DNA of 64,000 nt from a virus, in IMG/VR virus record IMGVR_UViG_3300034356_000326, positions 1 through 64,000 of that record. One strand, given 5' to 3'. Shown piece by piece: positions 1 through 64,000 of the stretch. The notes under the pieces were generated by a model, which saw only the letters and a program-made list of their open reading frames with translations, searched no databases and was not told the origin of the DNA. Numbering within the stretch: the first letter of the stretch is position 1; every line of letters begins with the position of its first letter. Position numbers and translations under genes: made by a program.

Positions 1-2
1 TA

Positions 3-614
3 GTACAGTACAACAGAGGTGAGTTCACTGCGAACTTAATTCGTTCTGTATTTGGTGACTTATTCTACAGACGTGTGGATGTTAAAGACAGACGTGTTAA
101 AATGTACACTAATGAAGCTGGCTTTGACGTATTCCAACAAGCTTTAAAGACAGATGCTTTGAATTCTGGCTTAACTTTCATGGCTGATTCTGGTAACAGA
201 TACATGCAAGGAGAAGGACAACACATCACTTACAACTTTGCATTCGATGCAATGGTAACTCGTGAGACTGGTCGTGTTGAATTAATCCACTTGAAAGAGT
301 TAGACCTTCCTCAAACAAATTTAGAATTTGGACAGAACAAGAAGTCAACTCCAGTATTTATGGTGTTTGATGTATCTCCAATGTCTGATGGTTCTATGAT
401 CAATAATATTCGTGAAGTACGTATGAAGGGTGCACCTTCTATGACTTGGGGTTATATCGATGGTACTCGTCACCACTTAGGCTTTGCTAAGTCTCAAGGT
501 ATGAGTTCTGCGAACAAGTTCCCTGGATATGAGATTTGGATGAAGGATCGTTGTGATGTATTCATTGAAGATTTATCTAGAACAGTATTGATTGAAGAAA
601 TTCCTCAATTCTAA
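3..614 (+). CDS. Probable major capsid protein, C-terminal part (5' truncated)
   Basis: The reading frame is open to the left window edge, so only about the last 203 residues are seen; the in-frame GTG at 75 is internal, not the start. The visible part is a mixed alpha/beta sequence ending in EEIPQF, with the conserved-looking stretches NLIRSVFGDLFYRR and GYIDGTRHHLGF. I recognise the general look of the C-terminal domain of crAss-like major capsid proteins, and its place just ahead of the head and tail genes fits, but I cannot show the HK97 fold from this fragment. It has no membrane segment and no catalytic motif. The gene is followed by a 190-bp non-coding region packed with hairpins, consistent with a highly expressed gene whose transcript end is controlled. 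It could be another abundant head protein. Confidence 0.6.
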   Translation, partial: VQYNRGEFTANLIRSVFGDLFYRRVDVKDRRVKMYTNEAGFDVFQQALKTDALNSGLTFMADSGNRYMQGEGQHITYNFAFDAMVTRETGRVELIHLKELDLPQTNLEFGQNKKSTPVFMVFDVSPMSDGSMINNIREVRMKGAPSMTWGYIDGTRHHLGFAKSQGMSSANKFPGYEIWMKDRCDVFIEDLSRTVLIEEIPQF

Positions 615-619
615 TAATG

Positions 620-776
620 CCCCTCTAAGGATAGTATTCTTAGACTGACACCTCTGGTGTTTCGCATAAAAAAATCAGAAGACGTTCCCCCCACATCCCA
701 GTGGGGGAGTCTTCTAACACAGATGGACATGTACAAGTAAATTCTGTACAGTGTTCCCTTCGATGGGAACCATCTG
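620..776 (+). promoter_or_regulatory. Structured intergenic RNA: four consecutive hairpin units incl. a three-way junction
   Basis: Nearly the whole gap between the capsid gene and the next gene folds. Helix 1 pairs 624-629 with 639-644. Helix 2 pairs 648-652 with 656-660 around a 3-nt loop. Helix 3 pairs 677-683 with 709-715 and continues as 688-694 with 701-707 (C-run against G-run). Then 720-725 pairs with 771-776 and encloses two helices, 727-735 with 745-752 (one bulge) and 753-758 with 765-770, making a compact three-way junction with almost no unpaired linker. Helix 3 has no T-run on the plus strand but an A-run before it, so as a simple terminator it would work leftward. I infer an mRNA-stabilising, processing or attenuation element; no TAnnTTTG promoter box is seen here. 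Confidence 0.6.
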
Positions 777-804
777 CAAATAAACCAAATAAAAACAACT
801 ACAT

Positions 805-1773
805 ATGGGCAAGATAGGAAAAATATCTACTATTAAAAAAGACTACAACAATTCTCAGTTACAAACAATGCAAGGTGGACTTGCATCAAGAGGCTACACA
901 AGAATTCCTGGTACAGGAGTTTTTAAATATCCTTATAAAGAATTGGATGGTCAGTACAGAACAGGCTTAGATCCAAAGGCTGCTTACATCAGAAGAATCT
1001 CTGATCCTCTTGAAAGAGAGATGGAGATTGAAAGAGTAACAGAATTAAGAGACAAGCTAGAAGCAGCATTAGGTGGTGTTGACTTAGGTCCTCGTTCTCA
1101 GTTCTGGAACTATGGCTTATCAACTTCTGTTGATGATTCCTTACACGTACAACCTGTTAAGCTTATGGATGGCGACAATTATTATGATTTGTCAATGCCA
1201 TTGCAAGAGCTAGCATTCTCATGGTTGAGAGTTCATCCAACAATTGCTTCTAGCTATCAAGCTTGGGAGCGTGGTGAATTCCCTGCAGACATTCAATATT
1301 ATGTTGCAGATGATGAGATTGAAAACAAGGTGATGTTTAAAAAGAAACAACTTATTAATAAAGCTATTGTTAAGTTTGATTCTATGACTCCTGAGAAGAA
1401 GAAGAAAGTGGCTCGTCTACTTGGTCTTCCAGTATCTGATGATTCTAAAGAAGAAGCAGTTTACAATCAGGTGGATAACCTCCTAAAACAAACAGAATTC
1501 AAGAATGGCAAATATCAAGGTTTGAACCCTATAGAAGTGTTCAACAGATTTGCAGATATGAAAGAAAACTTGCTCCATATCAAAGACCTAGTAAAACAAG
1601 CTGTTGCTCATTCAATTTATAGAGTGAGACCTAATGGTAGAGTTTTTGAAGGTGAATTTGAAATAGCAGTTGATGAAGATGATTTAGTTAAATTCCTTGC
1701 AGATGAAGACAACCAAGATCAGTTATTGACTTTGGAAGGCAAATTAAAAGGAAAAAAAATAGCCTCATTATGA
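805..1773 (+). CDS. Conserved virion-module protein downstream of capsid gene
   Basis: This 322-residue soluble protein of unknown function starts at an ATG preceded by an A-rich leader (AACTACAT), the same leader type seen before the gene at 10860. The N-terminal third is basic and Gly/Tyr-rich. The middle holds an aromatic-rich region (SQFWNYGLS, AFSWLRVHP). The last 150 residues are charged and mostly helical with a Lys cluster (PEKKKKV) and an acidic tail region. There is no signal peptide or membrane segment. Its stop codon overlaps the start of the next gene by 4 bp, so the two are probably translated together. Its place directly after the capsid gene suggests a head-completion or auxiliary head protein, but I recognise no named family. 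Confidence 0.75.
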   Translation: MGKIGKISTIKKDYNNSQLQTMQGGLASRGYTRIPGTGVFKYPYKELDGQYRTGLDPKAAYIRRISDPLEREMEIERVTELRDKLEAALGGVDLGPRSQFWNYGLSTSVDDSLHVQPVKLMDGDNYYDLSMPLQELAFSWLRVHPTIASSYQAWERGEFPADIQYYVADDEIENKVMFKKKQLINKAIVKFDSMTPEKKKKVARLLGLPVSDDSKEEAVYNQVDNLLKQTEFKNGKYQGLNPIEVFNRFADMKENLLHIKDLVKQAVAHSIYRVRPNGRVFEGEFEIAVDEDDLVKFLADEDNQDQLLTLEGKLKGKKIASL

Positions 1774-2501
1774 TCCCAGTAGATAGTTTATTATATAAGA
1801 TTGACCAGAAACTAAATAAACTATCAACAAATGAGCATCAACAAATTAACCTAGAAGATAAGATTCTAGCACTTAACGAAGCTCAGATAAAGCTAATAAA
1901 GCAAAAGGTTGATGGTACTAGTACAAACTCTGGTTATGGGTTGGATGCATTTAAAAAACGCTATGAAGACCTTCAAAGTTTAGTTATCACCTATAACAAT
2001 CAACCTTTGCCTTTAGCATTAAAGAATGCACAGTTGAATCAGTATTTTGCAAGTCTTAATGTTTTGACTCCAAAATATATGTTCTATCTTGATAGTTATA
2101 TATTAGCAGACAAAGGAAGATGTACAAATAGAAAGATATGGATAAATAGAGATTTGGCTAAACATGGTGACATTCAGTTTATACTAACTAATGACAACTA
2201 CAAGCCTTCTTTCGAATATCAAGAAACATTTAACTTTCTATCCTCTGACGAGATATCTATATTTACAGATGGTACATTTACACCAAAAGATATTTACATA
2301 TCATATATGAGATATCCAGTGTACATTAACAAGACAGGATATATCATGTTAGATGGCTTGCCTTCTTTTGATCAAAACTGTGAACTTGAGACTTACTTAG
2401 AAGATGAGTTGTTGGATCTTACAGTACAAAACTTGGCAATGTATACAGAAAACCAAAGTGCTGTTCAAAGCTCAATCTATAGAATACAAACAAACGAATA
2501 A
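1770..2501 (+). CDS. Putative head or connector structural protein
   Basis: A 243-residue protein, translationally coupled to the upstream gene by an ATGA overlap. The first 65 residues are a helical, charged segment (DQKLNKLSTNEHQQINLEDK) and the rest is aromatic-rich mixed alpha/beta with many Tyr and Asn, as is common in phage connector or ring subunits. There is no enzyme motif, signal peptide or membrane helix. The acidic C-terminal region (ELETYLEDELLDLT) is followed by a helix. It sits between the capsid gene and the tail genes, so a virion role is likely, but the exact part is not decided by the sequence. Confidence 0.7.
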   Translation: MIPVDSLLYKIDQKLNKLSTNEHQQINLEDKILALNEAQIKLIKQKVDGTSTNSGYGLDAFKKRYEDLQSLVITYNNQPLPLALKNAQLNQYFASLNVLTPKYMFYLDSYILADKGRCTNRKIWINRDLAKHGDIQFILTNDNYKPSFEYQETFNFLSSDEISIFTDGTFTPKDIYISYMRYPVYINKTGYIMLDGLPSFDQNCELETYLEDELLDLTVQNLAMYTENQSAVQSSIYRIQTNE

Positions 2502-2527
2502 TTTTTCACAATTAAATATAAAGCAAA

Positions 2528-3688
2528 ATGGCTGATTTTTCATTAACCACCCTCTTTGTAGTACCAGTAGGAAACACATTACCTAGCTCTGGATCTACAC
2601 AGAATTTAACAGCTGGTCAAGTAGGTATTTTCCTAAATGACTATAGTGTTGCTACATCTAGTAACATCGCTGATGCCCCTTATTTCTATGTTGCTCAAGG
2701 TAGAACAAACACGTATTTACAAGGCTCTAAGCGTTCAGACAAAATTGCTGGATGTGTAACTGGTGCTGCTTGTAAGTCAAACGTAACTGAATGGTACAAG
2801 TCTAATGGTTGTGCAACTGCTGTAAATCAAGTTACTGATGTAACTGGTTTCACAGTTAAACCTGGTGAGATTGTAACATTAACTTTACGTGGTTTCTCTA
2901 GCTACTTAGAAACATTGTACTTCAATGGTTTCACTCGTTCTGTAACAGTTAATGCTCCATGTCTTGGATGTGGTGACGATCCTTGTACAGATGTAGATGT
3001 GCCTGCATTGATTGATGATCTTATCTATCATTTAGAGTTAGATGCTCCAGGTAACAATCCTGATAACATCACTTTAAATCAATTTTACCAATTCCAAAGA
3101 CTTGGTAACAATGCAAATGCGTTCTTACGTATCACTGGTAAACCATTGACTAAATATGGCCAGCCTTGTGACGTTGCTGCATTCCCTTGGGAGTATGACA
3201 GATTCTACTTCAGAACTTTCATCTTCTCTGGTCCAGCTACAACTGCTGATTTCATTGTTGATGATCCTTGTAACAGAGTTGCTACTCCAGTGATTAGACA
3301 ACGTTCTAACTATCCTGTTGGTACTTCTGCTGAAGTTCAACAATTAGAGAAGAACTTCTATAGCTACCAAGCTGGTTACTTAAAGCATTTATACAGAATG
3401 GGTGGTTACAACGAGAACTTTGAGTCTTGGGTAACTGATGGTCAAATCTATGATTTGTACTATATCAAATTCAATGAGTATAATAAATCTGAGTACCAAT
3501 GGGGTGACTATATCTATGAAGATAGCACAGTGATTATTGCTGTTCCTAGCAATCAAACAACTGCTATCGAAGCTATATTAGAAGCTGCTTTAGGAACTGT
3601 TGCTGGAGATACATCTTGTATCACTACAACTAGTACTACAACTACTGTATGGCCTAGTACTTCAACAACAACTACTTTGATCCCTTAA
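2528..3688 (+). CDS. Probable major virion surface protein with C-terminal Thr-rich tail
   Basis: A 386-residue protein of beta-rich composition with repeated Thr-Ser-Val stretches and two Cys clusters (CVTGAACKS near residue 78 and CLGCGDDPC near 150). The body looks like an abundant structural protein: Gly/Asn/Thr-rich, without membrane helix or catalytic motif. The last 25 residues are a low-complexity Thr/Ser tail encoded by ACA/ACT repeats (about 3620-3680), the same linker type seen in at least five other virion proteins of this window. A strong intrinsic terminator follows 27 bp after the stop, so this gene closes the capsid transcription unit, which fits high expression. It may be a head decoration protein or a tail component. 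Confidence 0.65.
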   Translation: MADFSLTTLFVVPVGNTLPSSGSTQNLTAGQVGIFLNDYSVATSSNIADAPYFYVAQGRTNTYLQGSKRSDKIAGCVTGAACKSNVTEWYKSNGCATAVNQVTDVTGFTVKPGEIVTLTLRGFSSYLETLYFNGFTRSVTVNAPCLGCGDDPCTDVDVPALIDDLIYHLELDAPGNNPDNITLNQFYQFQRLGNNANAFLRITGKPLTKYGQPCDVAAFPWEYDRFYFRTFIFSGPATTADFIVDDPCNRVATPVIRQRSNYPVGTSAEVQQLEKNFYSYQAGYLKHLYRMGGYNENFESWVTDGQIYDLYYIKFNEYNKSEYQWGDYIYEDSTVIIAVPSNQTTAIEAILEAALGTVAGDTSCITTTSTTTTVWPSTSTTTTLIP

Positions 3689-3714
3689 GAACTAAGGTAA
3701 GATCATATTAACCT

Positions 3715-3758
3715 ATGCCAGAGGGTGAGAGGATATCTCAAATCCTCTGGCATTTTTA
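3715..3758 (+). terminator. Strong intrinsic terminator closing the capsid gene block
   Basis: A perfect 10-bp stem (3715-3724 pairs with 3744-3753) is followed by five T residues. The loop itself contains a second 5-bp stem (TGAGA/TCTCA). The next start codon is only about 12 bp downstream and no Bacteroidetes promoter box lies between, so the terminator probably works as a partial brake that lowers expression of the following genes rather than as an absolute stop. Confidence 0.85.
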
Positions 3759-3769
3759 TTATATAAATC

Positions 3770-4327
3770 ATGACATTAGATTTTTTAGTAATTAACACTT
3801 ATGATACTAGCACATTAGCAATAGCTGATACGTCTGTGTATAATACAAATCCACCAAGTGTTAGTTCTCCAACTATGCAAATAACTGTGCCTGGTTATAC
3901 TGTTCCTGTAGCTATTCCTTTCAATGTTCAACAAATAAATACTTATAACTCAATTATATTGGGTTTAACTGCTTTTCCTGCTATTTCTCCATTACCTGAT
4001 GGTGTATATTTTTTAAAATATTCAGTGGCTCCAGCAAATACTAATTATGTAGAAAAAAACATAATGCGTACAAATGCTATTCAGGAAAAGTTTGATAGTG
4101 CTTTTATGAAACTTGATATGATGGAATGTGATTCAGCTATCAGAACCCAAGCTAAGGTGGTATTAAATAGTGTATATTATATGATTCAAGGATCTATAGC
4201 AGCAGCTAATAACTGTGCAATTGATACAGCTAACAGATTGTACAATCAAGCTAATAGACAACTTGACTATTTTATTGCTAACCAATGTGGTTGTACAGGA
4301 AACAACTATATAATTAATTTCTACTAA
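3770..4327 (+). CDS. Small virion-module protein, unknown function
   Basis: A 185-residue protein. The N-terminal 95 residues look like a beta-sandwich (alternating Val/Thr/Pro, DGVYFLKYSVAP), and the C-terminal 90 residues are a helical bundle with paired cysteines (MMECDSA, NNCAID, NQCGC). The arrangement of a beta-domain followed by helices with Cys pairs recalls adaptor or chaperone-like subunits of phage tails, but I do not recognise a family. It starts immediately after the terminator of the capsid block, and its stop is followed one base later by the next start. A virion or assembly role is inferred only from position. Confidence 0.7.
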   Translation: MTLDFLVINTYDTSTLAIADTSVYNTNPPSVSSPTMQITVPGYTVPVAIPFNVQQINTYNSIILGLTAFPAISPLPDGVYFLKYSVAPANTNYVEKNIMRTNAIQEKFDSAFMKLDMMECDSAIRTQAKVVLNSVYYMIQGSIAAANNCAIDTANRLYNQANRQLDYFIANQCGCTGNNYIINFY

Positions 4328-4328
4328 T

Positions 4329-4481
4329 ATGGCAAACTGTAGAGGATGTGGCATGAAAGTTGGATGTGGCTGTCAGTTGATTAATGGCCTATGTTCAGCT
4401 TGTCACAACAAAGCAAAAAATGCTCTAAAAAGATTAAAAGATGCTTACACCAAGATTGACAGATTGTGTAATAAATGGTAG
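4329..4481 (+). CDS. Small cysteine-rich (CxxC) protein
   Basis: This 50-residue ORF is read directly from the sequence: ATG at 4329, TAG stop at 4479-4481. Six of its first 25 residues are Cys (CRGCG, CGC, LCSAC), followed by a Lys-rich amphipathic helix (KAKNALKRLKDAY). The two CxxC pairs suggest a zinc-ribbon mini-protein. It starts one base after the stop of the upstream gene and overlaps the next gene by 41 bp in another frame, which is usual for a real phage mini-gene. I recall similar short Cys-rich proteins near fibre genes of freshwater phages. A role in assembly or metal-stabilised binding is only a guess. The use of TAG as stop here argues for the standard bacterial code. Confidence 0.65.
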   Translation: MANCRGCGMKVGCGCQLINGLCSACHNKAKNALKRLKDAYTKIDRLCNKW

Positions 4482-4716
4482 TATCCCAGCAACTCTTACA
4501 CAAATTGATGCAAGGTTGACATATTGGGCAAATATTGAATATAACAATATCTCCTTTTCTACCAATACTTACATCCCTGGGGATGTAATAGGAGATTTAC
4601 TAAATTACAAACGTATATTAGAATATAGATCTTGTAATCCAGATTATGCTATGGTGTGTGGTCTTCCCACTACCTCTCAAGTTATAAGCAGGGTTAAAAT
4701 TCTAATTAATAAATAA
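4441..4716 (+). CDS. Small protein of unknown function
   Basis: A 91-residue protein whose ATG lies inside the preceding Cys-rich mini-gene (41-bp overlap, different frame), suggesting coupled translation. It is mostly helical with a few hydrophobic residues, contains Cys at three positions (TDCVIN, YRSCNPDYAMVC) and ends with a basic helix (RVKILINK). It has no membrane segment, signal peptide or known motif. It precedes the tail-collar fibre gene by 8 bp, so all of 3770-5882 probably belongs to one transcription unit. A shorter start inside the ORF cannot be excluded, but the first ATG gives the tightest packing. Confidence 0.6.
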   Translation: MLTPRLTDCVINGSIPATLTQIDARLTYWANIEYNNISFSTNTYIPGDVIGDLLNYKRILEYRSCNPDYAMVCGLPTTSQVISRVKILINK

Positions 4717-4724
4717 ATTATAAT

Positions 4725-5882
4725 ATGTCTTGCGAAAGTTGCTACAATGGTTGTGTTGATATAGTATCTGATAAGTGTGTCAGATATACAGGAGTTACGT
4801 ATGCCTCAGTGGGCATTGATGCTGGTGATTCTTTATACCAAGTAGAGATTGCTTTGATAGAAAAAGTCATTTCTTTCTTGAATGGATCTGGTATAAACAT
4901 TAGTATAAACCCTACTTTTTTATGTAACTACATGCAGACATTTTTACCTGCAGGTAGTACTTTTACACTTCCTACAATAATTTCAGGAATTGTAAGAGCT
5001 ATTTGTGATATTAACACTCGTGTTGTTAGTATTAATAATACACTAACTATATTAAATGCTGATTATACAATTGGCTGTCTTACAGGAGTTACAGCTTCTT
5101 CTGACACTCATGATATTGTTCAGGCTACTATAAATAAACTTTGTGCAGTTTCAACTGATCTTACTGCTCTTACTCTTAATGTAAATACAAACTATGTTAA
5201 GTTAGCAGATCTTGATGCTTTGATTGCTGCATATATTGCAGGTACATCAGGTGGTGGTTCTACCCAACAGTATTTAAAAATGGTTCCATTTGTAGCCTAT
5301 GAATATTATGGACCATTAACAAACTTTGATGGATCAGGTATTGGCATCCCAGCAAATGGTTTCTTCAAAGTATATTTATGTAATGGTCTAAATGGCACCC
5401 CTGATAGAAGAGGACGTGCTGCTGTAGGAGCCATTCAAAATGTACCAGGTGCTCCATTAGATGCTGCAGTAAATCCTGCTAATGCTGGTAATCCAAACTA
5501 TGCTTTGTATAACACAGCAGGAGCAAACACTGTAACTTTGATTACATCACAAATTCCTGTACATAGTCATAATGCTACTGTAGTGGCATCTGGATCAGTG
5601 CCAAACCACACTCACATAATAATGGGAGGATCAGGTCCTGGTAATAGTCCTGCTCCAAATGCATTACAAGTTATGGCAAATGAAAAAGGAGATGGTGGTA
5701 ATGCAAGTTATAAATTTTCAATTGCTAGTTCTCAAGTACATAACTCTGGTATAAGTAGTGCAAGTGGAGCTGGTCCTGTAGCACTTAGTGTGGCTGTTTC
5801 AAACAGCGATACAGGTAGTGGAGGAGCTCATCCTAACATACAACCTGTAATAGCTGCATATTATATTATGTATATTCCTTAA
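4725..5882 (+). CDS. Tail fibre/tip protein with phage tail-collar domain
   Basis: A 385-residue protein. Residues 1-50 have a Cys-rich start (SCESCYNGC) followed by a docking-like segment (VRYTGVTYASVGIDAGDSL) also found in the fibre proteins at 5904 and 47710. Residues 50-180 are helical/beta with hydrophobic heptads. Residues ~185-385 match the tail-collar pattern: a Pro-Asp-Arg-Arg-Gly-Arg element (PDRRGRAAVGA), histidine-rich turns (IPVHSHNAT, PNHTH) and the typical end HPNIQPVIAAYYIMYIP. Known collar domains bind metal through such His and form trimeric tips. It heads a fibre gene cluster. A receptor-binding or fibre-tip role is likely; the partner is unknown. Confidence 0.8.
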   Translation: MSCESCYNGCVDIVSDKCVRYTGVTYASVGIDAGDSLYQVEIALIEKVISFLNGSGINISINPTFLCNYMQTFLPAGSTFTLPTIISGIVRAICDINTRVVSINNTLTILNADYTIGCLTGVTASSDTHDIVQATINKLCAVSTDLTALTLNVNTNYVKLADLDALIAAYIAGTSGGGSTQQYLKMVPFVAYEYYGPLTNFDGSGIGIPANGFFKVYLCNGLNGTPDRRGRAAVGAIQNVPGAPLDAAVNPANAGNPNYALYNTAGANTVTLITSQIPVHSHNATVVASGSVPNHTHIIMGGSGPGNSPAPNALQVMANEKGDGGNASYKFSIASSQVHNSGISSASGAGPVALSVAVSNSDTGSGGAHPNIQPVIAAYYIMYIP

Positions 5883-5903
5883 TCTATTTAAACTAACTAT
5901 AAA

Positions 5904-7802
5904 ATGTCTTGTTCTTCTTGCTATCCTAATCCTAATCCTTGTTACACTGCATATTATCAACCTGGTCAAAACTGTGGTTGTTGTGGTGGTGTAGTGGGTG
6001 ATTGTGGATGTGTTGGTACTGCTGGCACTGCTGGCACTGGTGGCTGGGGCTGCTGGTGTGGTGCTACAGGCTGTGCAGATGCTCCTTATAATAGTAATAA
6101 TACTGTCTATGTTGGACCTAATCTTCCTAACTCAGGTGTTAACACTTGTGACACTTTAACCACTGCATTAGAAAAAATTGACTATGTAGTAACAGGTGGT
6201 GGAGGTGGTGGAAAAAATGGAACATCAGGAACTAGTGGAACTCCTAGTACAAGTGGTTCTTCTGGAACCTCTGGTTCTTCTGGCTCTAGTGGTGTAACTG
6301 GTGCTCAAGGTGCTGCTGGTGTAAATGGTACAGCAGGTTCTTCTGGTACATCAGCTTTGTCTGGTTCTTCTGGATCTTCTGGAAGTTCAGGAACTGCTGG
6401 TAAAAATGGTTCTAGTGGTGTTGATGGTAGTTCTGGAATCAGTGGTAGTAGTGGTACAAGTGGAAATTCAGGATCAAGTGGTAATAGTGGTACAAGTGGT
6501 ACTGATGGCTCTAGTGGAACAGCAGGAACAGCAGGAACAGCAGGAGCTGACGGAGCTAATGGAAGCAGTGGCACAAGTGGTCAAAATGCAACCAGTGGTA
6601 CAGCAGGACTATCAGGTGATAAATATGCTACAACATCAGTTAGCTCATTTACACTAGGAAGTGGAGGTACAATTACTGTTGGTACAGGACTTTCTTATAC
6701 CATAGCACAATCTGTATTAATTTCATTTAATGGATCAAACTATCAAACTTCTCCAGTTACATCTTATAACTCTGGAACAGGTGTTTTAGTTTTAGGTACA
6801 CCAAGTGCTACTGTAGGTTCAGGAACTTATAGTTCTTGGACAGTTAACTTAGCAGGAGCTGCAGGTGGTAATGGTTCTAGTGGTACTTCTGGTTCTTCTG
6901 GAACAAATGGTACAGCTGGTACTAGTGGTACGTCTGGTACAGCTGGTACTTCTGGTACTAATGGAACAACTGGCACTTCTGGAACAACAGGTACAAGTGG
7001 AACAAATGGAACTTCTGGTTCTAGTGGTACTAGTGGTACCAATGGAACAACTGGTACAAATGGATCATCAGGGTCTAGTGGATCTTCAGGTTCATCTGGC
7101 TCTTCTGGATCATCAGGTAGCTCTGGATCTTCTGGGGTTAGTGGTACTAGTGGATCTTCTGGTGTATCTAATAGTATTTCTGGTGCTACTAATCAAGTTC
7201 TTAAATATAGTAGTGCTACTTCTGCTGTAGGATGTTCTATATATGATGATGATAATTATACATCAATAGGTGGTCCTAATCCAGGATCAAGACTTAATGT
7301 ATATCTAGGTAATGGTCAACCAGCAGGAAACTATGTTGCAGATTTTGCAGGCATAGAACCATACGTTACAGTTAGAGCATTAGGTGGTAGTAATACTGCT
7401 ACATTACAATTACTTCCTACATCAGGTTATACAGCATTTATTGGTAACTATAATGGTGGAGGTGTGATAATTAGAGCAATGAATGCTGATGTGGTTACAA
7501 TTGATTCATCTGGTGTTACAGCTCCAGCATTTTTTGAAACTTCTGATATTAGGTATAAGGATGTATTAGAATGGAACCCAGAAATAAATGTGCTTGGAAT
7601 AGATGTAATTAAATTTAAGCGTACTGATATTGTAACTAATACAATTAACTATGGTTATTCAGCTCAACAAGTACAAGAAATTATTCCTGATGTTGTTAAT
7701 GAGATAGATGAAAAGTTAAGTGTAAACTACATAGCTGTTCATACATTAAAGATAGCAGCATTAGAAAAACGTATTGCAGAACTTGAAGCTAAATTAAAAT
7801 AA
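5904..7802 (+). CDS. Collagen-like tail fibre with C-terminal S74 chaperone domain
   Basis: A 632-residue modular fibre. Residues 1-57 are unusually Cys-rich (SCSSCY, NCGCCGG, CGC, GCWCG). Residues ~65-98 repeat the fibre docking segment (NNTVYVGPNLPNSGVNT). Residues ~100-236 and ~323-425 are Gly-Ser-Thr collagen-like repeats of the type GTSGSSG. Between them, residues 238-322 hold a beta-module found again in the genes at 47710 and 49795. Residues ~430-546 form a beta-rich head. From residue 547 (SDIRYKDVL) to the end lies an intramolecular chaperone domain of the endosialidase/peptidase S74 type, ending in a coiled coil (LEKRIAELEAKL); such domains trimerise the fibre and usually cut themselves off. 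It is a virion surface fibre, probably receptor-binding. Confidence 0.85.
   Translation: MSCSSCYPNPNPCYTAYYQPGQNCGCCGGVVGDCGCVGTAGTAGTGGWGCWCGATGCADAPYNSNNTVYVGPNLPNSGVNTCDTLTTALEKIDYVVTGGGGGGKNGTSGTSGTPSTSGSSGTSGSSGSSGVTGAQGAAGVNGTAGSSGTSALSGSSGSSGSSGTAGKNGSSGVDGSSGISGSSGTSGNSGSSGNSGTSGTDGSSGTAGTAGTAGADGANGSSGTSGQNATSGTAGLSGDKYATTSVSSFTLGSGGTITVGTGLSYTIAQSVLISFNGSNYQTSPVTSYNSGTGVLVLGTPSATVGSGTYSSWTVNLAGAAGGNGSSGTSGSSGTNGTAGTSGTSGTAGTSGTNGTTGTSGTTGTSGTNGTSGSSGTSGTNGTTGTNGSSGSSGSSGSSGSSGSSGSSGSSGVSGTSGSSGVSNSISGATNQVLKYSSATSAVGCSIYDDDNYTSIGGPNPGSRLNVYLGNGQPAGNYVADFAGIEPYVTVRALGGSNTATLQLLPTSGYTAFIGNYNGGGVIIRAMNADVVTIDSSGVTAPAFFETSDIRYKDVLEWNPEINVLGIDVIKFKRTDIVTNTINYGYSAQQVQEIIPDVVNEIDEKLSVNYIAVHTLKIAALEKRIAELEAKLK
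6211..6612 (+). repeat. Collagen-like Gly-Ser-Thr repeat tract 1 (fibre at 5904)
   Basis: Degenerate 9-bp repeats encode G-[ST]-[SA]-type triplets (GTSGSSG) without Pro or Lys. The DNA is repetitive enough to recombine with the other tracts of this class in the window. Confidence 0.9.
6868..7160 (+). repeat. Collagen-like Gly-Ser-Thr repeat tract 2 (fibre at 5904)
   Basis: This is the second tract of the same gene, after the beta-module. It ends in a nearly pure Gly-Ser-Ser run. Confidence 0.9.
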
Positions 7803-7804
7803 TA

Positions 7805-8485
7805 ATGAGTTGGGCATCCTTAACAAACAATCAGTGTATTTCTTGCAATAATTTACAAGATGGTGTAAACAATAATGTGTTTACATTAAAAAATGCTATC
7901 CCTGTTAGTAACAAACAAGTCACTAGAAATGAAGCAGAATTTTATGTAAACATTCAAAATATAACAAATAGGTCTGCTAATGAACTTGTAATTAAAAGTG
8001 ATGTAATATCTTCTGGTAGTACAACAACTACATCAACTACTCAAGTTCCAACTCCTTGTGGAAATCCAACTTCTTATTCAGGAGGAGTTACATATCCAAC
8101 ACCATTCACAATTACAGTTGGTAGTGGTACAGGAAATACTACTCTGACATTTGATGCACAAAATGTTCCTGATAGATTTATAGTTCAATGGAATGGTAAT
8201 TTTGTAATTGATACAGGATATAGAGGTAATTCTAATTATAACATTGGAGGAAGTCTTAGAAGTAACTTTAATTCTTCTTTAAGTGGTAAAGTAGATCCTA
8301 TAACAGGATTAACTTATCCAAACACTACTCAATGGCCAGGAGATGGTTATCCACTAGTAGTAAGTCCTGGTAATGGAACTTCTGTATTTTCTAAAAATGC
8401 TTCCTCACCAACTACAGCAAATGTTTTTGTTTATGCTCCTCTTCCAGGAACTGCGTGGTCATTTACATTAGGTTGCCCAATATAA
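7805..8485 (+). CDS. Fibre-cluster protein with MSWAS-type N-terminus and beta-sandwich
   Basis: A 226-residue protein. Residues 1-72 (starting SWASLTNNQCISCNNLQDG) are clearly paralogous to the N-terminus of the next gene, so this is probably a shared attachment module. A short Thr/Ser linker (STTTTSTTQ, about residue 75) leads to a beta-rich C-terminal domain of about 145 residues with FTITVGSGTGNTTLTFD and DRFIVQWNGNFVIDTGYRGN, which looks like a carbohydrate-binding or adhesin-type sandwich. There is no signal peptide. It starts 3 bp after the fibre gene and lies in the same unit. A virion appendage role is inferred from the modular design. Confidence 0.7.
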   Translation: MSWASLTNNQCISCNNLQDGVNNNVFTLKNAIPVSNKQVTRNEAEFYVNIQNITNRSANELVIKSDVISSGSTTTTSTTQVPTPCGNPTSYSGGVTYPTPFTITVGSGTGNTTLTFDAQNVPDRFIVQWNGNFVIDTGYRGNSNYNIGGSLRSNFNSSLSGKVDPITGLTYPNTTQWPGDGYPLVVSPGNGTSVFSKNASSPTTANVFVYAPLPGTAWSFTLGCPI

Positions 8486-8517
8486 TATTTTAAAACCAAA
8501 TTAATATTAAATAAGTA

Positions 8518-10032
8518 ATGAGTTGGGCATCAATAGCAAATAATCAATGTGTTTCATTAAATAATTTACAGGATGCTGTGAACAATGGAGTATTTACATT
8601 AAAGAATATAATTCCTGTTCCTAACACTAAACAAGTAACTTCAGGTGAAGCAGAATTTTTTGTAAATATAATTCCTACAGGTAAGTCTGTTAATGAACTT
8701 GTTGTTAAGTCTAATTTAGTTTCACCTCCAACTACAACTACTACATCAAGTACAAGTACAACAAGTACAACCACAACATTTATTTCAGATCCTTGTAATT
8801 GTGTTGAAGTAAATATTACATCTGCTGGTGGTGAAGTAGCAACATTTAATTGTTTTGGAGTAAATGAAAACTATGTTTATGCAACAGCTGGTACTAGATA
8901 TATTTGTGCAGCTGTTATTGGTGGCTTATTACAAGCTAACATCGTATCAGGTACAGGAACGTTAACACCTATTGGTAATTGTAAAACTGGACCTTGTGGA
9001 TCAACAACAACAACAACAACAACAACTATATTTAATCCAACTAACAACCTTAATTTTATTCAGACTATTGTAAGTAGAGATGATGTTACTAGCTCAAATG
9101 ATGGAAAATATGTAGCTACAATATGCGTTACAAATAATAAATTATATATTTCTAATGACTATGGACTTACTTATACAACAGTTACTGTTGCTGGGACAAA
9201 TACACTCTATAGAGTTGCTGTAAGTGGAACAGGTGAGTATATGTATTGTCTTTCACAAGCTCAAGGACAACCAGGTGTTATTTCAAGATCTACAGATTAT
9301 GGTGTTAATTGGAATACTACAGGTACTGCAACAGGAGCATATTCTTCAATTACTACAAATAGAACAGGACAATATGTAATTGTTGGAGCAATAAATTTAG
9401 GTGAAGCAGAATCAGGGTTGGGTCAAATTTGGAGATCTTCAGATTATGGAGTATCTTTTGTAAGAGTAGATTTTTCTTTTGGTGGTCTTTATCCTCAAGC
9501 ACCCTATGCTGTTACAGTAGATAGTTCAGGTAATCGTCAATATGCTGCTACCATTAATCTTAGTATGGCAGCATTTGATGGAACTGTAGGAAGAACAACA
9601 ACTGCTTTAGGTAATTTTACACCCAAAGCTCAAGATGGTAATCAAACATATTATGGAGTGAGTACCTCTGCTGATGGATCAAAAGTGGTTGTTGCTAATC
9701 AAGGTGGATTTTACGGATATAGTCCTGGAAATGTTCAGTTGAAAAGAAGTATAGATTATGGTGACACGTATGCAAATTTTGGTGGAGTTTCTACTCAATG
9801 GCTTGGTGTAACTATAGATGGAAGTGGTACAAATATAATAGCTGTTCCAGGTACTTCAGGAGCAAGCACTTTATATAAATCAGTTTCATTTGGTACACTT
9901 TCTTCAGTAGCAAGTTCTAAACTTTGGACTAGTGTATCAATTTCTTATAATGCAACTGTAGCAATTGCTGCAGAAACAACTGGACTTTGGAGATCTACAA
10001 ATGGTGGATCTACTTGGACAAAATTATCTTAA
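8518..10032 (+). CDS. Asp-box beta-propeller appendage protein with shared N-terminal module
   Basis: A 504-residue protein. Residues 1-72 are paralogous to the protein encoded at 7805. Thr/Ser linkers follow at about 72-88 and 161-170, separating a small Cys-containing domain. Residues ~180-504 form a propeller with five Asp-box-like elements: ISNDYGLTY (~211), SRSTDYGVNW (~255), WRSSDYGVSF (~304), KRSIDYGDTY (~407) and WRSTNGGSTW (~489). Asp-box propellers occur in sialidases and many glycan-binding or surface proteins; no sialidase Arg triad is obvious, so binding rather than cleavage is the safer reading. It is probably a receptor-recognition component of the virion. Confidence 0.75.
   Translation: MSWASIANNQCVSLNNLQDAVNNGVFTLKNIIPVPNTKQVTSGEAEFFVNIIPTGKSVNELVVKSNLVSPPTTTTTSSTSTTSTTTTFISDPCNCVEVNITSAGGEVATFNCFGVNENYVYATAGTRYICAAVIGGLLQANIVSGTGTLTPIGNCKTGPCGSTTTTTTTTIFNPTNNLNFIQTIVSRDDVTSSNDGKYVATICVTNNKLYISNDYGLTYTTVTVAGTNTLYRVAVSGTGEYMYCLSQAQGQPGVISRSTDYGVNWNTTGTATGAYSSITTNRTGQYVIVGAINLGEAESGLGQIWRSSDYGVSFVRVDFSFGGLYPQAPYAVTVDSSGNRQYAATINLSMAAFDGTVGRTTTALGNFTPKAQDGNQTYYGVSTSADGSKVVVANQGGFYGYSPGNVQLKRSIDYGDTYANFGGVSTQWLGVTIDGSGTNIIAVPGTSGASTLYKSVSFGTLSSVASSKLWTSVSISYNATVAIAAETTGLWRSTNGGSTWTKLS
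8731..9034 (+). repeat. Two Thr-rich linkers flanking a small domain
   Basis: ACA/ACT trinucleotide repeats at about 8731-8783 and 9001-9030 encode Thr/Ser runs that bracket an independent Cys-containing domain. Such mucin-like linkers recur in many virion genes of this window. Confidence 0.8.
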
Positions 10033-10054
10033 TTAAACCAAACAAATCAATAAT

Positions 10055-10684
10055 ATGACAGTCTTAGTAACATTAACATTAGCAGGGACAGACGTAGGTC
10101 CCTTTAACCTTTATTCAAATGTAGATGGATATACCACAGCAATAGCAAGTGGTGTATCTAGAGCTGCATTAGTAGCAGGATACAATCTTTTAAATGTGCC
10201 TGATAATGCTTCTGTTATCAGAGTACAATCTACAGGCACTTGTACAAATTATCTTGATATACTTTTAAGTGGTGCAACAACCACTACAACTAGTAGCACT
10301 TCTACTTCTACAACAACCTCTACAACCACAGCATTTGTTGAATGTATAACTGGTGATAGAAATGCACTCGCTACATGTTCTGGAGGTGAATCTGCTCCAT
10401 TCACAGTGACTGCAGGAAATACAGCTCTTATCACTCCTGGTGGATATTACTACTCTGGAACTGGTACAAGAACATATGCATGTTACATTATGGATGCTGC
10501 AAATACCACAGTTTTATATACGTTCACTTATACTCAGACAAGCATGAGTCCAGGAACTTGGGCATCAACATTACCTTCTAACATCTTATCTGCAGGTAGC
10601 TATCGCTTAAGAACAGATACAGTGAACTGTTTCACTAGCTCTGGTACATTTAGTTTAGTTGCAACTTGCAACACACCTGATTAA
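10055..10684 (+). CDS. GPF-module virion protein 1
   Basis: A 209-residue protein. Residues 1-72 (TLAGTDVGPFNLYSNVDGY, then ALVAGYNLL and RVQSTGTCTNYLD) form a module repeated at the N-termini of the proteins at 19811 and 20256. A Thr/Ser linker (about residues 75-92) leads to a C-terminal beta-domain of about 110 residues with four Cys (ATCSGG, YACYIMD, VNCFT, ATCNT) that may form disulfides. There is no enzyme motif. It is the last gene before the terminator at 10714. The shared N-terminus suggests docking to a common virion site and the variable C-terminus suggests different ligands; both are inference. Confidence 0.65.
   Translation: MTVLVTLTLAGTDVGPFNLYSNVDGYTTAIASGVSRAALVAGYNLLNVPDNASVIRVQSTGTCTNYLDILLSGATTTTTSSTSTSTTTSTTTAFVECITGDRNALATCSGGESAPFTVTAGNTALITPGGYYYSGTGTRTYACYIMDAANTTVLYTFTYTQTSMSPGTWASTLPSNILSAGSYRLRTDTVNCFTSSGTFSLVATCNTPD
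10274..10333 (+). repeat. Thr/Ser linker repeat in GPF-module protein 1
   Basis: A 60-bp low-complexity ACA/ACT/AGC tract encodes about 18 consecutive Thr/Ser residues, joining the GPF module to the C-terminal domain. Confidence 0.85.
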
Positions 10685-10713
10685 AAACCCCTGTTTGTTG
10701 GTTTACAGATGGT

Positions 10714-10746
10714 CTCCCCTAGGGTTTCTACCCTGGGGGTTTTTTG
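10714..10746 (+). terminator. Intrinsic terminator after the first fibre cluster
   Basis: A stem with one bulged T (10716-10725 pairs with 10730-10739) closes a 4-nt loop and is followed by seven T residues. It ends the transcript of the genes from 3770 to 10684 and precedes a promoter. Confidence 0.85.
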
Positions 10747-10799
10747 TTTAAACTCTAACTAAAAAAGTTATTCTATATAATTAAATTAGTTAACAAAAT

Positions 10800-10831
10800 T
10801 TTGAAAATGTCAAAAATAATTCCTACCTTTA
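10800..10831 (+). promoter_or_regulatory. Bacteroidetes-type promoter for the phosphoesterase/tail operon
   Basis: TTTG (10800-10803) is separated by 20 nt from TACCTTTA (10824-10831), close to the Bacteroidetes TTTG / TAnnTTTG consensus. It lies between a terminator and the gene at 10860 and would give a leader of roughly 20 nt. Confidence 0.7.
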
Positions 10832-10859
10832 CAGTAATTTTAACTAAACTAAACTACAT

Positions 10860-12110
10860 ATGCCTGAAAATCAATCCTTGCTGCAACAGCTAGAAGAGAT
10901 TCTACACTGGAAAAAAAGTAAAAAGTTCTATGCTGATAAGCTTGGAATTACAGAGTTTGAGGTGGATGAGCTATTAAAAGAATTAAGAAATCAAGAGAAG
11001 AGTGAAGAAGATGCTGAGATAGGGAACTATATTGCTGATCTAGAAAACAGGGTTATTAAGTTTACAGAAGATCTAGCTAAGGGTACAGGAGAGGTTGTAG
11101 CCAACTTTAGCGAAGAGGTTAAGAGTTTAGACGAACTCATTGAGAAATGTAAGATAGATACAGAGAAGTGGGAGATAACCAAATATGTTCAAAACTTCTG
11201 GGGAAATGGAAACAATCCTCATTGGCAAGTCAAAGCATGGTTAGGGAAGAAGTCTACAGAACAAGTTTTTCAAGATGTGTTTGTAGACTTTTTAGCTTCA
11301 TATAAGCCTGTGTCTCAAGAAGTTATGAGTCCTAAGGTTGACTTTAACAAACCAAATGGTATGTTAGTTATCAACAAACAAGACTCTCACTTAAACAAAT
11401 GGGACATAGATGGTAATAATAATGTAGCAGATAGACTAGCTAACATTATGTACAAGGTGGAACTGATAGCTAATCAAGCTCAGTTATCCAACAACTTGCA
11501 GAACATAACTTACATAATAGGATCTGATGAGTTTAACAGTGAGTATACAAATGCCACTACAAAAGGAACTCCTCAACAGAACACGCATACATATCATACA
11601 TCTTTTGAATACATCTGTGGACATGAGGTGTTAATGATTACAATGTTATTACAATATGCTCAGAATGTAAATGTAATCTATGTGGCAGGTAATCATGATG
11701 AGTTTGTAGGTTGGCATTTAGTTAACTGGTTACAAACCTACTTCAGAAATACAGAGAGATTAGCATTTGATTTATCTCCTAAGTATAGAAAGTATGTAAG
11801 CTATGGTGATTCAGCATTGATGTTTAACCATGGAGATGCTATCAAACCAGCTAAGCTTGCAGCTTTATTCCCAATAGAGTTTAGAGAACATTGGTCTAGT
11901 CATAGCAAGTTTTACATTTTTACAGGAGACAAACACCATGAGGTGAGTCATGATTTCAATGGTATAAAGTTTTATCAAATTCCAGCATTTTCAAATGCTA
12001 AAAGTCTTTGGGACGACAAGATGGGTCACACAATGTCCAAGGCAGAAGTAACAGGATTTTTAATAGATGACTGTGATGGGATGACAAATATATTCAAACA
12101 GTATTTATAA
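10860..12110 (+). CDS. Calcineurin-like metallophosphoesterase with N-terminal helical/HTH region
   Basis: A 416-residue protein. Residues 1-45 look like a helix-turn-helix (KFYADKLGITEFEVDELL) and are followed by an acidic coiled segment. Residues ~165-416 show the complete metallophosphoesterase signature: D175-x-H177 (QDSHL), D223 (GSDEF), N278-H279-D280 (GNHDE), H324 (NHGD) and the H359/H360 pair (GDKHHE). This is a dinuclear metal hydrolase fold acting on phosphodiesters or phosphomonoesters; the HTH points to a nucleic-acid substrate. Finding it at the head of the tail operon, behind its own promoter and coupled by 1 bp to a ring-type protein, is unusual. The substrate is unknown: DNA nuclease, RNA-cap or signalling-nucleotide hydrolase are possible. 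Confidence 0.85.
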   Translation: MPENQSLLQQLEEILHWKKSKKFYADKLGITEFEVDELLKELRNQEKSEEDAEIGNYIADLENRVIKFTEDLAKGTGEVVANFSEEVKSLDELIEKCKIDTEKWEITKYVQNFWGNGNNPHWQVKAWLGKKSTEQVFQDVFVDFLASYKPVSQEVMSPKVDFNKPNGMLVINKQDSHLNKWDIDGNNNVADRLANIMYKVELIANQAQLSNNLQNITYIIGSDEFNSEYTNATTKGTPQQNTHTYHTSFEYICGHEVLMITMLLQYAQNVNVIYVAGNHDEFVGWHLVNWLQTYFRNTERLAFDLSPKYRKYVSYGDSALMFNHGDAIKPAKLAALFPIEFREHWSSHSKFYIFTGDKHHEVSHDFNGIKFYQIPAFSNAKSLWDDKMGHTMSKAEVTGFLIDDCDGMTNIFKQYL

Positions 12111-12847
12111 TGGCAACATTAAGACAAATGGTTTCAGATGTACGTTCAGTACATAAATTGCTCACTACAGATAATCTAATTACTGATAGAGTGGTTGCGT
12201 CTGAAATCAAGAACAACACATTTTTACTAATCAAACGTGAGACTAATCTCAGAAAGCTTTGGGCTACTGATACTGTATTTCAAACACTTCCTTGTTTGGA
12301 AATGCTAGAGGTGCCTATTTCTGATTGCTGTGAATATGTGGACCCTTGTCAAGTTGCAAGAAGCAAATACAAACTTCCTCGCATCAGTGAGGGAAACTAT
12401 CAATACTTAATCCAAGGTGTTTATTCTATAAACGCTATGGGAGGTAAAGGAAAAAGATTCAAAGAGATTACAATCAATAGATACTTAAATCTATTAAAAC
12501 TTCCTATCATAAAAGCTGAACAATACTATTGGATAGCTAATGGTGGGTATCTATATGTTAACAATCCTAACTTAAAATCAGTTAGAATATCTGCATTCTT
12601 TGAAGAAGATATTCCAAACAGTATTTTATATCCTGATGATTGTGCTTGTGGAAACATTCCTTCTGTAACAAATGAAGAGTATTGTATAAATCCATTAGAC
12701 AAAGAGTTTGGATGCCCAGGCTACTTAATAACACAAGTGTTACAACTTACTTCTCAAAAACTATTATCGACATACTTTAGCATTAAAACAGACCAAACAT
12801 TTGATGGCATTGATGGACAAGCTCCCAATGCAAAACCAACAAGCTAA
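12110..12847 (+). CDS. Probable tail ring/connector protein (crAss-like type)
   Basis: A 245-residue protein whose start overlaps the preceding stop by one base (TAATG). The N-terminus (LRQMVSDVRSVHKLL) and the stretch LRKLWATDTVFQTLPCLEM, followed by paired cysteines (DCCEYVDPC), look like a conserved tail or ring protein of crAss-like phages that I recall from this gene order. The remaining sequence is mixed, with a late Cys group (DDCACG). There is no enzyme motif or membrane helix. Its position ahead of the gp4-like and muzzle-like proteins suggests a part of the head-tail joining rings. Confidence 0.65.
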   Translation: MATLRQMVSDVRSVHKLLTTDNLITDRVVASEIKNNTFLLIKRETNLRKLWATDTVFQTLPCLEMLEVPISDCCEYVDPCQVARSKYKLPRISEGNYQYLIQGVYSINAMGGKGKRFKEITINRYLNLLKLPIIKAEQYYWIANGGYLYVNNPNLKSVRISAFFEEDIPNSILYPDDCACGNIPSVTNEEYCINPLDKEFGCPGYLITQVLQLTSQKLLSTYFSIKTDQTFDGIDGQAPNAKPTS

Positions 12848-13323
12848 TGCGTACTAAGATAGACTGGAGAAGCTCTAGTAAAGAAAACTACAGTAACTTT
12901 TGTAAGAAACATCCCACCATAAAAATTACATTTGATGAGTGGCGAAACATTATATATTTATATAATGACAATTTTAAAAACTACATTCTAGAAACAGGAG
13001 AGAAAGCAAGACTTCCTTTTGGCTTTGGTGAGTTCTCTATCAATAAAAAGAAGAGAAAGAAAACAAAGACAGTTGATGGAAAAGAAGTGGTTAACCTACC
13101 AGTAGACTGGCAGAAGACAAAACAAAAGGGAAAAATCATCTACAACTTCAACTTTCATACAGAGGGATTCTTTTTTGGTTGGATGTGGTTTAAAGAGTCC
13201 ACTAGGATTCGTAATATAAATCTTTGGTATTTCAAACCTTCTCGTACCACTTCTAGATTGCTGTCACATTACATAAAAACAGATGATAAATACCAACACA
13301 TTTATTGTGAATGGAAAAAATAA
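12847..13323 (+). CDS. Small basic tail-module protein
   Basis: A 158-residue, strongly basic protein that overlaps the previous stop by one base. It carries a Lys/Arg-rich stretch (NKKKRKKTKT, about residue 66) and an aromatic-rich C-terminal half (FNFHTEGFFFGWMWFKES). The motif of an amide-rich strand followed by HTxGxxFxWxW is one I recall in a conserved small protein between ring genes of crAss-like phages. There is no catalytic signature. It lies in the middle of the tail operon and is probably a structural or assembly protein; the basic patch may contact DNA in the portal channel. Confidence 0.6.
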   Translation: MRTKIDWRSSSKENYSNFCKKHPTIKITFDEWRNIIYLYNDNFKNYILETGEKARLPFGFGEFSINKKKRKKTKTVDGKEVVNLPVDWQKTKQKGKIIYNFNFHTEGFFFGWMWFKESTRIRNINLWYFKPSRTTSRLLSHYIKTDDKYQHIYCEWKK

Positions 13324-13329
13324 AAGAAC

Positions 13330-14301
13330 ATGGCATACTATTACAGATACAATTTTGTCTCACCTGAACCAATTTATTCAGTTGTTAAGGAAGAGTTAAA
13401 ATCCTACTTTGACACAGGAGCAGTGGATGATTTGCTTTTCCCTACTTACTTAGACAAATGTCTACAGAAGTTAGGTAGGTCAAGTTATGTCATTGCTGAA
13501 CAGACGCTAGATATTTCTGGTTATGAGGCTAGACTTCCTGATAACTTCTTTGCTGTTAGAGAGGCTTGGATGTGTACAGAGATACCATCTAACTACCCAT
13601 ATCAAACAGCTAACTCGTTCTATTCTCAAGCTGCTTCTCAAACAACAATACAAGTCTCTCCTATTATTAGTGGTGGAGTTCCTTGTGTAGAACCTAACTG
13701 TACAACAGGATGTCCTACGTGTATGCCTGATATCATCCAAGCAGTATATAAAACCAATCAACAGATTGCTAGATCAATAAAAAGAGAATACTTATTAAAA
13801 CCAGGTAATATATCTTGTCAAAGTAAGTGTGATGTAAGTTATACAGATGCTTGGGAATTCTATACACCTGCTCCTCCTATACATGAGTTCACTCCAGGAT
13901 CAGCAGGATATGATAGCTTTGACATTAGAGATAATAAGTTTGTCACTAACTTTGGTTGTGGTATAGTTCATATGATATTCTATGCTACAGACTATGATGC
14001 TATTGGTAATCAGTTAATTCCTGATAACTATCGTATTAGAGAGTTTGTAGAAGCGTTTATTAAATACAAGGTGTTTGAGACATTGGCTAATCAAATCAAT
14101 GATGAAACTTTTAATCAAATACAACAGAAGCTAGCATATTACAAACAGCTACATGATGAAGCATTCATTATGGCTTACACTGAAATTAAGAAGCAAGACG
14201 CATGGACTAAACAAAGAAGAGTAAGAAATGACTTACAACGCTTTGGACAATATGAATTACCAAATAGAAGCTCAAGATATGGCAGAGGATGGAATAGATA
14301 A
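13330..14301 (+). CDS. Tail stabilisation/ring protein, P22 gp4-like
   Basis: A 323-residue protein. The N-terminal region (PIYSVVKEELKSYFDTGAVD, followed by YLDKCLQKLG) and the C-terminal helical pair (IREFVEAFIKYKVFETLANQ; YKQLHDEAFIMAYTEIKK) are typical of the gp4/ring fold that extends the portal in podoviruses. The middle has a Cys-rich insert (CVEPNCTTGCPTC). The last residues are basic. The gene overlaps the next one by up to 74 bp, depending on which ATG is used downstream. Its position immediately before the muzzle-like gene matches the crAss-like tail order. There are no enzymatic motifs. Confidence 0.7.
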   Translation: MAYYYRYNFVSPEPIYSVVKEELKSYFDTGAVDDLLFPTYLDKCLQKLGRSSYVIAEQTLDISGYEARLPDNFFAVREAWMCTEIPSNYPYQTANSFYSQAASQTTIQVSPIISGGVPCVEPNCTTGCPTCMPDIIQAVYKTNQQIARSIKREYLLKPGNISCQSKCDVSYTDAWEFYTPAPPIHEFTPGSAGYDSFDIRDNKFVTNFGCGIVHMIFYATDYDAIGNQLIPDNYRIREFVEAFIKYKVFETLANQINDETFNQIQQKLAYYKQLHDEAFIMAYTEIKKQDAWTKQRRVRNDLQRFGQYELPNRSSRYGRGWNR

Positions 14302-17300
14302 TCAAGGAACATCTAACGTAAGACAAGAATTTAATCTTGGCAGAGTTGGATTAGACATGGACTCTTCTGTAAATCAAATACAGAAGGGTAAGCTTTCTTA
14401 TGCTCTAAACGCAGCATTAGAAAACTTTGACGCTAATTCTGTAAGCTATCAGAATGAGCCAAGTAATGAAGCTTGCTTAGAGTTTCCTGAAGGCTTTCAG
14501 CTTATTGGAACTCATTTCATACAAGAGAAAAACAAACACATATTCTTCTTAGCGAATCCTCAAACAGGAGGAAGTGAGATAGGATATATGGATAACAATG
14601 ATTGTGTATATCGCACACTTTGTACTCCTATTCCTGATACAGACTTAACAGTTTGTGCTAACTCAGAATGTTTAAACTTTGATATAAACTATCCAATACA
14701 CAAGGCTGTACATAAGATTACAAACTGTACCACTGAGGTTTATTGGACTGATGGATTAAATCCAAGAAGATATATTAACATTGAGCAAGTTCCATATGTT
14801 TTTTCATATGAAGGAGGTAATACTTGTGATCCAACTATTCTAGTAGTAGATGGACAAGGAGTTCTTGATTGTAATAAGTTAGATGTACAACCTAACTTTC
14901 AAATTCCTAATATAGAAGTTGCTGAAATTGTTGTAGGAGGAGATTTGAGAGCTGGTACTTATCAATTTGCTATTCAATATGGTAATGCTTCAGGAGATGC
15001 TTATACATCCTACTTCTCTATAACTAATCCTACATCTATTGCTAATACAGAAATAACAACTCCTGATTTTCAATATTCTGTAGGTGAATCTATTGTATTA
15101 AATATTACTAACTTAGATGTTACAGGATACTTCCAATACTTTAACTTAGCTGTTATAAAGACCATTAATAATGGTACCACTGTAGAATTAGTGGGAACAT
15201 ATAGCATTGAAGAAAAGTCTACAAGTATAACTTATACAGGACAGAACATGACTCAGATTCCTTTGAGTCTTGCAGATATTCTTGAAAAGTTTCCTTATTA
15301 TGAGATTGCTCAAGATGTAACAAACGTACAAGATGTTATTGTTTGGGACAACTTAACTTCTATTGATAGAATCAACTATCAAAGCGTTGCTAATCAAGTA
15401 CAACTTCAATGGGAGACATATAAACTGCCAGCTGGTAACACCTATGCTGATGGTTTTTATACTTCCAACTTAAGAGGATATTTAAGAGATGAGGTTTATG
15501 CATTTGAAATTGTATTCTTATTAACCAATGGTAAGCAAACAGATGGTTTTCATATTCCTGGTAGATCACCAATTTCTAATGATTTAACTCCTATTTATGA
15601 AACTGGTCCTAATGCAACTCCTGACTTCATAGGTACTGCTACTAATGTTGAACCTGTTACACTTTATAAATATAGTCCTAATTGGAAAATATATAATACA
15701 GCCAGTGTATCTACAACGTATCCTGTTCCTACAGACAATACTAGGAAGATAGGAGAGGCATACCCTTATCAATCTGGAGACTTTGCATATTGGGAGTCTA
15801 CTGAGGAGTATCCATGTAACGTAGATGTATGGGGAGACTTAGCTGGTAAACCAATTAGACACCATAAATTTCCTGATGTTCTTGTAAGTCCTTACTTTGA
15901 GAGTCCAAGCATTGTATATAATGGAGGTCAGATAGAACCTGTAATGCAAGTTGCCAATGCTATCTATCCAATAGGTGTGAAGATAGATGTACAACAAGTG
16001 GCATTTGCTATTCAAAGCTCTAGTTTAACAAATGAAGAGAAGGCATCTATTGCTGGATTTAAAATAGTAAGAGGTAATAGAAGTACAAACAAATCTATTA
16101 TTGCTAAAGGTATTCTTAGAAATGTAGGTAAATACACTAGAGAAGATCCTGCTGATCCTAATGCTACATACTACTACTATCCTAACTATCCATACAATGA
16201 CTTAAGTGAAGATCCATTCTTACTTGAGAGAAACAATGCTTACAACTCTCAATGTGATACGTTCTCTGTATCAGTGACAACTCCTGGTATCTTACAATAC
16301 ACAAACTGTTTTACAGGAGAAGTAGATACACAAGCTTTTACTAGCAGTACCACTGAAATATGTTCTATCACACTTCCTGTTGTAAATAGTGGTTCTGCAA
16401 CATTTACAAATACTACAACTACTACTTATACAATTACAAATAATTCAGCTGTTAGTTCTGTTACATTTAATTATACAGATCCAGTTACAGGAGCATTACA
16501 AAGTATAACAGTAGGTAGTGTTGTAGGTGGTAACAACGTTAAAACATTTAACTCTACCACTTTCCCTGTAAGAACATCAGGACTAAGTAATTATAAAATA
16601 GTAGCTAGCAACACAAGTGAAAACTTAAATTGTTATCCTAATAAATTAGATGGATTTAATAATCCTGAGTCTGCTTACAGACAAGTATTTAATTCTCCAG
16701 AGACTTCTTTTGGACAACCTACACTAGGTAATGTTCTTAAGTTAGAGAGTGTATTATTTGGTGGAGGAAGAGCTCATTTTGTTGAAGTGCAGAAACATGC
16801 TATGTATAAGCTTATCACTGAACAAACACAAGTTGATGCTTTAACCTCTAGTAAGAGAATAGCTGATCTTGGGGGATTTAGTCCTACAGCATTCTTTACA
16901 GCATATCAAACTTACTTACAGATTTATATCAATGGTATTAGTAGACAAAACTTTGCATATTCATTTAACTCTATATCTAGTTATGATTATAGTGCAGATA
17001 TTTCTAATAATCAAGGAATTAAACAAAGACAACTTGATCTAGCTCAATACGTATTTCCAGGTGTACAGAACGTAGGTGATAATTATGATCTTAATAACTG
17101 GAACAGAGAGTCTTCAGTTTATGTTAAAACTATTGATGTTAGAAATGGAATACCTGTATCACCTTTGCCATATCCTAATGACACCCCTTCTCTTGTTGTA
17201 GCAGGTGTAAGTCAAATTAGTGACACTTCAAGATTTACAATTTCAGAAGCAGAAAACTGTGCTAGTCCTGAAGCTCAGAGAGATATCAAAGTAGTATCTT

Positions 17301-19789
17301 ACTATGGTTCTATAAAGGCTATTAATAATGCTCAATGGGGACAGATATATTCATATCAAACTATTGACACAGGATTCCAAAGAATATTCAGTGCAATATC
17401 TGCTAATGATCCTGAAGTAATATTTGGTGGTGATACATATATTGGTAAGTTTGGATTTAAAACAAAACTTCCATTCTTTATTGATAATAGAGTGAATGCT
17501 CCTGATGATTCTGATATATATTATGATGAGATAGGTAATGTAGCTTACCCACAATATTGGTATTCAGCAAGATCTATCTTGTCTGATTTTACTGTAGGCT
17601 CTACTGTAATGAAGAATATAATCTCTACCAAAGCACATTATCTTGATTGTCCTAATGATGATATTGCTGACAGTGGTACAACAACTTCTACAACTACACC
17701 TGCTCCAGGAACAGTAATAGCTGGTTCTTTGAATTATGTGTATGATGGTAAGATGTACTTGTTTGCTTATGGTATTCCTTACTATTATGTAGAGAGTTCT
17801 ATTAATGTAGACTTACGTCAGGCATTCAATAACTTAGAAGGTGACTTCTATCCACATGTAAGTTCAGGTATCCCTGATACTTGGTTCCAAGAAAGTAGAG
17901 TTCCTATTGCTCTTGATAATACATATTATTACAATACAACCTTCTCTAAGCAGAATGTAGAGAACTTCTTCTCTCACTTGCCTGCAGATTGGATACAGCA
18001 ATTATGTTATAAAAACTTTCCATTCAGAGCAATATACTCTGATAGACAAGAAAGTTATTCTGACAATAGAATAAATAGCTGGTTGATATATCGTCCAGTG
18101 AGCTTCTTTGATTTCCCTCAAAACTATGGTAATCTTATATCTTTAGATGGTATTCAGAACAGAGCTACACTAGCTAGATTTGAGAACAAGACATTGTTAT
18201 ATGGTAACATGTTAACATTGAATACAAGTAATCCTCAAGCAGCTTATTTAGGTAATCCTTCATTATTCAGCAGTGTTGAACCACCTCCTATAGATTACGC
18301 TGAAACAGATCTTGGATATGTTGGTTGTCAAAATAAGATGTTGCTTAAGATACCTCAAGGGCAGATAACTATTGATGCTAAGAGATGTCAAGTATTTTTA
18401 ATTCAAGGAACACAAGCAACTGATATTTCAGGATTTGGTTCTGGTCTTAATAGATTCTTTACAAATCATTTAGCATTTGAAATACTAAGATACTTCCCAA
18501 CAGTTAACACAGATAATCATTTCAAGAATATTGGTATTCATGGTGTGTATGATAGTGTATTTGAAAGAGTAATAATTACTAAGTTAGACTATGTTCCACA
18601 ACCAGGTAAAGAGGTATTTTATGATGAGGTGGTTAAACAGTTTTATGTTGACCAACCAGTAGCTGGTGATCTTGTAGTTAAGAAATATATCGAGGTGACA
18701 GATCTTGAATACTTCTGTAACAAATCATGGACTGTTTCATTTAACTTCAATACAAAGAGTTGGGTGAGTTTTCATACATATCTTCCTAACTTCTATATAG
18801 GAGAAAACAGCTTCTTCTATTCTGGATTAAATGAAGGTTGTGATGTCACAGCAGTGGCAGTTGTACCAATACCTTCTCCAACCACAACTACAACAACAAC
18901 AAGAATTATATACTGTAACCTAACTGGTACAGCTGTAGTGGTAGGATATCCTTGTCTTTTAGGAGGAACAGCTTCACAACAAACCACTACCACTACAACA
19001 ACATCTACATCTACTTCTACTAGTACCACTACTACTACCACAACTGCTGTGCCTTTTGACTGTATATTAATTCCAGGATCTTTTACAACAGAACCTGATT
19101 GTAGATTAACAGCAGGAGAATTTATACGTGTATCTGTTACTACAACAAGTACAACAACTCCTACTCCTACAACTAGCACTACCACTACACCACAACCATC
19201 TCTTTATAGATATAGTTCAGCAGGTCCTGATGATGCTTGTGGTACTGCTTTAACAATGACAAATGTAATATTGACTGATCCACCATTCTGTTCTGCAACT
19301 GCAATTCAATGTGATGAGTTTGTACTATCACCAGCTGGTGTACCAGTATGGGTTCGCACTGGTAATAGCTATAGAGCTGCAACAATCAATGATCCTAATA
19401 CATCTGGAATTGCTACATTCGATGTAGGAACATGTATTGTATGTACAACTACAACTAGTACTTCTTCTACTACTACTACCACTACAACTGCAGCACCTGT
19501 TGCAAGAACTGTAACTAACCTTGGTGCAAGTGCTTCTGATATATTAGGAGAGATTTATATAGATTCCTCAGTTACTCTTAGTGGTAATGTAAATGTAGAT
19601 ACTATAATAGAAGTAGTTGTGTCCACTAGTACATATGGTGATATCACTGTATATGTTACAATACTCAATGGTAACAATGCAGGAGTTGGTTCAACTTCTG
19701 TTGGAATGGGAAGTCTTCCATCAGTATCAGGTCAATGTATTGCATCTTCTGATAATGTATATGTAACTTTCATTGGGTATGAATGTTAA
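14228..19789 (+). CDS. Muzzle-like long tail protein with Thr-linked C-terminal domains
   Basis: This 1853-residue protein has three possible starts, at 14228, 14252 and 14279; the last gives the smallest overlap and keeps the conserved start (LGRVGLDMDSSVNQI). The N-terminal part reads like a gp10/muzzle propeller (HIFFLANPQTGGSEIGYMDN; EVYWTDGLNPRRYINI). Residues ~230-350 hold beta-sandwich repeats, and the long middle is beta-rich, forming the distal tail barrel by analogy with crAss-like muzzles. A Thr-rich linker (TTTSTTTPAP) interrupts the middle at about residue 1155. The last ~310 residues add at least three small domains joined by four Thr/Ser runs (18.88-19.50 kb). The N-terminal tail role is well supported; the added domains look like exchangeable adhesins. 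Confidence 0.75.
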   Translation: MTYNALDNMNYQIEAQDMAEDGIDNQGTSNVRQEFNLGRVGLDMDSSVNQIQKGKLSYALNAALENFDANSVSYQNEPSNEACLEFPEGFQLIGTHFIQEKNKHIFFLANPQTGGSEIGYMDNNDCVYRTLCTPIPDTDLTVCANSECLNFDINYPIHKAVHKITNCTTEVYWTDGLNPRRYINIEQVPYVFSYEGGNTCDPTILVVDGQGVLDCNKLDVQPNFQIPNIEVAEIVVGGDLRAGTYQFAIQYGNASGDAYTSYFSITNPTSIANTEITTPDFQYSVGESIVLNITNLDVTGYFQYFNLAVIKTINNGTTVELVGTYSIEEKSTSITYTGQNMTQIPLSLADILEKFPYYEIAQDVTNVQDVIVWDNLTSIDRINYQSVANQVQLQWETYKLPAGNTYADGFYTSNLRGYLRDEVYAFEIVFLLTNGKQTDGFHIPGRSPISNDLTPIYETGPNATPDFIGTATNVEPVTLYKYSPNWKIYNTASVSTTYPVPTDNTRKIGEAYPYQSGDFAYWESTEEYPCNVDVWGDLAGKPIRHHKFPDVLVSPYFESPSIVYNGGQIEPVMQVANAIYPIGVKIDVQQVAFAIQSSSLTNEEKASIAGFKIVRGNRSTNKSIIAKGILRNVGKYTREDPADPNATYYYYPNYPYNDLSEDPFLLERNNAYNSQCDTFSVSVTTPGILQYTNCFTGEVDTQAFTSSTTEICSITLPVVNSGSATFTNTTTTTYTITNNSAVSSVTFNYTDPVTGALQSITVGSVVGGNNVKTFNSTTFPVRTSGLSNYKIVASNTSENLNCYPNKLDGFNNPESAYRQVFNSPETSFGQPTLGNVLKLESVLFGGGRAHFVEVQKHAMYKLITEQTQVDALTSSKRIADLGGFSPTAFFTAYQTYLQIYINGISRQNFAYSFNSISSYDYSADISNNQGIKQRQLDLAQYVFPGVQNVGDNYDLNNWNRESSVYVKTIDVRNGIPVSPLPYPNDTPSLVVAGVSQISDTSRFTISEAENCASPEAQRDIKVVSYYGSIKAINNAQWGQIYSYQTIDTGFQRIFSAISANDPEVIFGGDTYIGKFGFKTKLPFFIDNRVNAPDDSDIYYDEIGNVAYPQYWYSARSILSDFTVGSTVMKNIISTKAHYLDCPNDDIADSGTTTSTTTPAPGTVIAGSLNYVYDGKMYLFAYGIPYYYVESSINVDLRQAFNNLEGDFYPHVSSGIPDTWFQESRVPIALDNTYYYNTTFSKQNVENFFSHLPADWIQQLCYKNFPFRAIYSDRQESYSDNRINSWLIYRPVSFFDFPQNYGNLISLDGIQNRATLARFENKTLLYGNMLTLNTSNPQAAYLGNPSLFSSVEPPPIDYAETDLGYVGCQNKMLLKIPQGQITIDAKRCQVFLIQGTQATDISGFGSGLNRFFTNHLAFEILRYFPTVNTDNHFKNIGIHGVYDSVFERVIITKLDYVPQPGKEVFYDEVVKQFYVDQPVAGDLVVKKYIEVTDLEYFCNKSWTVSFNFNTKSWVSFHTYLPNFYIGENSFFYSGLNEGCDVTAVAVVPIPSPTTTTTTTRIIYCNLTGTAVVVGYPCLLGGTASQQTTTTTTTSTSTSTSTTTTTTTAVPFDCILIPGSFTTEPDCRLTAGEFIRVSVTTTSTTTPTPTTSTTTTPQPSLYRYSSAGPDDACGTALTMTNVILTDPPFCSATAIQCDEFVLSPAGVPVWVRTGNSYRAATINDPNTSGIATFDVGTCIVCTTTTSTSSTTTTTTTAAPVARTVTNLGASASDILGEIYIDSSVTLSGNVNVDTIIEVVVSTSTYGDITVYVTILNGNNAGVGSTSVGMGSLPSVSGQCIASSDNVYVTFIGYEC
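17671..17712 (+). repeat. Thr-rich linker inserted inside the muzzle-like protein
   Basis: A short ACA/ACT tract encodes a Thr/Ser/Pro linker in the middle of an otherwise ordinary beta-rich sequence, followed directly by the next structured part. Confidence 0.75.
18877..19497 (+). repeat. Cluster of four Thr/Ser linkers in the muzzle C-terminus
   Basis: ACA/ACT/AGT repeats at about 18880-18905, 18984-19046, 19135-19197 and 19443-19495 encode mucin-like runs separating three small domains with Cys residues. Confidence 0.85.
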
Positions 19790-19810
19790 AATAATATAAA
19801 ATAAAATAAT

Positions 19811-20245
19811 ATGCCATTTTCAGCAACAATAAGTTTAAATTTTGCAGGAGCAAACACTGGTCCTTTTGATCTTTTTTCAGATGCAGACACTTATGCTGTA
19901 GCATTTGCATTAGCAGTTCCTAAAGCGTCTTTGCTTGCAGGATATTTATCAAGTGCTGTTCCTGATTTTACAACAATCTGTAGAGTTAAATCTACAGGAG
20001 CGTGTGTTAATTATGTAGACATGCCTCTTGATGATCCTTACATATTTGTATATACAAGATGTGATACAGGAGATGAGTATTATAAGATAGGATTAATAAC
20101 AACAGGAAATGTACAAGATACTAATACACCTACAGCAAACTGTTATCAATATGTTGCTCAAGGATTACTATCAGCCATGACTATTGCCTATCCAAGTTTA
20201 ACAATTAACAATACTTTATCTGCTTCAAGTTGTCCTTGCGTTTAA
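19811..20245 (+). CDS. GPF-module virion protein 2
   Basis: A 144-residue protein. Residues 1-75 carry the GPF module (FAGANTGPFDLFSDADTY, SLLAGYLSS, RVKSTGACVNYVDM), clearly paralogous to the N-termini at 10055 and 20256. The remaining 70 residues are a short domain with paired cysteines near the end (SSCPCV) and a DTGDEYY-like turn. There is no Thr linker here, unlike protein 1. It lies between the muzzle-like gene and the third paralogue and is probably a small virion appendage or adaptor subunit. Confidence 0.65.
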   Translation: MPFSATISLNFAGANTGPFDLFSDADTYAVAFALAVPKASLLAGYLSSAVPDFTTICRVKSTGACVNYVDMPLDDPYIFVYTRCDTGDEYYKIGLITTGNVQDTNTPTANCYQYVAQGLLSAMTIAYPSLTINNTLSASSCPCV

Positions 20246-20255
20246 AATAATATAA

Positions 20256-21122
20256 ATGGCTAAAACAGTAATAATAAGATTAACTTGCTCAGGTGGCAGA
20301 ACAGGACCCTTTGATATCTCTGATAACTTAGGGACAGTCTTGGGCATTGACATTACTAAACAAGACCTTATTGATGGATATACTGTTAGTGTTGCTGACT
20401 CTGTTACTACAATAATTATAAGATCTAAAGGTAAGTGTTCTACTAGCATTAATGTTACAATTGGTACAGCTACAAAAGAACAGCTTGCTGCTTTAGACTA
20501 CACTGTATGTAACACAGGATCTATATGGAAGCATTTAGATGATACAATACATTATAACAAATACTATGGTAATGTAGAACCATACATAATTGAATATCCA
20601 TTTGCTTATCAAACCTATGATGAGATACTTCAGAATGTTAAAGATTATAGTAAGGTGTATAACTATATACCATCTGTAGATGGAGTGGTTAATGAAACTG
20701 CTAAGATAGAGGTTGATAATCAATGGTTTAACAAAGCTGTTCTATATAATGGACAACAGTCTACAGGTATATTAGAACTTGTACCAAAGCCAATCAACAA
20801 CCTAAAACAATACTTAGCTTACCCAATATATAATGACTTTAGCAAGACTATCACTTATACTAAGTCAGATAACTTCTATCAATATAATACATTCTGGGGA
20901 TTAGTTAAGAATAAATCATTACCTTTGTTTAGAACAAGTTGTGAGTCTTTATCAGTAGATAAGGTTGTAAATCAAGTGAATATGGATTATGGAAAACGTT
21001 CATTTAAGAAAGAACCATTGAGAGCCAAAGACTTAAAGGTAAGACACATCCTTGACAATAGCTCTGAAGCACATATAGTTTCTCAATTCATTATTGCACC
21101 TGCTCAAATCTCTTATAAGTAA
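20256..21122 (+). CDS. GPF-module virion protein 3
   Basis: A 288-residue protein. Residues 1-72 form the GPF module (CSGGRTGPFDISDNLGTV, DLIDGYTVS, IIRSKGKCSTSINV). Residues ~75-215 contain an aromatic, Asn/Tyr-rich beta region (YNKYYGNVEPYIIEYPFAYQ, ILELVPKPINNLKQYLAYP), and the C-terminal 70 residues are basic and charged (MDYGKRSFKKEPLRAKDLKV) with a hydrophobic end. The stop overlaps the start of the first cargo gene by one base, so it is the last protein before the cargo block. It may join the tail to internal proteins; the function is not recognised. Confidence 0.65.
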   Translation: MAKTVIIRLTCSGGRTGPFDISDNLGTVLGIDITKQDLIDGYTVSVADSVTTIIIRSKGKCSTSINVTIGTATKEQLAALDYTVCNTGSIWKHLDDTIHYNKYYGNVEPYIIEYPFAYQTYDEILQNVKDYSKVYNYIPSVDGVVNETAKIEVDNQWFNKAVLYNGQQSTGILELVPKPINNLKQYLAYPIYNDFSKTITYTKSDNFYQYNTFWGLVKNKSLPLFRTSCESLSVDKVVNQVNMDYGKRSFKKEPLRAKDLKVRHILDNSSEAHIVSQFIIAPAQISYK

Positions 21123-24100
21123 TGGCTAACTGGTTAGACAAATATGAACAAGGAGGCTTAGTCTTAAAGAAAAAGACCAAGGATAACTATGGCAAGAAAG
21201 CTAATCCTAATGATGTCCAAGTATCTGTAGGTCCTGACTTTGTAGGACTTGGATATAACATTAAGGGTAGGGACTATTCTCCTGCATGGGGTGGGCGATT
21301 TCAGAATGGTGGATTCTTACAACCTAATAGTTCTAAATTGCCAGAAGGATATGTAATACCATATAACACTCCTAGCACTGAATTAGCTATGTCTATAGGT
21401 GGAGAAAAAGGAGAACCAGCTTATTTAATTCCTTCATTTAAAGGTGGTAAGAAATTAAAAGATCCTATTGCTGAATATAAGAAGACAGGTGAACATCTTG
21501 GTGGTCCATTTAAAACATGGCAAGAAGCTGAGAAGTTTGGTGAGATGAGACATGAATATGTAGAGAAAGGACAATCACTTCCTTCTCCATTGAAGTGGTG
21601 GGATGATATGCAAATGGGGGGATCTATGCCAGGTTCTGTAGGCTTCACGTACGCACGTGTAGCTGGCTCAGCTCCTGCTAATGGTAAGTATACTAAGAAG
21701 ACAAAAGCTAGTGCTCAGAATGGTCAAGAGATGAAATTCTACCAAGAAGGACTAGACTTCAAACCTAAGAGTATAAGTCAAGATGGAAAAACTATTCCTA
21801 ATGAGAAAGAGGAAATAAAACCAATTACAACTTCTCAAAAAAACATAGGACAAGCTGCAGCATGGAAAGTAATAGAAGCTATTAAAGCTAACACTCCATA
21901 TCAATTATCAGAAAGTGCTGTAAAGTCTGGAATAGATCCATCATTAACATGTATAGGTGGTGTATGTAATGTCTATAAAGATTTAGGTGTTGACTTCTCT
22001 GGTGTAGGAAATGAAAAACAAGGTGTAAGAGAATCAAGAACAAAAGGTAAAGTAGTAGAATATAATCCAACATTTGATAAAAACTATAAAGCTGCTGGAT
22101 TTGAAAAAGTAAAAGGAAGACCTATTGAATTTAATGAGTTAACTGATATAATACAAAAAGGAAACTTAAATCCAGGAGATTTTATACAATACTATAATAA
22201 AAAAGGTATTCCAGATCATACTAATATTGTATTAGGTTCAAACCCTGATGGCAGTGTTGAGGTTTATAATTCATATAAACATGGACAGGTAACAAGAGGA
22301 GAAAGTAAAGAACCTTATGTATATACATTAAATCCTGAAGCACAAGACTATAAAGGTAAAAAAATTAATGTATTTAGAGTAGGTGATCAAAAGGCAACAG
22401 AAATAAGAGATGCAAGTGCAAATGATCCAAGTGGTATAACAAACACTTGGTTTAATTACAATATGGAGAAGGCGATTCAAAGAAGAATGAAAATACTAGA
22501 AAAGGATTACCAAGAACTTGCAAAACAAAGTGGTGAACCTGCTAAAAAACTAACTCCATCACAATTAAGAAAAGCTGCAATAGAAGAAGAAAGACGTATT
22601 TATGAATCAGATCCTATGTTTAAAAGAAACCTAGAGATAATAAATACAGTTGACTTTTCTGAATCTCCACAAGAAGCAATGTATAGAACATTGAATAAAA
22701 AGAAAAATGGTGGATGGTTAGATAACTACAGTGAACCAATAAGAGATGACAGAGGACAGTGGGCTCATCCAGGTAAGATAACAGAGATAGGATCTAACAA
22801 TATTACAATGCAAGGGGTAGACTATCCTGTTCTTGGCATATCTGATACAGGTGATACACAGATGATGTATCCTGATCAAGATTATAAGTTTGATGGTGAA
22901 AAGGTTACAGAGTATCCAATGGCTCAAGATGGTGAGAACATTACCAAAAAACTGAAGAAAGAAGCTGAGGAGAAATTAGAAAGGATGAAGAAACCTAAGG
23001 CTACTCTATCTCAATATACACCTAAGAAAGGGGAACAAGCTAAGTTTGATAAACAGAAGTTACAAAGAATAGCTGAAGACAATGCTCCATTAAATAGAAT
23101 GGCTGCTAGTAAGGGAGCTAAGAATATGCAAGATGCTATAGAAGCAGCATTGATAATGGAAGGTGGATTGGCAGCAAGTAAGCTTGTTGGTAAAGGTGCC
23201 AAAGCAGCTGCTAAATATGCTACAGAACAAACAGCCTTAAAGAATGTTTATAAGTTAAATCCATATGCATTTAAACCTACAGAGGGAATGATGTATAGAG
23301 GTATTGGTAAAGAAGGAATGGAAGATGCATTACAAAGTGGTCTGTTTAGAGCTAAACAAAATGTAACTCCTACTAGTATAGGTAACTTTAATACTACTAG
23401 ACAATTTAGTAAAGCTTACTATACTCCTAGATTTGATATAGCAGATCAGTATGGACAAGGGTATATTGCTGAGGTACCAAGAGGAGCTTCTGACTGGGGT
23501 AAGAGATATGGTAAAAAAGAATGGAGTCAAATAGCTCAAAGAGATATACCTATAACTGAAGGTAAAGTTTTACAGAAAGATTGGTTAAAAAGATATAAAG
23601 AAGTTCCTAAACCAACTGCTTCAGAACAAGTTGTAAGAGGTCCAATTCCTGCTCCTTACAAAGGAACAACTTTACCTTATGATAACATTGGATATAAGGA
23701 ACCAGCAACAGGAGAACTAGCTCCATACATGACACCAGAGTTTGAAGCAATTCCATATAGTGAATTACCTAAAACTGTATATCATGGTGGTCCTAGTGTT
23801 ATTTCAGACGCAGGTGCTATTAGAATAACTAGAGAAGGATTGCCTATTCAAAGTGCAACTTCTCCAACTTCAAGAGGATTCTATGCAACTCCTAATACTT
23901 GGATGCATATGGAAGGTTCTCCAAATCCTCTTAGAGATGTAGAAGGATTTTATCCAAAACTTGCTAGTGAGAATGCTGAAAACTATGCAATGGGAAGAGG
24001 GGATGCATACATACATGGAGGTGAGTTTGTTGAAAATCCTAGAATAGTTGACTGGAAAACATTTAGTCAAATGGAACCAGTTAAGAATCTTAATCCTGAC

Positions 24101-24289
24101 TTTAGAAGACTAAGTCCTGAGGCTGCTAAAATAGCAGAAGATCTTGGTATATATGGTCTTAGAGATAATAGTGAATATAACATTCTTAATCCACAAAAGG
24201 TTTTTAAATCATTTAAACCTGCATATAAAAATCTGGGTAAAGGTTGGGAAAAATATAACAAAGGTGGCTGGTTAAACAAATATAAATAA
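21122..24289 (+). CDS. Cargo protein with papain-like peptidase and two ADP-ribosyltransferase-like regions
   Basis: A 1055-residue protein with GGxL/WLDKY-type motifs at both ends (MANWLDKYEQGG; GGWLNKYK), typical of large proteins packed in Bacteroidetes phage heads. Residues ~250-400 resemble an NlpC/P60- or CHAP-like cysteine peptidase: C277 and C282 in LTCIGGVCNVY, a GDFIQYY element and H366 in PDHTNIVLG. Residues ~720-835 start with YRG (R726) and have YYTPRFDIADQYGQGYIAEV, as in ART folds. Residues ~886-1040 show a second ART-like pattern with H888 (YHGG), Y921 (GFYATP) and E1018 (SEYNIL), an H-Y-E arrangement. Activity is inferred from motifs only. It is probably injected into the host, where such domains could cut the cell wall or modify host proteins. 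Confidence 0.7.
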   Translation: MANWLDKYEQGGLVLKKKTKDNYGKKANPNDVQVSVGPDFVGLGYNIKGRDYSPAWGGRFQNGGFLQPNSSKLPEGYVIPYNTPSTELAMSIGGEKGEPAYLIPSFKGGKKLKDPIAEYKKTGEHLGGPFKTWQEAEKFGEMRHEYVEKGQSLPSPLKWWDDMQMGGSMPGSVGFTYARVAGSAPANGKYTKKTKASAQNGQEMKFYQEGLDFKPKSISQDGKTIPNEKEEIKPITTSQKNIGQAAAWKVIEAIKANTPYQLSESAVKSGIDPSLTCIGGVCNVYKDLGVDFSGVGNEKQGVRESRTKGKVVEYNPTFDKNYKAAGFEKVKGRPIEFNELTDIIQKGNLNPGDFIQYYNKKGIPDHTNIVLGSNPDGSVEVYNSYKHGQVTRGESKEPYVYTLNPEAQDYKGKKINVFRVGDQKATEIRDASANDPSGITNTWFNYNMEKAIQRRMKILEKDYQELAKQSGEPAKKLTPSQLRKAAIEEERRIYESDPMFKRNLEIINTVDFSESPQEAMYRTLNKKKNGGWLDNYSEPIRDDRGQWAHPGKITEIGSNNITMQGVDYPVLGISDTGDTQMMYPDQDYKFDGEKVTEYPMAQDGENITKKLKKEAEEKLERMKKPKATLSQYTPKKGEQAKFDKQKLQRIAEDNAPLNRMAASKGAKNMQDAIEAALIMEGGLAASKLVGKGAKAAAKYATEQTALKNVYKLNPYAFKPTEGMMYRGIGKEGMEDALQSGLFRAKQNVTPTSIGNFNTTRQFSKAYYTPRFDIADQYGQGYIAEVPRGASDWGKRYGKKEWSQIAQRDIPITEGKVLQKDWLKRYKEVPKPTASEQVVRGPIPAPYKGTTLPYDNIGYKEPATGELAPYMTPEFEAIPYSELPKTVYHGGPSVISDAGAIRITREGLPIQSATSPTSRGFYATPNTWMHMEGSPNPLRDVEGFYPKLASENAENYAMGRGDAYIHGGEFVENPRIVDWKTFSQMEPVKNLNPDFRRLSPEAAKIAEDLGIYGLRDNSEYNILNPQKVFKSFKPAYKNLGKGWEKYNKGGWLNKYK

Positions 24290-24309
24290 ATCATACAATA
24301 GAGTATAAT

Positions 24310-27186
24310 ATGAAAGACCAAATATTAAAGATTGCTAAAGTAAAGTCTGAGAAGGAATTCTACAAGAAGTATCCTACAGAAGAAGCATTCATGAAAGTTC
24401 ATGGTAAAGAGTTAAAGAAAGCTGCTATGGGTAAGTCTATGGTGAACAAACAGTTACACCAACTTACAGACTTTGGCAATCCTCCTAAGTTTCAAGGTGG
24501 TGGTAGTGCTAATGGAAATGTGCTAAATCTTATGGGTTGGGGAAATGCTCAACCTGCTGTACAACCTGCTACTTATAATAGCTGGACAGGACTTGTTGGT
24601 GGATCACAGAATGCTGCTGGACAAGAAGTAGTTACAAAAGCAGCTACAGATGCTGCATTTGGTGAAGGTGGTCTTCCTGAAGGTGCTGGTGGAGGTGGTA
24701 TGGCAGCAGGAGTAGCAACAGCAGCTATTGGTGCATTGCCAGGAATCATAGGAGGTATCGAAGCAATTGGTTCACAAAGAAAAGCAATAAATAAAGCATA
24801 TCAAGCTAGAGAGTTATCAGAACTAGCTTTACAAGCTGGCTCTACAAGAGAGAAAGTTAAACGTAAATATGTAAGACCAGAAGATAATATTGTACAGCCT
24901 GGACAGTTAGGTAATCCTTATGGATCAGGTACAAACTTCTTAGCTGAGAATGGTAGAATGATTGGTGGCAATCCTACAGAGATTCAGAACATGTACAATC
25001 CTGGTGATATGTACACTGACCTTGGATTTGAACCAATGGGAGAAACATTGAAACAATTTAAAAAAGGTGGCAATCTTCCTGAAGCAGCATTTGGAGATTA
25101 CTTCCAAAGTTCTGGTCAAGCACAGATTGGTAGTGCTGCAGGTACAGCCATTGGTAGTATTGTAGGTGGACCATTAGGTGGTGCAATTGGTGGACTTATT
25201 GGTACAGTGGGTGGTAACCTATTAGGTGGTGCTAAAAATGCTAGAGAACTAGAAGCAGAGAAAAAGAAAGCTGAGATGAACACTCAACAAGCTGCGTTCC
25301 AACAAGCTCAACAAAATCAGTTTGGTGCATATATGGAGCAAGGTGGTAAGGTGGATGTAGGTGATGAATATAAGTGGGTTAGTCATACATGGCAACCACA
25401 AACAATTGCTAAGTTTGGTGAGTATAATGTTAAAGACTTGTTAAAGCCTCCTCATGATGCAGATATGCTAAGAAGTGGTGGTCATTTAAAAGATGAGTAT
25501 TATACACCTCCTAGTGCAGAAGCATTGTTTACTGGCAGACCTGAGCGAAAGCCTTTAACTATGCAACATGGTGGACAGATGGCTATGGGGGGTGACTTAG
25601 AAATAATTGAAGGTGGTAAGGCAGAAACAATCTCTTATAATCCTTTCCTACCAGATGGTGGTGAGACAGTTATGTTTAAAGGAAGATCTCATGACAATGG
25701 TGGCATTCCTATTAACTTTGGTGAGAATGGTGTAGAAGTTGAGGGTGGTGAACCAGCTGTTAAACTAAAAGATGGTGGTAAAGACAACAATATGGTTGTA
25801 TTTGGTAACATGAAGATTGATAAAAACATAGCAGACCTTATGGGAGATCCAAAAGCAAAAGGTAGAAAGTTCAAACATTATGTAGCTGATATAGCTAAGA
25901 ATGATGCAAAACAATTGAAAATAAGTGAGAAGGCTAATGAAAAAATTATCAATGCTGATAATAATAGTACAGCTGGTCATTTACAGTTAATAACAAATGA
26001 ACTTATAAAACAAGGAGCTGAAGAGTATCAAAAGATAAATGCTAAAAAGATTCAGGAAGCAGGTATTGTACAAAATGCTATTCTTGATACAGCTAGTCAA
26101 TTAGGAGTTAAGAGTGACAAACTTGCTGAAGGTAAGCTTGAAAAAGAATATGACAAACGTATGATGGCTAAAGATGGTAAGAAATTAAAGAAGGCTCAAA
26201 ATGGAGAGTATGAATATTTTGATCCTAAAAATAATTATTTAGAAGAAGAAATTAACACTTCACAAAATACTGGTGGTGTAATGTCTGGATATGATCAAAA
26301 TATGAATTACTTTGATCAGTCAGGAAATCTAGTAGATCAATCTGGAGATCTTCCTAAAGCAGTTGGAGTAGCTGGAGTTGAAGGTGGAGGATTTGGACAA
26401 GCATTAAAGTCATTAGGAAGTACTTTAGGTAAAGGGCTTGAGAAGTATGGTCCTAGTATCCTATCTAACATAGCTCCATTCTTAAGACCTAGTAATGCTA
26501 ATGAAGAATTATCTCCAGATCAATTATATCCTGAATACTTTGCATTGGCTACCAATCAGTTAGAACCTGTACAGGCTCAAACATTCCAGCCAATGTTAGA
26601 TACTCCTATGGATATCTCTTTTAATGATCAGATTAATGCTATTGATGCTCAATCTAGAGCAGCCATTAGAGCAGCAGGTTCAAACCCAGCTGCCCAAGCA
26701 ATGATTATGGCTCAGGCATTAGAAGCTAAAAACCAAGTGTTTGGAAATCGAGACAGAATCAATACTACAAACAAGATGCAGATATTTGATAAGAATAGAG
26801 CAATGTTAAATGATGCTCAGCTTAAAAACTTACAAATTCTTGATAATCAATACGTTAGACAAGCTCAGGCTAGATCTAATACTAAAGAACAAGCACTTAG
26901 TGCGTTAAGTTCTATAGCTGCTAAGACAGCACAACAAAGAGCTGCTAATAGACAATTGGCTGTTATGGAGAACATGTACAACTTTAGATTCACTCCAAGT
27001 GGTAGAGCAATTAATATGAATGCTCCTGCTCAGTTTAATATTCCTGGAGCAGGAGGGTCTCAAAAATCTACAGATGCAAAAGGAAATGATCTTCTTCCTA
27101 TCTATAATAAGAAAGGAGACATTACAGGATATAAAGTCAAAGAAGCTAGACATGGTTCACTTGTAAAAGCTCTAAAAAATCTCTAA
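24310..27186 (+). CDS. Cargo/ejection protein with glycine-zipper membrane segments
   Basis: A 958-residue protein. Two Gly/Ala-rich hydrophobic stretches lie at about residues 125-153 (MAAGVATAAIGALPGIIGG) and 272-308 (TAIGSIVGGPLGGAIGGLIG), typical of glycine zippers that can insert in membranes during DNA ejection. Residues ~420-490 contain a conserved beta-helix-like element with NPFLPDGGETVMFKG, SHDNGGIPI and VEVEGGEP, which I recall from many Bacteroidetes phage internal proteins. The C-terminal third is helical and Gln/Ala-rich (SRAAIRAAGSNPAAQAMIMA). It has no signal peptide and is followed by a 76-bp gap with a promoter. Likely role: internal head protein ejected to form a DNA channel. 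Confidence 0.7.
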   Translation: MKDQILKIAKVKSEKEFYKKYPTEEAFMKVHGKELKKAAMGKSMVNKQLHQLTDFGNPPKFQGGGSANGNVLNLMGWGNAQPAVQPATYNSWTGLVGGSQNAAGQEVVTKAATDAAFGEGGLPEGAGGGGMAAGVATAAIGALPGIIGGIEAIGSQRKAINKAYQARELSELALQAGSTREKVKRKYVRPEDNIVQPGQLGNPYGSGTNFLAENGRMIGGNPTEIQNMYNPGDMYTDLGFEPMGETLKQFKKGGNLPEAAFGDYFQSSGQAQIGSAAGTAIGSIVGGPLGGAIGGLIGTVGGNLLGGAKNARELEAEKKKAEMNTQQAAFQQAQQNQFGAYMEQGGKVDVGDEYKWVSHTWQPQTIAKFGEYNVKDLLKPPHDADMLRSGGHLKDEYYTPPSAEALFTGRPERKPLTMQHGGQMAMGGDLEIIEGGKAETISYNPFLPDGGETVMFKGRSHDNGGIPINFGENGVEVEGGEPAVKLKDGGKDNNMVVFGNMKIDKNIADLMGDPKAKGRKFKHYVADIAKNDAKQLKISEKANEKIINADNNSTAGHLQLITNELIKQGAEEYQKINAKKIQEAGIVQNAILDTASQLGVKSDKLAEGKLEKEYDKRMMAKDGKKLKKAQNGEYEYFDPKNNYLEEEINTSQNTGGVMSGYDQNMNYFDQSGNLVDQSGDLPKAVGVAGVEGGGFGQALKSLGSTLGKGLEKYGPSILSNIAPFLRPSNANEELSPDQLYPEYFALATNQLEPVQAQTFQPMLDTPMDISFNDQINAIDAQSRAAIRAAGSNPAAQAMIMAQALEAKNQVFGNRDRINTTNKMQIFDKNRAMLNDAQLKNLQILDNQYVRQAQARSNTKEQALSALSSIAAKTAQQRAANRQLAVMENMYNFRFTPSGRAINMNAPAQFNIPGAGGSQKSTDAKGNDLLPIYNKKGDITGYKVKEARHGSLVKALKNL

Positions 27187-27226
27187 CTAATTAAGTTATA
27201 GTGAATTACTAAAATTTGTTATAGCT

Positions 27227-27258
27227 CTTGGTAATTCTAATATTTTAAATTAATTTTG
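27227..27258 (+). promoter_or_regulatory. Bacteroidetes-type promoter with almost no leader, for the giant cargo genes
   Basis: CTTG (27227-27230) is followed by 20 nt and TAATTTTG (27251-27258). The ATG at 27263 begins only 5 bases after the box, so a transcript from here would be leaderless or nearly so. Confidence 0.6.
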
Positions 27259-27262
27259 TATT

Positions 27263-29857
27263 ATGGCATCGTTTACTGATAAATCCTTACAATTCAACCC
27301 TTACATCCAAGAGCTCCCTGTGGAGGCCATGGTGCAAGTGGGCATGCAAAAGCAAGCCCAGTATGATCAAGGTGTGCAAAAAATTCAGAATGAAATTGAT
27401 CGAGTTGGTGGTATAGAATTATACAGACCCCAAGACAAACAGGTATTACAATCTAAACTCAATGAGTTAGGTAGTAGATTAAAGACTGTGGCAGCAGGAG
27501 ACTTTTCTAATCAACAACTAGTTAACTCAGTTGCTGGTATGACAGGTCAAATTATTAAAGATGAAAACATCATAAACGCTGTATCATCTACGCAACAATA
27601 TAAAAAAGCTGTTAAGGAAAGAGAAGAATATCTAAAAGATGGCAAGACTTCTCCATCAAATGACTGGTTGTTTCAACAAAAAACTAACAAGTGGATGAAT
27701 GGAGATGTAAAAGAAACATTTAGTGGAGGGTATGATCCATACACAAACTGGAGAAAAAATGCATTAGATATTATAAAGGATCTCACTGGAGATTCAACTA
27801 TTACAGAAGAAGATTTTACAACAGTTGTTGGTGAAGATGGGAAACCTCAAGTGGTCTTAGCAGATGCTACTACAAGAACAAAACTTGCAGGTGTGTCTCC
27901 TGACCAAATCAAACAAGCACTATCTGTAGGTTTAACACCTGCTGATTGGAGACAGTTAGAGATAGATGGTGTATATACATATAGTAATGTTACTGATCCT
28001 AATTTATTTAAAGAGAATGTTAATAGTGAATACTTAGATAAGTCTGAATACTTCACTAAACAAAAACAAGCTCTTGAGAATTCTTTAAGTTCTACAAATT
28101 CAAATGTTCAGAAACAAATGATTCAAGATAAGATAAATGGTCTTGATTCTACAATTAACAAACTTAATAAAGAAAGAGATAGTATATTAGGTCTTGTTGA
28201 TAGAGGAGATTTGGAAAGAGCTAAGGCAAACTTATTTACTCTTAACTCTATTAACAACTTTGCTAAACCTTTCTCTCATACAGAAGTTGAGATCACAAAA
28301 GAAGATAGTCCTGCAGCTCAAATGCAAATGCAAAGGGAAACAAAAAATCAAGCTTGGAAGATACATAAAGATAATATGTATTGGAAGTCAAGAGAAGTCA
28401 AAGCTGCAGAAGAGGCTAATAAAATAGCAAAGAAAACAGCAGAAGGATATGGTGCTTTTGCAGCTCCTGTAGATCAGGATACTCTTCCTAAATTAACTGT
28501 TGGTGAACTTACAAGAACAACAGATATAGAGTTAGGTAAAATTAAAGATAGAGATGAAGCTTTTTTAAAGTCTCAAGGTAAAACTAAAGAATGGTTTGAA
28601 CAACAAAGAGCTGCGTGGGAAACAAGACCTACAGGGGTTAGTCCTGTTGTAGCTAACTATTTTAATACTACAGAAAAAGAAAGAAGACAAGCTGAAGCTA
28701 ATCAAGAATTAATATTAGATGTTAGAAGAAAGGCAGAAGCTGAACATGGTACAATAGATAAGCTTATTCCTAAAAATGCTCCTACTGTTACTTATAAAAA
28801 AGGTAATGAAGTATATCAATATACAGCTAAAGACTTTGTAGACTTTAATACAGTAGCATATAAATATAGAGGTACTGGTGGTGGTACAGCTCCAGGTGGA
28901 GGATCTGTTGTTGGTATGGCAGGAACTCCTGTAGCTTCAGCAGATGCTAAAGCTAGACAAGAGTTAAGTCCTAAGATGTATAACTTGTATAAGATTTGGA
29001 GTAAGATGCCAGCCAAGAGATATGATTCTGACAAGGTTATATTAGCTCAACTAGACAATTATGCAAAGACTGTAAATAAGCCTTATAAAGAAACCTTACA
29101 AAAGATTGATAAGACTATGGAAGATACTTTTAAAAATAGGATTTCTGTAAGTCAAGCTGCTGGATATAACATCCCTTCAATAACTCCTGCTCAAAAAGGA
29201 AGTTTAAAAAGCTTTTTAATTGCTGCTGCTGCTGCTGCTGAGAAGAGTGGTGGTAAACTTGCAGGCTCTCCTGATTTTAATGTTGAGACTGCTAGAGAAA
29301 TTGCAGGATCAGAAAATCCAAACTTTTCAATAGATGTTGCTGAAGGCACTGAATTCCAAGAACCTTATTATAAAGTTACAGCTGTTGGTCCAGGAGGAAA
29401 AGCAACTAGTTTTAGATTAACTCCAGAACAAAAAATAGGAGGCTTTGGTACTCAATTTGATGATGTAGCATCACAACAACTAAGACCATATTTAGATCAA
29501 ATAAATAAAACAGGAGGAATGACCACTGCCAAAGATGGTAGTGCCAGGACAACTGTTAGCAATGCTTTCTTAGGTAATCTTGATTTTGAAAATGTAAGAA
29601 CCTATGGTGTGAAAGCAAATATCATACAACTTAGTCCAGGCAATTATACACTAGGTATCAAAGCATATGATCCTATAAGAAGAAGTTGGACTACTGATGA
29701 GATGTACTATCCAAGTGTAGGAAGTATGACTAAGGAAGGACTTAACATGGCTATAAAAAATATGAATGATAGTGAGATATTTAGATTGATAAATGAAAGA
29801 CCAGCAACAGCTGGTGACTTACAAAAAATACAAAAAGCTTCTCAAAAACCTTTATAA
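27263..29857 (+). CDS. Cargo/ejection protein, long helical
   Basis: An 864-residue soluble protein, rich in charged helices (Lys, Glu, Gln), whose N-terminus (FNPYIQELPVEAMVQVGMQK, followed by QYDQGVQKIQ) is the type of start I recall from large internal virion proteins of crAss-like and other Bacteroidetes phages. It contains coiled-coil-prone stretches around residues 275-310 and 345-420 and a Gly-rich turn near 545. There is no catalytic motif or membrane helix. It overlaps the 4145-residue gene by one base (TAATG) and shares its putative promoter, so the two are expressed together. I infer an internal virion protein ejected with the polymerase. Confidence 0.65.
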   Translation: MASFTDKSLQFNPYIQELPVEAMVQVGMQKQAQYDQGVQKIQNEIDRVGGIELYRPQDKQVLQSKLNELGSRLKTVAAGDFSNQQLVNSVAGMTGQIIKDENIINAVSSTQQYKKAVKEREEYLKDGKTSPSNDWLFQQKTNKWMNGDVKETFSGGYDPYTNWRKNALDIIKDLTGDSTITEEDFTTVVGEDGKPQVVLADATTRTKLAGVSPDQIKQALSVGLTPADWRQLEIDGVYTYSNVTDPNLFKENVNSEYLDKSEYFTKQKQALENSLSSTNSNVQKQMIQDKINGLDSTINKLNKERDSILGLVDRGDLERAKANLFTLNSINNFAKPFSHTEVEITKEDSPAAQMQMQRETKNQAWKIHKDNMYWKSREVKAAEEANKIAKKTAEGYGAFAAPVDQDTLPKLTVGELTRTTDIELGKIKDRDEAFLKSQGKTKEWFEQQRAAWETRPTGVSPVVANYFNTTEKERRQAEANQELILDVRRKAEAEHGTIDKLIPKNAPTVTYKKGNEVYQYTAKDFVDFNTVAYKYRGTGGGTAPGGGSVVGMAGTPVASADAKARQELSPKMYNLYKIWSKMPAKRYDSDKVILAQLDNYAKTVNKPYKETLQKIDKTMEDTFKNRISVSQAAGYNIPSITPAQKGSLKSFLIAAAAAAEKSGGKLAGSPDFNVETAREIAGSENPNFSIDVAEGTEFQEPYYKVTAVGPGGKATSFRLTPEQKIGGFGTQFDDVASQQLRPYLDQINKTGGMTTAKDGSARTTVSNAFLGNLDFENVRTYGVKANIIQLSPGNYTLGIKAYDPIRRSWTTDEMYYPSVGSMTKEGLNMAIKNMNDSEIFRLINERPATAGDLQKIQKASQKPL

Positions 29858-32800
29858 TGGCAGATACTCCTTTAATAGACAGGGCATTATTAGATTCATC
29901 ATTGAATGATTATACACCTACTGAACTTCCTGAAAGACCTGCAAGTGTTCCTTATCAAAGCTTGCGAAGTCAATACGAAGGAACTGGTATTCCTATGATG
30001 GATGGAGAACCTACTCCTACTGCATTAAGTGCTCTTGAGAATGCTGTATTAACTGCAGGTAGAAATGATGGTAAGAAGATGGCAGGTGGCATTGATAGAA
30101 CTTTAACAGAGGTAAGTAGTGATAGATATAAGAGCTTCATGCCTGGTGATTATAATAATGAAGATGCTTATGCTCAAAGTCAAAGTTGGGCTAGTAAAAT
30201 GGTTAATGGTGTAGGTAAAGGTTTAGTTCTTACAGGAACTACTTTCTTACAATCTACTGTAGGACTAGTAAATGGTCTAGCTAACTTTGCAAACTCTGGA
30301 AGATTTGCAGATATTTATGATAATGACATGAATAGGTTTTTAGATGAGGAAGTTGTAAAGGCTTCTGAAAACATAATGCCTAACTATTATAAAGCAGGAG
30401 AAAGAGAACAAGATTGGTATTCTCCAAGTAAGTTATTTAGTGCTAACTTTATTTGGGATGGAGTTGTTAAAAACTTAGGCTTTGCTGCAGGTGCTGCATT
30501 GTCAGGAGGAGCATATGCTGCTGCTCTAAAATCAATCCCTCTTACAGCTAGACTGTTCTCAGTGGGTAAGGGTGCTCAAGCTTTAGCTGCTTCAGAAGAA
30601 GCATTGCTTGCTGCAGATAAAGCAGCTTCTACTTATGGTAAACTTAAAGGACTTTCTGATAAGTTTTTATCATCTTATAGCTCATTAGGTCAAGGAGGTA
30701 GAATTACTGTTGCAGCTTTAGGTACAGTGGGTGAGGCTGGCTTTGAAGCATACCATACGCTTAATGATTTTAGAAATAAAAAGATTGAAGAATATAAAGA
30801 AGCAAATGGTGGTCAAGCTCCTATGGGAGAAGATCTGTTAAAGATTAATCAACTTTCTGAAGAAGTGGGTAATTCTTCTTACTTTGCAAACGTTGGTTTA
30901 TTAACTGCTACTAACTATATTCAGTTTCCTAAAATACTAGGAGCTACATACAAAGGGGAGAAAGGGATTGTTAATTCTCTTACAAAAGAAATTGGTGAAA
31001 TTACAACAGACGCTACTGGTAAATATATAGCAGCTCCTAATAGATTTGGAAAAATCTTATCTACATTAAATAAGGTGAGACCATATACCTTCTCTGCTTC
31101 AGAAGCATTTGAGGAAGGTGCACAATACGCAATTGGCAAATCTACAGAAAACTATTACAATAAGAAATATAACAACGAACCAACTAATTGGTTAGATGGT
31201 GTTGCTGCAGGAATTAGTGAAACATTAACTACTAATGAGGGTATGGAGAACATACTTATTGGTGGATTGTCTGGAGCATTAATGTTAGGTCCTGGTAAGT
31301 TTGGTGAAGCAAAAGAAAAGTCAAAGAATACACAAGCTGCTATTACAGAATTTAATAATGCTATCTTGTCTGACTTCTCTAAAGAAGTTAAAGGATCTGT
31401 TAATAGAGGTACAACTATACAAGAGGAAAGAGAAACAGCAATAAGAAGAGGTGATATTCTAGAGAGCAAAGACTTAGAGCGTGATTACATAATCAACTAT
31501 CTAACTCCTCGTATTAAGTATGGTAGATTTGATCTTGTTCAAAGCGACATTGCTCAGTATAAAACTCTAGCAATGACTGATGAGGGATTTGCACAGTTAC
31601 AATCAGAAGGTAAGGCATTAGATACAGATACTAAAGAAGCATATCTACAAAGATTAGCTAACTTAGAAGTTACTGCTCAGAACATTAAATCATTATATCA
31701 ATCATTAGATGTACGTTATGGTGGGTTAGTAAATGCTGATGGTAAGCCTGTCTATTCACCAAAGGTGATGGATCAGATGATATATGCTGCAACTAAGGTG
31801 GCAGACTATGATGAAAGACTTCCTCAATTAATGACAGTGTTAGATGCTGTAGGTATTGATACTACTACTGTTGTTAATGACTTAACTAATGGAGACAGTG
31901 ATTCTTACATAGCAGCTGTTGAAAAAATTAAGGCATCAAAGTCTATTAATGAAGATGAATTAATGCAGACATTAGAAGATGTTGCAGAGCTTGCTTTGCG
32001 TAGAGACAACTTCTTGTTTGAATATAATGATATAAAGAACAATCCTAGTAAGTATGACACTGCAGAAACTATGGATAAAGATGCTCCAAAGAAAGAAACT
32101 GTAAAAGTTAAGACTAAGGATGGTGAAGAAGATATTGAAGTAGATACAGAATACTACTTAGGTAGAACTGTTAAGTATGACAAAGATGGTAATGAGGTTT
32201 ATGGATTTCCAAGATTAACTATCCTTGGAGAAAATGAAGATGGTACTATTAAGATTAAGGATTCTAATGGTGTTGTAAGAGACATCTCTAAAGAAGAATT
32301 AGCTGGCTATAAATTAGGCAAAGTGTCAGACACTTTAAATAATAAAAAAGCCAAATACTATATGGAACATAGTAACACTGTGTTTCAATTTAACTTTGGT
32401 AAAGGTAAGAAAGTTAAAGGTAGATTAGAATACTCCCCTAAAGATGGAGTATTAAACTTTGTGTACAGAGACACTAAAGGAAAGATTAAATCTATTGAGG
32501 TTACAGGTAGTCAATTTGTAGCTCAAGAAGGATATGATGTTCCTATGATTATGGCTGTTGGTGAACTTACACCAATTCAAAAACAAGCATTAGATGAATT
32601 TGTTAGTTTAAAAGAATCAAAATTTTCTGCTAAAAGAGAAGCTAGATTAAAAATACTAAATGACATGTTTGATGAAACATCATCAAAGCTAATGTCTACA
32701 CAAAAGTTATTAGAACAAAAATACAATGAACTTGAGAAGATAACAGGCGATCTTACTAATGTTGAAACCAAGCTTAAGGCTGGTGAGATGACTAAGAAGA

Positions 32801-35800
32801 ATGCGTTCAAAAAAACCACAGCCAACGCACTTAGAGCTGCAAGTAAATTATCTAAACTAAGAGATAAGTTAATTGATGAGATTAGAGAATTAGAATCTCA
32901 ACAAGAAGAACTTGAGTTTACACAAGCTTACATTGCTGACATGGTTCAGAATATAGGTGAGCTTCCTGCAGAAAGTGAAGACTTTATCAATGAATTAAAA
33001 GAACAAAAGTCTCTTGTTGAAGATTTAATATTAGATACTGGTAAAAATATTAATGCTTTGTCTAAGCTCTTAACTAATGTTGAGAAAGCTTTAGATACTG
33101 CTGTAGATTTGGCATTAGATCTGATTAAGAAGTTTGAAGCTAAATATCCAAACTTACCTTACACTCCATTAGCTTTACAAGAATATTTGAATGCTAATCC
33201 AGAAGTTAGAAGAAATAACCCTGAATTAATGTCAGACTTAATTGAGTTTGAAAGAGATCTTGCCAATATTGATGAGTTAGATGTAACTCCTAATGAACGC
33301 AGTGTTGCTGAATTAAGAGAAGAGTTACAAGGTTTACAAGATCAGTTAAAGGAATATGAGCAAGACTTAAAAGCTAGAGAAGCAATTTTAACTAGATTTC
33401 AAGATGTTGCTAAAGCTTATAAGTTACAGAAAGAACAAGAGAAAAAGTTAAAGAGTGATGGTAAACTTATTAATGCAGTTATTGGTACATTAAGTAAGGA
33501 ACAATTAGACAATACTCCATATAGTGTTAAGTACGAACCTACTTCTAAGAAAGGTCCAAAGATATTAGTTACATCTACTGTTGCTAGTAAGAATATATTA
33601 GGCTATGCACGTGCAAATTACTTTGGTAATAAGTTCAACTCATTCCCTAATAAGAATAATATATTTGGTGTCTTAGTTACTTCTGCAAATGAAGACAACA
33701 TTATACCAGGACTTACTTCATATTTACAGAACAACAATACAGACATAGATCCAACAAAAACTATTGCATTAGTAATGGTTGAGGATCAAGGCAATGGTAA
33801 CTTTGTATTGGTAGGTCAAGATGGGCAACCTCTTGCAGAAGGCCAAGATAAGTTAGAGAATGCTGTATTCCAAGTAATGCCTGACGAGAGTTTACAATGG
33901 GGTCCTGACTTTGGTAATGAAACAATGTTCAGAAGCAACACACCTGAGCAAACTAGAAAAGAGTTAAAAGATCAATACATTGCTTTCAGAAATGAAACAT
34001 TAAAAGATCCTGCTGTTAGATTACAATCAATCACTCCTTCTTTTGGAAGACCTACTAGAGTTAGTATTACATTACCTGATGGTAAGAAGGTTACTGATCC
34101 AAGTGCTGCTGTGTCTGTAAAGGCTGCTGGATTAATTGAAGACAAAGACTTAGTTGAAAAGCAGTTAATTGAAGTGCCTACTGTTGCAAAAGATATTAGT
34201 AAAGGAAGCACAGAGTTTACAGATGTGCTTGGTAGAATATTCTTAGTATTAGATAATGCTTATGTTAAGTTAAAGAACAGACTGTTCAATACTAAAGAAG
34301 CTGAAACTATCTATGAGGTTCTTAATCAATTATCTAACAATGTGTTTGATGATGGTGGTGTAGAAGCTAGAAGTGAATATTTAATTGACTGGTTAAGAAG
34401 TGTTACATTCTGGGGCAAACCTAAAGAAGGCAAAGACCCTGGTTATAATAGTATATGGTTTGAGAGAGCAGATGGTGAATTAAGATTGTTCTTCTCTGGT
34501 AAAGGAGAGAGTCTTTCTTTTACACCACAAGCAATGGAAACTCAGAAAGATGCAATTGTCACTCTTCTACAAAACATGTACAATAATGTTAATGCTAGAA
34601 AGGTACAAAACACAGATGAATATAATTTAACATATGAAGAAATCATAGGTATTGGTGAGAATGGTATTCCACAAACAAAAGAATGGCAAAACTATCAAAC
34701 ATATTTGTTATCAGATGAGGGAAGAACAGCTGATGAGATTCCTTTGTTTACTGATATTACTGCGTTAGAATCTCCTGAAGATACTAATAGAGAGGGTGTA
34801 TACTTTACACTTAGCGATGCTGCTGACAACTTTACTATTACAGAGATAGTTAGAACTGTGCCTAAGACTGTTGTTCCTGGTGGCATTAAGCCTACAGCTG
34901 CAACACCTGTTTCTGCAGAAGAAGAAACATTTACTGTAGGAGAAACACAAGAAGCTCCAATAGAAACTAAGACTGGTTCAAAGTTTGTATTAGATGGTAA
35001 GACTAAGAATATATTTATTACTCCAAAGGGAACTAGAATAGCTTTCACAGCTAATCGTAATTTATTGGCTAAAGGAGATATTGATAATGGTATTAAGATA
35101 TTAAAAGGAGAAGACTTAGCTAAAGCTGAGGAAGCTTTAATTGCTGCAAATGTTAAGAAGGAAGATATGGGAAGAGCTTTAAAAGCTCCTATTGCTAACT
35201 TCTTAAATGTACCTGTACAGAAGGCAACTGCTGTAGAAGAAGATGAAGAAGCTTTTGCAATACCTGATGAAACAGATGCAGATGATGTAGTAATAGAGAT
35301 TGAAGAAAAGGCACCAGCACAAATTACAACAAAGGGCCCTAGTGTAAGAAGTGGTGCTATAAAAGAAGCATTATTAGAAGATGAAGATGGAGACTTACGT
35401 GAGATATTAGAGAATGAAATAAAGACATTCAAATCTGAAAACTGGAAGAAGTTAGAACAATGGTTAAGAGCTAATCTACCTAACGTTCCTGTATATAGAG
35501 TGAAGAATGTTATCAAAGCTACAGGGGGAAGAAAGGCTTGGGGTATGTATAAGAATGGTGCTATCTATGTATACACTAATGCAGAGGCTGGGACAACATA
35601 TCATGAAGTGTTTCATGCTATCTGGAATATGTTCTCTGACCCTAAGGAACGCAAGGCTATTGTAAATGAATTCAAGAATAGAAAGGGCAGCTTTGTAGAT
35701 AGAGTTACAGGACAAGAAGTTAAATACTCAGAAGCAACTCCTGGTCAAATCAAGGAACAACTAGCAGAAGAGTTTAGAGAATATGTATTAGATAAGAAAG

Positions 35801-38800
35801 TTCCACCTAAGCCTGCTGATGGTAGACCTTACATCATTAAGTTATTTACTGATTTAGCAAACTTTATTAAGGAATATTTCTTAGGTCCTCAAGCTGCAAG
35901 AAACACAGAAGAGTTATTTAAGAGAATAGGAGAAGGTTATTATAAGAACGCATCTCCATATCAGTCTAAGTTAGCATTAGCTAAACCTGGTATTATTGAT
36001 GTTGAAGATGCTATAGGCGACCCAACTAGTGAGTATAGTTTAATTGCTAATGGTCTTACAGGAGAACAAGTACATGATACTATTCAACAAATGACCTATT
36101 CTACTCTTACAAATCTTATTGCTACTAATCAAAGCCTATTTGATATCCCTGCTAAGAACAGAGCTGTAATATATAAAGAAGCTAAAGATAATCTTAAGTA
36201 TACAGTTGTAGATAAGATTAAGAACATTGCTGCTAAACTAATGAAAGAAGGTATTGCTACAAAAGAAGATGTAGCTCCTGAGGTAGCAAAAGCTGAGCAG
36301 TTGTTTGCAATCATAGATAAAAACTGGGATGAGATAACTCAAATCTTTGAAGAACAATTATTATCTTATTCTATTGAATTTGATGAGAATGACAGTACTC
36401 AAACAACAAATGAGAACAATACAGGTAGAGGAGACTATCAAGAGTCAGAGAAAATAGACAAGTTTAAGAAGGCTAACGCTGCTATTAAATTATTGTTAGC
36501 TACCATTCCATACAGAAATGCAAGAGGTAAAAGAACACTTTCTTCAATCAATGGTGTTAGATTAATACCAATGAGCAAGGTGTATATAGACCTTAAGAAT
36601 GCTTTATACAACTCAGATACAGTAGATGATATGATGGAAAAACTACGTGAGTTTGTAGAGTCTCAAAAACCTGAATATGGTGTAATATACCAAAGACTTA
36701 CAGGACAACCTTCTTCTGAGAAGTTGAATCCTTATGCTAATATAAAAACTGATGCAGATCTTCAACTGGTTACTTCTTTCTACAATGTAATGAAGGGACA
36801 AGCTCCTGACGTGGTTACAGTGTACACAGCTCCTGATGGAACTGTAGTGACAACTGATATGTCTGTAGGCACAGCATCTAAGCAAATTGCTATTGATATG
36901 GAAAACAGTATCATTAGCTCTATACAAAAGAACTTAGGAAAGTACTATAGATATGATGCTCCTAACAAAATGTACGTAGCTATTAAGAAGAACATTGAGA
37001 ATCAACAGTTAGGATCATTAGAAAGAAGTGTATTATTTATGAAGTCTTTAGGAGTGGATGTTCCTATTAGAATGATTAGAAGACTTGGCTTTGAATCTGA
37101 CTTTAACAAAGCTGTTGCTGGTATAAAGAAGAACTTATTAGAAGCTGAGCAGATTAAGTTTATTTCTAGTAAGACAATTAACACTGCAGGTAGAGTTAAG
37201 GAGATTGCTGACATGCTTGCTAAGATTCAAAATCCTGACTTTGAAAGTACATATTTTAACCTTGAAGGTGATAGAGTACAGTCTTTCATAGGTGGTAATG
37301 CTATTAGTAGCTTACGTGATTTCTTAACTAAGATAAGCAATAAGAAACAATTAGTTGGCTCTAGATATGAATACTTACTTACAGATAACTTTGCTAACAT
37401 TGGTTCTGTATTCATGGACAAGATATTTGATAAAGATTCAGGAAACAAATTACCTAAGGGTGATGAGATATTAAGCACAGCGTATGCAGGTGGTATGATT
37501 GATGAGGGTCTTGGCAAAAGAAAAGACCCAGCTAGTCTTACACCTAGTGAGCGTTTGAAGGAAGAGTTAAACCTTAACCTAGCAGGATACTATATGAACC
37601 TTGTTCCAGGAGATGCCTCTTTGGACTGGGCAAACTATGTAGGTAATACAGTTACATTAAATAGTTTAAAGAAAGACAATAGCTCAATACATAAAGTATT
37701 TAAAGGATACTTCTTGTCAGAGTTAGCTGTTTCTAGAGAAGGTCGTAAGATTGTACAAGATGAGAACGAGACTAGAAAGTCTACAGACCTGCGTTTCTTC
37801 AAGAATATATTAGGACCATCATTACATGAAGATATTGTATCATATGATCCAAGCAAAGAGAAATCTCTTGAGGATGTTTACACACACTTTGAATCAAGAA
37901 TAAACACTGCTATAGACGCATTTGTTAAGAAGGATATTGAGAGAAGAAAAGCTGTGTATTCTAATTACAATATTCTTTCTGAAGATGAGAATGGTTTTAA
38001 CTTTAATGGAGTGGAATTTGAAAAGAAAAGATCTTTAAGTGAGAATGATGTTGATGTGAATATCAAGTACTTATCTGTTAACTATATGATTAATAACATA
38101 GAGTTACATAAACTTGTATACTCAGATCCATATTTCTACAAAGATGAATTGAAGCGTATTAAGAGTTTTTTATCTCCACGTCAGGCTATCATATATGGTT
38201 CAGCAGGTTTAAATGCTGTAATGAATAATGTATATAATGATGACTATACAGATATTGATGATCTTGGATACACTGACTTCACAGCTGACTATTTCAAAAC
38301 CATCACATTAGAGGATGTCAAAGGTGTAGCAGATGTAGAAGGATTTGCTAAAGAGTATTCATCATTCACTGAAACAGATGGTGGTGGTATGATTAGTATG
38401 CAAGCATATCGCAACTTTAGAATACGTGCTTCAAATTGGAACCCTAATGAGGAAAGACAATACAGATATGATGTTGCTTTTGAGAAAAGAGACAAGGGTC
38501 AGGACCTTTCTCCTAATGAATCAAATTTATTAGAAGCAGGCAATCCTCAAGTAAAGAGTGCATACACTCCATTGAAACCAGTTGTAGCTGGGGCTAAGAT
38601 GAGTAAACAATCTTACAATGATGTTGTATTAGATAAGTTTGCCCTTTATCCATTGAGTTACAGAGTGTTACATGAGATTAATAAAGATTCAAATGCTATC
38701 AAGTTATACAACAAGATGCAGAAAGATAAGATTGACTACGCTGTATTTGACAGTGGTAGAAAGGTGGGGGCTGATGTATTAGTTAAATTATATGATAGCA

Positions 38801-41800
38801 AGGGTAACTTTAATGATGCTCCTATTGCAGATGCAGATAAGATTAATATACCATTTAGTATTATAAGTGTACAGTCTGAGGTGCCTTCTAAGGATGAGGC
38901 TTTTGTAACAAGAGGTTCTCAGATTACCAAATTGGTAACATTAGACTTCTTACAAGCTGGTGTACCTTTTGACTTCATGTCTGATGAGAAAGATTTTAAC
39001 AAGCGTTTAGAAGCTTGGGAAAACTTAGAAGATGAAACAGCTATGGCTAATGCATCTCCATTCTTCAAAGAGATATTGGAGAACCAAGACTTACTAGAGG
39101 AAATGACTGATATTGGTTATAAAAACCTTCTTGATAGATTAGGTATTAAACAAACCAAAGCAGGATTTGAGATTGTAGATCCTGAGAAGATTGCTCAAAC
39201 ATTACGTTCTGAGTTATTCAAAAGAGAAGTGAATCGCAATATAGTGGCTGCACTTGTGGGCTTTGAGAAAGGTCAAGTTTTAATTGAAGCTAGCCCTATG
39301 TACAGTCAAGTGAGAAACATTCTTTATTCTATAGTGGATAAGAACATTGTACGTCCAAAGATTAATGGTGGATTAAAAGTACAGATTCCTTCTACAGGAT
39401 TTGAATCAGTAAGACCTGTAGGAAAGAATGGATTGTTTGAGTCAGATGTATTAAAGTTTTATGAGAAAGGTGGAGAGCGTGTAGCTGAGGTGATGGTAGG
39501 AAGATGGTTTGATAGTGATATGTCTGATGAGGACTTATTAAAATATTTAAACACTACAGATGAAGGTCAAGCTTTATTAAAGGGTGTAGCGTTTCGTATA
39601 CCTACACAGAAGCAAAACTCTGTGGATGTAATTAAGATAGCTAAGTTTCTTCCTAAGGAGTTTGGTGACTCTGTTGTTGTACCAGCTGCGTTAGTTCAGA
39701 AGGTTGGATCTGACTTTGATATAGATAAGTTATCTATGTATTTCAAGAACATCTACAAAGGAAAAGATGGTAAGCCTAAGTTGATTCCATACTTTGGAAT
39801 GGGCAAGGATGCTATCAAGAAGTTTGAAGAAATGTTTGACAAAGGAGAGTTCTTAACTAAAGAACAATTACAAGAGCTTGACAGATACATAGCAGAAGAA
39901 CAAATCATGTTGGAAGACTTGATTGAAGAGAAGTCTAATGCAAGTAAGTTAATTACAGCAATAGTTGGAAACTTAAATGGTCTTATTAATGAAGAGGAAT
40001 TAACACAGGAATTTACTAGAGGTATCAAAGCTAAAGATCAAATAATCAATCTATTATACAAGAAGTCTATTGAGAACCAATACATTCAGTCTTTAGAAAA
40101 CATTATTGGAAGTGAGGCTAACTACACTAGATTAGTTACACCAAACAATGCTAAAGTGTTAAAAGATATGTCAATTGATATTACAGACAAGTTAGGTCTT
40201 GGTTCATTTGATTATTCTTCCACTGACAATATGTTGAATCAAATATTCATGTCTAGACTTAGACAGGCATTTGTACGTGGTAAATATGCAATTGGTCTTG
40301 CTGCTGTAGCTCAAACTAATCATGCTCAGAACCAACGTTCTAATATGTATGTTGATAAATCAATGATGTATAAATTAAGCAAGTCTGATCAGAAGTGGTT
40401 AGGAGATGCTAATGTTAACTTTAGCAAATATAATACAGTGAGGGTTGGTGGTAGAACAGTGCCTAGTCTTTCTGGTATTAAAGATGCTAACAATAAATAT
40501 GACATATCTGATATCATTGGTCAGTTTATTGATGGATATGTGGATATTGCTAAGGGTCCTTGGATTATGGAATTAGGTGCAAGTCCTAATGTAGCTCCTA
40601 CATGGTTGTTCTTAGTTAAGATTGGAGTTCCAATTAAAGAAGTTGCCTACTTTATGAACCAACCAATCATTCGTGATTATGTACGTGAGTTAGAAAACAG
40701 TGGATACACTTGGTTATTTAATGACTCAACTGTAGCTGCTATTAAAGACTCTGAGAAATATAAGGTGGACCCAAGTAAGGTACAAGGATTGAATAGTATT
40801 CCTAACGTTGCTGCTCTTGAGAAGAACATAGGTAAGAAGTCTTTTGATGTTGCTGGAAAAGCTGAACAACAATTCATATTAAATGAGTTCTTGAAGTATG
40901 GCATGATGGCTAATCAATTGTTTAAAGTGGTACAAGGATCTAACTTTGATACAACAGCGTTCAATGACCCAATGTTAATCTTTAAGAAAGAAGAGCAGTT
41001 ATCTCAAGCTAGAGAAACTATTATATCTTCTGTAGATAACTTATTAAATAAATCTTTCATAGGTAGAGTTAGAATAGGATTACGTGATAGTAGAAATGCT
41101 ATTGGTCAGACAGCTTTGACTTCTGATACAAGAAGGGTAAGAGGTGTGCTTCAAAGCGTACTAAGACCTTACGTTAACTTGAACGATAGACAGTTTGTTA
41201 AGGTGGCTAGAAAAGCTGTTAATGATCTTTTTGACTGGGCTGTGCAAATCAATCCTACATTTAAGATCAATATGGAGAGAGACCTATTATCTAAAGATGG
41301 TACAGCAAAACAGATTACAGATTATTTTAATGATATTAAAAATGATCCTGAGCACGTTTTACATAACAATGTTATTGTAAACTCTTTGGCTCCTAAGTTT
41401 GCAGGAACAGAAGAAGAGCGTCCTAATAATCTTTACATGCCAGGTAAGGATAACAAAGTATATGATCAAAACAAAGTTATATATGGCTTTGAAGAGTTGA
41501 GAAACTATATGGAGTCTACAGGTGATCTTCCTTTGTATAAGAAGTTGGTAAAGCTTTCTATATTACAATCTGGTTTATCTACATCTGCTATATCTTTCAC
41601 TTCTCTTATTCCTTATGATGACTTTGTAGAAGAATACAATGATATTTTGTCCAAGTTAGAAACTTTACCTAACTTAGCTGACTTTGCTACATTGAATGTT
41701 TTTGAAAGAAACAACTGGAATGATGATGAAATTGTTCCTCACAAGAAAGCACAATGGAAAACAGAGAAGCAAAAAGATGGTAAGTTAAAGACTAGATATG

Positions 41801-42294
41801 ATAATAATGCATTAACTATCTTAAACACTGGTGCAAATATTGCAATGAGAGATAAGAAGATACCTCAAGTTATTAAGATATCAACATTGTCTAGAGAGAG
41901 CACTAAGGATATCATTGTATATAGTTGGGAAGAAATACCTGCAGGAAAGACAAGAGCAGAGATGGTCAAAGCATCAGATTTCTCTTTTATTAAGAAAGGG
42001 TTATTTAAGAAAGTGATAGATGATGGTATTGATCCTTTAATTACATATAACAGATCAGGATATACATTCATTGTCTACAAAGCCATCAATGCTTGGGGTG
42101 ATAGTTTTAGAGCTAATGAGTTCTATGACTTTGCTAACAAGTCTAAGATTGATAATGGGTTCATAGAGGTAGATGAGGTTAGTGATGATACTATTAAATC
42201 AGTATTCATAGGTGGTCAAAAGACTCCTCCTGTTGAAGCTTCAGAAATAGATGACGTATTAAATAAGAAAGATAAAGGCTGTAAAAAACAATAA
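29857..42294 (+). CDS. Giant virion RNA polymerase with zincin protease motif
   Basis: A 4145-residue protein. Residues ~200-500 have hydrophobic Gly/Ala stretches (FAAGAALSGGAYAAALK, LIGGLSGALMLGPG), and ~930-1230 are long coiled coils. At 1916-1920 is HEVFH, followed by QLAEEFREYV near 1963-1972, a Glu-zincin metallopeptidase pattern. At 3247-3252 R-I-P-T-Q-K and at 3286-3290 DFDID line up with the RxPTxxR...DFDGD active-site region of the beta' subunit of cellular RNA polymerase; the crAss-like virion polymerase (studied in Cellulophaga phage phi14:2) uses DFDID. The three Asp bind catalytic magnesium. It is probably ejected to transcribe early genes. The protease may cut this or neighbouring cargo. 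It is much longer than I expect for the polymerase alone. Confidence 0.85.
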   Translation: MADTPLIDRALLDSSLNDYTPTELPERPASVPYQSLRSQYEGTGIPMMDGEPTPTALSALENAVLTAGRNDGKKMAGGIDRTLTEVSSDRYKSFMPGDYNNEDAYAQSQSWASKMVNGVGKGLVLTGTTFLQSTVGLVNGLANFANSGRFADIYDNDMNRFLDEEVVKASENIMPNYYKAGEREQDWYSPSKLFSANFIWDGVVKNLGFAAGAALSGGAYAAALKSIPLTARLFSVGKGAQALAASEEALLAADKAASTYGKLKGLSDKFLSSYSSLGQGGRITVAALGTVGEAGFEAYHTLNDFRNKKIEEYKEANGGQAPMGEDLLKINQLSEEVGNSSYFANVGLLTATNYIQFPKILGATYKGEKGIVNSLTKEIGEITTDATGKYIAAPNRFGKILSTLNKVRPYTFSASEAFEEGAQYAIGKSTENYYNKKYNNEPTNWLDGVAAGISETLTTNEGMENILIGGLSGALMLGPGKFGEAKEKSKNTQAAITEFNNAILSDFSKEVKGSVNRGTTIQEERETAIRRGDILESKDLERDYIINYLTPRIKYGRFDLVQSDIAQYKTLAMTDEGFAQLQSEGKALDTDTKEAYLQRLANLEVTAQNIKSLYQSLDVRYGGLVNADGKPVYSPKVMDQMIYAATKVADYDERLPQLMTVLDAVGIDTTTVVNDLTNGDSDSYIAAVEKIKASKSINEDELMQTLEDVAELALRRDNFLFEYNDIKNNPSKYDTAETMDKDAPKKETVKVKTKDGEEDIEVDTEYYLGRTVKYDKDGNEVYGFPRLTILGENEDGTIKIKDSNGVVRDISKEELAGYKLGKVSDTLNNKKAKYYMEHSNTVFQFNFGKGKKVKGRLEYSPKDGVLNFVYRDTKGKIKSIEVTGSQFVAQEGYDVPMIMAVGELTPIQKQALDEFVSLKESKFSAKREARLKILNDMFDETSSKLMSTQKLLEQKYNELEKITGDLTNVETKLKAGEMTKKNAFKKTTANALRAASKLSKLRDKLIDEIRELESQQEELEFTQAYIADMVQNIGELPAESEDFINELKEQKSLVEDLILDTGKNINALSKLLTNVEKALDTAVDLALDLIKKFEAKYPNLPYTPLALQEYLNANPEVRRNNPELMSDLIEFERDLANIDELDVTPNERSVAELREELQGLQDQLKEYEQDLKAREAILTRFQDVAKAYKLQKEQEKKLKSDGKLINAVIGTLSKEQLDNTPYSVKYEPTSKKGPKILVTSTVASKNILGYARANYFGNKFNSFPNKNNIFGVLVTSANEDNIIPGLTSYLQNNNTDIDPTKTIALVMVEDQGNGNFVLVGQDGQPLAEGQDKLENAVFQVMPDESLQWGPDFGNETMFRSNTPEQTRKELKDQYIAFRNETLKDPAVRLQSITPSFGRPTRVSITLPDGKKVTDPSAAVSVKAAGLIEDKDLVEKQLIEVPTVAKDISKGSTEFTDVLGRIFLVLDNAYVKLKNRLFNTKEAETIYEVLNQLSNNVFDDGGVEARSEYLIDWLRSVTFWGKPKEGKDPGYNSIWFERADGELRLFFSGKGESLSFTPQAMETQKDAIVTLLQNMYNNVNARKVQNTDEYNLTYEEIIGIGENGIPQTKEWQNYQTYLLSDEGRTADEIPLFTDITALESPEDTNREGVYFTLSDAADNFTITEIVRTVPKTVVPGGIKPTAATPVSAEEETFTVGETQEAPIETKTGSKFVLDGKTKNIFITPKGTRIAFTANRNLLAKGDIDNGIKILKGEDLAKAEEALIAANVKKEDMGRALKAPIANFLNVPVQKATAVEEDEEAFAIPDETDADDVVIEIEEKAPAQITTKGPSVRSGAIKEALLEDEDGDLREILENEIKTFKSENWKKLEQWLRANLPNVPVYRVKNVIKATGGRKAWGMYKNGAIYVYTNAEAGTTYHEVFHAIWNMFSDPKERKAIVNEFKNRKGSFVDRVTGQEVKYSEATPGQIKEQLAEEFREYVLDKKVPPKPADGRPYIIKLFTDLANFIKEYFLGPQAARNTEELFKRIGEGYYKNASPYQSKLALAKPGIIDVEDAIGDPTSEYSLIANGLTGEQVHDTIQQMTYSTLTNLIATNQSLFDIPAKNRAVIYKEAKDNLKYTVVDKIKNIAAKLMKEGIATKEDVAPEVAKAEQLFAIIDKNWDEITQIFEEQLLSYSIEFDENDSTQTTNENNTGRGDYQESEKIDKFKKANAAIKLLLATIPYRNARGKRTLSSINGVRLIPMSKVYIDLKNALYNSDTVDDMMEKLREFVESQKPEYGVIYQRLTGQPSSEKLNPYANIKTDADLQLVTSFYNVMKGQAPDVVTVYTAPDGTVVTTDMSVGTASKQIAIDMENSIISSIQKNLGKYYRYDAPNKMYVAIKKNIENQQLGSLERSVLFMKSLGVDVPIRMIRRLGFESDFNKAVAGIKKNLLEAEQIKFISSKTINTAGRVKEIADMLAKIQNPDFESTYFNLEGDRVQSFIGGNAISSLRDFLTKISNKKQLVGSRYEYLLTDNFANIGSVFMDKIFDKDSGNKLPKGDEILSTAYAGGMIDEGLGKRKDPASLTPSERLKEELNLNLAGYYMNLVPGDASLDWANYVGNTVTLNSLKKDNSSIHKVFKGYFLSELAVSREGRKIVQDENETRKSTDLRFFKNILGPSLHEDIVSYDPSKEKSLEDVYTHFESRINTAIDAFVKKDIERRKAVYSNYNILSEDENGFNFNGVEFEKKRSLSENDVDVNIKYLSVNYMINNIELHKLVYSDPYFYKDELKRIKSFLSPRQAIIYGSAGLNAVMNNVYNDDYTDIDDLGYTDFTADYFKTITLEDVKGVADVEGFAKEYSSFTETDGGGMISMQAYRNFRIRASNWNPNEERQYRYDVAFEKRDKGQDLSPNESNLLEAGNPQVKSAYTPLKPVVAGAKMSKQSYNDVVLDKFALYPLSYRVLHEINKDSNAIKLYNKMQKDKIDYAVFDSGRKVGADVLVKLYDSKGNFNDAPIADADKINIPFSIISVQSEVPSKDEAFVTRGSQITKLVTLDFLQAGVPFDFMSDEKDFNKRLEAWENLEDETAMANASPFFKEILENQDLLEEMTDIGYKNLLDRLGIKQTKAGFEIVDPEKIAQTLRSELFKREVNRNIVAALVGFEKGQVLIEASPMYSQVRNILYSIVDKNIVRPKINGGLKVQIPSTGFESVRPVGKNGLFESDVLKFYEKGGERVAEVMVGRWFDSDMSDEDLLKYLNTTDEGQALLKGVAFRIPTQKQNSVDVIKIAKFLPKEFGDSVVVPAALVQKVGSDFDIDKLSMYFKNIYKGKDGKPKLIPYFGMGKDAIKKFEEMFDKGEFLTKEQLQELDRYIAEEQIMLEDLIEEKSNASKLITAIVGNLNGLINEEELTQEFTRGIKAKDQIINLLYKKSIENQYIQSLENIIGSEANYTRLVTPNNAKVLKDMSIDITDKLGLGSFDYSSTDNMLNQIFMSRLRQAFVRGKYAIGLAAVAQTNHAQNQRSNMYVDKSMMYKLSKSDQKWLGDANVNFSKYNTVRVGGRTVPSLSGIKDANNKYDISDIIGQFIDGYVDIAKGPWIMELGASPNVAPTWLFLVKIGVPIKEVAYFMNQPIIRDYVRELENSGYTWLFNDSTVAAIKDSEKYKVDPSKVQGLNSIPNVAALEKNIGKKSFDVAGKAEQQFILNEFLKYGMMANQLFKVVQGSNFDTTAFNDPMLIFKKEEQLSQARETIISSVDNLLNKSFIGRVRIGLRDSRNAIGQTALTSDTRRVRGVLQSVLRPYVNLNDRQFVKVARKAVNDLFDWAVQINPTFKINMERDLLSKDGTAKQITDYFNDIKNDPEHVLHNNVIVNSLAPKFAGTEEERPNNLYMPGKDNKVYDQNKVIYGFEELRNYMESTGDLPLYKKLVKLSILQSGLSTSAISFTSLIPYDDFVEEYNDILSKLETLPNLADFATLNVFERNNWNDDEIVPHKKAQWKTEKQKDGKLKTRYDNNALTILNTGANIAMRDKKIPQVIKISTLSRESTKDIIVYSWEEIPAGKTRAEMVKASDFSFIKKGLFKKVIDDGIDPLITYNRSGYTFIVYKAINAWGDSFRANEFYDFANKSKIDNGFIEVDEVSDDTIKSVFIGGQKTPPVEASEIDDVLNKKDKGCKKQ

Positions 42295-42305
42295 AATCAA
42301 TCCAA

Positions 42306-45300
42306 ATGGCTGAATGTCAAGTATTTAGAAATGATGATGGTGTAATTGAAAGAGTAGAAGCTCCTAATGGGCAGCCTTCTACTCTATATAAAACTCTGCA
42401 AGATCTTGTAAAAGACAAGGAGCAAGCCTTACGTCTATGGGCACAGGTGTACACTGGTTCATTTAAGAACTGGTTTGGTGATTGGGAAAGAAAGCAAGGT
42501 TCTAAAGTAGTTGATGAAAATGGTGAACCATTAATAGTAAATGGTGATAAATTTCAATCAGATATAGTAACACCTGGACCTAATCAATTTAAGTCTGTAC
42601 TTAATGAAGGATCATTTGCCATTGACAAGGGTGGATATGATAATACACAGGTAAGAACAGAAGCTATTCCTAGTGGAGAGGGAGTGGTAGCACGTAAGAC
42701 AGCAAGAAGACAAGAACTTGAATCACTTGGTGCATTTAATGTACAGTTTGTTGAAGGAGGGATTAAGTATAGCTTTGATCCTACTAATGTTTATTTCCAA
42801 GATAAGAACATGGCAAGTTCTATTGCTTCTCCACAGACTGTGGCTAAGATAAAAGAAGTGCTTGCTAAAATGGGTGTTAGCATAGAAGACTTATATGAAT
42901 ATGCAAAAAACACAGACATTGATGTAAAAGGTAAGACAGCATTAGCTGACCTTACTAGAGGTGTCATAGCCATAGCTAATCAACAAGAAGGACAAGCATT
43001 AACAGAGGAGATGGTACACATAGCTACAGCTATGATAGAACAAACCAACCCTGGATTAATTACTCAAATGATTTCTAAGATAGATAGATTTAAAATCTAC
43101 AAGGAAACATATGATGCATACAAAGACACTTATACACTTCCTAATAGCAAACCTGACATTCGTAAGATAAAGAAGGAGGCTGTAGATAAGTTAATAACTG
43201 AACTGATTGTTAACCAAATGGAGAACACAGATCAGTTCCCTGAGTTAAGAGAAGAAATTAATCAATCTTTTGTAAGAAACCTATGGAATGCTATTCTTGA
43301 TTTCATTAATGGAATGTATAGAAAAGCAAACATTGATATATTTACAGAGGTAGCTTCTCAGATAGGATCAGGAGATATCAGTGGTGATATAGCTGACATC
43401 AAACAAGGAGGTATATTCTTCCAATTGTCTGATGCTCAGAAAAAAATTACAGATAGCTTAGATCAAACTAAGAATACTATAACTAAGGTTTATGAAGATC
43501 AAGAAAAGGTAGATCCTATTCTATTAGATTCAGAAGAAGCAAGTAACTTTTATCAAGCTCAGAAACCTGATGGTACAACTGAAAGAGTACTCAAGAGAGT
43601 TACTGACAGAGTAAAGGCTTGGTATAAAAAGAAGTTTCCTGGTAAGGTGTTTACTAAACAAGAGAAAGAGTTCAATGAACTAAAAAGAAAGTTTGGTGTT
43701 AAAGGACACCAAGATCTTGAGGATATCCATCATAGATACTATAATGAAGATGGTACAAGAAGAGTAAAACCTGTAGATGCTCCAAGCACATTTAACTTAG
43801 AGACTAAACAGATGTATCAACTTCTTGAAAACTATTATGTAAAATTAATTGATAGTTTCCCAGAGGGTACAATCATTAGAGCTGAGGTTATTATATACAA
43901 TCCTAAAGATAAAGAAGCTGGTACAATTGACTTCTTAGCAATTGAGCCAGATGGTAAAACGCATATACTAGACTGGAAGTTCTTGCAGTTTGCAGAAGGT
44001 TCAGAAGATGTAGCGTTCTTTAAACAAGGGGCATATGATATACAGTTAGGAACTTACAAAGACATCTTACGTAACTATTATGGAGTTAAGAGCTTTGGTA
44101 TGACTAGAGCTATTCCTATAATGATGAAGATGGAAACACAGAACAAACCAGATGGTACATCTGAGAATGTTATAAAAGGTATAGCAGTGGGTTCTGTAAA
44201 TGCAAAAGAGATTACAGACTTAAGATTACTTCCTGTATCTGAAAAGACAGAGTCTACTGGTTATGAAAAACTTGATAAGTATTTGGCAAAGTTAAATACT
44301 CTATACGAGCGTATTTCTGGTCAGAAAGCTGAAGAGGAAGAGCGTCAATTTAAGTATGCTCGTATGAGAGAACTTAAGAGAGCCATTCGTCTTGCACAAG
44401 GAACAGGAAACATTGCTGAATTAATCAATGTAATTCTAACAACTAGAGCTAAGGGAGAGCAAATCATCAATACATATGACACTATATTCAAAGATAGAGA
44501 TGCTTCTTCTGAAGACTCTACTAATAAAGAACTGTCTGAGTTTGCAGGAGAGTTAAGAAATTATATAGAGACTGCTGAAATCTTTGATAGAGTTGATGCT
44601 GAGATTGGTGATCTTATATATAGTCCTGAGATGGAAATAGACGCTAAGACTGATGAAGATAAAAAGTTACTTACTGAGTTAAGAGAATTAAGAGCTAACC
44701 TTGAAAAGGAAGCTAAGAACATCTACAAGTCTAAGCAAGAGCTTATTGACATTGCTTTTAAGTTTGCAGATAAACATATAGGTCAAAGAAACTTAACAAC
44801 AGGATTAACCAAACCTGAGGTTGTTACAAAAGGATTGGCTGCTAACTTTAGAGGTGTAGAAGACCTTGGACAAAGATCTTTGAACGTACTTGCTAAATTA
44901 AATAGACAAGCTAGAAGCAATGCTAATGCTGATTCCTTAGAAGAGATTAAAGAGCTAATGGAGATCAGAGAGAGGTTTGTTAAAAGAGGTGGTGATATCA
45001 GACAAACTATCAAAAAGGTATATCAAAAGGATGAGAAGGGACAATGGATAAACAGACTGATCTACAAATATGATGAAAAGTTTCGTAGTGAGGTTGATGC
45101 CAGAGCTGCAGCAGGAGGAGATATAACTTGGCTTAAAAATAACATTGATATAGAAGCATATAAGAAAGAAGCTGATGCTGTGTTAGAAAAGAATCTTAAG
45201 CGTATCAATGATGACTTCCCTGGTAACAGTCCAGAGATTGTAGAGAAAAGAGAGAAAGCAATTATTCAAGAGAGTCGTAAGTATGACATAACTAGAAAGG

Positions 45301-47540
45301 ACTTTAATGGTTGGAACAACTACATCATTAAAAACCATCCTTTAAGTAAGTGGGAATCAGCTGAGTATAAGGACATTAAGAATGATCCAGATCTATTTGC
45401 ATTGTATAACTTCATTAGTAAGACTAATAAAAAAGCTAAAGATGAAGGGTTTATTCAAAACTCTATATCTTCTTTCTTCTTACCATTTGTTAGAAAAACA
45501 ATGGCAGAGAGTCTTGTTTGGGATGGTAAGTTATCTGTAATGGAAAACTTCTATCAAAGCTTAAAGATTAATCCTGATGATGTAGGATATGGTAAGTTTG
45601 ATGAGATTACAGGTAAGATGGAAAACTCTATACCTAAGTATTATACATATGACTTTACAAATACAGATGGTGTAAATGATTATTCTGAGGTGAGTGAAGA
45701 CTTATTTAAGAACATGATTTTGTACATCCAACAGATTAATAAATACAAATATCTAACAGAGGTAGAAGAACAAGTTAAGTTCTTAAGTACAATTGAAGAA
45801 TTTAAGAACGCTCACCTTGCTGTGGATAGAGTGAGTAATATTGTATTGGATGATGATGGTGAACCTAAGGTGATGACAGGTAACGCTGAAAACATGAAGA
45901 CCTTAGATGAGTTTACAAGAGCTGTCTTCTATGAACAAAAGTATGTACTATCTGATACTGACACTCCTTTGTACTTTGGCAAGGTGGTAAATGGTATGAA
46001 AGGTGTAGTTAACTCTATAGCTGGAAGAGAAGTGTTTAAACCAAATGAAGAAGTGTCAGCAACATCTATGATTAAAACCATGGATGCTATGAATAGAGGA
46101 TTCCAAATAAAGACTCTTGGTCTTGAGTTTTTATCAGGTGCTGTCAATGCATTTGGTACAAACATTCAGATGGCTGCACAAGCAGGAGAATACTTCAAAG
46201 CTAGAGAGTTTGCTAAGAATGAAGCAAAGCTTTTATTACAAAATGTAGGTGATAAAGAAAAGTTTGTTCAACTACTTAATACATTCTTACCTCTTTCAGA
46301 AGACCCTTCTTATGAGCTATTTAAGAAAGCAGGTTTAACTACATTAACTCAGAACAATCTAGGAGACATGTTAATGATCTTTATGAAGTATCCTGAACAA
46401 CATGCAGAAAAGGCAACCTTCTTTACATTATTAGAAAACACAATGGTGGTAGATGGTAAGATTGTGAGTATTCCTAAATATGTAAAAAACAAATATAAAG
46501 ATCGTAACTCTAGTCAAGCTAGATATAGAGAAACTAAACCTTTGATAGAGAAGGAGATAGAGGAGTTAAAGAAAGACAAATCTATTGCTGTTACATCAAA
46601 GATGGAAGATGGCAAGTTAGTCATCCCTGGTTTGGATCTAAGCAACAAGAAAGAGTTACAAAGACTGGGGTTATTAAGTAGACGTCTATCTGAAGCAGCA
46701 ACTGGTAATACTAGCAAGGAAAACATGAACAGAATGGGTATGTCTATTTGGACAGCTAGTATGATGGTATTTAAAAGATGGATTCCTAAACTTGCTGATA
46801 CACGTTTCTCTGAATTTAGAAAGGTATCAAATGACTTCTCTGTAGAGTTTGGAGAAGAAGGTATAGAAGGAGAAAGTTATGATATTGGTAGGCTTCGTCT
46901 GCTAGGTTCTGTATTAGGAAGATCTATAATGGAACGTAGTAATTATATTAAGGACATTCTTGCTATGAATGATGCTGGTATTGCAGAGCTTGATAGAATG
47001 TTCTTTGAATACGCTCAGGAGTTCAAAAAAAGAACTGGTGAAGAAATGACTATGTCTAAGGATGACTTTATAGATATGGTTAGAAACAACTTACGTAACC
47101 AGCTTAAGGAATTAACTATCTTGTTATCTTTGTTTGGAGCAATGCTTGCTCTTGGTGTAATGGCCCCAGATGATGATGAAGGAGATAGAGCTTCTAGAAA
47201 CTTCCATAGATATAGTCAAAAGGTAGTTGATAGATTTGTAGGTGAGCTTTCATTCTTCTACAATCCTGCTGAGGTACAAAAGCTAGCTAGTGGTAGCATC
47301 TTCCCAGCAATTGGTCTATTAGATGATGTAACTAAGTTTACAAGACACTTCTTTATAGAAACAACAGGCATGGACTTTGATCCAAGCACAACAGATGAAG
47401 AAGCTAGAAAGAAAGCAAGACCTATCAAGTACTTAATGAAAGCAGCTCCTGTAACTAAATCTTTCTTAACTTATGGAGCTATATTTAGCCCTGAGTTTGC
47501 TACAGAGTTTGACATAACCATACAGAAACAAAATAGATAG
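42306..47540 (+). CDS. Giant cargo protein with PD-(D/E)XK nuclease signature
   Basis: A 1744-residue protein lying 11 bp after the polymerase gene. Residues ~50-165 look like a degenerate polyvalent-protein start: TGSFKNWFGDWE and KVVDENGEPLIV as in ART-containing polyvalent proteins, but the usual YHGT is replaced by VNGD. A weak zincin-like LTEEMVHIA lies near residue 233. Residues ~505-600 carry a RecB/Cas4-type nuclease pattern: E527 (RAEVIIY), G-T-I-D542 (GTIDFLAI) and D556-W-K558 (HILDWKFLQF). The middle is helical. Residues ~1598-1620 are a hydrophobic segment (LLSLFGAMLALGVMAP), followed by a conserved-looking tail. It is probably packed in the head; the nuclease could attack host DNA or process phage ends. 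Confidence 0.7.
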   Translation: MAECQVFRNDDGVIERVEAPNGQPSTLYKTLQDLVKDKEQALRLWAQVYTGSFKNWFGDWERKQGSKVVDENGEPLIVNGDKFQSDIVTPGPNQFKSVLNEGSFAIDKGGYDNTQVRTEAIPSGEGVVARKTARRQELESLGAFNVQFVEGGIKYSFDPTNVYFQDKNMASSIASPQTVAKIKEVLAKMGVSIEDLYEYAKNTDIDVKGKTALADLTRGVIAIANQQEGQALTEEMVHIATAMIEQTNPGLITQMISKIDRFKIYKETYDAYKDTYTLPNSKPDIRKIKKEAVDKLITELIVNQMENTDQFPELREEINQSFVRNLWNAILDFINGMYRKANIDIFTEVASQIGSGDISGDIADIKQGGIFFQLSDAQKKITDSLDQTKNTITKVYEDQEKVDPILLDSEEASNFYQAQKPDGTTERVLKRVTDRVKAWYKKKFPGKVFTKQEKEFNELKRKFGVKGHQDLEDIHHRYYNEDGTRRVKPVDAPSTFNLETKQMYQLLENYYVKLIDSFPEGTIIRAEVIIYNPKDKEAGTIDFLAIEPDGKTHILDWKFLQFAEGSEDVAFFKQGAYDIQLGTYKDILRNYYGVKSFGMTRAIPIMMKMETQNKPDGTSENVIKGIAVGSVNAKEITDLRLLPVSEKTESTGYEKLDKYLAKLNTLYERISGQKAEEEERQFKYARMRELKRAIRLAQGTGNIAELINVILTTRAKGEQIINTYDTIFKDRDASSEDSTNKELSEFAGELRNYIETAEIFDRVDAEIGDLIYSPEMEIDAKTDEDKKLLTELRELRANLEKEAKNIYKSKQELIDIAFKFADKHIGQRNLTTGLTKPEVVTKGLAANFRGVEDLGQRSLNVLAKLNRQARSNANADSLEEIKELMEIRERFVKRGGDIRQTIKKVYQKDEKGQWINRLIYKYDEKFRSEVDARAAAGGDITWLKNNIDIEAYKKEADAVLEKNLKRINDDFPGNSPEIVEKREKAIIQESRKYDITRKDFNGWNNYIIKNHPLSKWESAEYKDIKNDPDLFALYNFISKTNKKAKDEGFIQNSISSFFLPFVRKTMAESLVWDGKLSVMENFYQSLKINPDDVGYGKFDEITGKMENSIPKYYTYDFTNTDGVNDYSEVSEDLFKNMILYIQQINKYKYLTEVEEQVKFLSTIEEFKNAHLAVDRVSNIVLDDDGEPKVMTGNAENMKTLDEFTRAVFYEQKYVLSDTDTPLYFGKVVNGMKGVVNSIAGREVFKPNEEVSATSMIKTMDAMNRGFQIKTLGLEFLSGAVNAFGTNIQMAAQAGEYFKAREFAKNEAKLLLQNVGDKEKFVQLLNTFLPLSEDPSYELFKKAGLTTLTQNNLGDMLMIFMKYPEQHAEKATFFTLLENTMVVDGKIVSIPKYVKNKYKDRNSSQARYRETKPLIEKEIEELKKDKSIAVTSKMEDGKLVIPGLDLSNKKELQRLGLLSRRLSEAATGNTSKENMNRMGMSIWTASMMVFKRWIPKLADTRFSEFRKVSNDFSVEFGEEGIEGESYDIGRLRLLGSVLGRSIMERSNYIKDILAMNDAGIAELDRMFFEYAQEFKKRTGEEMTMSKDDFIDMVRNNLRNQLKELTILLSLFGAMLALGVMAPDDDEGDRASRNFHRYSQKVVDRFVGELSFFYNPAEVQKLASGSIFPAIGLLDDVTKFTRHFFIETTGMDFDPSTTDEEARKKARPIKYLMKAAPVTKSFLTYGAIFSPEFATEFDITIQKQNR

Positions 47541-47576
47541 TTATTGCTATATTATGTAGGAATAATTTTCCTAACT

Positions 47577-47607
47577 CATTGAAAATAAATTAAATTCACT
47601 ACTTTTG
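47577..47607 (+). promoter_or_regulatory. Bacteroidetes-like promoter for the second fibre cluster
   Basis: CATTG (47577-47581) lies 18 nt before TACTTTTG (47600-47607). The spacer is one or two bases shorter than at the other sites. It would give a leader of about 95 nt beginning just before a 9-bp inverted repeat. The gap also has a weak 6-bp hairpin at 47557-47573. Confidence 0.55.
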
Positions 47608-47612
47608 CTAAT

Positions 47613-47645
47613 ATAGGTGCATTCTTTCTACAAAAGTGCACCTAT
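47613..47645 (+). promoter_or_regulatory. 9-bp inverted repeat with 15-nt spacer in fibre leader
   Basis: ATAGGTGCA (47613-47621) is a perfect inverted copy of TGCACCTAT (47637-47645). No T-run follows, so it is unlikely to be a terminator. It could be an operator or a 5' mRNA hairpin. A related repeat with the same geometry lies at 53041. Confidence 0.55.
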
Positions 47646-47709
47646 TTGCATATCATTGATGTACATATAAAATATATTTATAATGTCATCTTTTTAATCT
47701 AAGACACAC

Positions 47710-49770
47710 ATGGCTAACATTACTTGTAATGCACAACAGTGCCCAATTATACTAGATAGCACCTGCGTTTTCTACGAAGGTCCTAACTTGGTATTTAGTG
47801 GTATTAATACTAATGACAATTTACAAACTGTAATACAGAAGATTAATGCTGCATTTGCTACAAATGGCTATGGTACGTCAGGTACTTCTGGAGCTAGTGG
47901 CACATCTGGCAGTTCTGGTAGCAGTGGTAAATCTGGTACAAGTGGTACGTCTGCATCTTCTGGTTCCTCTGGATCAAGTGGTACGTCTGGTAAATCTGGA
48001 ACATCAGGTACTTCTGGTAGTTCAGGCTCATCAGGTACTTCAGGTTCTTCTGGATCGAGTGGTACATCAGGTTCATCTGGAACATCTGGTTCATCAGCTA
48101 CATCTGGTTCATCAGGCACTGGAGGAACTAGTGGATCTAGTGGCACATCAGGTAGCTCTGGTCTTGCTGGTGATAGATATGCTACCTTCTCAACTACACC
48201 TTTTACTTTAGGTAATGCAGGTACAATAACAGTAGGAACTGGCTTAGCATACACAGTGGGTCAATCTGTGCTCATAGCAAATAATCAATTTAATTATCAA
48301 CATAGCGTAGTTATTTCATATATTTCTGGAACAGGAGCTTTACAATTTGCAGCACCTGATGTATTAGTAGGATCTGGAACATATTCTATCTGGTCTGTTA
48401 ACCTTGTAGGTGCAGCAGGTGGTGATGGTTCTAGTGGAACATCAGGCTCTTCTGGTACCTCTGCTACAAGTGGGTCTTCTGGCTCAAGTGGTAGTTCAGG
48501 TACAAGTGCTACTAGTGGATCTAGTGGAACTAATGGAAGCTCAGGAACATCTGCATCTTCAGGTACTTCTGGCTCATCAGGTACTGATGGTAGTTCTGGA
48601 ACTGCTGGTACTTCTGGTACCTCTGGCACAGCTGGTTCTAATGGAACATCAGGAACAAATGGTACTGATGGTAGCAATGGTACATCTGGTACCTCTGGAA
48701 CAAATGGTTCATCTGGAACTGATGGTTCATCAGGTACTAATGGATCTTCTGGAACAAGTGGAACGTCTGCATCAAGTGGAACGAGTGGAACAAGTGGTAC
48801 AAGTGGAACTAATGGAACATCTGGATCGTCTGGTAAAGATGGTAGTACAGGTGCAGCTATTGCTAACTGGTATGGAGAGTTCTCTAGTACACAAACACAA
48901 CCATTGCTTGGAGTGAATACTCCTACAATATGGACGTTTGACACTACAAGTTTATCTTATGGTATTTCTGTAGTGGCTAGCTCAAGAGTAACAGTTTCAC
49001 ATCCTGGTCAATATGAATTCATCTTCTCAGCACAGGTTAGTAAAACAACATCTCCAATTGCTGAGGTACAGATATGGCCTAGAATCAATGGCTTTGATGT
49101 AGCTAATTCAAATTCATTTATAGAAATACAGCAAACAGAGGTGGAATACATTCCTACTATTGCTTATATATTTAATCTACAAGCTAATGATTATGTACAG
49201 TTTGTCTTTGCATCTGCTGATTCAACAGTTCAACTTGTTGCTAAACCTGCACAAGTTTCTCCTTATGCATCTCCAGCTGCTCCTTCAATAATATTAACTG
49301 CTAAGCAAGTGGGTGTTGCTGTTTCAGGTACATCTGGTACAAGTGGAACAACTGGCACATCTGGTACTTCTGCATCAAGTGGAACTTCTGGATCTTCTGG
49401 AACAAGTGCTAGCTCAGGTACATCAGGTACAGATGGTAGCTCAGGCACTGCAGGTACTAGTGGTAGCACAGGTACATCAGGTACTGCAGGTACGTCAGGA
49501 TCATCTGGAACTTCAGCTAGCTCTGGTAGTGATGGATCATCTGGCACTAGTGGCACTGATGGAAGTTCTGGTACGAGTGGAACGAGTGGAACTAGTGGAA
49601 CTGATGGGTCTTCTGGAACAGCAGGAACAACAGGTACAGCAGGAACAACAGGAACTAGTGGTACTGTAGGTACATCTGGAACATCAACAACAAGTCTTGG
49701 TACAAGTGGAGATTCAATCACTATACCTCCTTCAGAAGGAACTACAACTACAACAACCACTGCACCTTAA
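47710..49770 (+). CDS. Collagen-like fibre protein with three Gly-Ser-Thr tracts
   Basis: A 686-residue protein. Residues 1-55 are the fibre docking module (CNAQQCPIILDSTCVFYEG, then NLVFSGINTNDNLQTVI), matching the starts of the proteins at 4725 and 5904. Collagen-like tracts lie at about 56-152, 238-382 and 540-668. The beta-module occupies 154-238, and a C1q/TNF-like beta-domain (EFSSTQTQPLLG, GQYEFIFSAQVS, IEIQQTEVEYIP) occupies about 390-530. The very end is a Thr run (EGTTTTTTTAP). No S74 chaperone domain is present, unlike the next gene. It is a virion fibre, and its Ser/Thr-rich repeats are good candidates for O-glycosylation by the adjacent enzymes. Confidence 0.8.
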   Translation: MANITCNAQQCPIILDSTCVFYEGPNLVFSGINTNDNLQTVIQKINAAFATNGYGTSGTSGASGTSGSSGSSGKSGTSGTSASSGSSGSSGTSGKSGTSGTSGSSGSSGTSGSSGSSGTSGSSGTSGSSATSGSSGTGGTSGSSGTSGSSGLAGDRYATFSTTPFTLGNAGTITVGTGLAYTVGQSVLIANNQFNYQHSVVISYISGTGALQFAAPDVLVGSGTYSIWSVNLVGAAGGDGSSGTSGSSGTSATSGSSGSSGSSGTSATSGSSGTNGSSGTSASSGTSGSSGTDGSSGTAGTSGTSGTAGSNGTSGTNGTDGSNGTSGTSGTNGSSGTDGSSGTNGSSGTSGTSASSGTSGTSGTSGTNGTSGSSGKDGSTGAAIANWYGEFSSTQTQPLLGVNTPTIWTFDTTSLSYGISVVASSRVTVSHPGQYEFIFSAQVSKTTSPIAEVQIWPRINGFDVANSNSFIEIQQTEVEYIPTIAYIFNLQANDYVQFVFASADSTVQLVAKPAQVSPYASPAAPSIILTAKQVGVAVSGTSGTSGTTGTSGTSASSGTSGSSGTSASSGTSGTDGSSGTAGTSGSTGTSGTAGTSGSSGTSASSGSDGSSGTSGTDGSSGTSGTSGTSGTDGSSGTAGTTGTAGTTGTSGTVGTSGTSTTSLGTSGDSITIPPSEGTTTTTTTAP
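47870..48165 (+). repeat. Collagen-like Gly-Ser-Thr tract (47710 gene, first)
   Basis: Degenerate 9-bp repeats encode GTSGSSG-type triplets directly after the docking module. Confidence 0.9.
48418..48855 (+). repeat. Collagen-like Gly-Ser-Thr tract (47710 gene, second)
   Basis: Repeats of the same class follow the beta-module, with some Gly-Thr-Asp and Gly-Thr-Asn triplets mixed in. Confidence 0.9.
49325..49715 (+). repeat. Collagen-like Gly-Ser-Thr tract (47710 gene, third)
   Basis: This third tract precedes the C-terminal Thr run; its end has Gly-Thr-Thr and Gly-Thr-Ala triplets. Confidence 0.9.
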
Positions 49771-49794
49771 TAATAAATAAATAAAGAAATAAAA

Positions 49795-52629
49795 ATGCCT
49801 TATAGTAACATTACAATAACCATTCAGACAGGTCTTACGTTTATTCCTGGACAATATGTCCAAGTGATACATGATGAGAACAACTATATGTTTGGTCAAG
49901 TTGTATCATATAATTCAGGAACAGGACAATTCATATTTGAACCAGTTAGTTATTTAGGAGCTGGTACATTTACTAGTTGGACTGTTGTAACTTCAGCTGC
50001 TCCTGGTGAGGATGGAACAAGTGGTACGTCTGGAACTGCTGGATCTAGTGGTTCAACAGGAACCTCAGGTTCTAGTGGAACTGATGGTAGTTCAGGAACA
50101 AGTGGAAGTGCAGGTACTAGTGGCACTGATGGCTCTAGTGGTACATCAGCATCTTCAGGAACAAGTGGATCTTCAGGAACTGATGGTTCATCTGGAACAT
50201 CTGCTACGTCTGGATCTACTGGTACAAGTGGATCGAGTGGATCAAGTGGTTCATCTGGTAGCTCAGGTACTTCTGCTTCTAGTGGATCTTCTGGCACATC
50301 TGGAACAGATGGATCTAGTGGTACATCAGGAACAGATGGCTCAAGTGGAACTGCAGGAACTACTGGTACATCAGGTACGAGTGGTAGTGATGGTTCTTCT
50401 GGTACAAGTGCAACAAGTGGCTCATCTGGTACGTCAGCTTCTAGTGGTTCCTCTGGAACTTCTGGTTCAAGTGGTAGTGCAGGTACTGCAGGTCTTTCTG
50501 GAGACTTATATAAAACAACATCAACTACATCATTAGCAATAGGAACAGGTACAAAGAATCTTACTGTTGGTACAGGTTTATCTTACACAGTGGGACAGGT
50601 TGTAGTTCTTGCTTATGATCTAAGCAATAGCATGGGTGGTGATATTATATCTTATAATTCTGGATCAGGTGCAATGTCTGTAAACGTAACTGCTACTACT
50701 GGTAGTGGTACTTATGCAGCATGGGATGTAAACTTAGGTGGTGCTGCTGGAGGTGATGGATCTTCAGGTACTAGTGGTGCAGATGGTATTGATGGTAATC
50801 TTGCTATATGGAGATTCTCTACAAACACAGATACAAGCACAGACCCAGGTAGTGGATATTTTAGATTAAACTCTGCAACATGGGGAGCAAGCGTAACAGC
50901 AATTGCTATTGACAATCAATCATACTCTCCAAGCGTAAACTTTGGTACATACCTAGATACATTACAGAACAACTCTATTATAAAACTTGTATATGTTAGT
51001 GATAAGAATACATTCAAGATTTTAAGAATAGATGCTCTTCTTCCTAATCAAACAGGATTTGAAGAATTCACTGTAACACAATTAGGATCAGGTGGTACAG
51101 ATCCTAATGATAATGATCAATTCTATTTTGAATTTAATGGTATAAGTGGATCTTCTGGTACTTCAGGTACGAGTGGAACATCTGGCACTACAGGTACTAA
51201 TGGTTCGTCTGGTACTGATGGTTCTTCAGGAACGTCAGGATCAAGTGGAACTTCAGCATCTAGTGGTACGTCAGCTTCCTCTGGTACATCAGGTACATCA
51301 GGCACTGATGGGTCTAGTGGAACATCTGCTTCTAGTGGATCAAGTGGTACTGATGGATCGTCTGGTACTTCTGGTACTGATGGCTCATCTGGTACAAGTG
51401 GATCGTCTGGCACTGATGGATCAAGTGGTACTAGTGGTACTTCTGCTTCTTCTGGAACTAGTGGTTCAAGTGGAACAGATGGCTCTAGTGGAACAAGTGG
51501 AACAACAGGAACAAGTGGAACATCAGGTTCTTCAGGTACTAATGGAAGTTCTGGTACATCAGCTTCAAGTGGTTCTTCTGGTACAGATGGTAGTTCTGGA
51601 AAGAATGGATCATCTGGAACTAGTGCATCTAGTGGTACAAGTGGTACGAGTGGATCAAGTGGAAGTTCAGGAAGTAGTGGAAGCTCTGGAACTTCAGGAT
51701 CTTCTGGTTCTTCTGGTTCTTCAGGCTCTTCTGGAAAGGCTGGTTCATCAGGTACATCTGGAGCCAATGGAGCTACAGGTCCTCAAGGTCCAACAGGTGG
51801 ACCTGGCCCAACTGGACCACAAGGAGCAACTGGACCACAAGGTGCAACAGGTGGACCAGGCCCTACTGGTCCTCAAGGTGCACAAGGACCACAAGGTGCA
51901 ACAGGACCACAAGGACCTCAAGGTCCAGGTGGGCCTCCAGGACCAACAGGACCAACAGGACCACAAGGACCTACAGGTGTTGTTGGTGGATTGAGTCAAG
52001 GTGTACAAACATATGGTTCTGTTGTAACAACAACAGCTAATAATGGATGGGCTGGTTATCAAACAACAACAGCTGGTGTATATCATCAATTGATGTCAGC
52101 TGGTGGTGATTATGGATTGTATTCTAATAGTTATAGCTGGGGACATTATTATAGTGCTGGTAACAATGGTTGGGGTATTCGTGGAAGCACCACTGTAAAC
52201 TGGGCTGCTTGTACTACGAATGGTACAATGTATTATACATCAGAGTCTTATGCTACATATAATATGTTTGCTGTATCCTTTGTACCTACTTCTGATGTTA
52301 GACTTAAAGAAAACTTTGCTCCATTAGAAAACTCTCTTGATAAACTTAAAGGCTTACAAGGTGTATCTTATAACAGAATTGAAGATATTACTAAGAGAAG
52401 AGAGATTGGTTTTGTAGCACAAGAGGTTGAGAAAACATTGCCAGAGTTTGTACATTATCATGAAGATACAGATGTATATGGTATTGCTTATGATAAGATG
52501 ACAGCTTTACTTACAGAAGGTTTGAAAGAAGAAGATCAGAAAGTAGATGCTATAGAGGCAAGAGTCTTAACTTTAGAAGCCAAGATTGCAACATTAGAAA
52601 CACGTTTAGGTAACTTAGAAAATATATAA
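49795..52629 (+). CDS. Long collagen-like fibre with true Gly-Pro-X tract and S74 chaperone domain
   Basis: A 944-residue protein. Residues 1-72 are a copy of the beta-module used here as N-terminus. Gly-Ser-Thr repeats fill about 73-233 and 450-660. A second beta-module lies at 236-322, followed by a beta-domain ([20 protein letters not shown], about 335-445). Residues 662-729 are about 22 uninterrupted Gly-X-Y triplets ([15 protein letters not shown]), a genuine collagen pattern. A Gly/Trp/Tyr-rich head follows, and 833-944 is an S74-type intramolecular chaperone ([32 protein letters not shown]) ending in a coiled coil. It is a trimeric virion fibre. GPT triplets are known O-glycosylation sites in the bacterial collagen BclA, which fits the enzyme cassette next door. 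Confidence 0.88.
50005..50497 (+). repeat. Collagen-like Gly-Ser-Thr tract (49795 gene, first)
   Basis: GTSGSSG-type repeats link the two beta-modules of this fibre. Confidence 0.9.
51145..51770 (+). repeat. Collagen-like Gly-Ser-Thr tract (49795 gene, second, longest)
   Basis: About 625 bp of degenerate 9-bp repeats, the longest such tract in the window, run directly into the Gly-Pro-X tract. Confidence 0.9.
51778..51981 (+). repeat. Gly-Pro-X collagen tract
   Basis: About 22 triplets of GPQ, GPT, GAT, GPP and GGP type are encoded without interruption. Pro lies mostly in the X position, and Thr or Gln in the Y position. No Lys is present. Confidence 0.92.
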
Positions 52630-52631
52630 TT

Positions 52632-53027
52632 ATGTCAAAAGAATATAGATGGGGGATACAGGATTTAAAGATAGCTAAGTCTGCTGATGGATTAACAAAT
52701 GTAATAAAGAAAGTTTATTACAGAAGAAGTCTTAAGCAAATTGTAAATGATATACAACATGATGTTCATTACTTTGGTGAGTTTAAATTAGCTCCTGCAA
52801 ATCCTACAAGCTTTACAGAATATCAAAATCTCACTCAGGAACAAATATTTACATGGTTAGATGCTATTCTTCCTGTAGATTTTATAAACTCTAGGTTGGA
52901 TGATTACATGGCTAAGAAGCTTGAGAAAGATGAACTTGAAGCATTCCAACTTCCTAATCGACTAGTCACTGAAGAAGTAGATCCTACAAAACTTCCAAAC
53001 TCACCAGGAGGTCAGATAGGAGAATAA
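52632..53027 (+). CDS. Small fibre-associated tail protein
   Basis: A 131-residue acidic/basic mixed protein that starts 3 bp after the fibre stop. Its layout (a Trp-Gly start, a KKVYYRRSL-like strand, YFGEFKLAPANP, then LTQEQIFTWLDAIL and a charged C-terminal helix) resembles a family of small proteins found beside phage fibre or tail genes, possibly of the DUF7936 type, from memory only. There is no membrane segment. It ends the fibre transcription unit; a promoter and an inverted repeat follow. It is a possible fibre assembly or adaptor protein. Confidence 0.6.
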   Translation: MSKEYRWGIQDLKIAKSADGLTNVIKKVYYRRSLKQIVNDIQHDVHYFGEFKLAPANPTSFTEYQNLTQEQIFTWLDAILPVDFINSRLDDYMAKKLEKDELEAFQLPNRLVTEEVDPTKLPNSPGGQIGE

Positions 53028-53034
53028 AACAATT

Positions 53035-53066
53035 TTTGGAAAGGGTGCAAGGATTAACTATCTTTG
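53035..53066 (+). promoter_or_regulatory. Bacteroidetes-type promoter for the 2OG oxygenase gene
   Basis: TTTG (53035-53038), a 20-nt spacer and TATCTTTG (53059-53066) match the consensus exactly. The predicted start lies within a short AT-rich leader before the ATG at 53085. Confidence 0.8.
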
Positions 53067-53073
53067 TACCCTT
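53041..53073 (+). promoter_or_regulatory. 9-bp inverted repeat with 15-nt spacer spanning the -7 box
   Basis: AAGGGTGCA (53041-53049) pairs with TGTACCCTT (53065-53073) with one G-T wobble. The repeat spans the promoter spacer and touches the -7 element, as an operator would. Arm length, loop length and the GGTGCA core match the repeat at 47613. Confidence 0.5.
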
Positions 53074-53084
53074 AATTATTTAAT

Positions 53085-53687
53085 ATGAAAAACAAAACAT
53101 TAGTCTTTCCTCAAAAAGAAATAGATGTTCAAAACTATTATTGGTTTAAACATGGATTTGATGATAATGCATTGAATCAAATTTATCAAGATGTTGCCAC
53201 TCTTCCTTTTATGGATGCTGGGACAGGAGATGATAATATTCAGGATAAGAAGGTAAGATCATCAAAGATAAAATGGATTCCCCAAGAAGATAAGTGGGAG
53301 TGGGTATATGCAAGATTAATGGGAATGATTGTCGAAGCAAATAAATCTTTATGGAACTTTGATTTACATAGTGTATTAGATAATATTCAATATACAGAAT
53401 ATCATGCTGAGGATGGTGGACATTATGATTGGCATCAAGATCTTGGACCAGGTTGGTTATCAAGAAGAAAGATAAGCATCACTGTACAATTATCTGATCC
53501 TAGTGAATATGAAGGAGGTGAATTAGAATATTGGAAAGGTGGTCCACCTGAAAATGCAGATAAAGCACCTAAAGGAAAAGGAGTTGTATTTATATTTCCT
53601 TCATACATGATGCACAGAGTGACACCAGTTACAAAGGGAGTGAGAAGATCATTGGTATTGTGGATAGGAGGAATTCCTTTTAAATAG
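53085..53687 (+). CDS. 2OG-Fe(II) oxygenase, PKHD/prolyl-hydroxylase type
   Basis: A 200-residue enzyme. The iron triad is visible as H117-x-D119 (YDWHQDLG) and H177 (MMHRVTPV), with R187/R188 (RRSLVLWIGG) to bind 2-oxoglutarate. ISITVQLSDPSEYEGGELEY is the typical strand pair of the PKHD-type (PiuC-like) hydroxylase family. It would use oxygen and 2-oxoglutarate to hydroxylate a target side chain or small molecule. It has its own consensus promoter and runs toward the leftward operon, overlapping that operon's last gene by 8 bp at the 3' ends. Beside collagen-like fibres, a fibre-protein hydroxylase is an attractive but unproven role. Confidence 0.88.
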   Translation: MKNKTLVFPQKEIDVQNYYWFKHGFDDNALNQIYQDVATLPFMDAGTGDDNIQDKKVRSSKIKWIPQEDKWEWVYARLMGMIVEANKSLWNFDLHSVLDNIQYTEYHAEDGGHYDWHQDLGPGWLSRRKISITVQLSDPSEYEGGELEYWKGGPPENADKAPKGKGVVFIFPSYMMHRVTPVTKGVRRSLVLWIGGIPFK

Positions 53688-54771
53688 GAAGTTTAGACAT
53701 AACATCATTTACTGAAATACTCTTATGACATTCAAAATGTCTAGGAGTATTTTCATTTTCAGGACACCACATCCAGTCTCCTTTGTTAAACTTGAACATA
53801 GGATTGTTCCAACATCCATTACATACATCCTTATTAGTTATGCGTATACAGTTGTTTTGAAACTCATGGTCTTCTGTTGTGAAGTTAGATATCATAACTC
53901 CTTGCTTACCTAATCCCCAATTGAGCCAACTGATTCCACTAGATAATCCTATGTATGTATCTGCATACCACAGATAGTTCATTACATTCTCAAGAGATGT
54001 ATCTTCTAACTTCTCTGCTCCATAGTCATCTGCTTCCTGAGATAGTTCAAACACTCTATATCCTTTAATCTTTAGTGTTTGTATTAGTTCTGGCCAGTAA
54101 TACCAGTGCTTACACTGAGCTGTAGATCTAGTGGAGATACAAATATATTCATTAACTGCAGGTCTTTCTTTAGGAGTGAATGCAATCCTAGGCTGTAACT
54201 CTTCATGCTCTAAGCACAAGATATTACTAGCTGCCTGTTGTAATGGTATAGTGGCAGGATGTACAGGTTCTTTTGATTCATCCCAATACCAGCCAATCTC
54301 CATCATTGCAATTATATTAGGAACAGACTGTCCTCTTCCTACAAACTCTAATTCAGGATATACATCTTTGAATAGTTCATTCCTGAACGTGGATACAATA
54401 ACATGACAATCATACACTTCTTTAAACTTTAAACAATAGGGCATCCAGGCAATGCTATCTCCTAATGATTTACTTTCAAAAGATATAAACACTCTCTTTC
54501 CTTTCACCTCATCTAATATGTTGATTTGCTTAACTGTACGTCCTTGGTATTTGACAAAGATGGCTATGTCAGATAGATACTTTCTATTAAGTCTAGCCCA
54601 TGCTCCTGGCTTTAGTTTTGTTTCATAGATAGTTATGTGTTGATCTGTAAACATACCATCCACCTTACCTTTTCTATCTACAAACTGTATATCATACTCT
54701 CTATCTTTTCCTTCGTCTCCTGTTAGTTCAAAGTATAAACCATTAACATGGTGTAAGTTATATGTTATCAT
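53680..54771 (-). CDS. TibC-like autotransporter O-heptosyltransferase homologue
   Basis: A 363-residue protein with an N-terminal beta-rich region, then a GT9-type fold (ESKSLGDSIAWMPYC; YICISTRSTAQCKHW; ADTYIGLSSGISWLNWGLGK). The C-terminal end has four cysteines, C317-x2-C320 (CNGCW), C336 (GDWMWCPE) and C348 (HFECHKS), matching the iron-binding Cys4 end of bacterial autotransporter heptosyltransferases such as TibC. Those enzymes attach heptose from ADP-heptose to Ser in beta-helix adhesins. It is the last gene of the leftward operon (coupled by ATGA to 54768) and lies beside Ser/Thr-rich fibres, so virion-protein O-glycosylation is the best hypothesis. The donor sugar cannot be read from sequence. 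Confidence 0.78.
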   Translation of the reverse strand: MITYNLHHVNGLYFELTGDEGKDREYDIQFVDRKGKVDGMFTDQHITIYETKLKPGAWARLNRKYLSDIAIFVKYQGRTVKQINILDEVKGKRVFISFESKSLGDSIAWMPYCLKFKEVYDCHVIVSTFRNELFKDVYPELEFVGRGQSVPNIIAMMEIGWYWDESKEPVHPATIPLQQAASNILCLEHEELQPRIAFTPKERPAVNEYICISTRSTAQCKHWYYWPELIQTLKIKGYRVFELSQEADDYGAEKLEDTSLENVMNYLWYADTYIGLSSGISWLNWGLGKQGVMISNFTTEDHEFQNNCIRITNKDVCNGCWNNPMFKFNKGDWMWCPENENTPRHFECHKSISVNDVMSKLPI

Positions 54772-55346
54772 TTCTCTGTATTAAAAAAGAATGTTTGAAA
54801 TAGTCTACCATCTTGTAGATCTTTGCCAAAGTAATCCAAAGATACATGGAATAAGTCACCTCTATATAAAATAAGTCTGTTATATACATTACCTATTCTA
54901 TCTACCATCTCCCACTTTGTATAATCCATACCTTCAACATGTGGTGCTGCAGTTTTTGTTTCTTCTTCTGTATGTTCAGTATATATCCAATTCTTAAGAC
55001 CTGTTTCTTTGTGTCTAAAGATACCTGTGCCTGAAGACAAAGGAGCATCAGGAGTAAGATAGCACACACCTGCCCAATTTGTAGTGCCATCACTGTGAAT
55101 CCATGATCTATCTTGTGCTGTTGTGTATTGGAAAGCACCTGAATTATCATCTCCCCACCAAACTACATCACCTGCAAAGGGTCTAATATTATCTTGTATT
55201 ATTTGTTTAATACTATCATTTAGAAAAGACTTAGTTCTTCTACCAGGATAGTTACCAGACTCACCAAATTCTTGACTCATAGCAAACGCTCTCACCTCAT
55301 CTGGGTTATTGTAAAAGTCTGATATGGATAACATTTCTACTCTCAT
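54768..55346 (-). CDS. DUF6445-type putative 2OG-Fe oxygenase
   Basis: A 192-residue protein fitting the DUF6445 pattern: NNPDEVRAFA near the start, GNYPGRRT, then WIHSDG with H84-x-D86, WAGVCYLTPDAPLSSGTG, and a distal H167 (DLFHVSLD) with R181 (GRLFQTFFF). This is a double-stranded beta-helix arrangement with a complete iron triad, so an oxygenase is likely although the family is uncharacterised as far as I know. It overlaps both neighbours by 4 bp (ATGA), so its expression is tied to the glycosyltransferases. The substrate is unknown; amino-acid or sugar hydroxylation is possible. Confidence 0.78.
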   Translation of the reverse strand: MRVEMLSISDFYNNPDEVRAFAMSQEFGESGNYPGRRTKSFLNDSIKQIIQDNIRPFAGDVVWWGDDNSGAFQYTTAQDRSWIHSDGTTNWAGVCYLTPDAPLSSGTGIFRHKETGLKNWIYTEHTEEETKTAAPHVEGMDYTKWEMVDRIGNVYNRLILYRGDLFHVSLDYFGKDLQDGRLFQTFFFNTEK

Positions 55347-56365
55347 AAGTTGTTGTATGCGTTTATATATAATTGTCTTGTTCTGTCTGATGTATATCCT
55401 TCATTAATCTTCAGTATGTTATAATAATACTTAGCCAAGATTTTAGCTACATTGTCCCAGCTATATTCTTCACGTCTATCTAATATAGCCTGTCTACGTT
55501 CTTCATAGTTGTGTATTACATTTACAATACCATCTACCACAGACTCTGTTGTAATTTTATTAATCACATGCATACCAGGGATAGGTTTACTACCTCTATA
55601 AGTTCCCACAATAGGAACTCCACATGCTGTAGCTTCCATCAATGTTAGATTAGGATGTCCTGCTTCTAGCATAGATGGATGTACAAAGATTGTACTAGAT
55701 CTGTATAACTCTCTAGTCTCATCATCTGTAGGGTTTGTTAACTTTAAAGTTAACTTTGGATAATCCAATAGCTCAGAATGTATCTCAAAGAACTTGTTGT
55801 TATCAGGATGCCCAGCTATTGTAATAGGTAGGTTTAATAACTTAGCTGCTTCTATACCAAATCTAAATCCTTTTCTATCATATCCAGAATCACCTGCTAA
55901 TCCATTGTTAGCTAACATTAATAAAGAGTGTGGTCTTGGTGCATAGTCAGGAGTAAAGAATTCTGTATTAGCCCCATGTGGTAGATAGAATAATTTATCT
56001 GTAGCATCAAAGTAATCTATAAGATATTCAGCATGCGTAAAAGATATAATGCTATGCTTCATAGCCTCTAGGTTTTGCTTAAACACCCAGCTATCTTTAC
56101 CATACCATTCTGTGTGGTGATCATGTAGAGAGTATACATAAGGTATACCTTTATCTCTACAATATAAAGCTTGATTAGCTAAATGAGCATGAACAATTGT
56201 GTTAGGCCATTTCTCTAAGTCATTCATATATTTAACATCTACAACATGTCCTTGTTTCTCAAGGGCAACCTTATATTCCCATGTAAGCCTTTCAACAGCT
56301 CCCCATCCATTTGGTGGTATGGTGATTAGTCCTGTTGCTACATGTACTGATTTTATTGGTTCCAT
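55343..56365 (-). CDS. Glycosyltransferase family 4 (GT-B)
   Basis: A 340-residue GT-B enzyme. The N-terminal domain starts SVHVATGLITIPPNGWGAVE, the typical glycine-rich acceptor loop, followed by YVYSLHDHH. The C-terminal domain shows GDSGYDRKGFRFGIEAAKLL, then FVHPSMLEAGHPNLTLMEAT with the donor-binding pair E234 and E244 (two residues farther apart than the usual E-x7-E), and GVPIVGTYRG. It transfers a sugar from a nucleotide donor with retention of configuration. It is coupled to the DUF6445 gene by ATGA and overlaps the GT2 gene by 13 bp. The acceptor may be a growing glycan on a protein or a surface polymer. Confidence 0.88.
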   Translation of the reverse strand: MEPIKSVHVATGLITIPPNGWGAVERLTWEYKVALEKQGHVVDVKYMNDLEKWPNTIVHAHLANQALYCRDKGIPYVYSLHDHHTEWYGKDSWVFKQNLEAMKHSIISFTHAEYLIDYFDATDKLFYLPHGANTEFFTPDYAPRPHSLLMLANNGLAGDSGYDRKGFRFGIEAAKLLNLPITIAGHPDNNKFFEIHSELLDYPKLTLKLTNPTDDETRELYRSSTIFVHPSMLEAGHPNLTLMEATACGVPIVGTYRGSKPIPGMHVINKITTESVVDGIVNVIHNYEERRQAILDRREEYSWDNVAKILAKYYYNILKINEGYTSDRTRQLYINAYNNL

Positions 56366-57027
56366 TTGGTTCTAAATTTAATTTCATCAATTCTAAACTT
56401 CCTTTCTTTCTCTTCACTCATACCTCCCACATTTAATGTTTCCATATGACAGACAATAGAATGTCTTACAAGAGCATGTTTAATACCAGCCTGCTTTAGT
56501 CTTTCTGCATAGTCGTTGTCTTGATAGTACATATCAAACAACTCATCAAATGGTAAGATCTTATCTAGTGCAGACTTCTTAATCACTGTACACCAACCTT
56601 GTAATGCTTCTGTCACAGCATAAGATTCATGATACTTACTATCAGTTCCTACAAAATGATTAGGGAACCATCTAGCATATAACAATGGGTCTTTAGGAGA
56701 GAATGCTTCTATGTCTTCTCTGTAGTCATGTACCTTCATCATCTCTGAGAACCACCATCTTTCATAAGCTACATCATCATTAGATATAACCACCCAATCA
56801 CCTTGGCAATATGTAAATGCTATGTTTAAAAACTTGTTGTAGTTAAAAGAATTCTCAGGATGTATATAGTTATGAATACGTGCATACCTATTTGGATCTT
56901 GTGTACCTGAGTCTACTAATTGCACACGAAACCTAAAGTCAATCTCACTATCATGCAATGTATCTATTGTACGTTGTGTCAGAGCCACATTAGTGCTATC
57001 TGTTAATATGATTACATCTATTGTCAT
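56353..57027 (-). CDS. Glycosyltransferase family 2 (GT-A)
   Basis: A 224-residue GT-A enzyme with the usual order: an N-terminal beta-strand (IDVIILTDSTNVALTQRTID), a nucleotide-binding strand with D39, the metal-binding DDV at 84-86 (VVISNDDVAYERWW), an acceptor loop (LQGWCTVIKKSALDKI) and the late YYQDNDYAERLKQAG general-base region. It is soluble, with no membrane anchor, and short for the family because it has only the catalytic domain. It overlaps the upstream gene by 4 bp and the next by 13 bp. It probably adds one sugar in the pathway encoded by this operon. Confidence 0.88.
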   Translation of the reverse strand: MTIDVIILTDSTNVALTQRTIDTLHDSEIDFRFRVQLVDSGTQDPNRYARIHNYIHPENSFNYNKFLNIAFTYCQGDWVVISNDDVAYERWWFSEMMKVHDYREDIEAFSPKDPLLYARWFPNHFVGTDSKYHESYAVTEALQGWCTVIKKSALDKILPFDELFDMYYQDNDYAERLKQAGIKHALVRHSIVCHMETLNVGGMSEEKERKFRIDEIKFRTKWNQ

Positions 57028-59687
57028 TTCTTTCTGAATGATTTATGTGTATTGTCTATTAAAGAAAATCCATCTGCTTGGGTAGTAAGTCTTTTCTTAA
57101 CCATTCCCATTTGAGGCCCTGCAAAGATACTATTAAAATACATATCAGCAGCATCCCATTTGTGTGTTCTTAAGTTGTTCTTTAAAAACTTAGCTGCCTC
57201 TTTTGGAAACATAATAGATTGTAAACCAATGATATGATTGGTTACATACATTTCATTATTGATATCTTTAACAATAGGTGATTGTGGCCAGCCATGTTCT
57301 AGTGTATCAGCATCTCCAAAAGACATATAGTTTATGTTGTTTGGTACCAATAAGTGTGCACATTCCTCAACTTTTCGTACGAAAAAGTGTATGTCTGTCT
57401 CAATGATACAATCTCCTTCACACACCATTAAGAAGTCACAATCATGAAACTCTGTTAAGATGGCATTCTTAAATGCTTCGTAGCATCCATAATGTGCTGG
57501 GGTAAGTGCAGTGCCATACTGTTGAATTTGTTGCTCATTGAAGAGTTCCATTGAAACACAATCTGGTCTGAGACAGTTATGCTTGGGTGGTAATGACTTA
57601 TAGGGCTCGTTAAACTGTATGACATATTCCCAGCCATGGTCTTTGACTCTTTCAAGGGATGCTCTACTTTGTTGTTCTCTTTCATCATTTAATGTGGTTT
57701 GTATATGAACTAATTTAATCTTAGGTCTTTCGTTCTTCCATTCAAACTTTCCTGTGTGTTGGTACTTATGTAAGTTATCTTTGGTCAGCTTAAACTCTTC
57801 CAACTTATATTGAACATCTCCATCATAAAAATCCATTTTAATATCTATAGGATCTCCTTTGAATTCAAACTGATAAACAAGTTCATGGTTCTTAGCTGGT
57901 ATTATTCTTTTCCACATGTAATCTTCAATAGATACATAGATGTTTCTATAGTCTCTGTTATATGTAAAGAAGTAGAACACATAATTGTTTGGTTTTCCAA
58001 CAACAGGGATGATAGAATAATACTCACTATTTGATGCTACACCTAATCCACTGTGAACTAACAAGGTATCCTTATCATTAGTAACTAACTGTATATCATT
58101 TGGGTTGAAGCTAAAGATAACCTTTGACAAATAGTCTTCTAGATAGTTCTCACATCTTCTTCTCTTACACACTTCGTTCCATTCTTCTGGTGTACGCACA
58201 TCATCAAACTCTTTCAAGAAGAAGTCTGTGTCAAACATAATACCATTGGTCTGAATTCCCTTACCCTGTGGAGTGGGTAGGGTAGCAGCATATAACTTTT
58301 TATCTGTTCTGAATGCATCATTTACTGCAGGGATATCTCTAGGATCTAATACAACATCATATGTAGTATAGAAGAACCTCTTAAACCCAAGCTCTTTAGC
58401 AACCTTAGCTGCATTAAATATATTAGTTAAGACAGTCAATGACTGGTTACTATTCTTCAATCCATTGATGTTGATCTCAGCAAAGTAGTCTGGTCTGTCA
58501 TTGTAAAACCTGGTGTAATAACTGTGATGAGTCAAAGGATTATGCACATCGTATATATAACAATCCACCATGTTTTGAATGTCTATATCTACAGGATAGT
58601 GAGACACTAGTATAATCTTTCTACCCAATGGTTTAAGACTATTGATAGTATCCTTAGTCCATTGAATCCTATCCTTAATGTTTGGATAGGTGCCTAAGAT
58701 GATACACTCTTCTTCCATTACATCTAAGTTTAATTTTTTGATAATATTGGTAGCATCACTACCAAGATCTCCAGTTAAATAAACCATGTTCTCTTCATTG
58801 TTATATTTGTTACAGTATACATCTAGATTATACATCACTTTGATCAAGTCATCATATTCCATGGCTTCTTTAATAGCAATAGGATTTAACTCCTTGTTAC
58901 CTCTATCTCCCTTTGATGGAAAGAAGAATACATCACATGCTTTTAAGAAGTCACTTACATCATCACGCTCTCCCCAGACAACACAGTTGTTTGGTTTATT
59001 AGCCATCAGTGGCTTCCAATAATTCTCAAAGTTACCTGCTTGGTTACCTAGGAAGTGAAACTTCACCTTATAGTTCTTAAGTCTTTCTGCTAGTTGAAAT
59101 GCATAAGCTTGATTCTTTCTAGGTGTAAATAGTCCTACAGTTACAAAGTGTTTGTATTCAGGATCTAAGCCATAGTCTTTTTGTCTTTCTACTTTATTTC
59201 TAACCTTCTTATCAATAGGATATTCAATTACTTCTGTAGGTACATCTAAGTCTATGTATTGGAATGAGTTGTAAGAGCTAACAAATATAAACTTGTCAGG
59301 CATCCATCTCTTGTGCTTAGGATTGAATGAGCTGTCATGCGTAGTCTCTGATATCTTCCAAGTTCTATTATCTGAATAGATGAATGCAGAAAGCTTGTCG
59401 TCCATGAACATCTCAGGAAACTCTTCCATCACTATAACATCTGGATTGAACTGTTCAATAATTCCAGACAGTTCACCATACTTATCTTCTCCTAAAGAAT
59501 GGAAGTTAACTCCTTCTGTAAGCATTTGAATGATCTTGTTTCGCTGTACAACAAATGACCATGCTAGAAATGAATACTCTACCACCTTAATTTCAAAGTA
59601 ATCTTTTAACAGTTCCACTTTGTTTACTGTTACCTGAGGAGCCCCTCCTGTTGATAGGTGAGGAGTGATTATTAATAGCTTTTTCAT
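57024..59687 (-). CDS. Three-domain glycosyltransferase fusion
   Basis: An 887-residue protein with at least three parts. Residues 1-310 are GT4-like (LLIITPHLSTGGAPQVTVNK, GLFTPRKNQAYAFQLAERL, FFPSKGDRGNKELNPIAIKE). Residues ~325-640 begin with EECIILGTYPNIKDRIQWTK and contain FFYTTYDVVLDP near 438, a GT-A-like nucleotide region. Residues ~660-887 look like a GT25/LPS-type transferase: KLVHIQTTLNDEREQQSRAS, ALTPAHYGCYEAF and the metal motif C-E-G-D near 756-759, with GDADTLEHGWPQ later. GT25 is the family of animal collagen galactosyltransferases, but the similarity here is weak. It is the largest gene of the operon and could add several sugars in sequence. Confidence 0.75.
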   Translation of the reverse strand: MKKLLIITPHLSTGGAPQVTVNKVELLKDYFEIKVVEYSFLAWSFVVQRNKIIQMLTEGVNFHSLGEDKYGELSGIIEQFNPDVIVMEEFPEMFMDDKLSAFIYSDNRTWKISETTHDSSFNPKHKRWMPDKFIFVSSYNSFQYIDLDVPTEVIEYPIDKKVRNKVERQKDYGLDPEYKHFVTVGLFTPRKNQAYAFQLAERLKNYKVKFHFLGNQAGNFENYWKPLMANKPNNCVVWGERDDVSDFLKACDVFFFPSKGDRGNKELNPIAIKEAMEYDDLIKVMYNLDVYCNKYNNEENMVYLTGDLGSDATNIIKKLNLDVMEEECIILGTYPNIKDRIQWTKDTINSLKPLGRKIILVSHYPVDIDIQNMVDCYIYDVHNPLTHHSYYTRFYNDRPDYFAEININGLKNSNQSLTVLTNIFNAAKVAKELGFKRFFYTTYDVVLDPRDIPAVNDAFRTDKKLYAATLPTPQGKGIQTNGIMFDTDFFLKEFDDVRTPEEWNEVCKRRRCENYLEDYLSKVIFSFNPNDIQLVTNDKDTLLVHSGLGVASNSEYYSIIPVVGKPNNYVFYFFTYNRDYRNIYVSIEDYMWKRIIPAKNHELVYQFEFKGDPIDIKMDFYDGDVQYKLEEFKLTKDNLHKYQHTGKFEWKNERPKIKLVHIQTTLNDEREQQSRASLERVKDHGWEYVIQFNEPYKSLPPKHNCLRPDCVSMELFNEQQIQQYGTALTPAHYGCYEAFKNAILTEFHDCDFLMVCEGDCIIETDIHFFVRKVEECAHLLVPNNINYMSFGDADTLEHGWPQSPIVKDINNEMYVTNHIIGLQSIMFPKEAAKFLKNNLRTHKWDAADMYFNSIFAGPQMGMVKKRLTTQADGFSLIDNTHKSFRKK

Positions 59688-60383
59688 TTATGTAAATCTC
59701 TTTTTGTATGGATTATCAATTGTCTGATCTTCTACTGTAATATTTAAAAAGTTAAAACCTTGTAATGGACCACTAAGATACCCTATCTTGCCTGAAAAAA
59801 AAGTATTAAATGCAAGGCTTATTCTAGTTTTATCATCACTTGTTGTTGGAACACTATGTTCTGTAGTAGATGGGAATAGAACAATATCTCCTTTATTTAC
59901 AGGGAAATAAGCTTCAACACAAGTATACATGTTTTGTTCTTTTGCCTGTATTTGTAAATTATTAGGCAATGCTCTTCCAAACATTATCTTATCTGTATTC
60001 TTATCTGCATTGAAATATAAACATCCACTAATTATACTGTTTGGATGATGGTGCTGATGATGTGATTGTTCTTTCTTTGTGTAATTAAACCAAGACTGAG
60101 TTATAGATAATTTAAGTCCTTCTGGATTTATAGGATTATACACGTTTATCAAGTAATCATTAAGAATGGACTCAATGAATAGTTTTACATTACTAAGTTT
60201 AGGATTGTTTAAAACATACAAATTGTGTGTTGTAGAGTTTGATGAATTTCTAAATACATCACTTTCATACTCATATGCACATTCTATTTCTTCATTAGTA
60301 AAGTCTCTATTGATGTTATTTAATAAAACAGGGATAGGGAAGATTGGTACTATTACTCCTCCTTGGTTTTGTTGTTCTGACAT
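59688..60383 (-). CDS. 2OG-Fe(II) oxygenase, tail-associated type, HxH variant
   Basis: A 231-residue protein of the putative 2OG-Fe(II) oxygenase family 5 type, often seen in phages. After TQSWFNYTKKEQSHHQHHHP the first iron ligands are probably H111-x-H113, so Asp of the usual HxD is replaced by His. NSIISGCLYFN, GDIVLFPSTTEHSVP with distal H176, and TRISLAFNTFFSGKIG with R187 complete the fold. The natural variation HxH is known in this family as I recall it. It is adjacent to the fusion glycosyltransferase (no gap) and 1 bp from the next gene. It may hydroxylate a virion protein, sugar or nucleotide; the operon favours a modification role. Confidence 0.82.
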   Translation of the reverse strand: MSEQQNQGGVIVPIFPIPVLLNNINRDFTNEEIECAYEYESDVFRNSSNSTTHNLYVLNNPKLSNVKLFIESILNDYLINVYNPINPEGLKLSITQSWFNYTKKEQSHHQHHHPNSIISGCLYFNADKNTDKIMFGRALPNNLQIQAKEQNMYTCVEAYFPVNKGDIVLFPSTTEHSVPTTSDDKTRISLAFNTFFSGKIGYLSGPLQGFNFLNITVEDQTIDNPYKKRFT

Positions 60384-60384
60384 A

Positions 60385-61311
60385 TTATAAATTATTATTG
60401 ATTGCGTGAATTACTTGTTCTACAGATGGATGACATTCAAAAGTTTCTTTCTTCTCTAAGCATCCTATTAATGGTTGTACATAATCTATTGTTGGCCAAT
60501 ACTCAAGAGCATATTTCATATTAGAATTACAATGTAATCCACAACCTCCTCTTACATATATGTGCTTGCCTTCTTGTCTATGTGGTGTACGAAACTCTGG
60601 ATTGATAGGAGATCCTAACTCAACAATGTCAGTTTTGGTTGTGCCTGCTAGATGTAGAATACCTGAGTCCATGGTGATAACAACCTTAGCATTGTTAATG
60701 AGATGCCAAGTTTGAGCGATGGATGTCTTATTCATAAGGTTTATAACGTTATCGTCCATCTTATGTACAGGTTTGTTTACATTAAAGAATCCTGTCTCAG
60801 AACTATCCTTACCAACTGCCACCACTTTGTAGCCCCATTTATTTAATTCATCAACTAGTTTAAGCCAGTTCTCTTGTGACCAAGTTCTATTGGGCCAGCT
60901 ATTAACAGGATGTATCACAGCATATCTACCCTCTACAGAAACATTAGGTTCTTCTGTAGGCTGATAGAAACATTCTAATTCATCTTTTCCAAGCATAAAT
61001 CCTAGATGTATAGCATGGAACTGCCTAATATCCATCATGTTGTGCTTCATCTCTATACCACGCTCATCTTTCTTACCCACTAGATAGAATGAATTATGTA
61101 TAATGTAATTACTTTGTATGTACGTCATGTCTATAGAGCTAGCTTTGTAGCTCTTTTCTACATAAGGGTTCATCTTAAACAACTCAGGCATCTGAGAGAT
61201 GACTATAATCTTTCTTTGATACGCATCATGAAGCTTTTTAATAGTGGGGGTGGCACAGATAAGATCACCCAATCCATTACATTCTTCTAGATTTAAACAA
61301 ACTGGTTTCAT
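60385..61311 (-). CDS. Glycosyltransferase family 9 (heptosyltransferase-like)
   Basis: A 308-residue protein if started at the ATG at 61311; a longer ORF to 61473 would run through the promoter region and the neighbouring gene's start, so I reject it. The GT9 pattern is clear: NLEECNGLGDLICATPTIKK at the N-terminus, VIHPVNSWPNRTWSQENW in the linker, and TMDSGILHLAGTTKTDIVEL for nucleotide binding. A Cys-rich end (GGCGLHCNS, GCLEKKETFECHP) partly resembles the Cys4 end of the TibC-like protein. It is the first gene of the leftward operon, so it and six others are probably expressed from the promoter at 61329-61360. Confidence 0.83.
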   Translation of the reverse strand: MKPVCLNLEECNGLGDLICATPTIKKLHDAYQRKIIVISQMPELFKMNPYVEKSYKASSIDMTYIQSNYIIHNSFYLVGKKDERGIEMKHNMMDIRQFHAIHLGFMLGKDELECFYQPTEEPNVSVEGRYAVIHPVNSWPNRTWSQENWLKLVDELNKWGYKVVAVGKDSSETGFFNVNKPVHKMDDNVINLMNKTSIAQTWHLINNAKVVITMDSGILHLAGTTKTDIVELGSPINPEFRTPHRQEGKHIYVRGGCGLHCNSNMKYALEYWPTIDYVQPLIGCLEKKETFECHPSVEQVIHAINNNL

Positions 61312-61313
61312 CT

Positions 61314-61345
61314 GTTGGTTATTTAAAACAAAGTTACTATATTTG
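61314..61345 (+). promoter_or_regulatory. Rightward promoter for the DUF6165-like gene
   Basis: GTTG (61314-61317), a 20-nt spacer and TATATTTG (61338-61345) match the Bacteroidetes pattern. Its -7 box lies one base from the -7 box of the leftward promoter, so the two promoters overlap. Confidence 0.6.
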
Positions 61346-61360
61346 TTGGAAATAAAAAAC
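61329..61360 (-). promoter_or_regulatory. Leftward promoter for the glycosylation operon
   Basis: On the minus strand TAACTTTG (plus coordinates 61329-61336) fits TAnnTTTG. The -33 region (61357-61360, GTTT) is weak. It would give a leader of about 13-18 nt before the ATG at 61311. Confidence 0.55.
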
Positions 61361-61369
61361 ATTTTTACT

Positions 61370-61738
61370 ATGAAAATTGAAGTTTCTGTGGGGGAAGTTG
61401 TAGACAAATGGACTATACTTTCTATCAAAGCTCTGAACATTACAGACAAAGACAAACTAGTTAATGTTTTCAAAGAGAAAACTTATCTAAATGATGCTGT
61501 ACATCCTGAGATATTACATGATCCTTTGACAGACATGTTGCTTGAAGTTAATAAAGCTCTTTGGAAAGTGGAAGATCTTATAAGAGACTTTGAAAGAGCT
61601 AATAGTTTTGGAGAAGAGTTTATTGATTTAGCTAGATCTGTCTACAAGTTGAATGATAAAAGAGCACATATTAAAAAAGAAATTAATATTAAGTATGGGT
61701 CTGACTTTGTAGAGGAGAAATCCTACCAGCCCTACTAA
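61370..61738 (+). CDS. DUF6165-like protein
   Basis: A 122-residue protein. The conserved-looking start KIEVSVGEVVDKWTILSIKA fits the DUF6165 family (VEVSxGExxDKxTILxIK), so ATG 61370 is chosen over the longer frame that begins inside the neighbouring gene. The rest is a charged helical hairpin (VNKALWKVEDLIRDFERANS; RAHIKKEINIKYG). There is no catalytic motif or membrane helix. Family members often lie next to glycosyltransferases or surface-glycan genes, and here it is divergent from the glycosylation operon, sharing its promoter region. It may regulate or assist that pathway, but its function is unknown. Confidence 0.75.
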   Translation: MKIEVSVGEVVDKWTILSIKALNITDKDKLVNVFKEKTYLNDAVHPEILHDPLTDMLLEVNKALWKVEDLIRDFERANSFGEEFIDLARSVYKLNDKRAHIKKEINIKYGSDFVEEKSYQPY

Positions 61739-61745
61739 AAAAATA

Positions 61746-61777
61746 TTTGGTAGTTTCAACTTTTTTACTTAGTTTTG
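61746..61777 (+). promoter_or_regulatory. Bacteroidetes-type promoter for the lysis block
   Basis: TTTG (61746-61749), a 20-nt spacer and TAGTTTTG (61770-61777) match the consensus exactly. It precedes the membrane-protein and endolysin genes. Confidence 0.78.
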
Positions 61778-61823
61778 CCAGGAATTAGATAGCTTAACTT
61801 AAATAGGTCTTTCTGACCATATT

Positions 61824-61850
61824 ATACACTCATGTCCTGGGTGTATTTTT
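61824..61850 (+). terminator. Terminator-like hairpin in the lysis leader (possible attenuator)
   Basis: A 9-bp stem with one wobble (61824-61832 with 61838-61846) closes a 5-nt loop and is followed by TTTTTATTT. It lies downstream of the promoter at 61746-61777 and upstream of the first lysis gene, so transcripts from that promoter must pass it. A smaller GGTC/GACC hairpin lies at 61806-61818. Confidence 0.7.
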
Positions 61851-61869
61851 ATTTCTACAACTTACTATA

Positions 61870-62190
61870 ATGACGACAAAACAACAGAGTTCTGTTATTG
61901 CAGAAATTAAAAACTGGCTATTTCCTGGTATTGTTACAATCATTGGGATATTTGCTGGTATGACGTTAAAAGACATCAAAGATGACTTAGCTGAGGTAAA
62001 GTCAGATGTCAAAGCCCTAATGGCTCAATCTAATGTAGACAAGACACGTATAGACAACTTGGAAAGAGTAGTTTATAAAACAGCTACTTCTTTTCCTACT
62101 AGTATTCCTATAGAAACAAGAGTATTTAGAGAGATGGCTATGCTTCCTAACAATAAATTAATTATAAAAAATGAAAAAGTTCTTCTCTGA
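61870..62190 (+). CDS. Membrane-anchored coiled-coil protein of the lysis block
   Basis: A 106-residue protein. Residues ~16-32 (WLFPGIVTIIGIFAGMTL) are one membrane helix, followed by an acidic/basic coiled coil (DIKDDLAEVKSDVKALM) and a polar tail. The arrangement of a short cytoplasmic start, one helix and a coiled coil recalls small phage membrane proteins next to holins (for example haemolysin XhlA-like) and resembles the partial gene at 63762. It overlaps the next gene by 20 bp in another frame. It is likely a holin accessory or membrane-tethered lysis factor; the exact role is unproven. Confidence 0.7.
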   Translation: MTTKQQSSVIAEIKNWLFPGIVTIIGIFAGMTLKDIKDDLAEVKSDVKALMAQSNVDKTRIDNLERVVYKTATSFPTSIPIETRVFREMAMLPNNKLIIKNEKVLL

Positions 62191-62422
62191 TCTATTTGAT
62201 GATAACAATTCTATTAATGAGAAGGCTGTAATTGGATTTGCAGCTTTTATTATGATGATTATATTTGCTGTAGCAGACATTGTTACAGGGGCTATGAACC
62301 AACCATTGTTAGTTAATGAGTTTATATTTGACTCATTCAAAATATTAACAATAGCTTGCTTTGGTATAGCATCTGTTGATAAGTGGATAAACAAAAAAAA
62401 CCAAAATGAATCTGATGAATAA
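62171..62422 (+). CDS. Putative holin (two membrane helices)
   Basis: An 83-residue protein with two hydrophobic helices, about residues 20-41 (AVIGFAAFIMMIIFAVADIV) and 54-70 (FDSFKILTIACFGIASV), and a charged C-terminus (DKWINKKNQNESDE). Its size, helix number and position two genes before an endolysin are typical for a class II holin. It overlaps both neighbours (20 bp and 17 bp). The holin call rests on topology and context, not on a family motif. Confidence 0.7.
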   Translation: MKKFFSDLFDDNNSINEKAVIGFAAFIMMIIFAVADIVTGAMNQPLLVNEFIFDSFKILTIACFGIASVDKWINKKNQNESDE

Positions 62423-63008
62423 AATACTAGGTGCTATCATAGTTATACTATTGATGATTTTGTCTTTTGAAAAGAGTGGATGTAACGCTCCTCAAATAAA
62501 AGCTGACACTGTAACATTACATGATACAACTTGGCAGATACATGACTCATTGATTATCAAGAAGTTAAAGATCAAAGAGGTGATTCATGACACTCTTCCT
62601 CCTGAATACATAGCAGACACAAACTACCCTAAACTTAAAGCACAATATGATGCATTAGTTGTTTCCTATTTAGCAAAGAATATCTATGCTGACACAGTGA
62701 AACTAGATACTTTGGGCTATGTAGCTGTAGCTGATACAGTGTATAAGAATGAGATACATAGTAGATCTTACAAATACAACTACAAGATTCCTACAGTTAC
62801 TGTGACAAACACCATTACTAAATATGCTCCTGCTAAGGGGGCTCTGTTTATGGGTGGTGGGATTGCAGGTAACAAAAATGGTGTAGAATTGTTACAGGGA
62901 GGATTCTTATACAAATCTAAAAAAGATAAAGTTTTTGGATTAAACCTTGGTATAAATGGCAATAGTCAAATTATATATGGTGTTCAATCTTATTGGAAAA
63001 TTAAATAA
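62406..63008 (+). CDS. Spanin-like inner-membrane protein
   Basis: A 200-residue protein with one N-terminal membrane helix (ILGAIIVILLMILSF) and a Cys soon after (KSGCNAP), then a periplasm-type helical/beta region (DTVTLHDTTWQIHDSLIIKK, then KIKEVIHDTL) and a short beta-rich C-terminal domain (GALFMGGGIAGNKNGVELL). The lipobox is imperfect (Lys at -3), so a lipoprotein is uncertain. The start may be at 62406 or at the second Met at 62415. The location between the holin candidate and the endolysin suggests a spanin role in bridging the outer membrane, as is common in Bacteroidetes phages. Confidence 0.6.
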   Translation: MNLMNKILGAIIVILLMILSFEKSGCNAPQIKADTVTLHDTTWQIHDSLIIKKLKIKEVIHDTLPPEYIADTNYPKLKAQYDALVVSYLAKNIYADTVKLDTLGYVAVADTVYKNEIHSRSYKYNYKIPTVTVTNTITKYAPAKGALFMGGGIAGNKNGVELLQGGFLYKSKKDKVFGLNLGINGNSQIIYGVQSYWKIK

Positions 63009-63010
63009 TT

Positions 63011-63616
63011 ATGAACTTAGATAAATTAAAAGGACACATTCCTGATGGAGTGATTGCTCAGATTCCTGCTGTGCAGGAGAAGTTTGAGATCAATACACCT
63101 TTACGTTTAGCTCATTTCCTAGCACAAACAGGACATGAGTCAGGTGGATTCAAAGCTGTTTCAGAGAACTTAAACTATGGTGCTGCTGGTTTACAGAGCA
63201 TATTTAAGAAATACTTTACTGCTGAGAGTGCTAAGGAGTTTGAACGCAAACCTGAAAAGATTGCTAACATTGTCTATGCTAATCGTATGGGTAATGGACC
63301 TCAAGCAAGTGGAGAAGGATTTAAGTTTAGAGGACGTGGTTACATCCAGTTAACAGGAAAGGATAACTACACTGCTTTTGATAAAGTGGTAGAGGATGAC
63401 ATCTTAGCTAACCCAGAACTTGTAGCTACAAAGTACCCACTTTTATCTGCTGCTTGGTTCTTCCATAAGAATGGATTACATAAGATTGCTGATGAGGGAG
63501 CTACAGATGCTGTGGTAACCAAGGTGACTAAGCGTGTTAATGGTGGTACAATTGGTCTTGCTGATCGTATCAAACATTTTAATGAATACAACAACCTTTT
63601 AAATGGTAGTATATAA
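63011..63616 (+). CDS. Endolysin, GH19 (chitinase-like lysozyme)
   Basis: A 201-residue enzyme. The catalytic Glu E43 lies in QTGHESGGF, and the second characteristic block is RGRGYIQLTGKDNY; NRMGNG and the WFFHKNGL region complete the glycoside hydrolase 19 pattern used by many phages to cleave peptidoglycan glycan strands. It is a single catalytic domain without a cell-wall binding module or signal peptide, so it depends on a holin to reach the wall. The stop overlaps the next start by one base. It anchors the lysis block identification. Confidence 0.92.
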   Translation: MNLDKLKGHIPDGVIAQIPAVQEKFEINTPLRLAHFLAQTGHESGGFKAVSENLNYGAAGLQSIFKKYFTAESAKEFERKPEKIANIVYANRMGNGPQASGEGFKFRGRGYIQLTGKDNYTAFDKVVEDDILANPELVATKYPLLSAAWFFHKNGLHKIADEGATDAVVTKVTKRVNGGTIGLADRIKHFNEYNNLLNGSI

Positions 63617-63762
63617 TGGCTAACGCTAAGAAAAAACCTAAAGCAATGCGTAGCAGACGCTCTGGAGTTAAAAAAGCAGAACTATTAAAACATAACAGTG
63701 AGGTATTGTACAATGTATGGACAGCACTTAATGCTCAACAAGTTTTAAAAAACTATAAATAA
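63616..63762 (+). CDS. Small basic protein after endolysin
   Basis: This 48-residue ORF is read directly from the sequence: ATG at 63616, overlapping the endolysin stop by one base, and TAA at 63760-63762. It is strongly basic at the N-terminus (KKKPKAMRSRRSGVKK) and has a short helix (NVWTALNAQQVL). There is no membrane segment. One-base overlaps at both ends are the normal coupling style in this genome, supporting a real gene. Function unknown. Confidence 0.6.
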   Translation: MANAKKKPKAMRSRRSGVKKAELLKHNSEVLYNVWTALNAQQVLKNYK

Positions 63763-64000
63763 TGGCAGCAAAAAAAGAAACAAACATTTCAGCAAACCCT
63801 TTACCTATATCGTTTAAGGAGTTTGCTAAAAACCCAATAGTGGGCACCCTTTTCTTGGTGCTCATTGCTATTTCATACCTGTACATAGACGTTCGTACAA
63901 CATTCAAAGAGCAGGCAACTTCTCAGAATGTACGTATTGATAAGGTGGAAACTAGATTGGATAGAGTGCAGGAAGCACTTAGAGTGAGTGATTCAGCCAA
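63762..64000 (+). CDS. Membrane-anchored coiled-coil protein (3' truncated by window)
   Basis: The ORF starts at ATG 63762, one base into the previous stop, and continues past the window. The visible 79 residues have a polar start (AAKKETNISANPLPISF), one membrane helix (IVGTLFLVLIAISYLYI) and a coiled coil (QNVRIDKVETRLDRVQEAL). The topology is the same as in the protein at 61870, so it may be a second holin-accessory type protein. The complete length cannot be seen. Confidence 0.6.
   Translation, partial: MAAKKETNISANPLPISFKEFAKNPIVGTLFLVLIAISYLYIDVRTTFKEQATSQNVRIDKVETRLDRVQEALRVSDSA

Follow-up and report, generated by a model that had tools for sequence, protein, structure and literature searches.

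Why does a virus of bacteria carry a run of glycosyltransferase (GT) and oxygenase-like genes directly beside fibre genes built of collagen-like repeats? We addressed this question in the first 64,000 nucleotides of the IMG/VR record IMGVR_UViG_3300034356_000326 (the window), which come from a crAss-like bacterial virus, and in which a sequence-only reading had suggested that the phage hydroxylates and O-glycosylates its own fibres. Overall, we consider it likely that the cassette serves virion-fibre maturation, combining Ser/Thr O-glycosylation of Gly-Ser/Thr tracts with probable prolyl hydroxylation of Gly-Pro sequence.

A glycosyltransferase operon beside collagen-like fibre genes

All eight open reading frames named by the sequence-only reading were recovered in place (Table 1). 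Seven of them (H, G, F, E, D, C and B) form a leftward run spanning 53680-61311, with junctions between a 1-bp gap and a 13-bp overlap, which bears out the single tight operon proposed earlier. The exception is A, which is assigned to the fibre unit and not to the GT operon because it lies on the + strand immediately 3' of the fibre genes. Both fibre genes adjoining the operon match Pfam Collagen, as had been anticipated. A divergent DUF6165 gene also lies next to the operon in relatives, and further GT genes lie beyond the range first described, at record positions 71549 and 72637.

Table 1. Features of the fibre and modification locus (positions are those of the window unless marked as record positions).
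Feature	Position	Strand	Assignment and evidence
Distant collagen-like fibre	5904..7802	+	PF01391 1.2e-28; weak S74 end
Collagen-like fibre 1	47710..49770	+	PF01391 2.7e-44; proposed acceptor
Collagen-like fibre 2	49795..52629	+	PF01391 5.7e-52; S74 chaperone end by PF13884 3.8e-16; proposed acceptor
Gly-Pro-X block of fibre 2	51769..51993	+	Proposed hydroxylation site
A	53085..53687	+	2OG-Fe(II) oxygenase, PKHD/prolyl-hydroxylase superfamily, fibre gene unit; PF13640 2.5e-15; proposed prolyl hydroxylase
B	53680..54771	-	Protein O-glycosyltransferase of the TibC/Aah family (363 aa), proposed to initiate glycosylation
C	54768..55346	-	DUF6445 protein, possible oxygenase, accessory; PF20043 8.2e-14
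D	55343..56365	-	GT4 glycosyltransferase, core operon; PF00534 7e-10
E	56353..57027	-	GT2 glycosyltransferase, accessory; PF00535 2.9e-5
F	57024..59687	-	Multi-domain glycosyltransferase, 887 aa, core operon; PF00534 1.7e-9
G	59688..60383	-	2OG-Fe(II) oxygenase, accessory; PF13759 3.6e-21
H	60385..61311	-	Core-operon GT9 glycosyltransferase (PF01075 7.8e-17); 308 aa, starting at ATG 61311
DUF6165 protein	61364..61738	+	PF19662 1.6e-11; divergent from operon
Fourth collagen-like fibre	record 64973-65941		Pfam Collagen match

Gly-X-Y repeats score above the Pfam Collagen cut-off in all four fibres, which together hold 357 triplets containing 316 Ser and 193 Thr (fibre 1, 99 triplets with 99 Ser, 63 Thr and 0 Pro; fibre 2, 134 triplets; the distant fibre, 78). 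One block of fibre 2 contains 19 Pro, and Lys is scarce in the tracts (0-3 per fibre). The first two bases of the Gly codons are invariant and the third is variable (1.41 bits), and the repeat is thus maintained at the protein level.

B belongs to the TibC/Aah family

Enzymes of the TibC/Aah (BAHT) family are dodecamers that transfer sugar to Ser. Judged by its sequence matches, B is a member of this protein O-glycosyltransferase family: it scores 231.6 bits against NCBIfam TIGR04414 (curated cut-off 200) and matches the TibC structure 4rap in a PDB sequence search (E 1.2e-40), with only a weak GT9 match by Pfam, so that the earlier guess of a TibC-type enzyme was right in kind. In the alignment, the equivalents of the TibC catalytic Asp110 and of sugar-site Thr226, Lys230 and Trp305 are invariant, and Cys317, 320, 336 and 348 of B, which are conserved, align with the TibC iron-finger residues Cys339, 342, 358 and 370. 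The sugar-site Arg286 is lost, being Val in B, Thr in many other phage enzymes, and one or the other in most; in TibC, which heptosylates Ser and not Thr of adhesins (PMC4358343), this residue is required for heptosylation. Since Arg286 is not conserved, the donor of B, and perhaps its acceptor too, may differ from that of TibC; we do not claim the name heptosyltransferase, and heptose, previously put forward as an added sugar, was dropped. One phage protein carries the database name ‘Glycosyltransferase Aah/TibC’.

Gly-Ser/Thr tracts accompany TibC-like genes

TibC-like genes occur at >586 viral loci. A Gly-Ser/Thr collagen-type gene lies within 10 kb of the TibC-like gene at 28/28 viral loci, counting those with full flanks (21 groups at 97%), compared with 0/96 random viral loci. 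The pairing recurs in phages of independent descent, namely Microcystis phage Mel-JY01 and a 735-kb phage, and also in cultured Methylobacter bacteria. Nine of 10 bacterial genomes have no Gly-Ser/Thr tract found more than ~10.5-11 kb from their single TibC-like gene; the distance is at most 1.3 kb in six genomes, and in several bacteria the TibC-like gene adjoins a gene for a small secreted tract protein.

When the association was tested in reverse, a TibC-like gene was found in 7/16 long tract-selected records, many of which are fragments, against 0/18 random records, and in 10/104 short stretches with a Gly-Ser/Thr tract. These counts do not support the broader proposition that a TibC-like gene is required for every Gly-Ser/Thr tract. 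Among crAss-like relatives sampled on another gene, tracts are present in 11/11 with a TibC-like gene and in 5/12 without one, and two long relatives have neither the operon or TibC-like gene nor Gly-Ser/Thr fibres. Across the 28 full-flank loci, no relative was seen that keeps the operon and lacks Ser/Thr-rich fibres. The family of B, the constancy of the pairing and the two tract-free, operon-free relatives give good support to the original proposal that the operon glycosylates the Gly-Ser/Thr fibres of the virion.

The remaining glycosyltransferases

The core operon H-F-D-B (GT9, multi-domain GT, GT4 and TibC-like) is kept in dozens of viral contigs; E is found in only part of the relatives. 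The sequence-only reading had counted at least five GT genes, and Pfam agrees for four (GT4 at 55343, GT2 at 56353, a GT4 N-domain at 57024 and GT9 at 60385), with the gene at 53680 placed in the TibC family. H, present across relatives, matches LPS heptosyltransferases and TibC more weakly than it does GT9, and a D homologue is fused to a TibC-like domain in the 735-kb phage (L076).

F, for which 56 relatives were found in viruses, comprises a GT4/GT-B domain (aa 1-320), a GT-A domain (325-545), a beta domain and a second GT-A domain (655-887). Its AlphaFold2 model (pLDDT 83) retrieved GT4 (1e-12), COLGALT1 (2.6e-9, with low TM) and also viral GT25 in Foldseek searches, suggesting that the second GT-A domain may be GT25-like by fold only; a GT25 identity by sequence was rejected, as Pfam and PDB searches with the C-terminal domain gave no match. 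The animal-like hydroxylysine/GT25 route that had served as a precedent is unlikely in these fibres because Lys is rare in the tracts, and the lysyl-hydroxylase reading was discarded on the same count.

Oxygenases follow Gly-Pro triplets

Three 2OG-Fe(II) oxygenases had been named, of which two hold. In A, the HxD...H...R residues H117, D119, H177 and R187 are invariant across 15 homologues, and its profile matches include PiuC (2e-11) and an algal P4H (4e-6); we propose it as a prolyl hydroxylase. In G, which reaches several copies in relatives, His111, His113, His176 and Arg187 are invariant. The 2OG identity of C is unconfirmed, since its HxD...H-like motif comes without a match in 2OG family, PDB or profile-profile searches (hhalign probability 0.6%); its structure model, built on an alignment of seven sequences only, has pLDDT 40. 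The oxygenases are accessory, the GT core occurring without any of them in many relatives. What had been described as one hydroxylation and glycosylation system, with both activities still predicted, is better seen as two separable modules.

With a Gly-Pro locus defined as having at least four Gly-Pro triplets, a threshold picked after the data had been seen, an A, C or G oxygenase occurs in 11/12 Gly-Pro loci and 1/35 others (11 and 1 against 1 and 34; Fisher 8e-9). Kinship-aware contrasts yield 5 supported independent cases, 4-5 concordant and about 0 opposed, for which an underpowered phylogenetic sign test gives p 0.06-0.125 as a rule. A-type enzymes turned up at 9/118 loci retrieved with Gly-Pro DNA, against 1/96 random loci, the lone random locus being also the sole one with a Gly-Pro tract; TibC-like genes are present at none. 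Individual loci depart from this pattern: Mel-JY01 has Gly-Pro with none of A, C or G nearby, and another locus (L118) has A beside a contig-truncated fibre without Gly-Pro. Pro stands mostly at the X position of the tracts, whereas animal P4H acts on the Y position. Shared movement of fibre and oxygenase as one cassette may underlie the Gly-Pro link.

It is accordingly quite possible, though we lean against it, that fibre glycosylation is correct while the oxygenases target glycans, a host substrate or an unrelated tail substrate and simply travel with Gly-Pro fibres. The low power of the sign test leaves room for this, in S-SSM7 a DUF6445 homologue is flanked by GT11 and GT25 genes, and in cyanophages A-type oxygenases adjoin tail fibre genes without a collagen-type tract; on this last observation we rejected the idea that every A-type oxygenase serves Gly-Pro fibres. 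However, A-type enzymes adjoin Gly-Pro genes also in viruses free of TibC-like genes. A also stands alone with a very short Gly-Pro block in two lineages (L032, L044) and accompanies differently written blocks in a third (L125), and Pro is nearly absent from the tracts of relatives that lack the oxygenases. Because oxygenase presence follows Gly-Pro triplets and not Gly-Ser/Thr tracts, we infer from co-occurrence that the oxygenases act on the Gly-Pro-X tract, one of the targets suggested at the outset.

Targets other than the fibres

The GTs might instead alter host LPS or capsule glycans against superinfection, their proximity to the fibres marking only a host-recognition island, as was suggested earlier for GTs in such islands of pelagimyophages (PMC7029224). 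GT9 and GT4 enzymes are typical of LPS synthesis, but we judge this explanation unlikely here, given that B falls in a protein O-glycosyltransferase family, that all 28 full-flank viral TibC-like loci have a tract gene and several bacteria an adjacent secreted tract protein, and that the two long operon-free relatives are also tract-free. Hydroxylation and glucosylation of phage DNA to evade restriction, a known T4-type strategy in keeping with the joint presence of 2OG oxygenases and GTs, is very improbable and was rejected: B belongs to a family of protein glycosyltransferases, the record (a fragment) contains no thymidylate-synthase/hydroxymethylase-type gene, and none of the oxygenases is Tet/JBP by Pfam, a dedicated search, which lacked a working control, finding none either.

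A proposed route of fibre maturation

From the observed gene identities, catalytic residues, operon, repeats and co-occurrences we infer a set of reactions, with their order, substrate residues, sugars and benefit. Late in infection, fibre chains would be synthesised in the host cytoplasm, where B, perhaps with H, would add a first sugar to Ser, and perhaps Thr, at many sites per chain. F, D and the accessory E would then extend or branch this sugar, until O-glycans cover the shafts of the trimeric fibres; such a coat could stiffen a proline-poor triple helix, block proteases or change contacts with receptors or antibodies. Where a fibre has a Gly-Pro-X block, A, often with G and C, would hydroxylate its proline. 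By analogy, the phage probably matures its own collagen-like fibres in a manner similar to animal collagen. A more general rule, widespread but overlooked in phages and some bacteria, by which TibC-family enzymes serve specifically to O-glycosylate Gly-Ser/Thr collagen-type proteins and P4H-type oxygenases to hydroxylate Gly-Pro-X ones, with phages combining both into animal-like collagen in the bacterial cytoplasm, is offered tentatively, as somewhat short of an even chance.

If correct, the proposed route would explain how a collagen-type fibre nearly devoid of proline can be stable. It would also assign a role to hundreds of TibC-like genes of phages and to part of their many 2OG oxygenases, and would supply a self-contained way of making glycosylated, and perhaps hydroxylated, collagen in bacteria. 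The glycosylation part lends itself to direct testing, as the TibC/Gly-Ser/Thr pair occurs in cultured Mel-JY01 and Methylobacter.

Comparison with known systems

In searches of an open-access library, we found no paper on a phage TibC-type or collagen-modifying system. Mycobacteriophages encode GTs that glycosylate their own virion proteins (actinophage capsid or tail), and that system is not known to involve collagen repeats, a TibC-family enzyme or oxygenases. A 2012 study of prophage collagens stated that bacteria and viruses lack collagen prolyl hydroxylases (PMC3368898), and a 2022 review described phage collagen as ~18 residues in capsid proteins only (PMC8968730), whereas the phages considered here have hundreds of Gly-X-Y triplets adjoining a dedicated modification operon.

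Mimivirus likewise combines viral collagen-type proteins with a 2OG hydroxylase and glycosyltransferases (L230, collagen glucosyltransferase; PMC9546862, PMC8968730). It is, however, a giant virus of eukaryotes that hydroxylates Lys and glycosylates hydroxylysine, in contrast to the Ser/Thr (and Pro) tracts, TibC-family enzyme and bacterial host of our system. Bacillus offers, in BclA, O-glycosylated bacterial collagen-type filaments and also has a prolyl 4-hydroxylase that hydroxylates collagen-like peptides at both X and Y, but on a spore surface, with a Gly-Pro-Thr tract in place of the Gly-Thr/Ser-Ser of virion fibres, and no TibC-family enzyme is reported for its glycosylation (PMC8968730). 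TibC/Aah enzymes, which hyperglycosylate repetitive surface adhesins (TIGR04414; PMC4358343), share with B the family cut-off, the catalytic Asp, the Thr, Lys and Trp residues and the iron-finger Cys. They differ in partner, a beta-helix autotransporter as opposed to collagen-type Gly-Ser/Thr fibres, while B has Arg286 replaced and Ser at the position of Pro300, as in AAH, is accompanied by extra GTs, and is encoded by a phage.

Gene content of the operon and its fibres

The IMG/VR virus record, a fragment, is 101,652 bases long, and the window covers its bases 1-64000; its head protein, phrog_37948 structural protein and giant ORFs (4145 aa and 1744 aa) suggest a crAss-like phage, a label that we use informally. 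All eight genes that the sequence-only reading had assigned to a system modifying the phage's own collagen-like fibres were found, and its seven-gene leftward run, H to B, was borne out, with junctions ranging from a 1-bp gap to a 13-bp overlap; oxygenase gene A lies after the fibre genes in the opposite orientation. The four collagen-type proteins total 357 Gly-X-Y triplets, in which Ser occurs 316 times and Thr 193 times; a Peptidase_S74 chaperone end is recognised with confidence in one of the four. Because the codon variety of the repeats is synonymous, their sequences point to selection at the protein level. Mucin-like Thr/Ser runs (TTTTTSTSTSTTTT) also occur in several structural proteins, often at linkers or C-termini, and are possible further O-glycosylation sites.

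Features of the record (window and record positions coincide; L002, a downstream stretch of the same record)
Feature	Positions	Strand	Assignment
Major head protein, C-terminal part	75-614		
Structural protein, mucin-like runs	2528-3688		
Collagen-type protein	5904-7802		Pfam
Structural protein, mucin-like runs	8518-10032		
Structural protein, mucin-like runs	10055-10684		
Virion structural protein, mucin-like runs	14228-19789		phrog_37948
Collagen-type protein	47710-49770		Pfam
Collagen-type protein	49795-52629		Pfam
A	53085-53687	+	2OG oxygenase
B	53680-54771	-	TibC-like
C	54768-55346	-	DUF6445
D	55343-56365	-	GT4
E	56353-57027	-	GT2
F	57024-59687	-	glycosyltransferase
G	59688-60383	-	PF13759
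H	60385-61311	-	GT9
Collagen-type protein	record 64973-65941		Pfam
338-aa protein, glycosyltransferase look (DCDVIFTD)	record 66118-67134 (L002 3118-4134)		phrog_4417
Structural protein, mucin-like runs	record 67137-67649		
Hexapeptide-acyltransferase-like gene flanked by two GT2 genes	record 71549-73392 (L002 8549-10392)		

The decisive gene identity is that of B. Pfam gives it a weak GT9 match and nothing else, while it passes the NCBIfam model for autotransporter O-heptosyltransferases of the Aah/TibC type (TIGR04414; 231.6 bits, cut-off 200) and matches crystallised TibC at 1e-40. Taking residue roles as described in PMC4358343, B retains equivalents of the catalytic Asp110, the sugar-site Thr226, Lys230 and Trp305, and all four iron-finger cysteines; in the alignment Arg286 is not conserved, and the Pro300 position holds Ser, as in AAH.

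The predicted structure of F (887 aa; pLDDT 83, good confidence) runs from a GT-B domain through a GT-A and a beta domain to another GT-A. The GT-B half of F resembles GT4 enzymes, one GT-A-sized stretch is matched by viral GT25 proteins, and the collagen enzymes COLGALT1 and LH3 are among its best 50 PDB matches, with low TM-scores; no GT25 match was found at the sequence level. Beyond the operon, the phrog_4417 protein is kept nearby in many relatives, and the small GT2 cluster lies outside the range originally described.

Of three proposed 2OG oxygenases, two stand: A, which has a complete 2OG triad and is kin to PKHD and prolyl hydroxylases, and G; C is a candidate only. PHROGs names on the families of A, C and G (such as 'ferrochelatase', 'DNA endonuclease (V)', 'minor coat protein') are probably mislabels from neighbouring genes.

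TibC-like genes accompany Gly-Ser/Thr tracts

The gene order H-F-(E)-D-B is repeated in dozens of viral contigs, with E and the oxygenases variably present. Searching with ten TibC-like proteins as queries gave at least 586 viral loci; among the best 80 of these, a Ser/Thr-rich Gly-X-Y gene lies within 10 kb in all 28 loci whose flanks are complete (21 clusters at 97% identity), in agreement with the pairing of fibre and operon expected of related genomes. Neither a TibC-like gene nor a Gly-Ser/Thr tract occurs in 96 random viral loci, although the random stretches have the smaller mean length. Starting from the tract, the link is weaker: of 16 long virus records selected for carrying one, 7 have a TibC-like gene, whereas none of 18 random records does.

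The link spans phage lineages and extends into cells. Microcystis phage Mel-JY01 has a 1016-aa frame of 202 triplets and, a short way downstream, a gene with a TibC-like domain. A 735-kb phage has this domain fused to a D-type GT4, adjoined by F and by a gene of Gly-Thr-Ser type. An exception to the rule is a third huge phage, LR756504, whose TibC-like gene has no tract of this kind within 15 kb. The deposited annotation of Mel-JY01 (L075, PP395634.1, 2-3049) places an antisense ORF (739-2298) over the Gly-Thr/Ser fibre frame and calls the nearby gene with the TibC-like domain 'methyltransferase FkbM'.

At 15 of 18 bacterial or archaeal loci with TibC-like homologues the retrieved flanks include a Gly-Ser/Thr gene, which in several cases is an immediately adjacent small ORF of secreted or lipoprotein type. 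In whole-genome searches, exact (Gly-Ser/Thr-Ser/Thr)6 DNA matches all fell no farther than 10.5 kb from the genome's only TibC-like gene in 9 of the 10 genomes with any match, and in six of them no farther than 1.3 kb. In the tenth, G004, the TibC-like gene and a long Gly-Thr-Ser tract (contig C22, 58607-58785) are on different contigs. A reversed control pattern matched in two genomes. The bacterial module pairs a TibC-like gene with an adjacent small ORF whose start is of signal or lipoprotein type and which contains a (Gly-Thr/Ser-Ser)n tract; it is seen in Methylococcaceae (L160, L162, L163, L164, L171) and other Proteobacteria (L158, L161, L167, L169, L170), and resembles a secreted acceptor supplied with a glycosyltransferase of its own.

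Among 23 crAss-like records (50 kb or longer), picked by a backbone structural gene rather than the operon, the tract pattern occurs in 11/11 with a TibC-like gene versus 5/12 lacking one (hypergeometric test, one-sided, p about 0.003). None of the five exceptions is longer than 74 kb; they are probably fragmentary, and one of them matches this phage identically at the backbone gene. Two long relatives, of 118.8 and 93.5 kb, lack genes of families A-H altogether and carry no Gly-X-Y tract that reaches six triplets; the operon is thus missing along with the fibres.

Oxygenases accompany Gly-Pro tracts

Many relatives carry the glycosyltransferase core without any oxygenase. Among 47 non-redundant loci in which a fibre is visible, scored for at least four Pro-bearing triplets in a fibre (a criterion chosen after the data were seen), 11 have both oxygenase and Pro, one oxygenase only, one Pro only and 34 neither (Fisher 8e-9, uncorrected for kinship); A is always among the oxygenases. 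Mapped on the TibC tree, both traits show seven changes each; the five well-supported independent contrasts include four to five that agree and almost never one that disagrees, a number too small for p <0.05. A second sample, 118 viral loci found solely through a Gly-Pro-X DNA pattern, supports the link: nine have an A-type gene, often 0.4-3 kb away, versus 1 of 96 random loci (Fisher 0.025), that one being the sole random locus with a Gly-Pro tract. None of the 118 has a TibC-like gene. Co-occurrence therefore pairs TibC-like genes with Gly-Ser/Thr and A with Gly-Pro.

Fibre and oxygenase could instead be exchanged as one cassette. Against simple hydroxylation by A, proline in Gly-Pro tracts is mostly at X, and the neighbours of cyanophage A-type genes are tail genes without such repeats; a Bacillus enzyme hydroxylates prolines at both X and Y (PMC8968730). 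In cyanophage and pelagiphage loci L267-L270, A-type oxygenases occur in groups of 2-5 oxygenase genes adjoining genes for tail fibres or baseplates that lack collagen repeats.

A putative fibre-maturation line

We infer each enzymatic step of a line in which B, perhaps with H, would initiate O-glycosylation of Ser, perhaps also of Thr, along the fibre shafts, F, D and E would lengthen them, and A, together with G and C, would hydroxylate proline of the Gly-Pro block. Since threonine glycosylation is cited as stabilising collagen helices (Bann et al., as cited in PMC3368898), stability of a proline-poor helix would be the most economical benefit, with protection and receptor tuning equally possible.

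There is a real chance that the phage cassette reflects a broad, overlooked rule. TibC-type enzymes have been described for autotransporters, and virus collagen maturation for mimivirus (PMC9546862); the parts are known, and their combination is new as far as the open-access literature shows.
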